Positions 1-32,217 of a stretch of 32,217 bases of DNA are shown one piece after another. The stretch comes from Erysipelotrichaceae bacterium (lineage in GTDB: Bacteria; Bacillota_I; Bacilli_A; RFN20; CAG-826). Within the stretch, counting starts at the first letter, position 1; every line of letters starts with the position of its first letter. The stretch spans positions 1-32,217 of the forward strand of contig JALFFX010000023.1 in assembly GCA_022777645.1 (NCBI GenBank). The letters are read 5' to 3'. The translations under genes and the position numbers were made by a program. The notes under the pieces were generated by a model that worked only from the letters and a program-made list of their open reading frames with translations, was not told the origin of the DNA and made no database searches.

Positions 1-941
1 ATAAATACAATTATTAGAGGTGTTCCAAAGTCTTGTTCAATAATAAACGACGCATTGGAGACATTCATTGGCATGATTTCACGACCAATGAAGTTTTTGT
101 AATTTGCTTCACCATATTTTGCGATGACATAATCATAAAGATATACACATCGCTCAATATCACTACCATATTCATTAGCGGTAGTGGAAGCAATTGTTTG
201 CTTGTTCGCTTTACTAAGCGAACTGAATTGGCTGGCTAAACTATTCCAATTTTCTACCTTCGGGGCTTGTCTTCCTGTAGGATCGCAAGCGAGAGTGGTA
301 TGAAACGAATTGACAAAGTTATTTAATTCACTGCTTGATAATGAAGAAGCATATTCTTCTTCACTAAGAGAGTAAATTTGAACATTGCCTAGTTTTGATA
401 CAAATCCATCAAATAAATTGCTAGATGCATCATAGCCTAAATTATATAGGCTATAGCCGTGCCACGTTGAGATCAACGAGGTTCCATCATCATAGAATCT
501 GATATACCAAGCATTTGATGATGAATTATTCTTGAGGAAGGATAAGTATCCTCCAGATTCAGTTTCAAACACATATCTATTTCCGCGTTTTGATAATGTA
601 AATACGGCGGCATCAACTTTTTGCGTTTCTGCAAATGATATTGTTTGACTACCTTTTTCAAGGCAAGGAAGGGAATTACTATAATATTCACCGTCTTTTT
701 CAGCAAGTACTACTGAATAAGACCAAGATGTGAAGATTATTTTGTTCCCAGTTTTTAGCTTGTTAGCACGATCAACAAGGGTCCAACAAACTTCGCTACT
801 ATTACTACTGGCTCTAGTAGCAATTTCAGCTGTTCTTCTAGGGAGTTCTTTTACTTCTTGAGTAGGAGTGGAAGTAAACACGCCAGAGAATAAAAGAGCA
901 ACTGCCGAGGTCAAGACTGACAGATTCGCAAATATATTCAT
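1..941 (-). CDS. Secreted protein of unknown function, 3' end beyond window
   Basis: Open reading frame of 313 codons that begins with ATG at 939-941 and stays open to the left edge. Residues 1-27 form a signal peptide (MNIFANLSVLTSAVALLFSG then VFTSTP) without a lipobox cysteine. Residues 48-190 look all-beta (VCWTLVDRANKLKTGNKIIF, then GGYLSF and LYNLGY) and fit a repetitive beta-fold surface domain. Residues 205-285 look helical, with an F-x-x-x-F-x-T-T stretch, a cysteine at 219, a W-N-S-L at 232 and S-x-x-x-K-Q-T-I near 245. A similar module occurs near the C-terminus of the secreted protein at 3143-5137. The last visible residues (TPLIIVF) may begin a C-terminal membrane anchor. The family is not recognised; cell-surface location is inferred. 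A good promoter lies 43 bases upstream. Confidence 0.75.
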   Translation of the reverse strand, partial: MNIFANLSVLTSAVALLFSGVFTSTPTQEVKELPRRTAEIATRASSNSSEVCWTLVDRANKLKTGNKIIFTSWSYSVVLAEKDGEYYSNSLPCLEKGSQTISFAETQKVDAAVFTLSKRGNRYVFETESGGYLSFLKNNSSSNAWYIRFYDDGTSLISTWHGYSLYNLGYDASSNLFDGFVSKLGNVQIYSLSEEEYASSLSSSELNNFVNSFHTTLACDPTGRQAPKVENWNSLASQFSSLSKANKQTIASTTANEYGSDIERCVYLYDYVIAKYGEANYKNFIGREIMPMNVSNASFIIEQDFGTPLIIVF

Positions 942-983
942 TTGCTACCTACTTTCTATCCCGGTGCCAATTGCACGAATGAG

Positions 984-1011
984 ATTATAATACTTATAAA
1001 ATCAAAATCAA
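984..1011 (-). promoter_or_regulatory. Sigma-A-type promoter for the left-edge secreted protein
   Basis: Read on the minus strand, TTGATT (1006-1011), a 16-base spacer and a consensus TATAAT (984-989). Predicted start of transcription is near 977, giving a leader of about 36 bases before the ATG at 941. The leader carries only a weak SD-like GTAGG. Confidence 0.55.
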
Positions 1012-1106
1012 TATTTTTTTATAAAAAATGTCAATTAAAAAGAAATAGGTGTTATCAAAAAAACAGAAAAAAATAAATATCAATATACTTTCAATAAGGA
1101 TTATTA

Positions 1107-1118
1107 GATAATAATTGC
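1107..1118 (+). promoter_or_regulatory. -10-like hexamer directly before manC start
   Basis: GATAAT at 1107-1112 ends six bases before the manC ATG. The only SD-like string (AAGGA, 1096-1100) is 18 bases from the ATG, too far to be typical. This arrangement fits a leaderless or nearly leaderless transcript, but no convincing -35 box is visible. Confidence 0.3.
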
Positions 1119-2147
1119 ATGAAAACAATTGCATTAATTATGGCAGGAGGGAAGGGAGAACGCTTCTATCCTGCAAGTCGTAATCTATTACCTAAACAGT
1201 TCTTATCACTCGGCGCTGATAACGAAACAATGATTCAAAAAACTGTCAATCGTATCCGCGATTTAGTGTATCCACAAGATATTTTTGTTTTAACAAATAA
1301 AAACTATCTATCATTAGTCAAAGAGCAATTAAAAGATGTGCCAACTGAAAACATCGTGCTTGAACCTCTTAGTAAAAACACTGCTCCTGCAATCGAACTT
1401 GGCGTTGAAATTGCTAAAAGAAAATATGATGATGCCAAAGTCATCGTTTTGCCAAGTGACCATATTATCAAAGATGAAGTTGAATTTCGCCGCATTTTAA
1501 AAATGGCAACACAATTTGTCGAAAATAAAGAATCAATTTTAACAATTGGTATTAAGCCAACAGAGCCAAATGATGGTTATGGATATATCAAAATAAGCGA
1601 CAGCCAAGAAATTAGCAAAGTTGCTGAATTCAAAGAAAAACCAACTATCGAAGTAGCGAAACAATATGTTGAAAGTGGTAATTATCTTTGGAATGCCGGT
1701 ATGTTTATTTTCACAATCAAAAGCATTGATAATGCCTTTAAAAAATATATGTCAAATCAACACAAGTTGCTGACAGAAAGTCTTGATAATTTTCCAAAAG
1801 TTGAATCTATTTCTATCGACTATGGAATCATGGAAAAAGCTGATAATGTTTATTGCATTAAAGGTGATTTCGCATGGGATGATGTCGGTTCCTGGAATGC
1901 GTTAAAACGCATTAATGGAGAAGATGAAAATCAAAACACTATTCTCAATGATAAAACTGTATTAGTAAACTCTACTAACGTAACTATTAAAGGGACAAAT
2001 AAAAAACTTATCACCGGTGTTGGATTAAAAGACATTGTAATCGTAGAAACAGATGATGTTATCTTAGTCGCTAATAAAAATGAATTAAGCGACATTAAAA
2101 AGCTAACTGCAAAAATAAAAGAAAAACAATTGGATGAGTATTTATAA
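1119..2147 (+). CDS. manC: Mannose-1-phosphate guanylyltransferase
   Basis: Converts mannose 1-phosphate and GTP to GDP-mannose and diphosphate, in the cytoplasm, supplying mannosyl units for surface glycans or glycolipids. The 342-residue length fits the catalytic nucleotidyltransferase domain alone, without the fused isomerase of bifunctional ManC/AlgA enzymes. The N-terminal nucleotide loop reads MAGGKGERFYPASR (8-21) followed by PKQFLSL; the family consensus is GGxGTRLWPLSR, so the T-R-L-W part is diverged to E-R-F-Y. Later family motifs are clear: LPSDH near 108, FKEKP near 174, WNAGMFIF near 192 and WDDVGSWNAL near 252. It is a single gene, convergent with the fructokinase and separated from it by a shared hairpin. 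No neighbouring gene for GDP-mannose use is seen. No SD is present at a usual distance. Confidence 0.9.
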   Translation: MKTIALIMAGGKGERFYPASRNLLPKQFLSLGADNETMIQKTVNRIRDLVYPQDIFVLTNKNYLSLVKEQLKDVPTENIVLEPLSKNTAPAIELGVEIAKRKYDDAKVIVLPSDHIIKDEVEFRRILKMATQFVENKESILTIGIKPTEPNDGYGYIKISDSQEISKVAEFKEKPTIEVAKQYVESGNYLWNAGMFIFTIKSIDNAFKKYMSNQHKLLTESLDNFPKVESISIDYGIMEKADNVYCIKGDFAWDDVGSWNALKRINGEDENQNTILNDKTVLVNSTNVTIKGTNKKLITGVGLKDIVIVETDDVILVANKNELSDIKKLTAKIKEKQLDEYL

Positions 2148-2151
2148 AATA

Positions 2152-2173
2152 ATGGGGCTTTGCCCCATTTTTT
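2152..2173. terminator. Bidirectional Rho-independent terminator
   Basis: Perfect 7-bp stem ATGGGGC (2152-2158) / GCCCCAT (2162-2168) with a TTT loop. It is followed on the plus strand by TTTTT and on the minus strand by TTATTTTAT. It lies between convergent manC and the fructokinase gene, whose stop codon (2172-2174) touches the hairpin flank, so it should end both transcripts. Confidence 0.9.
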
Positions 2174-3080
2174 AAATCTTAAATTTATTAATTTCTGCTT
2201 TGCTTGGAACAACACCAACCGCGCCTTTTTTAAGTGTTGCCATTGCTCCAACAAAATTTGCTTTTCTTAGTGCCTTATATATTTCTTTATCATCATTAAG
2301 ATTTAAGCCTTTATCAAGTTCATATAAGAAATATGAATAAAAAGCATCGCCTGCTCCTGTTGTATCAATAGGTTTGACTTCATTAGATGGCACTTTGATA
2401 ATCTTATTGTTATAAGAAAGCATTGATCCATTTTTACCTAAGGACACAACAACAATTTGATGAGGATTTGTTAATCTCTTAAGAGCAATTTCTAAATCAG
2501 ATTCATTTGCCAACAAACGTAATTCATCATCTGTAAATTTGATAATATCTGCTTTTGATAAACAGGTAATAAATATGTTTTTCGCAGTTTCTGTATCGGG
2601 AAAAATATCATCGCGATAATTTACATCAAACGAAATCAAATGTCCTTTATTTTTATAATATTCAAGGGCTTTGAAAAAGAAGTCAAATCCTTCTTTATAA
2701 GAAAGCATTAAGCTACCAATATGGACAATTACTTTGTTTGGCAATTTAATGTTTTCTATGGATGATAAAGAAAGATGATAATCTGCTCCATTATCACGAA
2801 TGAATGCGAATGATCTTTCTCCATCTTTTAATGTTACTTTTGCAATAGTGGTGTCTTTATCTTCTAATTCTTCAATATTTGAATTAAGGGAAATATTTGA
2901 AATGTATTGTTTTAAAAATGATCCATGTTCATCTTTTCCGATTGCACCGCAAAACAAGACATCTCCTCCAAATGAGGCGATATTTGCTGCAACATTAAAT
3001 GGTGCTCCGCCTGGAAAAACGGTTTCGGTTTTTCCATCATTAAATACATCGACTAATATTTCTCCAATAGATAAAATCAT
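2172..3080 (-). CDS. scrK: Fructokinase, PfkB family
   Basis: Phosphorylates fructose with ATP in the cytoplasm, the last step of the fructan path in this cluster. The 302-residue protein has the ribokinase/PfkB layout: N-terminal GEILVDVF (6-13), the first signature FPGGAPFNVAANIASFGGD (22-40) with GAIGKDEHG after it, and the C-terminal DTTGAGDAF (239-247) that holds the anion hole and catalytic Asp245. GGAPFNVA and the GEILVD start resemble bacterial fructokinases more than ribokinases, but the substrate is assigned mainly from its place downstream of the beta-fructosidase. The start is set by a GGAG eight bases upstream. It is the last gene of the cluster, separated from the previous gene by a 62-base gap that holds a 12-bp hairpin. 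Confidence 0.85.
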   Translation of the reverse strand: MILSIGEILVDVFNDGKTETVFPGGAPFNVAANIASFGGDVLFCGAIGKDEHGSFLKQYISNISLNSNIEELEDKDTTIAKVTLKDGERSFAFIRDNGADYHLSLSSIENIKLPNKVIVHIGSLMLSYKEGFDFFFKALEYYKNKGHLISFDVNYRDDIFPDTETAKNIFITCLSKADIIKFTDDELRLLANESDLEIALKRLTNPHQIVVVSLGKNGSMLSYNNKIIKVPSNEVKPIDTTGAGDAFYSYFLYELDKGLNLNDDKEIYKALRKANFVGAMATLKKGAVGVVPSKAEINKFKI

Positions 3081-3096
3081 ATGTTTAACTCCGCAA

Positions 3097-3132
3097 ATAT
3101 CACGAGCCGGAGGGATATTCGGCTCGTGATAT
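3097..3132 (-). promoter_or_regulatory. 12-bp intergenic hairpin before fructokinase
   Basis: Perfect inverted repeat ATATCACGAGCC (3097-3108) / GGCTCGTGATAT (3121-3132) with a 12-base loop. No T-run follows on the minus strand, so it is not a canonical terminator. The mRNA loop ends in CCCUCC, and CUCC is complementary to the GGAG ribosome-binding site at 3089-3092. It may protect or process the mRNA, or tune fructokinase translation. Confidence 0.6.
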
Positions 3133-3142
3133 CAAATATTAA

Positions 3143-5137
3143 TTAATAAACCTTTTTATGACGTTTAAAGGCAACGATGCCAATAACTGAAATAGCAAGG
3201 ACAGCAAGGAAGATGATGAGGATAACACTACTATTTGTGTTTTCAGCACCAAACATCATTGCAAATAAATTCAAGCCAGCAACTGAAACATTATAACTGC
3301 CAACAATGAAATTAACTGTTTGACCAACTGTGGTATGAATTCGAAGTGGCATTTTCGAAACTTCAGCGAGAACTTGTCCGTTTCCATCGGCAACATCACG
3401 AGTGTAATCTTCACTTAAATCAACAATCGTTTTTGCACCTTCGCTTAAAGCATTATATTTTGTGCCTAATTCAACTTTTTGGTCATTATTAATGACTCCA
3501 CAGAATGTGGAACCGACATTATTGTCTCTAAATGTGCTGTAATAATAGCTTAAGAATGAAGCAGCTTCGGCGTAAACTGATGTATCAGCTGTTGGAACAT
3601 CTCCGCCAATAAATGAAGGAGCGGCATCTGTATAAATAATATCGCCACTTGCAGTAGTAGCTGTTTTTGAAACATATTTATCAAGAACACGAGCGTATTT
3701 TTTATATTCTCTTCCTGCACATTCGTTATGAGTGACAAGATCAACTTTAAATGAAGGAGCAGTTGGATAATATGTGACTATTTCATCAAAGTTAGCTGCT
3801 CCCCAACCACCAGTTGAAACATCAGCTAAGCCGAGAACAATCTTTTTGCCTAAGAATGCTTCAAGATTAACAACATGGCGAACCATGGTGAGAATATATT
3901 TATCTTGTAAGTTGATATCTTCGTGAATAACACCATCAGCGCTAAATGTTTTAATATCAATGAATGCTAATTCTTGAAGGAAATTTGGACTTGTAGAATC
4001 ACCATTTAATACGTGAACAGAAGCACCTGCTTGGCTAGCTTTAAAGGAAATAAGACCTGTGCCACTTAATGTAAATGCTGGTGTTAATAAGCGATATACT
4101 GAATCATCACCTGCGATAAATCCACTGTATGGATATGAAGAATCATCTCCTTCATAGAATCCTTTAAAGAAATTATTGCCAGTTTTATTATATGGCATAT
4201 GAGCGCCGCCATTGCCTTCGTACCAAGAGCAAATAGCTTTGTCTAGATTTGCTGTTGCTTTAAGAGTGCCATATCGAGAATCATAAGCTAAGCGAGTTAA
4301 GCCATAACCATCTTCAAAATCTTCACCGACATCAGTTAATGTAAGACTTGTAAATGGGGTAAATTCTGCATTAGTGTTATAAAGATTGATGATGTGCGAT
4401 TTCGCAAGTTTATCTTTATCTGATTTTTCGGATAACATGTTCATGTGAACAGAAAGCGAACGAGCTACATCAGTTGCTGTTTGATTGGCGAGTAATGAAC
4501 CAATACACCAGAAACCAAATCCGCCAGTTGCATTATCTACGAATTCAAGCTTCATAGTAACGCCACTTGCAAGATCATCATCACTAATGGAGTCTGGAAG
4601 AGTAATTACTTTTTCGATAAAGTTACAAGAAACGAGCGGATCGTTAAAATTTGTGTTTGTGACACGGAAACTTTCAAATTCTTGACCAGCTTTTTTGGTA
4701 TAAACGTTGATGTAAGTTTCAACGTTCGCACCACCTGCAATTAAAACAGTGACATAACGTTTCTTTTGGACCCACTCTTTTGTTGTGATTGTGCCGGTCC
4801 AAACTTCTTTTCCAACATCATCTTCTCTTTCAAAACCGCGGAAGAAATAATCAGGTGCATTGAAATGTCTATCACCCCAAAATGTTGTAGTAATTGGATC
4901 AACTTTAAATGATGCACGTTTTGAACAGTCAACGACTTCTTCTGATCCAGCTGTTTTAAAAGTAAAGTTACCTTGAACATATGTTGGAATATATGTTGTA
5001 AGCTTTTCCGAAGAACGAGTTGATTCTTTGCTTACGGCTAATACTTCTTTACTGTTTGCCAGTTTAGCGGAAGAAGACATACCAGCAGGAACAAGAAGCC
5101 CTAAGCTAAAGAGAGAGAGGAAGAATTTTTTAAACAT
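3143..5137 (-). CDS. Secreted, C-terminally membrane-anchored protein with two lectin-like modules
   Basis: 664 residues. A signal peptide spans about 1-24 (FFLSLFSLGLLVPAGMSSSA, no lipobox cysteine), and a C-terminal membrane helix at about 637-656 is followed by KRHKKVY, so the body is displayed outside and tethered by the tail. Two beta-rich modules (about 80-215 and 280-458) are divergent relatives of the repeat in the lipoprotein at 6483-8963: compare LEFVDNATGGFGFWCIGSLL here with KVVDNATNNWGLICVDSF there, and VNLEAFLGKKIVLGLADV plus DEIVTYYPTAP. Residues 520-580 form a helical-looking module with one cysteine (TFCGV), resembling one in the left-edge protein. No catalytic motif is recognised. 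Position between the beta-fructosidase and fructokinase genes suggests binding of fructan at the cell surface. An AAAGGAG SD precedes the ATG. Confidence 0.75.
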   Translation of the reverse strand: MFKKFFLSLFSLGLLVPAGMSSSAKLANSKEVLAVSKESTRSSEKLTTYIPTYVQGNFTFKTAGSEEVVDCSKRASFKVDPITTTFWGDRHFNAPDYFFRGFEREDDVGKEVWTGTITTKEWVQKKRYVTVLIAGGANVETYINVYTKKAGQEFESFRVTNTNFNDPLVSCNFIEKVITLPDSISDDDLASGVTMKLEFVDNATGGFGFWCIGSLLANQTATDVARSLSVHMNMLSEKSDKDKLAKSHIINLYNTNAEFTPFTSLTLTDVGEDFEDGYGLTRLAYDSRYGTLKATANLDKAICSWYEGNGGAHMPYNKTGNNFFKGFYEGDDSSYPYSGFIAGDDSVYRLLTPAFTLSGTGLISFKASQAGASVHVLNGDSTSPNFLQELAFIDIKTFSADGVIHEDINLQDKYILTMVRHVVNLEAFLGKKIVLGLADVSTGGWGAANFDEIVTYYPTAPSFKVDLVTHNECAGREYKKYARVLDKYVSKTATTASGDIIYTDAAPSFIGGDVPTADTSVYAEAASFLSYYYSTFRDNNVGSTFCGVINNDQKVELGTKYNALSEGAKTIVDLSEDYTRDVADGNGQVLAEVSKMPLRIHTTVGQTVNFIVGSYNVSVAGLNLFAMMFGAENTNSSVILIIFLAVLAISVIGIVAFKRHKKVY

Positions 5138-5160
5138 AACTTAATCTCCTTTTTTATATA

Positions 5161-5178
5161 TAAACCAAAAATGGTTTA
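5161..5178 (-). other. Small AT-rich intergenic hairpin
   Basis: TAAACCA (5161-5167) / TGGTTTA (5172-5178) with an AAAA loop, overlapping the stop codon of the beta-fructosidase gene. No T-run follows on the minus strand. It is perhaps a weak pause or an mRNA-stability element. Confidence 0.35.
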
Positions 5179-6432
5179 TTCCAAATTAATGCCTTTCACA
5201 CTGATACGATAACTATCACAATCTTGAATGTAGTTATCAATACCAGCGAAAGCTTCACCTTTATTAAATAAAAGTTCGATGATAGATTTGTCGATGCAAA
5301 CTTCTAAAGTGATACGACTTAAATCTTTTAGTTTGATTTGTTTTGAAGAAAGGATTTTTCCTTTTTCATTTTTTATTTCAACATCCATATCTTTTCTTAG
5401 TAAAGTGACAATACCTGTATTCTTTTCTAAGATGATTTTGATGTTTGATAAATTGATTTCAGCGATATCATCTGTTAAATAGCCTTCATATAAATAAGTA
5501 TTAGGATTATCAAGCAAGAAGTTAAAACGTAGATAATCGTTATGAATATGAAGGGTCTTAACAAGTGATAATACTCCAACATATCCTTCTTTTTCAGTTG
5601 GAGAATTAATACCCCAACTATGAAGCCATGAAATGTAGTAGTTGTGTTTGTCTTTGGTTAACGTGTGCGAAGCATAACCAACAAAACCTTGTTCTAATTC
5701 TTTTTCTTCGCCAGTGGGCACGAATATTCCTTTATCTAAATCGATATGACCAACTTGTGAACAAACGGTGAAATCTTTTTCGTAATTACTTGGATGTTGG
5801 AAAGAATAAATAAGACATGCTTTACCGTTTTCAAAGACAACATCAGGACATTCAACCATGCCATTTTCCACCATGTTGTTAAATGATTTTAAGACATTGA
5901 CAAATTCGTAATGAATTAAGTCTTTGCTCTTATATAACAAAATGGAAGAATAGCCATCTTTGTGGCGGGCCGCTAATAAGACATAATATGAATCGTTTTG
6001 GAAAATGATTTTTGGATCACGGAAATCTTTGACTAAATATCCATCAGGTAAATCATCTTCATCAATAACTGGATTGTATGGATATTTTTCAAAATTATAT
6101 CCATCTTTACTAACTGCTAAACATTGAACTTGTTTATCACCATTTGCCCCAGTATAAAGGACAAATAATTTATCATCTTTTACAATTGAAGAACCGCTGA
6201 AACAGCCAAATTCTTTATCATATGGAGCGCTTGGTTTTAAGGCGATGCCTTTTTCGGTCCAGTTATGCAAATCGCGACTGACAAAATGAAGCCAATGCAT
6301 TGGACCCCAGACAGTATCATATGGATTGTGTTGGGCGTATAAATGATATTCGCCATTAAAGAACACAAAACCATTTGGATCATTAATCCAGCCTTTCTTT
6401 GGTGTTATGTGATAATCAGGACGGTAACTCAT
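5176..6432 (-). CDS. scrB: Cytoplasmic GH32 beta-fructosidase (sucrose or fructo-oligosaccharide hydrolase)
   Basis: 418 residues with no signal peptide. It releases fructose (or fructose plus glucose or glucose 6-phosphate) from imported beta-fructosides. The GH32 catalytic triad is intact: WINDPNG (15-21, nucleophile Asp18), FRDP (137-140, transition-state stabiliser Asp139) and MVECP (192-196, acid/base Glu194). The C-terminal beta-sandwich is short, so the protein is smaller than typical ScrB (about 470-490). Import here is by an ABC transporter rather than a PTS, so unphosphorylated fructo-oligosaccharides are the more likely substrate and the sucrose-6-phosphate name should be used with care. 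It has its own operator (6436-6446) just before the ATG, and its SD (AAGAAAGGAA) overlaps that site, so it may be controlled separately from the genes before it. Confidence 0.92.
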   Translation of the reverse strand: MSYRPDYHITPKKGWINDPNGFVFFNGEYHLYAQHNPYDTVWGPMHWLHFVSRDLHNWTEKGIALKPSAPYDKEFGCFSGSSIVKDDKLFVLYTGANGDKQVQCLAVSKDGYNFEKYPYNPVIDEDDLPDGYLVKDFRDPKIIFQNDSYYVLLAARHKDGYSSILLYKSKDLIHYEFVNVLKSFNNMVENGMVECPDVVFENGKACLIYSFQHPSNYEKDFTVCSQVGHIDLDKGIFVPTGEEKELEQGFVGYASHTLTKDKHNYYISWLHSWGINSPTEKEGYVGVLSLVKTLHIHNDYLRFNFLLDNPNTYLYEGYLTDDIAEINLSNIKIILEKNTGIVTLLRKDMDVEIKNEKGKILSSKQIKLKDLSRITLEVCIDKSIIELLFNKGEAFAGIDNYIQDCDSYRISVKGINLE

Positions 6433-6435
6433 TTA

Positions 6436-6446
6436 GAAACGGTTCC
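6436..6446 (-). promoter_or_regulatory. LacI-type operator at the beta-fructosidase start
   Basis: GAAACGGTTCC is identical to the core of the palindrome at 20089-20100 in front of the whole cluster. It lies 4 bases upstream of the ATG and overlaps the SD. A TATAAA-like string sits further upstream on the minus strand (around 6458), but no good -35 box is visible, so this may be either an internal promoter operator or a transcription roadblock. Confidence 0.6.
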
Positions 6447-6482
6447 TTTCTTCAGTCTTTTTATATGATTATGATAAATCAA

Positions 6483-8963
6483 TTAATTGATATTTAATGC
6501 TAAAGTACCATTAGGTAAGTCAGCCTCATTTTGATAATATGTGATAATATTATCGACAAATAATAGACCCCAATCTGATGTCGCTTCATCGACAATTCTG
6601 ACCTTTAAGCTTGTATTTGCAAAACTACTAAGATCAATAATATATGTGGTCATATTTGCCATATAAATATTGTCTTTTGCAAGATCAATTGGGTTTCCAT
6701 TATAGAAATATCGTTTCGCCATTGCGTCATTAAATAATTGATTTTTCATTGCAAAAACCACATTATTTGTTGTTGCATCAACTAATTCTATTCTTGTTGA
6801 ATTGTTTTTAGCGCCACCTAAAGACACGCTCATTTTGTTGATACCACCAACGGTAAAGGCAGTGCTTTCTAAAACACCCGTTTTATTTTCTTGACCTGCC
6901 CATCCGCTAAGGAAATATGTGCCTTGATTATTAAAGGAATAATATTCATTCCACCAGACTTCGTCGTTAGCAAAACCGATAAAGTTAGCGTCGCCACTTG
7001 TCAATGTCCAACCAGTTAAATCACCAGTTTCAAAATCACCATTTAAAACTTGGTATTCGTTGTCATTTCCAAGAACTTCCCCTGGAAGAATATTTTTTGC
7101 ATCATAATATTGTTCTGGTAAACCTGCTTCACTTTGATAATATGTGATGAACGAATCAACACAAATAAGGCCCCAATTGTTTGTCGCATTATCAACAACT
7201 TTTAGATAAACTTCTTTGCCTGCGAATGCGCTTAAATCAGCAACATAGTTAACCATGTTCATCAAATTGGTGCCTTTGTTAATCAAGGCTAAATCACCAT
7301 CATGGAAATATGAATTGTAATATCTAGCAAGTTCAACATCATTACTCGCATCAAATAAAGCAACGTAGCAAAGACGTGGATCTTTTCCACCAGACATCTT
7401 AAAGCTCATCTTATTGATTCCACCAACTTGGAAATTGTTTGATTTAATATAACCAGTATTTCCTTCATTAGCTTCACCTGAGAAGTGATAGCTGCCGTTG
7501 CGGTTAAATGGGAACGATTCAATCCACCAACCAGTCTTATTTGTTACTTCGCCAATCTGTTTAGAAGCATCACTCCAAGAAGTTGTCCAACCAGTTAAAT
7601 CGCCAGTTTCAAAAGTACCATTTTTAACTTGATAAATGCTTTCAATTTCAATTTCACGATTAATTTTGTTTTTGGCGTCAAACCAAACGTCATTATAAAA
7701 TGTTGGTTTGTTTTCGTGATATGTCTTAATAGAATCAAGAGTGATACAGCTTAAATCTTCATTTGAAGTGTCATTATCAACAACTTCAATATACATTTTT
7801 TGACCAATATATTCCCTTAAATCAGCAACATATTGATTGAGATTTAAAAGTCTCATTCCATTTTCGACAAATGGGAATTGGAAATCGAGATATTCACTAT
7901 TGGTGAAGCGAGCTACTTCGGTTGAAGTATCACCATCAACTCTATAAAAGGAAAGATATGTCAAATCTTGATGCTTACAGCCACCTAATTTGAAAGTGAC
8001 ATAGCCACTTCCTGATAATGTGAATGTTGTACTTCGCATTTTCCCGGTCGCACTTGGATTATAAAATCCGTAGTGGTAATTTCCGTCACGAGAATAAGTA
8101 ATATTTTCGTTCCACCAAACATCTTCGGCGTTAACACCATCATGAGAAAAAGCTTGACCTTCTAAAACTTCCCAACCTGCTAAAGATCCGGTTTCAAAAT
8201 CTCCGTTTGCGATTTCAAATTCGCTTGGTGCAACAGCCTCTTCAATATAATCGCGGCTCTTAACGTAGAAAGTTCCTTCTTCTTGAGGAAGTTCTCCACC
8301 GATACGAATATCATCAACACTTATGTATCCATAATATACATCGGTATCGTTATCAACGATTTTGATATATAATTCTTCGCCTTTGTATTTGTGCAAATCT
8401 AAAATATAATCAACAAAATTATCGGTATTATAAACACCATTATCATATTTTGTTACATCAACATAACTTTCAGTGTGTTCAATGAAATAATCGTTATTTT
8501 GCATCGCAATCATTTGATCGTTTTTGGCAAGATAGACACCGACAAAACATCTTTTTTCTAAAGGTTTATATTCAGCATTTTCACCTTTTCCTTTTGTGAT
8601 TGCACCTCCAGCAATTTTCATCGATATTGTGCCGTCACCCGTCAAAGTAAAATTATTTGATTTTATAGCACCAACACGATTGACAGAGAAAGAATCATCA
8701 AATCCTTTTCCACTTAGATACCAATTGCCTTCTTTTTTGTTGCTGATTTCGTTTCCTTTGGCATCGTTTTTAAAGCGGAAAGAAGATGCAGAGGAAACCG
8801 CGTCATTATTAAAAGCATTGCCATAAACTACTTCCCAGCCTGATAAATCACTTGTTTCAAAACCACCATTGAATAATTTCTTAATTTGTGGTTTTTCATC
8901 GCTGCAACCGGAAAGTAAAACAAGAGAAGATAAAGTTAATAAAAATAAAGATTTTTTCATCAT
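6483..8963 (-). CDS. Lipoprotein built from four tandem putative carbohydrate-binding modules
   Basis: 826 residues. Signal peptide with lipobox LLSGC (lipidated Cys20). The rest is four copies of a 165-190 residue beta-rich module: residues 32-223, 253-418, 448-617 and 641-817, joined by 23-29 residue linkers. Each begins N-G-x-F-E-T-x-x-L-x-GW (NGDFETGDLTGW in copy 4), has a S-x-x-F-x-[VL]-x-G core strand and an aliphatic-DL-x-x-[FY] strand, and ends [IV]VD-[NE]-x-T-x-x-x-[WYL]-G followed by [VL]D-[SN/D]-I-x-TYY. The pattern fits jelly-roll lectin-like domains often attached to glycan-degrading enzymes; no catalytic residues are recognised. Its ATG overlaps the stop of the GH32-like lipoprotein gene (ATGATG), with GGAG nine bases upstream, implying coupled translation. 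Likely role: holding fructan at the cell surface. Substrate is inferred from context. Confidence 0.82.
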   Translation of the reverse strand: MMKKSLFLLTLSSLVLLSGCSDEKPQIKKLFNGGFETSDLSGWEVVYGNAFNNDAVSSASSFRFKNDAKGNEISNKKEGNWYLSGKGFDDSFSVNRVGAIKSNNFTLTGDGTISMKIAGGAITKGKGENAEYKPLEKRCFVGVYLAKNDQMIAMQNNDYFIEHTESYVDVTKYDNGVYNTDNFVDYILDLHKYKGEELYIKIVDNDTDVYYGYISVDDIRIGGELPQEEGTFYVKSRDYIEEAVAPSEFEIANGDFETGSLAGWEVLEGQAFSHDGVNAEDVWWNENITYSRDGNYHYGFYNPSATGKMRSTTFTLSGSGYVTFKLGGCKHQDLTYLSFYRVDGDTSTEVARFTNSEYLDFQFPFVENGMRLLNLNQYVADLREYIGQKMYIEVVDNDTSNEDLSCITLDSIKTYHENKPTFYNDVWFDAKNKINREIEIESIYQVKNGTFETGDLTGWTTSWSDASKQIGEVTNKTGWWIESFPFNRNGSYHFSGEANEGNTGYIKSNNFQVGGINKMSFKMSGGKDPRLCYVALFDASNDVELARYYNSYFHDGDLALINKGTNLMNMVNYVADLSAFAGKEVYLKVVDNATNNWGLICVDSFITYYQSEAGLPEQYYDAKNILPGEVLGNDNEYQVLNGDFETGDLTGWTLTSGDANFIGFANDEVWWNEYYSFNNQGTYFLSGWAGQENKTGVLESTAFTVGGINKMSVSLGGAKNNSTRIELVDATTNNVVFAMKNQLFNDAMAKRYFYNGNPIDLAKDNIYMANMTTYIIDLSSFANTSLKVRIVDEATSDWGLLFVDNIITYYQNEADLPNGTLALNIN
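6513..8870 (-). repeat. Four-copy protein-module repeat within the lipoprotein gene
   Basis: The DNA for the four modules spans 8870-8295, 8207-7710, 7622-7113 and 7043-6513. Copies 3 and 4 are closest (NGTFETGDLTGWT and NGDFETGDLTGWT; VGGINKMS in both). Copy 1 is the most diverged and carries an insertion near its middle. The copies are clear at protein level but visibly diverged at DNA level, so the amplification is old. Confidence 0.85.
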
Positions 8964-11443
8964 AACAAGTCTCCTAAATTACCAGAATTGCCATAATAAC
9001 TTGGTGTAACTTCATCAAAATAAGCACTCTTCATATTGATGACTTTTAATGAATTGACTTTTAATGAAGCGTTATTGTCAAAGAATGATAAATAATCACT
9101 ATCACCATAATGAGGATAAATTCTTGTTGTGAAAGTAATAATGTCATTGATATATACTTCCAAAGAAGAACGATCTAATAAAATGGTGACATCAAAGTTT
9201 CTTAAATCGGTATGATAAATTCTACTATCATTTCTTTCCACACTTGTAGTCGTGGTCGATAATAATCGGTCAATATAGAATGTATTATTTGTGAATTTTA
9301 AAGCTGTTTTTTCAGTTGCACCATTAACCGTGTGTTTGTTATATCTAACATTTAAGCCAGTTAAATATTCGCCGTTTCCTTCAAAAGAAATATTCATCTT
9401 AATTGTTAATGCATCACCGCGAACATCTTTAATCATGTCGTTTATTGCGTTAACATCTTTACCTTCACCACTATAATCGAATAAAACTTCATCATATAAT
9501 GATGTCATTTCTTTAATTGGCTCACGCAACAATGTTGAACCATCATCGCTTAAATATAAATCAACAGGCATTGCCAGAGAGTGAGCCCAACCACTTAAAA
9601 TATTTTGTTGAGTACCAGCTGCTTTTCCTTGAGTTAAGGCAAATAAGACAGTGCGACCATCTTCATAGTCTTTATCCATCTCATTTTCAGTGCGATAACA
9701 AAAACCAGTTTGACCAGTATAAATTCCGCTTCCTAAATCAAATAATTGCGGTTTGTCATTATCAGCAACAAAGCGATAATTTGCTTTATCAAAAGAACCA
9801 ACCCAATAATAACAATCAACAACAAAACCATCGACTGTATATTGAGGGCAATCAAATAAAACATATTTGGTTTTACTGCCATCTTTTGATGTGACTGGAA
9901 GGAGAATAACACATTCCCAGTGAGCACCTTGTTCTGGATATAAATCTAATGGACATTGGTAAATATAACCGCGATACAACCAATTTTTCATATCGACAGA
10001 TGTGTATAAATTGCCGCTTCCTCCTGCTCCAGGAATTGAAGTGGAAACAAGCATATAGTAAATGCCACTATCAAACCAAACAAACGGATCGCGGAATTGA
10101 TCGCGTTCACCTTGACTATTATCGCTTGGTTGAGTAATCACGACTTTATCTTCAACAACCCAATCAGTAAGATATGGATCATTTGGATCAACGCAGTGAG
10201 CGAAAGCCACATTTTGTCCAGACCATGTGCTTTGATTTGTACCAGCCGTAATAATTAACCATGGGGTTCCATCTGGGCCGATGACACTGCCACCTGTCCA
10301 CACACCTTCTGGACAAACTCCTTTTGTTGGAGCGACTGCATCTTTAACACTTACCCAATGAATCATATCAGTGCTTGCTAGATGTCCCCATCTAATTTGA
10401 CTCCAATATGGACCGATTGGATTGTGTTGATAGAAAAGATGATACATGCCTTTGTAATATATTGGGGCGTGAGGTTCATTCATCCACACCGCACTTGGAA
10501 GGCCGTGATATATTGGACGATATCTATCGCCTTCATATTGGGCGCGATCTTCTTTAACATTATCAAAATCAAGATTAGGATGCGCGCCATCAACTAAAAA
10601 GCTTGAATAATATTGTTTGATTTCTTTTGGTGATTTGCTAACTTTTGAAATCGACACTTCATCTAATAAACCAGCTGGAAGTTGTCTATCGCAAGCAAAT
10701 TCGATCATTGGCGATACATAATAACCAATGAATAAATCTTCACTCGAACGAATGATTTTTGTATTAACTAAATCAGGAATATATGCTTCGTAAGATATTT
10801 CACCATTGTACGCTAAAGCGATATATCCAGTTGCCCCATTAAATGTGGCAGCGATATGGTTCCATTTATAAAGTTCAAGAGAATTGATTGGATCATAAAA
10901 TCCAACAACGACATCATCACCTGTTTCCTCGTTATGAAGGGCCATTTGTAATCCCCATAAACCAAGACGACCGTAACCGAATAAGAATCCTTCACCAACT
11001 TCGATGTCACCTTGATTGATGATTGATGTCATTCTTGTATGACCAGCGGCCATTGACGAAGCATCATAATTGACGACATTTTCAAAACCTCGAGGCGCAA
11101 CCCAGGCTGAAAATGTGACAGCTTTATTTGGAACTATAAAATCTTTAAAAATCATCTTTGTTGAAAATCCATCCATATAAAGGGCGTCACCTTTTACCCC
11201 TTTTCTATAAATAGGATCACTTGGTTGCTTCAATAAATATTCTTCATTTTTTTCATTGAAAACATATTCAACATGCTTTTGACTTTTTGATACTGATTCG
11301 TAAGTGTATTCACCTTCGTGTTTATCGAAAGTCAGTTCTAATGCCGAATCTTCACTGACAGGTTTGTTATTATCAGTGACATTAGAACAACTAGAAATCA
11401 GAAGCATTGATGACATCAAGAATAATAATTTTGAAATTTTCAT
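8960..11443 (-). CDS. LamG plus GH32-like lipoprotein with altered nucleophile motif
   Basis: 827 residues. Lipobox LLISSC (Cys19). Residues 85-280 form a LamG/concanavalin-like domain (VTFSAWVAP, WNHIAATFNG, LLDEVSISKVSKSPKEI). Residues 310-680 form a GH32 five-blade propeller, followed by a GH32 C-terminal sandwich (DVTILLDRSSLEVYINDIIT). The RDP motif (FRDPF, 450-454) and the acid/base motif (HWECV, 508-512, Glu510) are kept. The nucleophile motif, normally W-M-N-D-P-N-G, reads WMNEPHA (320-326): Asp is replaced by Glu323, Asn by His and Gly by Ala, while flanking blades stay canonical (YHLFYQHNP, RWGHLASTDMIHW). It may be a modified hydrolase or transfructosylase, or a fructan-binding pseudoenzyme. 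Placed between the permeases and the repeat lipoprotein, it acts at the cell surface. Confidence 0.85.
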   Translation of the reverse strand: MKISKLLFLMSSMLLISSCSNVTDNNKPVSEDSALELTFDKHEGEYTYESVSKSQKHVEYVFNEKNEEYLLKQPSDPIYRKGVKGDALYMDGFSTKMIFKDFIVPNKAVTFSAWVAPRGFENVVNYDASSMAAGHTRMTSIINQGDIEVGEGFLFGYGRLGLWGLQMALHNEETGDDVVVGFYDPINSLELYKWNHIAATFNGATGYIALAYNGEISYEAYIPDLVNTKIIRSSEDLFIGYYVSPMIEFACDRQLPAGLLDEVSISKVSKSPKEIKQYYSSFLVDGAHPNLDFDNVKEDRAQYEGDRYRPIYHGLPSAVWMNEPHAPIYYKGMYHLFYQHNPIGPYWSQIRWGHLASTDMIHWVSVKDAVAPTKGVCPEGVWTGGSVIGPDGTPWLIITAGTNQSTWSGQNVAFAHCVDPNDPYLTDWVVEDKVVITQPSDNSQGERDQFRDPFVWFDSGIYYMLVSTSIPGAGGSGNLYTSVDMKNWLYRGYIYQCPLDLYPEQGAHWECVILLPVTSKDGSKTKYVLFDCPQYTVDGFVVDCYYWVGSFDKANYRFVADNDKPQLFDLGSGIYTGQTGFCYRTENEMDKDYEDGRTVLFALTQGKAAGTQQNILSGWAHSLAMPVDLYLSDDGSTLLREPIKEMTSLYDEVLFDYSGEGKDVNAINDMIKDVRGDALTIKMNISFEGNGEYLTGLNVRYNKHTVNGATEKTALKFTNNTFYIDRLLSTTTTSVERNDSRIYHTDLRNFDVTILLDRSSLEVYINDIITFTTRIYPHYGDSDYLSFFDNNASLKVNSLKVINMKSAYFDEVTPSYYGNSGNLGDLL

Positions 11444-11457
11444 GTCGCTTCTCCTTT

Positions 11458-12366
11458 TTATAATTTAAGACCGCCGCTAAATCCTTTGACGATATATTTT
11501 TGGGCTAGAACATATACGACAAAGATAGGGATAGATGTGGTTACAAGGCTAGCCATAATTTGACCAGTTGTAATACCTTCAATTGACTGAATTGTTGTTA
11601 AGGCCGCTTGAATAGGCATCAATGAATCATCATTTAATACCATTGTTGGCCAAAGGTAATCATTCCAAACACCGATGAAGCAAAATACTGCGACAGTAGC
11701 AATAATTGGTTTGGATAATGGAAGAATTACTTTAAAGAATATTTGAATAGTGTTTGCTCCATCCATTCGCGCTGCTTCTTCATAATCCTTTGGAATTGAT
11801 GAGAAAAATTGAATGAATAAGAAGATGTTAAAAATTGAAATTGTTTGTGGCAAAATGATTGCCAAAATAGATGCTGCTTGGCGTAATTGAAGCATTGTTT
11901 TGCAAATTGAATACAAAGGAATAATTGATGTTTCAACCGGCACGATTATCAAAAACATGATAATAAAATTGAAGAATTTTTTACCTGGGAATTTTAATTT
12001 GCATATCGCATATGCTGCCATTCCATTAATCAAAATATTTAAGATGATAACGATAATCGCATAAATAAAGCTATTGAGGGCATAACGGCCAACATTGTAG
12101 TCACCAAAAATAACTGCATAATTGTTGAGCCAACCACCAATATTTGAAAAATCAGGAAGGAACATCAAAAGTGTTCCGGCGTCATTTGCAATTCTTTCTT
12201 GCGACTTAGTTGAAGTAGCAATCATATAAAGAATTGGGAAAAGGAAAGCAAAAGAAAGACAAATGCCAAAAATGTAATAAATGACGTGGCCAACAGCTCT
12301 CTTGTTAGATTTTTTAACGACGACTACATCATCATTTTCAATGATTTCATTAATGTTTTTAGCCAT
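11458..12366 (-). CDS. ABC sugar permease, MalG type
   Basis: One of two membrane subunits of the cluster's CUT1-type importer. 302 residues from the chosen ATG at 12366, with a cytoplasmic N-terminus and about six membrane helices. The EAA loop that contacts the ATPase reads DYEEAARMDGANTIQIFFKV (194-213) followed by ILPLSKP. The reading frame extends 18 codons further upstream, but the start at 12366 has a GGGAGG eight bases before it and gives the usual length. With this start it overlaps the last 8 bases of the other permease gene, so the two are translationally coupled. It ends 14 bases before the GH32-like lipoprotein gene. Substrate, probably fructo-oligosaccharides, is inferred from the neighbours. 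Confidence 0.92.
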   Translation of the reverse strand: MAKNINEIIENDDVVVVKKSNKRAVGHVIYYIFGICLSFAFLFPILYMIATSTKSQERIANDAGTLLMFLPDFSNIGGWLNNYAVIFGDYNVGRYALNSFIYAIIVIILNILINGMAAYAICKLKFPGKKFFNFIIMFLIIVPVETSIIPLYSICKTMLQLRQAASILAIILPQTISIFNIFLFIQFFSSIPKDYEEAARMDGANTIQIFFKVILPLSKPIIATVAVFCFIGVWNDYLWPTMVLNDDSLMPIQAALTTIQSIEGITTGQIMASLVTTSIPIFVVYVLAQKYIVKGFSGGLKL

Positions 12367-13345
12367 TGTTTTTACCTCCCAAGAATTTGCGTTGTAATAA
12401 AGTGATTGTTCCAATAACAATTGTCATAATTAACGCGATTGCGGCACTATACCCAACATAATGTTTTGAATAACCTTCGTAATACATTAAATAGGAAAGG
12501 GTGACGCTGTTTTCTTGATATCCAACCATGAGCATTGGTTGAACCATGATTCGACACGCGCCAATAAATACTGTAATTGTGATGTATAAAAGCGTTGGTC
12601 TAAGACCAGGCAAAGTGACATGAAGAAATCTTTGCCAAGCATTGCAGCCATCAAGGCGAGCAGCTTCATAAAGGTCTTTTCTAATACCAGATAATGCACT
12701 TAAGAAAATAAGCATTTGATATCCGCATCCTTGCCATGCTGATATAATGACAATCCAAATTATTGTCATCTTTGGGTTGTTAATAAAGTCTTGAGGAGCA
12801 ACGCCAAATAATCCTAAAAATGAATTCAATAATCCGGTTTCGCTTGGCGATAAAATCTCAAGCCATAAATATGATGTAATTGTTAACGAGATAACAACTG
12901 GGGTAAAGAAACAAACTTTGAAGAAGAAATTGCCTTTAACTTTGACATTGCAAAACAAGGCAAGTCCAAGCGCCAAACCGATTTGGAGAGGAACAACAAG
13001 GACAACGAACAACAAAGTATTTTGAATAGCGTGAGATAACATGCCACCACTGGCGATATCTTTAAAGATTTTGACAAAATTATCAAAGCCATTAAAACTG
13101 ATTTGTTCTGGTTTAAGCAAATTATAATCAGTAAAACTATAAGCCAGAGAATATATGATAGGAAGTACAACAAAGAAGAACGCTAATACAATGGCAGGAA
13201 GCAAGAAAAGAAAGCTAGCTAACATTGGTTTGAAGCGATATTTTTGATTGTGCTTTTTCGCTCTGATAATATCGATGATAAAAACACCTAAGAAAATTAG
13301 AACAAAAGCAACAAATATTAATATGGCACTTAAAATTAAATCCAT
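12359..13345 (-). CDS. ABC sugar permease, MalF type
   Basis: Membrane partner of the MalG-type permease in the CUT1 importer. 328 residues, with an extra N-terminal helix (1-28) before the cytoplasmic RAKKHNQKYRFKP stretch and then about six transmembrane helices. The EAA loop is DLYEAARLDGCNAWQRFLHV (224-243) followed by TLPGLRP. Its ATG is five bases after the stop of the sugar-binding lipoprotein gene and has no clear SD, so translation probably depends on ribosomes finishing the upstream gene, which would also keep permease levels below those of the binding protein. Confidence 0.92.
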   Translation of the reverse strand: MDLILSAILIFVAFVLIFLGVFIIDIIRAKKHNQKYRFKPMLASFLFLLPAIVLAFFFVVLPIIYSLAYSFTDYNLLKPEQISFNGFDNFVKIFKDIASGGMLSHAIQNTLLFVVLVVPLQIGLALGLALFCNVKVKGNFFFKVCFFTPVVISLTITSYLWLEILSPSETGLLNSFLGLFGVAPQDFINNPKMTIIWIVIISAWQGCGYQMLIFLSALSGIRKDLYEAARLDGCNAWQRFLHVTLPGLRPTLLYITITVFIGACRIMVQPMLMVGYQENSVTLSYLMYYEGYSKHYVGYSAAIALIMTIVIGTITLLQRKFLGGKNNG

Positions 13346-13350
13346 GGGTC

Positions 13351-14637
13351 TTATTTATATTCGTTAAGTTCAGATTGTAAATTGGCTGTTTGTTGATTGA
13401 CAACTTCACGAACATTACCATCTTTGAGTTTGTAAATAATGTTTCTGAAGTTGGTTGAAAATTCTGGATAACCAACAGTTTCAGGACGAGCAATACCGGT
13501 TTGTTTTAATTGTTCAAACAAGACAGCTTCAGGTGAGTTAGCAGCATATTTTGGATCGCAGCTAAGGCGTGATGGAATCATACCAGTTGCATTTGTAACA
13601 GTGGTTGTTGATTCAGCTTTTGTTAAATATTTAATGAGTTTAATTGCATTGGTTTTATCTTGGATATGGTTATTTGTAACAGCGTATGACCAACTTCCAG
13701 TAGCCGAAGCACGATTGACATCTTTTGGATATGGAAGAAGACCCCATGAATCACGATTTGGGAACATCTCAGGATAATTGTTATCGAGTTCAGGAATTGT
13801 CCAACCACTTGAAAGATACATAGCGGCTTTACCAGTGACGAAATCGTTGTCACCTACTGAATAACTTGTGTAATTAGCATTAACTAAATCTTTGAAGAAT
13901 TGGAAACCTTTGATCGATGCTTCACTGTTGAGATAGCCTTCACATGTAAGACCATCTTTGCTTACAAATGAACCACCAGCAGCGTGAATAAATGGGTAAA
14001 GAAGATAAGTTGCAGTTTCATCTTTTGTCGCATTTAAACGCATATCAACTGGAGTTTTGCCAATTGCTAATAATTTTGCACAAGCAGCTTTAAATTCATC
14101 AAATGTCCATGGGTTTTCAACTGTGTAACCACTGACATCAATGCCAGCTTGAGCAAATAATGCTTTATTATAATAAAAACCAGCACTACTTTCTTGAATT
14201 GGAAGACCATAAATTCTTTCTTGATATGTATTAACAGAAATGAAATCGTCTAATTCTTCGCTTGTCATTTCATCTGTAATATCATGAAGCAAACCAGCTT
14301 CCGCATAGCTTGAGCAGTTTGGAGCGTCAAAAGTGATGACGTCTGCTAATGCATCGTCGAGTTTAGCGGAAATTAATTGAGCTTGATAGTCCGCACCACC
14401 TGCAGTTCTTGTTTTAAATGTGGCTGATGCTTTAATTTTTTCGGAAGCATATTCACGGTTAAAACCATCAACAAGTTTTTTATAAGCTATGCCTTCTTTT
14501 GATTTGCTATCAACGTGGAATAAGACTTTGACAATAGCGTTTCCTTCTTCGTCAACTTCTGCCTCTCCGTTTGTCGTATTACAAGATGCGAGTAAAAGAG
14601 GTAATAAGCCAAGGACTAATAATTTTGATTTTTTCAT
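13351..14637 (-). CDS. ABC sugar-binding lipoprotein
   Basis: Extracellular solute-binding protein, family 1 type (428 residues). Lipobox LLLASC with lipidated Cys19, then an acidic linker. The mature start VKVLFHVDSKSKEGIAYKKL and the later YGLPIQESSAGFYYNKALFA, GKAAMYLSSGWTIPEL and NAIKLIKYLTKAEST match the fold used for oligosaccharide capture by CUT1 importers. It delivers substrate to the two permeases encoded immediately after it and powered by the ATPase at 18812-20065. Its ATG overlaps the TGA stop of the LacI gene by four bases. Specificity cannot be read from sequence; fructo-oligosaccharide is the contextual guess. Confidence 0.92.
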   Translation of the reverse strand: MKKSKLLVLGLLPLLLASCNTTNGEAEVDEEGNAIVKVLFHVDSKSKEGIAYKKLVDGFNREYASEKIKASATFKTRTAGGADYQAQLISAKLDDALADVITFDAPNCSSYAEAGLLHDITDEMTSEELDDFISVNTYQERIYGLPIQESSAGFYYNKALFAQAGIDVSGYTVENPWTFDEFKAACAKLLAIGKTPVDMRLNATKDETATYLLYPFIHAAGGSFVSKDGLTCEGYLNSEASIKGFQFFKDLVNANYTSYSVGDNDFVTGKAAMYLSSGWTIPELDNNYPEMFPNRDSWGLLPYPKDVNRASATGSWSYAVTNNHIQDKTNAIKLIKYLTKAESTTTVTNATGMIPSRLSCDPKYAANSPEAVLFEQLKQTGIARPETVGYPEFSTNFRNIIYKLKDGNVREVVNQQTANLQSELNEYK

Positions 14638-15596
14638 AATGTTGTTTCTCCTTTGATAAATGTTGTATTAAATATTTGTTTTTTATTAACCTCTTCGCCT
14701 TTTATCAATTTGGTAAGAGTGAGAAATGAGGCGATTGCCATTTCTTTAATTGGTTGTTGAATGGCAGTCAGCATTTCAGTTCCGAAGAATAAACCATCGT
14801 AACTAACTAGTTGAACATCATTTGGAATAGCCCTCTTGCGATTTAGCAGTTCCTTATAGATTGCAACAGATAATGAATATCCCGATGCAAAGATTGCATC
14901 AAAATCTTTATATTTTTCAAAGAATTGAGCGACCATTTCACTTTCACCACCATGACCGACTACTTCGAATAAATCAAGTGTTGGTAGACCATGTTTTTTA
15001 ACGAAATCAACATATGCTTGATATCGCAAATTGACTTCACTATCGACACATGGCTTTGAACCGATGAAGGCAATTTTTCTTGCGCCGCTTGCAAATAGTT
15101 TTTCAAGAGCGTTCATCGTTGCGTCGTAATTATCACTTGTAATCAACGGAATATCATTTCCAAGATGACGATCGATGCTAACAAGTGGACAACCTTTTAA
15201 TTTATTTTCATCGTGGCTATAGTGGGTGACGAATATTGCTCCATCAACACGATGAGATTTAATCATGTTGATAATTTCTTTTTCTTTATCAATATTATTT
15301 TGGCTTGTCACAAGAAGGAGAGAATAATTATTGTCCATGCTCACCTTTTCAAGTTCTTCAACAAACTCAGCGAAGAATGGATGATAAATAACCGGAACAA
15401 GGACGGCAATGACTTGGCTGTGTTTTTGTTTTAATCTCGCGCCATTGACGTTTGGGATATAATCAAGTTCTTTAATTACATCTAAGATTTTTTGCCGAGT
15501 TTTATCACTGACAGATTTATCATTTGATAAAACGCGTGATACAGTTCCAACGCCATAACCAGATGCTTTAGCAATATCTTTAATTGTTGTTTTCAT
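14634..15596 (-). CDS. LacI-family transcriptional repressor of the fructan locus
   Basis: 320 residues. The N-terminal LacI helix-turn-helix and hinge are clear: TTIKDIAKASGYGVGTVSRV (3-22), LSNDKSVSDKTRQKIL and LDYIPN. Residues 60-320 are a periplasmic-binding-protein-like effector domain (VIAVLVPVIYHPFFAEFVEE, DGAIFVTHY, LVSYDGL). The gene sits inside the operon it probably controls: its ATG lies within the last 17 bases of the levanase gene, after an AAGGGG SD, and its TGA overlaps the binding-protein ATG. The palindromes at 20087-20166 and 6436-6446 are the obvious targets. Such placement would give negative autoregulation. The effector is unknown; fructose, a fructose phosphate or an oligosaccharide would fit. 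Confidence 0.92.
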   Translation of the reverse strand: MKTTIKDIAKASGYGVGTVSRVLSNDKSVSDKTRQKILDVIKELDYIPNVNGARLKQKHSQVIAVLVPVIYHPFFAEFVEELEKVSMDNNYSLLLVTSQNNIDKEKEIINMIKSHRVDGAIFVTHYSHDENKLKGCPLVSIDRHLGNDIPLITSDNYDATMNALEKLFASGARKIAFIGSKPCVDSEVNLRYQAYVDFVKKHGLPTLDLFEVVGHGGESEMVAQFFEKYKDFDAIFASGYSLSVAIYKELLNRKRAIPNDVQLVSYDGLFFGTEMLTAIQQPIKEMAIASFLTLTKLIKGEEVNKKQIFNTTFIKGETTL

Positions 15597-18500
15597 GCAC
15601 CGCCCCTTTCTTCTTGTTTATAACCAAGATAGTTATTAATGTGACCGCGCCAAGAAGAACTAATCCGCTTGGAACACTTATAAGGACTATTAATCCAGTT
15701 TGATTGTTTTCAGCTTGTTTTGCTTCACCAATAACGTTGATATTAAAACTATATTCGTTATTAATTGATACATTGTTATTACCAACAGTTAATGCGCCTG
15801 ATTTGATATGCAATGTATAATCTTTGACATAATATTGATCATCAGTAAGAGTCACACCATTAACGGAAACATTATCAATTGCAAGGGTTCCGATATAAAT
15901 AGAGACATCTTCACCTTCAATTGTAGATATATCGTCAAAGGCATACATCTTATTGATTTGTCCTACTTTTACCACGATTTCAAAAGATGATGTTCTCGCA
16001 TTAATTAATAATGTGTAATCTTTATTTTCATCAAGAAGAGCAAAATATGATTCACTGATAACAATCTTTCTATCTTCGACTGTATAGAATCCTTTTTGGA
16101 TGATTGTATTTTTATTGGTGACATTGACAATCGAATCAACAACATCACCATTGCTGATAATTGTTAAATCAGCATTATTAAATGTATATTTTGTTTTCAA
16201 TAAATAGATATTTTTAAATGTCGCAGTGCCGCCACAAACATTGAGGCCAAAATATCCTTCATCAAGCATATATGTATCAAGAGTAACATTACTTACAAGC
16301 ACACCGTTGACGAATAAAACAATATCATTGCCTTCAACATTTAAATTGATGTTGATATTTTTATAATCAGCACCACTTATTGCTTTATTGGCTAATTCGC
16401 CTTGTTTTGTCCACATTTTTGATATATTCGCATTTTTATCAAAATTGGCGATGACATAATTATCTAAATTGTTGGTGGCTCTAAATAAGACGCCGGCAGC
16501 AACTGCCTCGCTAACATCAACATTCATTGATAAGCTAAAATCAGTAGCAGTTGTAGTAGAAGCAATAAAGCCGTCTCCGCTTCTTTGAATGCCGACAATT
16601 TTATCTTTGTTAACTTCCCAAGAACCACCAATGACACTGTTATTATCGAAATCTAAATCAGAAACAAGACAATCACCAACAGTAGGAGATACGTGTTTCC
16701 AAATAGATGCAACCTCATTGACTTGAAGAGAAGTTACAGTAATATCACCAGTAGTAGTTAAATATGCTTTAATCGCATCTTTGCTTGATAATGTCAAATT
16801 GTAGAATGCATATCTAAAATTATCGACAAACATTTCAATTCCACCATTATCGACAAGGACGTAAAAATCAAGCGATGTTTTATCAACAACACCTGTTTTA
16901 TAACGACTATGATATGTCTTATCAAATTTGATTGAAGCAGCAGAAGTCAAACTGCGATCGAAGAAATATCCTTCTTCTTTTGTCCAACCAAATGTTGTTT
17001 TCTCGTATTTATTTTCATTGACCACAAAACTAATATTTTCTTTATTAGGATTATCGATATGGGCAATTAATTCATATGTATGATTATTGACATTGATATC
17101 AAGTTTTTCATTAACATTTTCGTTAACGAAATTAACGATATTAGTCTTTTCTAATTTTGCATTATCTTTTGTGATTGGAGTTTGAGTTAACCCTAAATTT
17201 TCATCAAGACCAAAAATAACAGGAATTGTAAAGCCTCCGCCATTCCATGTTGATCTAACCCCGGCATATAATCCTGCTTCAGCAGCAGCAGGAAGACCAC
17301 TATACCAGCTCATGGCAATAGATTTGCCATAATATTCACTGTTTTGATCATCGATATAAAATGTTTGGGCAGCATATGAATCTTCACCACAATCAACTTG
17401 ATTAAGAACAACATTAGAAAGTGTTGAAATATCAACTCCATCTTTATTAATAAATTTTATTTTTGATGTTGCATCATCATAAACAAATTCACCAACAAGA
17501 TAGCCGCGCGACATGATGACCATCAATGTGCGTTCAACATTATTTGTGTCTTTAACTTTGCTAATTGAAACACATTCTGGAACAGCGGTATTAAATTCAC
17601 CAGCATATGACCAATTAACTAAATCATCGGATTGAAGCATAAATACTTTATTAAGTCCTTGGCTAGATAAAGTCATGCCCCATTTTGTGACGACATTATT
17701 TGCGTCTTTTTTAACTGGGAAAATACCTGGGTCACGGCAATCTTTTTTTCCACCACTTAACAAAAGCGATTGTGGAATTAACGCTCTTTTGGTCCAAGTT
17801 AAACCCTCATCATCACTAGTGATGATAACTTGGTCTTGGCTTTCCCAACCATCACGTGTGTAATATCCTAATAAACCTGATTCACCACTAAACCAATTGG
17901 CGTTATCAATAACGCTTGACATGCCTTTGTGATAAACCATCGCGCATCCGCTCCAAGCATAACCTGTTCCAGCTGCTCCTAGTGCATTAGAACTATCGTC
18001 TGGGAATAATGCGATTGGAAGTTCTTCCCAATGGATTAAATCGGTACTTCTTGCGTGTCCCCAATACATATCTCCCCATTGCTTATCATATGGGTTTGTT
18101 TGGTAATAAAGATGATAATATCCATTGTAATAAACCATACCGTTTGGATCGTTGTTCCAATGGGCAAATTGGCTGTAATGATATTGATTGCGATATGTAT
18201 CGCTATAATAAATAGAATCCACTTCATCGATATATGTATCATATATTTTTACATTTGCATTAAAAACATATTGACCAATATTTCCACCAGTATAACCAAT
18301 ATCGCTAGCTAAGATTTCAGTGTCGATGCCGAAGCGTTTAATATTATCAATATAAAATTCAAAATATTGATTTGTTTCATCACTGCTTTTAACAATTTTA
18401 AAATCATATGATGGGTAGTTACGAACGCGAGGATTGATAACATTTAATTCACTTTGAGTGACTTTATCATTGCCAATATAATAATCAGAATATAGTTCAT

Positions 18501-18807
18501 CAGCTACCAATGAATTTTCATCATTTAAATAAAAATGCAATAATTTTGTTTTATTTTCATATCGATCAACATTAAATACAAAATAATTCTCGTTTTGAAC
18601 TGCTCCAAAAACAAGACCAGATGCTTGACCAGATACAAAATCAATATGAGATGAATAAACAAAATTTTCTTCTTCTGTATATGTATTAGTTAATAAGGAA
18701 AAACTATTTCCTTCACTACTTAATGTAGCGTATTCCTTTGAAATACCTTTACTTGGTGTGATCGCGGAAATTGCAAATAATGATGATATCAATAATAATG
18801 TTTTCAT
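15580..18807 (-). CDS. Membrane-anchored multidomain GH32 levanase or exo-fructanase
   Basis: 1075 residues. Signal peptide 1-22. A CBM66-like beta-sandwich (about 30-195; ASGLVFGAV, NYFVFNVDR) precedes a GH32 propeller (205-550) with an intact triad: HWNDPNG (216-222, Asp219), CRDPG (Asp358) and PECVSI (Glu410). A GH32 C-terminal sandwich (560-695) follows, then a second CBM66-like domain (715-870; AGVLFRATNNLDNYV), an X2-like immunoglobulin module (873-950; FYTVEDRKIVISESYFALL) and a further beta domain (955-1025). A membrane helix (about 1037-1062) and KKK close the protein, so the enzyme faces outward on the membrane. CBM66 in the levanase SacC binds terminal fructosyl residues, which supports levan or inulin as substrate. 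It starts 4 bases after the ATPase gene and overlaps the LacI gene by 17. Confidence 0.9.
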   Translation of the reverse strand: MKTLLLISSLFAISAITPSKGISKEYATLSSEGNSFSLLTNTYTEEENFVYSSHIDFVSGQASGLVFGAVQNENYFVFNVDRYENKTKLLHFYLNDENSLVADELYSDYYIGNDKVTQSELNVINPRVRNYPSYDFKIVKSSDETNQYFEFYIDNIKRFGIDTEILASDIGYTGGNIGQYVFNANVKIYDTYIDEVDSIYYSDTYRNQYHYSQFAHWNNDPNGMVYYNGYYHLYYQTNPYDKQWGDMYWGHARSTDLIHWEELPIALFPDDSSNALGAAGTGYAWSGCAMVYHKGMSSVIDNANWFSGESGLLGYYTRDGWESQDQVIITSDDEGLTWTKRALIPQSLLLSGGKKDCRDPGIFPVKKDANNVVTKWGMTLSSQGLNKVFMLQSDDLVNWSYAGEFNTAVPECVSISKVKDTNNVERTLMVIMSRGYLVGEFVYDDATSKIKFINKDGVDISTLSNVVLNQVDCGEDSYAAQTFYIDDQNSEYYGKSIAMSWYSGLPAAAEAGLYAGVRSTWNGGGFTIPVIFGLDENLGLTQTPITKDNAKLEKTNIVNFVNENVNEKLDINVNNHTYELIAHIDNPNKENISFVVNENKYEKTTFGWTKEEGYFFDRSLTSAASIKFDKTYHSRYKTGVVDKTSLDFYVLVDNGGIEMFVDNFRYAFYNLTLSSKDAIKAYLTTTGDITVTSLQVNEVASIWKHVSPTVGDCLVSDLDFDNNSVIGGSWEVNKDKIVGIQRSGDGFIASTTTATDFSLSMNVDVSEAVAAGVLFRATNNLDNYVIANFDKNANISKMWTKQGELANKAISGADYKNININLNVEGNDIVLFVNGVLVSNVTLDTYMLDEGYFGLNVCGGTATFKNIYLLKTKYTFNNADLTIISNGDVVDSIVNVTNKNTIIQKGFYTVEDRKIVISESYFALLDENKDYTLLINARTSSFEIVVKVGQINKMYAFDDISTIEGEDVSIYIGTLAIDNVSVNGVTLTDDQYYVKDYTLHIKSGALTVGNNNVSINNEYSFNINVIGEAKQAENNQTGLIVLISVPSGLVLLGAVTLITILVINKKKGAVHENNN

Positions 18808-18811
18808 TTTT

Positions 18812-20065
18812 TTACCCTAAGATTGTTTCTTCGCTTTCCGCATCGAACATATGAACATGTTCTTCATCAAAATTAATGACAACATCATCATTAACTTTAA
18901 GAGTTGTGTTTCCTAAAATGGAAATGATTGTATCTTTATCTGCACCTTCTAAATTCGCGTATACTTGTGTTGTTGAACCAAGGATTTCACTCATCGTGAC
19001 TTTCATGACAATACCAGTTTTTGAGACTTTTAAATGTTCGGCACGAACGCCAACTTTAATCGCGTGCGCCAAACCATCTTTATATTGATCATACAAAGAA
19101 GGTAATTTATTCAAATCTAAAGAAAGCGTTTGTCCATCAACAAAAGTCAATTTGGCTTTCTTGGAATCACAAATTAATGAAGCATCAAAGAAATTCATTT
19201 GAGGAGTGCCAATAAATCCGGCAACAAACAAATTCTTTGGATGATTGAATAATTCCACAGGAGTGTCAATTTGTTGGGTAACGCCATCTTTCATAACAAC
19301 GATTCTTGTTCCCATTGTCATCGCTTCGACTTGGTCGTGAGTGACATAAATAAATGTTGTTCCAAGACGTTGTTGAAGTTTAACAATTTCACTTCTCATC
19401 GATGTTCTTAATTTAGCATCAAGATTTGATAATGGTTCATCAAGAAGGAATAGTTTTGGTCCGCGAACAATGGCTCTTCCTAAAGCGACACGTTGACATT
19501 GACCACCACTCATCTCACCTGGTTTGCGATTGAGCAATTGTTGAATACCTAAAACTGAGGCCGCCCATTGAACCTTTTCATCAATTTCTTTTTTGTTGTG
19601 ATGGCGAAGTTCTAAAACCTCTTCTCCATTTTCATCTAAAACATGATTTCCATCTTTATCAATTTTTGGCAACATTGCTTTTCTAATTTTTAAACCAAAA
19701 GCAATATTGTCATATGCTGATAAATGAGGATATAAGGCATAACTTTGGAAAACCATTGCCATATCACGATCCATTGGATCAACATTGTTGAGCAATTGAT
19801 CATCCATATATAATTCGCCAGCAGATATATCTTCAAGTCCCGCGATCATTCTCAATGTAGTTGATTTTCCACATCCAGAAGGACCGACAAAAACAATGAA
19901 TTCGCCTTCACCAATTTCGAGATTGAAATCTTTAACAGCAACAAAATCTTGATTAGTGTGAGCTTGTTCTCTTGCTTTTTTAGAAAATAAACGTTTAAAA
20001 AACGATGGTCCTTTATCGCGAGACGGATAGACCTTGTAAACGTGACGTAAAGAAAGGTTTGCCAT
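18812..20065 (-). CDS. msmK: Sugar ABC transporter ATPase, MsmK/UgpC type
   Basis: Cytoplasmic ATPase that drives CUT1 sugar importers; first gene of the fructan transcript. 417 residues. Walker A GPSGCGKST (61-69), Q-loop FQSYALYPHL, signature MSGGQCQR (185-192, cysteine where most relatives have arginine), Walker B LFLLDEP (205-211), D-loop SNLDAKLR and switch His243 are all present. A C-terminal OB-like regulatory domain follows (FIGTPQMNFFDA, VGVRAEH). Two insertions are notable: a basic stretch at about 16-39 (FFKRLFSKKAREQAH) and an acidic one at about 132-160 before the signature. ATPases of this class can be shared among several importers; here one is encoded with its permeases. SD AGAGGT eight bases before the ATG. 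Confidence 0.95.
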   Translation of the reverse strand: MANLSLRHVYKVYPSRDKGPSFFKRLFSKKAREQAHTNQDFVAVKDFNLEIGEGEFIVFVGPSGCGKSTTLRMIAGLEDISAGELYMDDQLLNNVDPMDRDMAMVFQSYALYPHLSAYDNIAFGLKIRKAMLPKIDKDGNHVLDENGEEVLELRHHNKKEIDEKVQWAASVLGIQQLLNRKPGEMSGGQCQRVALGRAIVRGPKLFLLDEPLSNLDAKLRTSMRSEIVKLQQRLGTTFIYVTHDQVEAMTMGTRIVVMKDGVTQQIDTPVELFNHPKNLFVAGFIGTPQMNFFDASLICDSKKAKLTFVDGQTLSLDLNKLPSLYDQYKDGLAHAIKVGVRAEHLKVSKTGIVMKVTMSEILGSTTQVYANLEGADKDTIISILGNTTLKVNDDVVINFDEEHVHMFDAESEETILG

Positions 20066-20086
20066 AGTAATACCTCTAATTAATAT

Positions 20087-20102
20087 TTGGAAACGGTTCC
20101 AA
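20087..20102 (-). promoter_or_regulatory. LacI-type operator O1 overlapping transcription start
   Basis: TTGGAAACGGTTCCAA is a 16-bp palindrome with one imperfect pair, centred on CG as is usual for LacI-family sites. It lies just after the -10 box, at about +4 to +19 of the predicted transcript. Its core GAAACGGTTCC recurs at 6436-6446. Confidence 0.75.
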
Positions 20103-20112
20103 TGTTAATTTT

Positions 20113-20141
20113 ATATTATGAAAACGCTTTATTATTGTCAA
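20113..20141 (-). promoter_or_regulatory. Main promoter of the fructan operon
   Basis: On the minus strand, consensus -35 TTGACA (20136-20141), a 17-base spacer and -10 TAATAT (20113-20118). Predicted start is near 20106, giving a leader of about 40 bases. It is the best promoter in the window and is surrounded by operator-like palindromes. Confidence 0.75.
20119..20132 (-). promoter_or_regulatory. Second operator or cre-like site in the promoter spacer
   Basis: TGAAAACGCTTTAT on the plus strand matches 12 of 14 positions of the CcpA cre consensus TGWAANCGNTNWCA and is also LacI-operator-like. It fills the spacer between -35 and -10. Its centre is 31 bp, about three helical turns, from the centre of O1. 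Which regulator binds it, CcpA or the local LacI protein, cannot be told from sequence. Confidence 0.5.
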
Positions 20142-20152
20142 TAATGAATTTT

Positions 20153-20166
20153 TGAAAATATTTTCA
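20153..20166. promoter_or_regulatory. Upstream 14-bp palindrome
   Basis: TGAAAATATTTTCA is a perfect palindrome 12 bp upstream of the -35 box. It shares the half-site TGAAAA with the spacer site, so it may be a third, auxiliary operator; it could also be a chance AT-rich palindrome. Confidence 0.35.
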
Positions 20167-20216
20167 TAAAAGAGAATTTTACAATTTTTATATAAAAATC
20201 ATCCTTTTGATTGTCG

Positions 20217-20300
20217 TTATTTTAAAAGACTAATATAAATGCCTGGCTTACTATCGTCAAAGAAAACTGTGCTATCAAAGATTTCATCAAAAAACCTCAC
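20217..20300 (-). other. Possible gene remnant of 27 codons
   Basis: A short frame from GTG at 20298-20300 to TAA reads RFFDEIFDSTVFFDDSKPGI then YISLLK, which looks like protein rather than random AT-rich DNA. There is no SD, and a stop lies directly upstream in frame. It may be the decayed 3' end of a lost gene or chance. Confidence 0.2.
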
Positions 20301-20311
20301 ATTTTATGTGA
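20289..20311 (-). terminator. Weak terminator after the small membrane protein gene
   Basis: TCACAT (20297-20302) / ATGTGA (20306-20311) with a three-base loop, followed on the minus strand by GG and TTTTTT. The stem is only six pairs, but its place 37 bases after the stop codon suits a terminator. Confidence 0.5.
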
Positions 20312-20347
20312 ATGATATTAAAATTCCAACACTATAGAAAAATTATT

Positions 20348-20656
20348 TTATAAATTGATTTTAAATAACAAAAGAGATGAAGATGAAGAATTAAGTGAAT
20401 CAGCGATGCCGAGAATTACATAAATTAAAAAAGCAAAATACCCTGAAACAAAAAACATGATGATAGAAAGAATAAAACCAATGATCGCAACTGCTCCTCT
20501 TTTTAACGATATCGCGCCAAAAACAATACCTATTATTGATGGAAAAATTGCTGCAAAGACAAGCGGAGCATAAATGGTTGCTAATCCTAAGCAAAGCCCA
20601 CTAATAAATGGACAAATAAGAGATATGATTGCAAAAACGTTTGGTTTTCTTTTCAT
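20348..20656 (-). CDS. Small membrane protein, DUF4190-like
   Basis: 102 residues with three predicted membrane helices (about 8-28, 29-50 and 54-82). The segment IFPSIIGIVFGAISLKRGAV then GFILSIIMFF resembles DUF4190-type proteins (pattern GIVFGIIAL followed by a basic turn and a second GLxLGII helix). The C-terminus is a serine run and a short hydrophobic tail. Function is unknown. The gene is isolated between two terminators. The SD AAGGAAG seven bases upstream supports the start. Confidence 0.7.
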   Translation of the reverse strand: MKRKPNVFAIISLICPFISGLCLGLATIYAPLVFAAIFPSIIGIVFGAISLKRGAVAIIGFILSIIMFFVSGYFAFLIYVILGIADSLNSSSSSLLLFKINL

Positions 20657-20690
20657 GTTTTTTTCTTCCTTAATTTATATAATAACGCAA

Positions 20691-20723
20691 AAGAAAAAGG
20701 GCGCAAGAATAAGTCTTACGCCC
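20691..20723 (-). terminator. Strong terminator of the five-gene surface operon
   Basis: Ten-pair stem with one G-U pair: GGGCGCAAGA (20699-20708) / TCTTACGCCC (20714-20723) with a five-base loop, followed on the minus strand by TTTTTCTTTT. It lies 18 bases after the stop codon of the last gene. Confidence 0.92.
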
Positions 20724-20741
20724 AAATTGATTGAAATACTA

Positions 20742-23345
20742 TTAAGCTACAGTATATTCGGTTAAAGTCTTGCCTTGAAGGTTTCCACCATCAGATTTAA
20801 ATGAAGAATCACTTGAAACTTTCAATTGATAGGAACCGGCATCACCTGATAATACAGCAACAATTTCGCCATATTTTGAAGACACAGTAACTGTCTTTGT
20901 ATCTACATCAAATGTATATGTTGCGTTTTTATCATAACCAAATGATGATGAACTTGGAGCAGTTGTCTTGGTTTCATCATATGTAACCCATATAATTGCA
21001 TGTTCGTCATCAGAGAAATAGATTTGGCAATAGTAATTGTATTGAGTCTTGCCAGAAAAATATCTTCCTGATACTAATGGTGATACATACGCTGCTGTAG
21101 TTCTGGAATCAATTGTATATGTTCCATCTGTACCAAGTGTCACAACAAGAGTTTCCATTGTAGAATCATCAACCATGTACTTGGTTGTGATTTGTCTACC
21201 TTCAGCAGTATATTTTAAGGTTTTGCCTTCAAATGTGAGTGAACCCAATCCATCAACGACGATATCACTATTACCTTCGTCGGTATAAGTTCCTTGAAGA
21301 CCATCATATAAAACAATTGTTGATTTGTTTGTAACAGAATAGAAGAGAACTCCGTCTTTAGCAACAGTATATGTTGCAGTAGAATCACTAACATATGTGC
21401 CAGCGGTAAATTCTAATGTTGGATTTAAGAATACCAATTGGTTGGCAACATCTAAGAAAAGCGAAGAGACTAAGGTGCCTTCTTTAAATACTGTAATAAC
21501 ATGGTACTTTCCAGCAAATGAATAGTTATTAACTGTATATGTTGTAGATGTATCGCCTTCTTGAAGTTTATAACCAATAACAATGTCGCTTCCGATTGGA
21601 GTACTGCTATCAAAACTATGGTGAGCAAAAACGAAATTGCCTGCAACCATTGCAGCCTTAGTCTTATCACTGTTTGTTAATAAACCAGTATTAGCATCGA
21701 ATGATGTAAATGAAGTAAGCGTACCGTTTTTATTAACAATACCGGCTGAGTCGATGGTAAAACCATAACTTGAAGTCCAACTTGTTTTTGTATTGGAATT
21801 GAAGGAATTAAGGCCGACATATGTTCCGACAAATGATTGACCCGCAAATAAAGTCATATCTTTTTCGGTAACAGTAATTGTGAGGATTTTTGACAAATCA
21901 ACTTTTGGCATTGTGAATTCATAATATCCGTCAGCATTAAGAGTTAAAGCTAATATGGAACTATAGCTGCTGCCTTGTGGGATATATGAACCTTCAATGG
22001 TGTTAACTTGATATTGTTCAATATTAGTAGAATTAACCTTTACATAATATGTGTTGTCAAAGATACCAGCATTTGTAGCAGTAGCAACATATGCACCATC
22101 AACTTTTTCATAAAGCACTGGTGTTAAATGCTCACTTCCAACAAATGAAACATTTCTTAATGTGGCTTCTGTATTGATATTTAAGGTAATGTTAAAATGA
22201 GGCATTGCAAATTGAACTTTTTCACCTTCAACTGGGATGGTGACATCAAGTTCAGGAATAGTAACACTCACTGGATGATATTTTTCTGTTGATGATGATG
22301 TTGAACTATAGAATATGACAGAAACAGCAGCACCATAATTTACATAATAACTACCATTTGCAATACTAACAGTTTTGTCATCCGCTTTAATAGAATTAAT
22401 ATGTGAATAAGTATCATTTTTTGTAATTGCAAATGTGGCTGCACTTGTCAAAACCGAAACAACAACATTTTCGCTTGGCATAACAAATGTAATAACACCA
22501 TCAGCGACCGAAGATTCAATTGTAGCAGCATCTGCTGGATCGAATGGATCAGTTGCGACTGTGCAACCTTCAAAGTTATAACCAGGTTTTAATGTGAATG
22601 GAATATTAACTGTTTCACCAGCAACATAAGCACCAACTGTATCTAATACAGCAGCGGTATTGCCGTTTTTAACAGCATATTTTGTAAGGATTGGCGAAGT
22701 GGCAACATTGATTTCAACGTCATAGTTTGGCATATAGAAATAATATGTATCTCCACTTGTACCAAGAGTAATTGTATTTTCTGCACCAACAGCGGTAACT
22801 GCGCCGACTGTTAAAGCAGTTTTATCATAAGTTAATGTAACATCAACTTTTGTACCAACTTTTGCGGAAGAAACTGAAGTAGTGATTGTAACACCAGCAA
22901 CTTCAGCTGTTGTAACTTCGTATTCATGATGAACATTAACATCGACACGATCAGTGTGATTGCCATCAGTTGTGGTGACAGCAACATAAGTAGTGCCTTC
23001 TTTTAAAGCGGTGACAACACCATTTTCAGAAACAGTGGCAATTGATGAATCACCAACACTAAATGTGTAGGTTTTATCAGTTGCGTTTTCTGGTAATACA
23101 GTAACTGTTAATGGATCTGATGATGCTCCTTCTTTTAATTCAAGGCTTGTTTCAGTAATATCAACACTTTCAACATGAACAACTGGATCAGTAGTTGATG
23201 TTTCAGTTGTTGTTGTTTCGGTTGTTGATGTTCCGGTTGAAGAATCTGATGTAGTTGGGGCACTTGAAGATGAACTAGAATTGCCACAACTTGCCAAAAC
23301 TAAACCAGCAGATAATAAGGATAATAATAAGATTGATTTTTTCAT
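20742..23345 (-). CDS. Surface lipoprotein with BIG2 and InlB-type repeats
   Basis: 867 residues. Lipobox LASC (Cys20), then a Ser/Thr-rich linker (21-54) likely to span the cell envelope. Residues 56-138 form a BIG2 immunoglobulin-like domain (LTVTVLPENATDKTYTFSVG, VVTALKEGTTYVAV). Four InlB-B-like beta repeats follow, ending with MPNYDV (near 205), MPSENV (near 289), MPHFNI (near 381) and MPKVDL (near 479). From residue 499 a C-terminal region starts LFAGQSFVGTYVGLN and is related to the end of the protein at 23363-25105; further beta-rich segments extend to the end. No enzyme motif is seen. Adhesion or glycan binding is possible but unproven. SD AGGAGG before the ATG; last gene of its operon. 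Confidence 0.8.
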   Translation of the reverse strand: MKKSILLLSLLSAGLVLASCGNSSSSSSAPTTSDSSTGTSTTETTTTETSTTDPVVHVESVDITETSLELKEGASSDPLTVTVLPENATDKTYTFSVGDSSIATVSENGVVTALKEGTTYVAVTTTDGNHTDRVDVNVHHEYEVTTAEVAGVTITTSVSSAKVGTKVDVTLTYDKTALTVGAVTAVGAENTITLGTSGDTYYFYMPNYDVEINVATSPILTKYAVKNGNTAAVLDTVGAYVAGETVNIPFTLKPGYNFEGCTVATDPFDPADAATIESSVADGVITFVMPSENVVVSVLTSAATFAITKNDTYSHINSIKADDKTVSIANGSYYVNYGAAVSVIFYSSTSSSTEKYHPVSVTIPELDVTIPVEGEKVQFAMPHFNITLNINTEATLRNVSFVGSEHLTPVLYEKVDGAYVATATNAGIFDNTYYVKVNSTNIEQYQVNTIEGSYIPQGSSYSSILALTLNADGYYEFTMPKVDLSKILTITVTEKDMTLFAGQSFVGTYVGLNSFNSNTKTSWTSSYGFTIDSAGIVNKNGTLTSFTSFDANTGLLTNSDKTKAAMVAGNFVFAHHSFDSSTPIGSDIVIGYKLQEGDTSTTYTVNNYSFAGKYHVITVFKEGTLVSSLFLDVANQLVFLNPTLEFTAGTYVSDSTATYTVAKDGVLFYSVTNKSTIVLYDGLQGTYTDEGNSDIVVDGLGSLTFEGKTLKYTAEGRQITTKYMVDDSTMETLVVTLGTDGTYTIDSRTTAAYVSPLVSGRYFSGKTQYNYYCQIYFSDDEHAIIWVTYDETKTTAPSSSSFGYDKNATYTFDVDTKTVTVSSKYGEIVAVLSGDAGSYQLKVSSDSSFKSDGGNLQGKTLTEYTVA

Positions 23346-23362
23346 ATTCGTTTTTCCTCCTA

Positions 23363-25105
23363 TTATGCCTTTGTGTATGCGCTGTTAGCGACGGTACCTA
23401 CGGTAACACCATTGACAACGACATCAAATGTTGAAGATGTGCTATTGAATCTATCGCCAGATGTAACGTTAAATGTCACATTATCACCATAGAATTCATC
23501 ATTAACGAAATCTACGAAGAAACGAGCAATTATTTTACCATCTACAGAGAATTCAACGGCGCCAAGAAGGTTCTTGCTGAACAATGAATCAACATAAGCA
23601 GATGTTGCTGACTTCACGCAGAAATACATATCGGCACCAAGGTTGTCTGCGGCAAATGTTTTGCCTGAACTGTAGGCATAAACAAGAACGTTAGACGAGA
23701 AGATTACTTCACCAGCACGTGTGGATGAACAAACGCCAATACCTTCAGTACTTGATCCTTCTTTATAATTAACGGATTCGATTTTGAAAGTTTTTGAACT
23801 TTGCCCTTCATCGTCGATTGTCATATTCGTTGTAACTGCAGAATCGTTTTTTACACCATTACTATAAATATTGATGTTATAAAAATTACCGACAAAGCTT
23901 GCACCAGCAAATGGTCCTGGGACCTTTTCTTCAAATGAAATGGTGACATTTTCTTTATTTACCATAACAAATGAATAAATGTGTTCAGTATCTGATACTG
24001 TAGTGACAGTAACACTGGTTGTGTCATATTTTACTGCCACATTTTTAGGAACAACATTAACGCCATCGGCGACTGTTAATTGGAAATAAACTGTTTCACC
24101 TGGAACAAAGCTTGTAGCTTCTGTTGGTGAGAATGTGCCGTCTTCGTTTTTCTTTAAGAATGCACCAGTGATGTTTTCTGTATTTGTGATTGTAACTGGA
24201 ACATAATTGACAGCTGTAGTAACAGTGAAACGGACATTGCTACTAGGCATTGTAAATGATGCTTGTTTACTTTCATCGATTGCAATTGGGGTTTCACCAA
24301 AAGCTGTGACAACATTTAAATGTGTTGGATTAGCAGCATCAGTTCCTTTTAATGTGACACGAATCATTGTGTTAAATTTCACATAGAATGGATAATCGTA
24401 GTTTCTAGTCCAAGTTTCTCCATTATCGAGTGAATATTCAACTTTATCAATAAAAGTAAATGGTTCTGTGTCTTTGATAATTGAATAAGTTTTGGCAACT
24501 TCTTCAACATCAACACCAACTTTAGCTGCTGGCATTTTGAATGAATAAACACCGTTATCATTTGTAACAGCGACAGGTTCTGCTTTAGCATTTTCACCAT
24601 CTAATGTGAAAACTTCAACTTTTCCAGTAAATGAATATGGGCTGTTCCATCCCATATTAACAGAAAATGAAACGACGTCGCCTTCTTTCGCAACATCAGC
24701 AATACCTGCTAAAACGATTGCTTTGTCATCGTCAAGATTGACAATTTCATAAGTTGTGTCGACGATAAGGCTACGGCCTTTAACGTCAATAGTAACGTCC
24801 TCGTTTGGCATCATAAATGAATATGTATACGCGCTTGAGGAAGTTTTTGATGGCTTTTCAGAGTTGACTGAAACTGATTCCACAGCGTATGAATCAGCAT
24901 CAAAATCAAGTGAGAAGTCAACGCGAGCTCCTCCGACAGCAGTTGAAGGAGCACTTACAGTGACAACATCGTCTTTCACAACACTGATGGAATGGGTTTC
25001 ATCAGCAGCAGATGCAACTACAAATGTTGCACCACCGACTGCAATAGCAGCCATTGAGAAAGAGGTGATTGTCATCGCAAGAATACTTTTGTTAAGTATT
25101 TTCAT
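23363..25105 (-). CDS. Secreted protein with InlB-type repeats
   Basis: 580 residues. Signal peptide 1-34 ending VVASAADE, with no lipobox and no C-terminal anchor, so it is probably released or held by partners. Four InlB-B-like repeats (37-106, 117-199, 205-296, 303-391) end in FMMPNEDVTIDV, FKMPAAKVGVDV, FTMPSSNVRFTV and FVMVNKENVTIS. The C-terminal domain (398-580) begins PFAGASFVGNFYNINIYSNG and resembles LFAGQSFVGTYVGLNSFNSN in the next gene product, suggesting a shared binding or assembly domain. It is the only non-lipidated protein among the five. Strong SD AGGAGG; 17 bases precede the next gene. Function unknown. Confidence 0.8.
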   Translation of the reverse strand: MKILNKSILAMTITSFSMAAIAVGGATFVVASAADETHSISVVKDDVVTVSAPSTAVGGARVDFSLDFDADSYAVESVSVNSEKPSKTSSSAYTYSFMMPNEDVTIDVKGRSLIVDTTYEIVNLDDDKAIVLAGIADVAKEGDVVSFSVNMGWNSPYSFTGKVEVFTLDGENAKAEPVAVTNDNGVYSFKMPAAKVGVDVEEVAKTYSIIKDTEPFTFIDKVEYSLDNGETWTRNYDYPFYVKFNTMIRVTLKGTDAANPTHLNVVTAFGETPIAIDESKQASFTMPSSNVRFTVTTAVNYVPVTITNTENITGAFLKKNEDGTFSPTEATSFVPGETVYFQLTVADGVNVVPKNVAVKYDTTSVTVTTVSDTEHIYSFVMVNKENVTISFEEKVPGPFAGASFVGNFYNINIYSNGVKNDSAVTTNMTIDDEGQSSKTFKIESVNYKEGSSTEGIGVCSSTRAGEVIFSSNVLVYAYSSGKTFAADNLGADMYFCVKSATSAYVDSLFSKNLLGAVEFSVDGKIIARFFVDFVNDEFYGDNVTFNVTSGDRFNSTSSTFDVVVNGVTVGTVANSAYTKA

Positions 25106-25132
25106 GTGTTTTCCTCCTATTTATTATTAACT

Positions 25133-26455
25133 TCAATCGTTGAGGAGCTTATGATATGCATCGAGAAGTGGAACATTAGCTTTTCCGAATGCATAGAAAG
25201 GTACAACAACGGGATATAGCCTTCCGCCATATCTGAAGTAATAAATAAATGTAATTTTGTTATATTCTTCACCACGATATGATGTGAATATATCGATTTG
25301 TAGTCCGGCTGGAGCATATGTTGATGGATCATATGCTTGGTCGAACGAGTTGTTTTTAAGAAAGTCAAGAATTAAAGCATCATTTTTGACAACGTAAGAT
25401 TTTCCTTCACATTGATATTCATAATCTTCAAATGTGCCTTCTTTGACGTATTGAAGATTATCAAGAAGCTTCAAATATGTTGGATAATGATACATTTCCA
25501 CAATATTAGGAGTTTCATACATCGCAGTTGGAAAGAACGTTACCGACTGCATGTTTTGTTTGTGAAGTGTTCCGTTGGCATTGAAGTTATAGCATCCTTG
25601 TAAATCAAAATCTGGATGAGTTTCATTGGCAGCTTGGACGCATTCCATTGCTCCGCTTCCACCAGAAGAGGTGTCAAGCTCGCTATAGAAATAATCTTCA
25701 GTGAATACTTCTGTACCAACAAATTCGTTCTTATTAACATCGTGAATTAAGCGGCGGAAATTATTACCTCTTAATAAATCGCGCATGTTAGTGAGCTCAC
25801 TATCGGGAGTAAGATGTTTTCCACCACTACTAAGGAATTGATCAACTGCTTCATCTTTTGTTTTGTTTAGATTTTGCATTGTGAAGATGAGAGGTTTGCT
25901 CATCTTTTGCATTGCAATCTCGAAGAAGAAGCTATTGTTTTGATATTTGGCAGTGATGGAATTGATATTAATGTATTGACTGTCAGTAAATCCAAAAGAT
26001 TGGATTAAATTCATTTTGTATTGTTTGTTAGTAATAACTAATTCTGAAATATCTTCTCTTATGCTTTTAACAAAATCTGTTTCCACATGGTACATGGTTT
26101 TATAAAAGGTGTTATCCCAAAGAGATTGATAATTATTGTTCTCATTGTCTTTTAGATATTCGCCAGGAGCGAATTCTTCATCACAATAATTAAGTGGATA
26201 AATTCCTTTTTTATCTTGGATGTAATGATAAATGGATGTTTTATCAATATCTGATGTAAAACCAATGCTTTTGTCAGTGAATAATATTTTGTAGTCGATA
26301 TTATTCAAAGAATAATTGAATGTGTAGTTTCTTTGTGTATTAAGAGCAAGAAAGCCGTCTTTCAAGGAATTAATTGCACCCATCTTTGCTTCACCGCATG
26401 ATGCGAGTGAAAGCAAAGTGGATGTTGCTAACAGAAGAAGTGGTAATCTTTTCAT
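25133..26455 (-). CDS. Lipoprotein of unknown function
   Basis: 440 residues. Lipobox LSLASC (Cys20) followed directly by the folded region, with no Ser/Thr linker. It is rich in aromatic and asparagine residues, with a mixed alpha/beta look and no recognised repeats. Features include KHLTPDSELTNMRDLLRGNN (near 217), the acidic/aromatic TEDYFYSELDTSSGGSGAME, and a C-terminal YYFRYGGRLYPVVVPFYAFG. It differs from its operon partners in lacking InlB-type repeats, so it may be the part of the set with a specific task. Its ATG is two bases after the stop of the preceding gene and has only a weak SD, suggesting coupled translation. The family is not recognised. Confidence 0.75.
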   Translation of the reverse strand: MKRLPLLLLATSTLLSLASCGEAKMGAINSLKDGFLALNTQRNYTFNYSLNNIDYKILFTDKSIGFTSDIDKTSIYHYIQDKKGIYPLNYCDEEFAPGEYLKDNENNNYQSLWDNTFYKTMYHVETDFVKSIREDISELVITNKQYKMNLIQSFGFTDSQYININSITAKYQNNSFFFEIAMQKMSKPLIFTMQNLNKTKDEAVDQFLSSGGKHLTPDSELTNMRDLLRGNNFRRLIHDVNKNEFVGTEVFTEDYFYSELDTSSGGSGAMECVQAANETHPDFDLQGCYNFNANGTLHKQNMQSVTFFPTAMYETPNIVEMYHYPTYLKLLDNLQYVKEGTFEDYEYQCEGKSYVVKNDALILDFLKNNSFDQAYDPSTYAPAGLQIDIFTSYRGEEYNKITFIYYFRYGGRLYPVVVPFYAFGKANVPLLDAYHKLLND

Positions 26456-26457
26456 GA

Positions 26458-29058
26458 TTAACTCACTCTACTAAACGGTGAATAAGATGTCGCATAACCT
26501 TGATCATCGCATTCACCAAACAATGGAGAATAAATGAAGCCTTCGCCTTCGCTATCATAATATGCTTCAGCAAGATAAACGCCGAATCTATCAGTATTAG
26601 CTTCATAATAGAAATCTAAGACATAATCAGCTGGATCGGACGAGAATCCATTTTTATTCGGGGAGATGCTAATGCTTCTAACGCTAGCTTTAACTGTACC
26701 GTTAGAGAATGCATATTCAAATGTGACATTTAACGCTTCATATTTATTTGTACCACTATCTGGATCATAGCCATCATCAGTGATTGTTCCAGTATATGTG
26801 GTTGTTGAACCACCATATGGAGTGGATGTGAAGTTGAGTTTAACGTGAGCTGCTAAATCAGCATCGCTTGATTCCCAGGCTGTTCCAATTGGATTGGCTG
26901 AAGCTGGGATAATGGTAAATGTGAAGAATGTGTATTTGTTTGTAACACTATCTTGATACCAATCAGATGTTAATTTAATGCGAACTGTTTGTGCAGTTGT
27001 AATTGAAGCGGCTCCAGTAGCGTCAAGAGTTAATTTTTGACCAGTTTCAACAACTTTGAGCAAGGTTGGATTTTCGCTGACAGCATCATAGATTACAGGA
27101 GCACTATCTGGAGTGGCACTGATTTTGAATGATTGAACTGTTCCAGCAACAATGTTTGCAGATGTTGCAGAAGTTACATCACCTGCATGTCCTCCCCAAG
27201 TTGAATAAATTGACAATGCATGGAATTTTTGAATGGCGGTAACATTGATTTTGACATCAAATGTAATGCCGCTTGAGGCTGTGTGGTTACTAAATGTGAC
27301 TGTTGCATCACCAATACCAACACAAGTCATCTCATTCCATAAATCATTGTTTTCTTTAGTGATAACACTATTATTTGAGGAAGCAACTGGACCATATTCC
27401 CAAATATCAAGAGCAGTTGAAGGTGTGTATTGAAATGTTTTCAAATATGGATAATTAGTTTCATAAATCTTATTTAAAGATACTGCATCACTATAATGGA
27501 GATATGAATTATTATCGCTTTCTGGCTTGGTTGTTTTTGCGTCATAGAATTTGATTTTATCAACCGATGTTAAGAAATATGGGGTGACATCAAATGTATT
27601 GCCGCTGCCAGCGTGTAAAGCACCATATGAATAGGCAACTGCAATGGATTTAACAACTGTGCCTTCTTGTCCTGCAAGTGGAGCATGGCTAGAGAAATTC
27701 CATTCCGTCTTTTTAAATTTTGTTTTGCTATATTCAAGAGTGCTTAATGCCCCATTATTCAAGAATGTTAATGTGGCATCAAAGATGTATGCTTCATGAA
27801 GTTCAGAAGTTGTTGAACTTGCAGAGCTATCATATTCAACAAATGAATCGATTTTGGTTGTAAATGTGCCATCGCCATTATCATCTGAAGAAATGCTGAT
27901 GTTGCTGGCGCTTACTTCGCTTGCTTCAAAGCCAACACGATATGCATCCATGAATTCTCTTTCAAGATAATATCCATAATGCGAACCGTGGTTGAGTTGA
28001 GCATAAGCTTCGCTTTCGTTGACTTGAACACGATTTGCCTCAACATTATCAGCAACAATGTCAAATCTTCCTGAATATGCCCCATAATCGTTATAAGTAT
28101 AACGGAAACGATCATCATTGCCTTTTGCTACGGTATATGTATCAACGATTAATAATTGATTATCTTTAACTTCTTTATAAACGTGATATGTTTTGCTTTC
28201 GAGAGTGTTTTTGACTTTAGCATATGATGTGTTGTTATCATAAATCTTCATGTCATAATCAATCATCAAGATGTTTTCGCTATCTTCTGTATTAGTGGTT
28301 TTATAAGAAATACCGTTTAATCCAGGATAGTTAACAGATGATTCACTTCTAATCATGCCATCGAATAATGTACGTAAAGATGAAACACTATTAGGAAGTT
28401 TATTTACACTTTTACGGACAACATAGCAAGGTGTAGCAGAACTTGGATTGTAATAGAAGTCGTATGTTGCGCCTGCTGCAATTTCAAGAGCTTCTGATTT
28501 GTTATATGTTGATTCAAGATCAGCAAAACATTTTAATCGATCAACACTCATGACATTGAGTTTAATTTTTTCACTACCACTAGCGATGTAATAGGAGAAA
28601 AGGGCAGTGCCAGTTCCTTGAACTTCAACATCGCGAGCGACATATGTTCCATCATCTTGTTCTTCTAAAACTGCGGCAAAATCACCAGAAATGGTAACAT
28701 CGCCAACAACATCACATGTAATTGAGATGGTAACGGAACGATTTGGCATAACAAATGTATAAACATTGCCTGTGCCACTTAAGGCTGCACCATTAACTGT
28801 TACGGTTTTGATGGAATAAGATTCAGGTACGCTTGTAATTGTAAGGGTAACTGATTCACCAGCTTTAGCTTTTTCTTTGCTTAAGGTATATGTAATACCA
28901 GTAGGAGCGGTAACTTTAATAACATATTCTTCTTCGATTGGAGTAGAGGTGCCTGTACTTGTGCCACCTGTTGAACCTGAAGAAGTATTTTCATTATTAC
29001 AGCCTGCAAGAAGAGTAAGAGCTAAAAATGATGATAATACTAAAGGTAATTTTTTCAT
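26458..29058 (-). CDS. Large surface lipoprotein with one InlB-type repeat
   Basis: 866 residues. Lipobox LLAGC (Cys20), then a Gly/Ser/Thr linker (21-40). One InlB-B-like repeat (43-114) ends FVMPNRSVTISI. A long central region (120-600) has no family I recognise. Residues about 590-660 (VGIGDATVTFSNHTASSGIT then FDVKINV) are BIG2-like, followed by a further beta domain (KLTSDWYQDSVTNKYTFFTF). The C-terminus ends in NGFSSDPADYVLDFYYEANT and an acidic tail. No catalytic motif is evident. It follows the first gene of the operon by 12 bases and has SD AAAGGA. Likely displayed at the surface; role unknown. Confidence 0.78.
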   Translation of the reverse strand: MKKLPLVLSSFLALTLLAGCNNENTSSGSTGGTSTGTSTPIEEEYVIKVTAPTGITYTLSKEKAKAGESVTLTITSVPESYSIKTVTVNGAALSGTGNVYTFVMPNRSVTISITCDVVGDVTISGDFAAVLEEQDDGTYVARDVEVQGTGTALFSYYIASGSEKIKLNVMSVDRLKCFADLESTYNKSEALEIAAGATYDFYYNPSSATPCYVVRKSVNKLPNSVSSLRTLFDGMIRSESSVNYPGLNGISYKTTNTEDSENILMIDYDMKIYDNNTSYAKVKNTLESKTYHVYKEVKDNQLLIVDTYTVAKGNDDRFRYTYNDYGAYSGRFDIVADNVEANRVQVNESEAYAQLNHGSHYGYYLEREFMDAYRVGFEASEVSASNISISSDDNGDGTFTTKIDSFVEYDSSASSTTSELHEAYIFDATLTFLNNGALSTLEYSKTKFKKTEWNFSSHAPLAGQEGTVVKSIAVAYSYGALHAGSGNTFDVTPYFLTSVDKIKFYDAKTTKPESDNNSYLHYSDAVSLNKIYETNYPYLKTFQYTPSTALDIWEYGPVASSNNSVITKENNDLWNEMTCVGIGDATVTFSNHTASSGITFDVKINVTAIQKFHALSIYSTWGGHAGDVTSATSANIVAGTVQSFKISATPDSAPVIYDAVSENPTLLKVVETGQKLTLDATGAASITTAQTVRIKLTSDWYQDSVTNKYTFFTFTIIPASANPIGTAWESSDADLAAHVKLNFTSTPYGGSTTTYTGTITDDGYDPDSGTNKYEALNVTFEYAFSNGTVKASVRSISISPNKNGFSSDPADYVLDFYYEANTDRFGVYLAEAYYDSEGEGFIYSPLFGECDDQGYATSYSPFSRVS

Positions 29059-29070
29059 GATTTTTCCTTT

Positions 29071-29877
29071 CTATTTTCCGGATTGGAAGACATCGCGATA
29101 TTCAAGCGAAATTGGTGAGAACATATTAAGAAGAATGTCTTCGCCAGCACCGGCATCAATATAAACAAAGGCTGTATCAGCAGTGCGAGAAATAAAGAAA
29201 TAAAGTGGATTGGTTTGACTTCCTTCATTTTTGCTAACAACACTGACGGAATACATAAACATGTCCCATTCCTCATTGAAGGTTGGATTGGTAACATCAA
29301 AGACAATATTCATATTTTTTTCGGTGTCATCGCTTCCGCTTACTTGCCATCTGAATGAGTCTTGATAATCAACACATGACAAGCGGTGATTTCCATAATA
29401 TGAAATGCCACCATATGTGTCGTAATCAAATGCAGCTTTAGCAACTGATTCAGCTGTATGAGCGGTGCGAACGCGAATGAGAAAACGGAAATGGAGATAT
29501 TCTTGGCTGTCATAAACCTTTAAGATTGAATTGCCAGGATTATGAGTTACAAATTTGTAATTATTTCCGCTTAGATGTGTGATTGTTAATGCGTCTTGGT
29601 TGCTTGAAACAACACGAATATTCGCATCATCGTTTGGAGCGCTATAAGTAAAACTATATTCGCTTCCACTAGCAAGATTTCTTTCCAAGAAGACAATATC
29701 TTCTAATACACCAGAGTATGTTCCACTGGTGATTTCATCTGCTTTTGCAAGATTGACTTGCGAGTCGTAATCGACATCCCCATTAGAAGAGGTTTTATTA
29801 GGATTACAAGATGCAAGAGTAAACATTGAGATCAAAGGAAGAAAAATTATTGCTTTTTTAATTTTTGAAATATTCAA
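29071..29877 (-). CDS. Lipoprotein of unknown function with TTG start
   Basis: 268 residues from the chosen start. The frame has no ATG near its beginning. The TTG at 29875-29877 lies nine bases after AAAGGAG, whereas the TTG three codons earlier abuts the SD, so the later one is preferred. Signal peptide and lipobox FTLASC follow. The mature part is beta-rich (EYSFTYSAPNDDANIRVVSS, NNYKFVTHNPGNSILKVYDS, a BIG-like pattern) and contains DYDTYGGISYYGNHRLSCVD. It is the first gene of the five-gene operon, 12 bases before the next. The weak start codon may limit its dose relative to its partners. Function unknown. Confidence 0.75.
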   Translation of the reverse strand: MNISKIKKAIIFLPLISMFTLASCNPNKTSSNGDVDYDSQVNLAKADEITSGTYSGVLEDIVFLERNLASGSEYSFTYSAPNDDANIRVVSSNQDALTITHLSGNNYKFVTHNPGNSILKVYDSQEYLHFRFLIRVRTAHTAESVAKAAFDYDTYGGISYYGNHRLSCVDYQDSFRWQVSGSDDTEKNMNIVFDVTNPTFNEEWDMFMYSVSVVSKNEGSQTNPLYFFISRTADTAFVYIDAGAGEDILLNMFSPISLEYRDVFQSGK

Positions 29878-29936
29878 AATAATCAACTCCTTTCAACTTT
29901 TAACACATATTTTAATGAAAAATAGCAAAAAGCAAA

Positions 29937-29962
29937 AGGAAAATTAATTTTCCTGTTTTTTT
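29937..29962. terminator. Hairpin with T-tract on both strands
   Basis: Perfect 18-bp palindrome AGGAAAATTAATTTTCCT (29937-29954). It is followed by GTTTTTTT on the plus strand and by TTTGCTTTTT on the minus strand. No plus-strand gene ends here, so it probably acts as a backup terminator for the PTS gene, just before the start of the surface operon. Confidence 0.55.
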
Positions 29963-30014
29963 AAAATAAAAAAATACCTTCAAATGTAATCGTTTTCACA
30001 TCTTACATGAAGGT
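29963..30014 (-). terminator. Terminator of the PTS-type membrane protein gene
   Basis: Two six-pair stems separated by a two-base bulge: ACCTTC and ATGTAA (29976-29989) pair with TTACAT and GAAGGT (30003-30014) around a 13-base loop. The minus strand continues ATTTTTTTATTTT. About 70 bases separate it from the gene's stop codon. Confidence 0.75.
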
Positions 30015-30085
30015 TTAAGTTAATATTTTATATTAAAAGCTTGAATTTATGATTTCTAACAATTAATGACAACGCCTTTCGGTGT

Positions 30086-31162
30086 CTAAATGGCTAAATC
30101 GCCTTTCTTAATCCAACCTAATTTCAAGAATAATAGATACAATCCAAATACCATTCCAGCTGGAACAACAACACATAATCCGATTGCACCAACTAAGCCT
30201 TTAACTAAGTCAGGAGTGTTCAATACAACTTGAATTGGGCCAATCAAAGCACATGTTCCCATTCCTGCACCAACACTATTACATTCAAGACCAAGAACAC
30301 AAGTTGATATTGGTCCTAAGATGGTGGAAACAATAATAGTTGGTAGCCAAATAATTGGCTTTTTGAGGATATTAGAAAATTGCAGCATGCTCGTTCCAAT
30401 TCCAACTGAAATGATTTTACCAATGTTGTTATCTTTGATACTCATCATCATAAAACCAATCATTTGGACAGAACAGCCGACGGCAGCTGCACCAGCACCG
30501 ATACCACTTAAGTGAATTGCGACCGCAATAGCGACTGAAGATATTGGAGCAGTTAAAGCCATTCCCATTAATACAGAAATAACAATACCCATCAAGAATG
30601 GTTGATATGTTGTCGCTGTTTCAACAACAGAACTTAAACCATTGATGAGATATTGGCAAGGAATAACTAAAGCAACAGAAAGAACACTAGCAAGAATACA
30701 AATAAATAAAGGAACAATGATTAAATCAACAGGTGTTTTCTTCTTGAGCACAACTTTAGTAATAAGCATTGCAAAAATGACTACAAGATAAATAAGAAGA
30801 GGATTTTTTGATCCACCAGTAAAAGAGAAAGAAAACACAAATGGATTGGTTTCTAAATCAAATGAAAAATTGATGGCAGAAGCAATTCCACCAGCCACAC
30901 CCATTGAGACAATACGAATAGGAGATGAATTTTCTTTATCATATGTCGCGATGGCAAGACCGATACCAATACCCATAAAGGCTTGCACAACGGTGCCAAT
31001 TTCGGCAAGTGGTGTGAATGTGGTTAAAACACCAATTTGATTAATAATCGTGCCAATAATTAATGTAGCAAATAAGCCAATAGCCATAAGGCTACTTGTC
31101 TTAATAATAAAGTTATAAATATTTTTGATAGTGCTTGTAGGTTTGATTTCTTCGTTTTCCAT
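30086..31162 (-). CDS. Orphan PTS EIIC-type membrane protein
   Basis: 358 residues with about eight to ten membrane helices. It matches the EIIC_2-type family (PF13303-like): GGSKNPLLIYLVV (near 117), KKTPVDLIIVPL (near 142), YQPFLMGIVISVLMGMALTA (near 186) with PISS, CSVQMIGFMMMS (near 231), VGIGTSMLQFSNI (near 253), LGPISTCVLGLECNSVGAGM (near 285) and GTCALIGPIQ. No EIIA or EIIB domain or gene is nearby, so transport coupled to phosphorylation is doubtful; it may use components encoded elsewhere or act as a simple transporter. No SD is evident; a TATTAT lies eight bases before the ATG. It is divergent from the secreted protein gene at 31267. Confidence 0.82.
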   Translation of the reverse strand: MENEEIKPTSTIKNIYNFIIKTSSLMAIGLFATLIIGTIINQIGVLTTFTPLAEIGTVVQAFMGIGIGLAIATYDKENSSPIRIVSMGVAGGIASAINFSFDLETNPFVFSFSFTGGSKNPLLIYLVVIFAMLITKVVLKKKTPVDLIIVPLFICILASVLSVALVIPCQYLINGLSSVVETATTYQPFLMGIVISVLMGMALTAPISSVAIAVAIHLSGIGAGAAAVGCSVQMIGFMMMSIKDNNIGKIISVGIGTSMLQFSNILKKPIIWLPTIIVSTILGPISTCVLGLECNSVGAGMGTCALIGPIQVVLNTPDLVKGLVGAIGLCVVVPAGMVFGLYLLFLKLGWIKKGDLAI

Positions 31163-31251
31163 AGCGACTTAATAATAGTCAATCACTTCCAAAAAATAAA
31201 GTGATAGTATTTTTAAAAATTAAATCTAATTTATTTTTTATTAATTTCCAT

Positions 31252-31257
31252 TACAAT
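31252..31257 (+). promoter_or_regulatory. -10-like hexamer for the right-edge gene pair
   Basis: TACAAT ends nine bases before the ATG at 31267. No SD is present and the -35 region is only AT-rich. If this is the -10 box, the transcript would be leaderless or nearly so. Confidence 0.3.
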
Positions 31258-31266
31258 ATTATTAAC

Positions 31267-31827
31267 ATGAAAATATTGAACAAATTAATATTGTTTTCTT
31301 CTTTGCTATCAATTGTTTATACTTCTTCCGTTAACAATTTTTCGCATCAAATTAATTTAACACAACAAATTGTTGTCAAAGCAGATGTAACAGGCGGATA
31401 TACAGTTCAAGATTTTTGCGATTATCTTCAAGATAAAAGCGAACATTATCCACTTTCTGATGAATTTATAGAACGTTATCAACAAACAAGTGGTGGATAT
31501 ATCGATAACGCTAAAAAATATGGTATTCCAGTTGATAAAACCATCCATGAGCCAAATCAAAAATGGCATTTTTTCGTATCATGGATTGAAGATGGGGCAA
31601 TCGATAAAACTCAAAGCGCCAAATCAAGAGTCTACACTGGTTTATTATGCCCAGAATTATTGCTTTGGATTTATGAGGCAATGGGAGTTAATCCTGCAAA
31701 AGTAAAAGAAGCCAAAGCAGTAGCAGAAAAAGGAAAAGTCGAAGGTATAAATGTTTCGACTTTAGCTAAAAATATGCGAAGCGTTGTCACTTGGGAAGAT
31801 TTAATCGTGGAGATAAGCAAACAATGA
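31267..31827 (+). CDS. Small secreted protein of unknown function
   Basis: 186 residues from the ATG at 31267. An upstream in-frame GTG at 31201 would add 22 residues in front of a good signal peptide and is rejected. The signal peptide (MKILNKLILFSSLLSIVYTS) has no lipobox. The mature part looks helical, with conserved-looking aromatics: YTVQDFCDYLQDKSEHYPLS, QKWHFFVSWIEDGA, RVYTGLLCPELLLWIYEAMG and SVVTWEDLIVEISKQ. A pair of cysteines (mature region) might form a disulphide. The family is not recognised. Its TGA stop overlaps the ATG of the following lipoprotein gene by four bases, so the two are co-translated and may act together. Confidence 0.72.
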   Translation: MKILNKLILFSSLLSIVYTSSVNNFSHQINLTQQIVVKADVTGGYTVQDFCDYLQDKSEHYPLSDEFIERYQQTSGGYIDNAKKYGIPVDKTIHEPNQKWHFFVSWIEDGAIDKTQSAKSRVYTGLLCPELLLWIYEAMGVNPAKVKEAKAVAEKGKVEGINVSTLAKNMRSVVTWEDLIVEISKQ

Positions 31828-32217
31828 AAAGAAATAGATTGTTATTAACTCTGCCCTTAATTTTTTTACTTTCAAGTTGTGGCAATGATGTTATTTCATC
31901 AAGTAGTAGTGATTCTACTTCGACAACTGAATCAAGTTCAACAACTTCAGAAATAACTACATCATCAAGCGATGAAAAAATACCACATTCAATAATATAT
32001 GATGCATCAAATGATTATCAAATAAATGGTCTTTCTTCTTCATATTTTGCAAATGATGTTGTCTCTTTTTCAATAACTTTGCTAAATGCACAAATAGAAA
32101 TTGAAACAGTAAAAGCTAATGATGATATTTTATCCATTTATGGAGAAAATATGTATTCATTTACTATGCCTAATGAAGATGTTCATATTTATGTTTTAAC
32201 AAAGAATAAAGAAGATG
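31824..32217 (+). CDS. Lipoprotein with InlB-type repeat, 3' end beyond window
   Basis: 131 codons are visible before the right edge. Lipobox LLSSC (Cys19) is followed by a long Ser/Thr linker (24-48) like that of the lipoprotein at 20742-23345. One InlB-B-like repeat then spans about 53-125 and ends YSFTMPNEDVHIYV, almost the same signature as YSFMMPNEDVTIDV in the secreted protein at 23363-25105. This ties the right-edge pair to the five-gene surface operon in style and perhaps in origin. Surface display is inferred from the lipobox; function unknown. Its ATG overlaps the stop of the gene before it. Confidence 0.75.
   Translation, partial: MKRNRLLLTLPLIFLLSSCGNDVISSSSSDSTSTTESSSTTSEITTSSSDEKIPHSIIYDASNDYQINGLSSSYFANDVVSFSITLLNAQIEIETVKANDDILSIYGENMYSFTMPNEDVHIYVLTKNKED

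Follow-up and report, generated by a model that had tools for sequence, protein, structure and literature searches.

The motif WMNEPH, in which a glutamate stands where invertases, exo-inulinases and levanases carry the aspartate nucleophile, marks, as judged from a tree of GH32 domains, a large and ancient clade in Bacteria and Archaea, and the Asp-to-Glu swap is not the curiosity of a single enzyme. The three replacements in the motif (Asp to Glu, Asn to His and Gly to Ala) are ancestral to this clade and did not arise in the genome in which we met them. The member studied here is encoded in a window of 32,217 nucleotides (the whole stretch of DNA analysed) from an Erysipelotrichaceae bacterium. 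We regard it as likely that the protein is an active, retaining GH32 fructanase of the cell surface with Glu323 as its nucleophile, most likely endo-acting and probably directed at inulin-type fructan.

The Glu-type GH32 gene and its cluster

Table 1. Features of the window, with positions counted from its first nucleotide.
Feature	Position	Strand	Evidence or remark
GH32 enzyme, Glu type	8960..11443	minus	827-aa lipoprotein, LamG-like + GH32; ORF and Pfam domains
LamG-like domain (Laminin_G_3), residues 99-276	10616..11149	minus	Pfam PF13385, 31.8 bits
GH32 N-terminal propeller domain, residues 313-642	9518..10507	minus	PF00251, 186 bits (cut-off 22.1)
WMNEPHA motif, residues 320-326	10466..10486	minus	Glu323 codon at 10475-10477
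RDP, residues 451-453	10085..10093	minus	Asp452, putative transition-state stabiliser
Glu510, putative acid/base	9914..9916	minus	within HWECVI
GH32 C-terminal beta-sandwich domain, residues 668-801	9041..9442	minus	PF08244, 64 bits (cut-off 21.9)
Four-repeat CBM-like lipoprotein, 826 aa	6483..8963	minus	repeats, repeat model, structural matches; adjoins the enzyme in the closest relatives
GH32, Asp type (WINDPNG), 418 aa, without signal peptide	5176..6432	minus	probable intracellular beta-fructosidase
Surface protein, 664 aa, C-terminal membrane anchor	3143..5137	minus	without Pfam match; kept in several relatives
PfkB-family sugar kinase, probable fructokinase	2172..3080	minus	PF00294
ABC sugar permease	11458..12420	minus	PF00528
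ABC sugar permease	12359..13345	minus	PF00528
Solute-binding lipoprotein of the importer	13351..14637	minus	PF13416, PF01547
LacI-family regulator	14634..15596	minus	PF00356
Secreted, membrane-anchored GH32, Asp type (WNNDPNG), 1075 aa	15580..18807	minus	
MsmK/MalK-type ABC ATPase	18812..20065	minus	PF00005, PF17912, PF08402

Translation of the open reading frame confirmed what a preliminary description of the sequence had noticed, namely that WMNEPHA, starting at residue 320, takes the place of WMNDPNG; FRDP starts at residue 450 and WEC at residue 509. The plus strand opposite the gene is interrupted by many stops and has no open frame. A sequencing or frame artefact was ruled out: the frame of the gene is open, and 25 homologues in other genomes share the motif. 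One locus (L016), in which the gene looked split in two, has undetermined bases at the break, which is an assembly gap. The N-terminus carries the lipobox LLISSC, whose Cys is invariant in 19 homologues, and the enzyme is predicted to be anchored by lipid at the cell surface.

Both GH32 Pfam domains exceed their curated cut-offs, which places the protein in GH32. The carboxylate triad of the family (W-x-N-[D/E]-P, RD and the acid/base Glu) is present as E323, D452 and E510, with Glu counted as a valid nucleophile residue because the endo-inulinase INU2 is a GH32 enzyme. The protein is not of the Asp type, since it reads WMNEPHA and sits outside the Asp-type rows of the tree described below. 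The preliminary description had also called the RDP and E-C acid/base motifs intact; RDP and EC are indeed there, although our enzyme has ECVI where the canonical sequence is ECPD.

An AF2 model built from 19 sequences (pLDDT 82.4) has the propeller and beta-sandwich fold, and its best structural matches are GH32 enzymes, with Z scores of 29-39. The scores were Z 39.0 for the Thermotoga maritima invertase (426 residues aligned, rmsd 2.6) and Z 37.0 for INU2 (463 aligned, rmsd 2.8), and since such scores are alike for exo- and endo-acting GH32 enzymes, the fold match does not separate the subtypes. Because residues 316-320, directly before the motif, are poorly predicted, the model was not read for side-chain geometry.

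The order LacI regulator, solute-binding protein, two permeases, Glu-type enzyme and CBM-like lipoprotein is common to the 25 closest relatives found in a genome scan, the few gaps being contig ends; many of these relatives are ruminant-gut MAGs. Among the same-genus genomes searched, the enzyme was found only in the source genome and one other (G145). By contrast, relatives with 58-60% identity and an unchanged gene order occur in MAGs labelled Clostridia. This patchy occurrence, together with the Clostridia relatives, suggests that the operon has moved as a block. Beside the fructan cluster, the minus strand of 20742-29886 holds five genes for secreted proteins or lipoproteins, one with a Big_2 domain and four without a Pfam match above cut-off.

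The lipoprotein next to the enzyme consists of four repeats with the consensus NGxFETGDLTGW..., without a Pfam match. A single repeat was modelled as a CBM-like beta-sandwich (pLDDT 90.6). Most of the structures that matched it best were CBMs (a porphyran-binding CBM, Z 12.0; CBM61, 11.2; CBM16, 10.8), with MAM domains and others scoring nearly as high. Fusions of this repeat to Glu-type GH32 domains occur in many phyla, among others in Paenibacillus, Halobacillus and Streptomyces. In some loci (L058, L059, L060, L067, L080 and L109), single chains of 1.8-2.4 thousand residues combine an Asp-type GH32 domain (WMNDPNG or WLNDPNG) and a Glu-type GH32 domain (WMNEPHA/G), and the CBM-like repeats lie between the two. 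From the model and the fusions, the repeat is probably a fructan-binding module and the 826-residue lipoprotein a fructan-binding partner of the enzyme. The repeat may be an undescribed CBM or may correspond to one already known to bind fructan, such as CBM38.

Occurrence of the WMNEPH motif

When the proteins of 196 genomes from the same order were searched without use of the motif, 26 homologues from other genomes aligned over both the LamG-like and the GH32 domains, and 25 of them carry WMNEPHA or WMNEPHS. The exception (L030, 28% identity) reads WVSDTNG, keeps RDP and has WEV at the acid/base position. Its gene (1396-3750 of its own locus, plus strand) encodes a full-length LamG and GH32 protein in the same family of bacteria, with Thr for the Gln of FYQ. 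L030 appears to be a diverged relative with Asp that either lies outside the clade or has reverted, and it is a candidate for true loss of function.

A scan of GTDB genomes yielded at least 575 relatives of the protein, and the best 78 of these loci come from Bacillota, Actinomycetota, Pseudomonadota, Bacteroidota and Chloroflexota. WMNEPH was one of the two patterns used in the scan, and the uniformity of the motif among the scan loci is therefore partly built in; the same-order protein search is free of this bias. The WMNEPH pattern has a single match in the source genome and occurs exactly in 10 of 392 genomes of the phylum, against none for the reversed control pattern. The motif is thus far above chance expectation.

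The tree was computed from 113 non-redundant GH32 domains after the motif columns had been taken out. A single branch (SH-aLRT 96) set off all 55 Glu-type rows, and 53 of them formed a core clade (SH-aLRT 100). The tree requires one change between the Asp and Glu types, compared with a mean of about 38 when the labels were shuffled. The preliminary description had proposed a search for further WMNEPHA proteins; they form one clade on this motif-free tree, and the motif is not unique to the source genome, which the description had named as a refutation of its view.

The archaeal members include WMNEPHA and WMNEPHG proteins on a Haloterrigena plasmid. On haloarchaeal plasmids (L139 and L140), the Haloterrigena genes share a cluster with those for an ABC transporter, a TrmB regulator and a sugar kinase, and in Natronorubrum a GH32 gene adjoins a GH68 gene. 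A Paenibacillus subgroup (L063-L066, L068, L070, L082, L085 and L093) reads WMNEAHA, so that the Pro following the nucleophile, invariant elsewhere, is Ala. A search of one open-access library returned neither activity data on, nor a description of, WMNEPH[AS] proteins, and on this basis the clade appears to be uncharacterised as such.

Active site and proposed function

E323, D452 and E510 are each invariant in all 53 rows of the core clade. The preliminary description had argued for selection rather than decay, and this is well supported because WMNEPH marks a clade and the three carboxylates do not vary within it. A recent loss of function in the source genome is ruled out, the motif being clade-wide. 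The description had also stated that everything except the three motif residues was retained, which proved wrong. From the Asp type to the Glu type we observed, besides N325H and G326A, the consistent shifts L327P, M350I, F382W, L394P, Y576T, A577G and G621H. Most of the Glu-type clade has Val or Ile at residue 513, the Asp of ECPD; W603 becomes Ile or Leu, and residue 511 is Leu in most of the clade, with Cys kept in the subclade of our enzyme. The active site of the Glu type has been reworked as a unit. We considered Trp335 of the exo-inulinase or Trp334 of KcINU1 as the equivalent of residue 603 but did not adopt this, because the paper on that Trp puts it in a WQY region.

In the mechanism that we propose, the CBM-like lipoprotein would help to hold the fructan polymer at the surface, where the enzyme would cut it in a double displacement; Glu323 would serve as nucleophile, Asp452 as transition-state stabiliser and Glu510 as acid/base. 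Internal cuts would release oligosaccharides that the ABC importer could take up, and inside the cell the WINDPNG enzyme would cleave them and the PfkB kinase phosphorylate the product. The nucleophile role of Glu323 in this particular protein is assigned by analogy. The weakest steps are the endo mode and the preference for inulin, both inferred from the endo-inulinases EnIA and INU2, inulin over levan being a guess from these two enzymes. Against an endo-inulinase stands residue 511, at which the Val that is a named endo-inulinase feature is Cys in our enzyme.

The same catalytic machinery could instead be exo-acting or levan-specific, taking fructose or short fructans off the ends of the chain or cleaving beta-2,6 levan. 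Cys511 is the form found in exo-enzymes, the conserved Trp at 603 is lost with an altered pocket, and the fold search scores exo- and endo-enzymes alike. We nevertheless hold this reading to be unlikely, given that the known Glu-type enzymes are endo-inulinases and that exo activity could already come from the two Asp-type GH32 proteins encoded in this cluster.

It is comparably doubtful that WMNEPH[AS] proteins of bacteria and haloarchaea are a distinct, uncharacterised GH32 subfamily whose Glu/His/Ala site and reworked pocket would carry out a reaction that nobody has attributed to this subfamily so far, such as a cyclising or difructose-forming transfer or cleavage with a new linkage specificity.

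More improbable is a fructan transferase that would cleave inulin and pass the chain to its own end, giving cyclic inulo-oligosaccharides, or to an acceptor. The changed site could favour transfer. The cycloinulo-oligosaccharide fructanotransferases (CFTases) of Paenibacillus are GH32 enzymes that act on inulin and carry beta-sandwich binding modules (PMC10076258; PMC4835578). WMNEPHA proteins are numerous in Paenibacillus, and several belong to the length class of 1.1-1.4 thousand residues and have binding repeats. Our enzyme, however, has no fused binding repeats, and the ABC importer and intracellular GH32 enzyme of its operon fit breakdown to linear oligosaccharides. That the protein only binds fructan at the surface as a pseudoenzyme is very improbable: the LamG-like domain, the lipoprotein signal and the CBM-like partner fit binding, but no catalytic carboxylate is missing, binding alone would not need all three to be invariant over very distant organisms, and a separate binding lipoprotein is already present.

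The altered functions listed in the preliminary description are thus mostly unsupported. There is no need to postulate a slow hydrolase, a lyase or a protein that only binds, because Glu is the assigned or mutagenised nucleophile in active INU2 and EnIA; transfructosylation, for example of the cyclising kind, may still occur in part of the clade.

The motif could help to recognise probable endo-fructanases among the many proteins whose present name is just 'GH32 C-terminal domain-containing protein', and to locate operons for fructan breakdown in Bacilli and Clostridia of the gut. The Glu and Asp types are natural clades that share a fold and occur even in one chain, and a Glu-to-Asp change in our enzyme would cleanly probe the effect of nucleophile length.

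Comparison with known systems

The T. maritima beta-fructosidase (PDB 1UYP, 1W2T) resembles our enzyme in fold (Z 39.0), RDP and the acid/base Glu. It differs in having an Asp nucleophile and an Asp-type pocket, and it is exo-acting. The endo-levanase BT1760 of Bacteroides thetaiotaomicron is, like the expected role of our enzyme, a GH32 endo-fructanase at the surface of a gut bacterium, but it has an Asp nucleophile (GFVGDPMP) and a structural Z of only 29. The levan fructotransferase of PDB entry 4FFF, a GH32 enzyme, has a similar fold (Z 36) and Asp54 as nucleophile, at which position our enzyme has Glu323. The CFTase of Paenibacillus macerans (GH32 with CBM38) shares the family and acts on inulin with beta-sandwich modules (PMC10076258), whereas its cyclising transfer departs from the role expected here.

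The closest parallels are endo-inulinases. INU2 of Aspergillus ficuum (PDB 3RWK, 3SC7) has RDP and reads YWMNEPNG, as we checked in the PDB chain sequence, with Glu43 named as nucleophile (PMC5245892). Unlike our enzyme, it retains NG after NEP and lacks a LamG domain, and the Val that replaces Cys after the acid/base Glu in the fungal type is Cys511 here and Leu in most of the clade. Against a profile of the clade, INU2 (compared by profile score only) reached 138 bits and Asp-type plant invertases 203 bits; because INU2 scores below these invertases, its own Asp-to-Glu change is probably independent.

The Glu of WMNEPNG is given a key role in endo-inulinases by a review (PMC5984348). In EnIA of Arthrobacter sp. 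S37 (gene of 2439 bp, about 812 residues), E323A and E519A lower kcat with Km unchanged, and D460A is inactive (PMC5984348). EnIA carries Glu at the nucleophile position under the same number, 323, is similar in length to our enzyme (812 versus 827 residues) and likewise has about 300 residues before the GH32 domain; it differs in being actinobacterial and secreted and in its reported WMNEPNG-like motif, which is garbled in the review. The residues reported for EnIA are N322, E323, Q339, D460 and E519 (PMC7545266; PMC5984348). A Promicromonospora protein (L121; LamG and GH32, WTNEPHG, in the sister branch of the core clade), to which residues 32-777 of our enzyme align at 25% identity (E 4e-45), has E313, Q329, D450 and E509 when started at MTEHQD, each exactly 10 below its EnIA counterpart, and a length of 800 residues versus about 812. 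WMNEPNG itself, looked for as a sign of EnIA relatives, had no match in the order to which the Promicromonospora record belongs (396 genomes). Because of the constant offset at the four sites, a comparison of residue numbers and not of sequence, EnIA would lie inside or beside the Glu-type clade and is probably its biochemically studied sister. Glu at the GH32 nucleophile position is thus an established feature of endo-inulinases, and our protein is probably a working surface enzyme that degrades plant fructans in a gut bacterium and not a new kind of catalyst; the phenomenon is known in kind, and what may be new is the size of the WMNEPHA clade and its span across Bacteria and Archaea.
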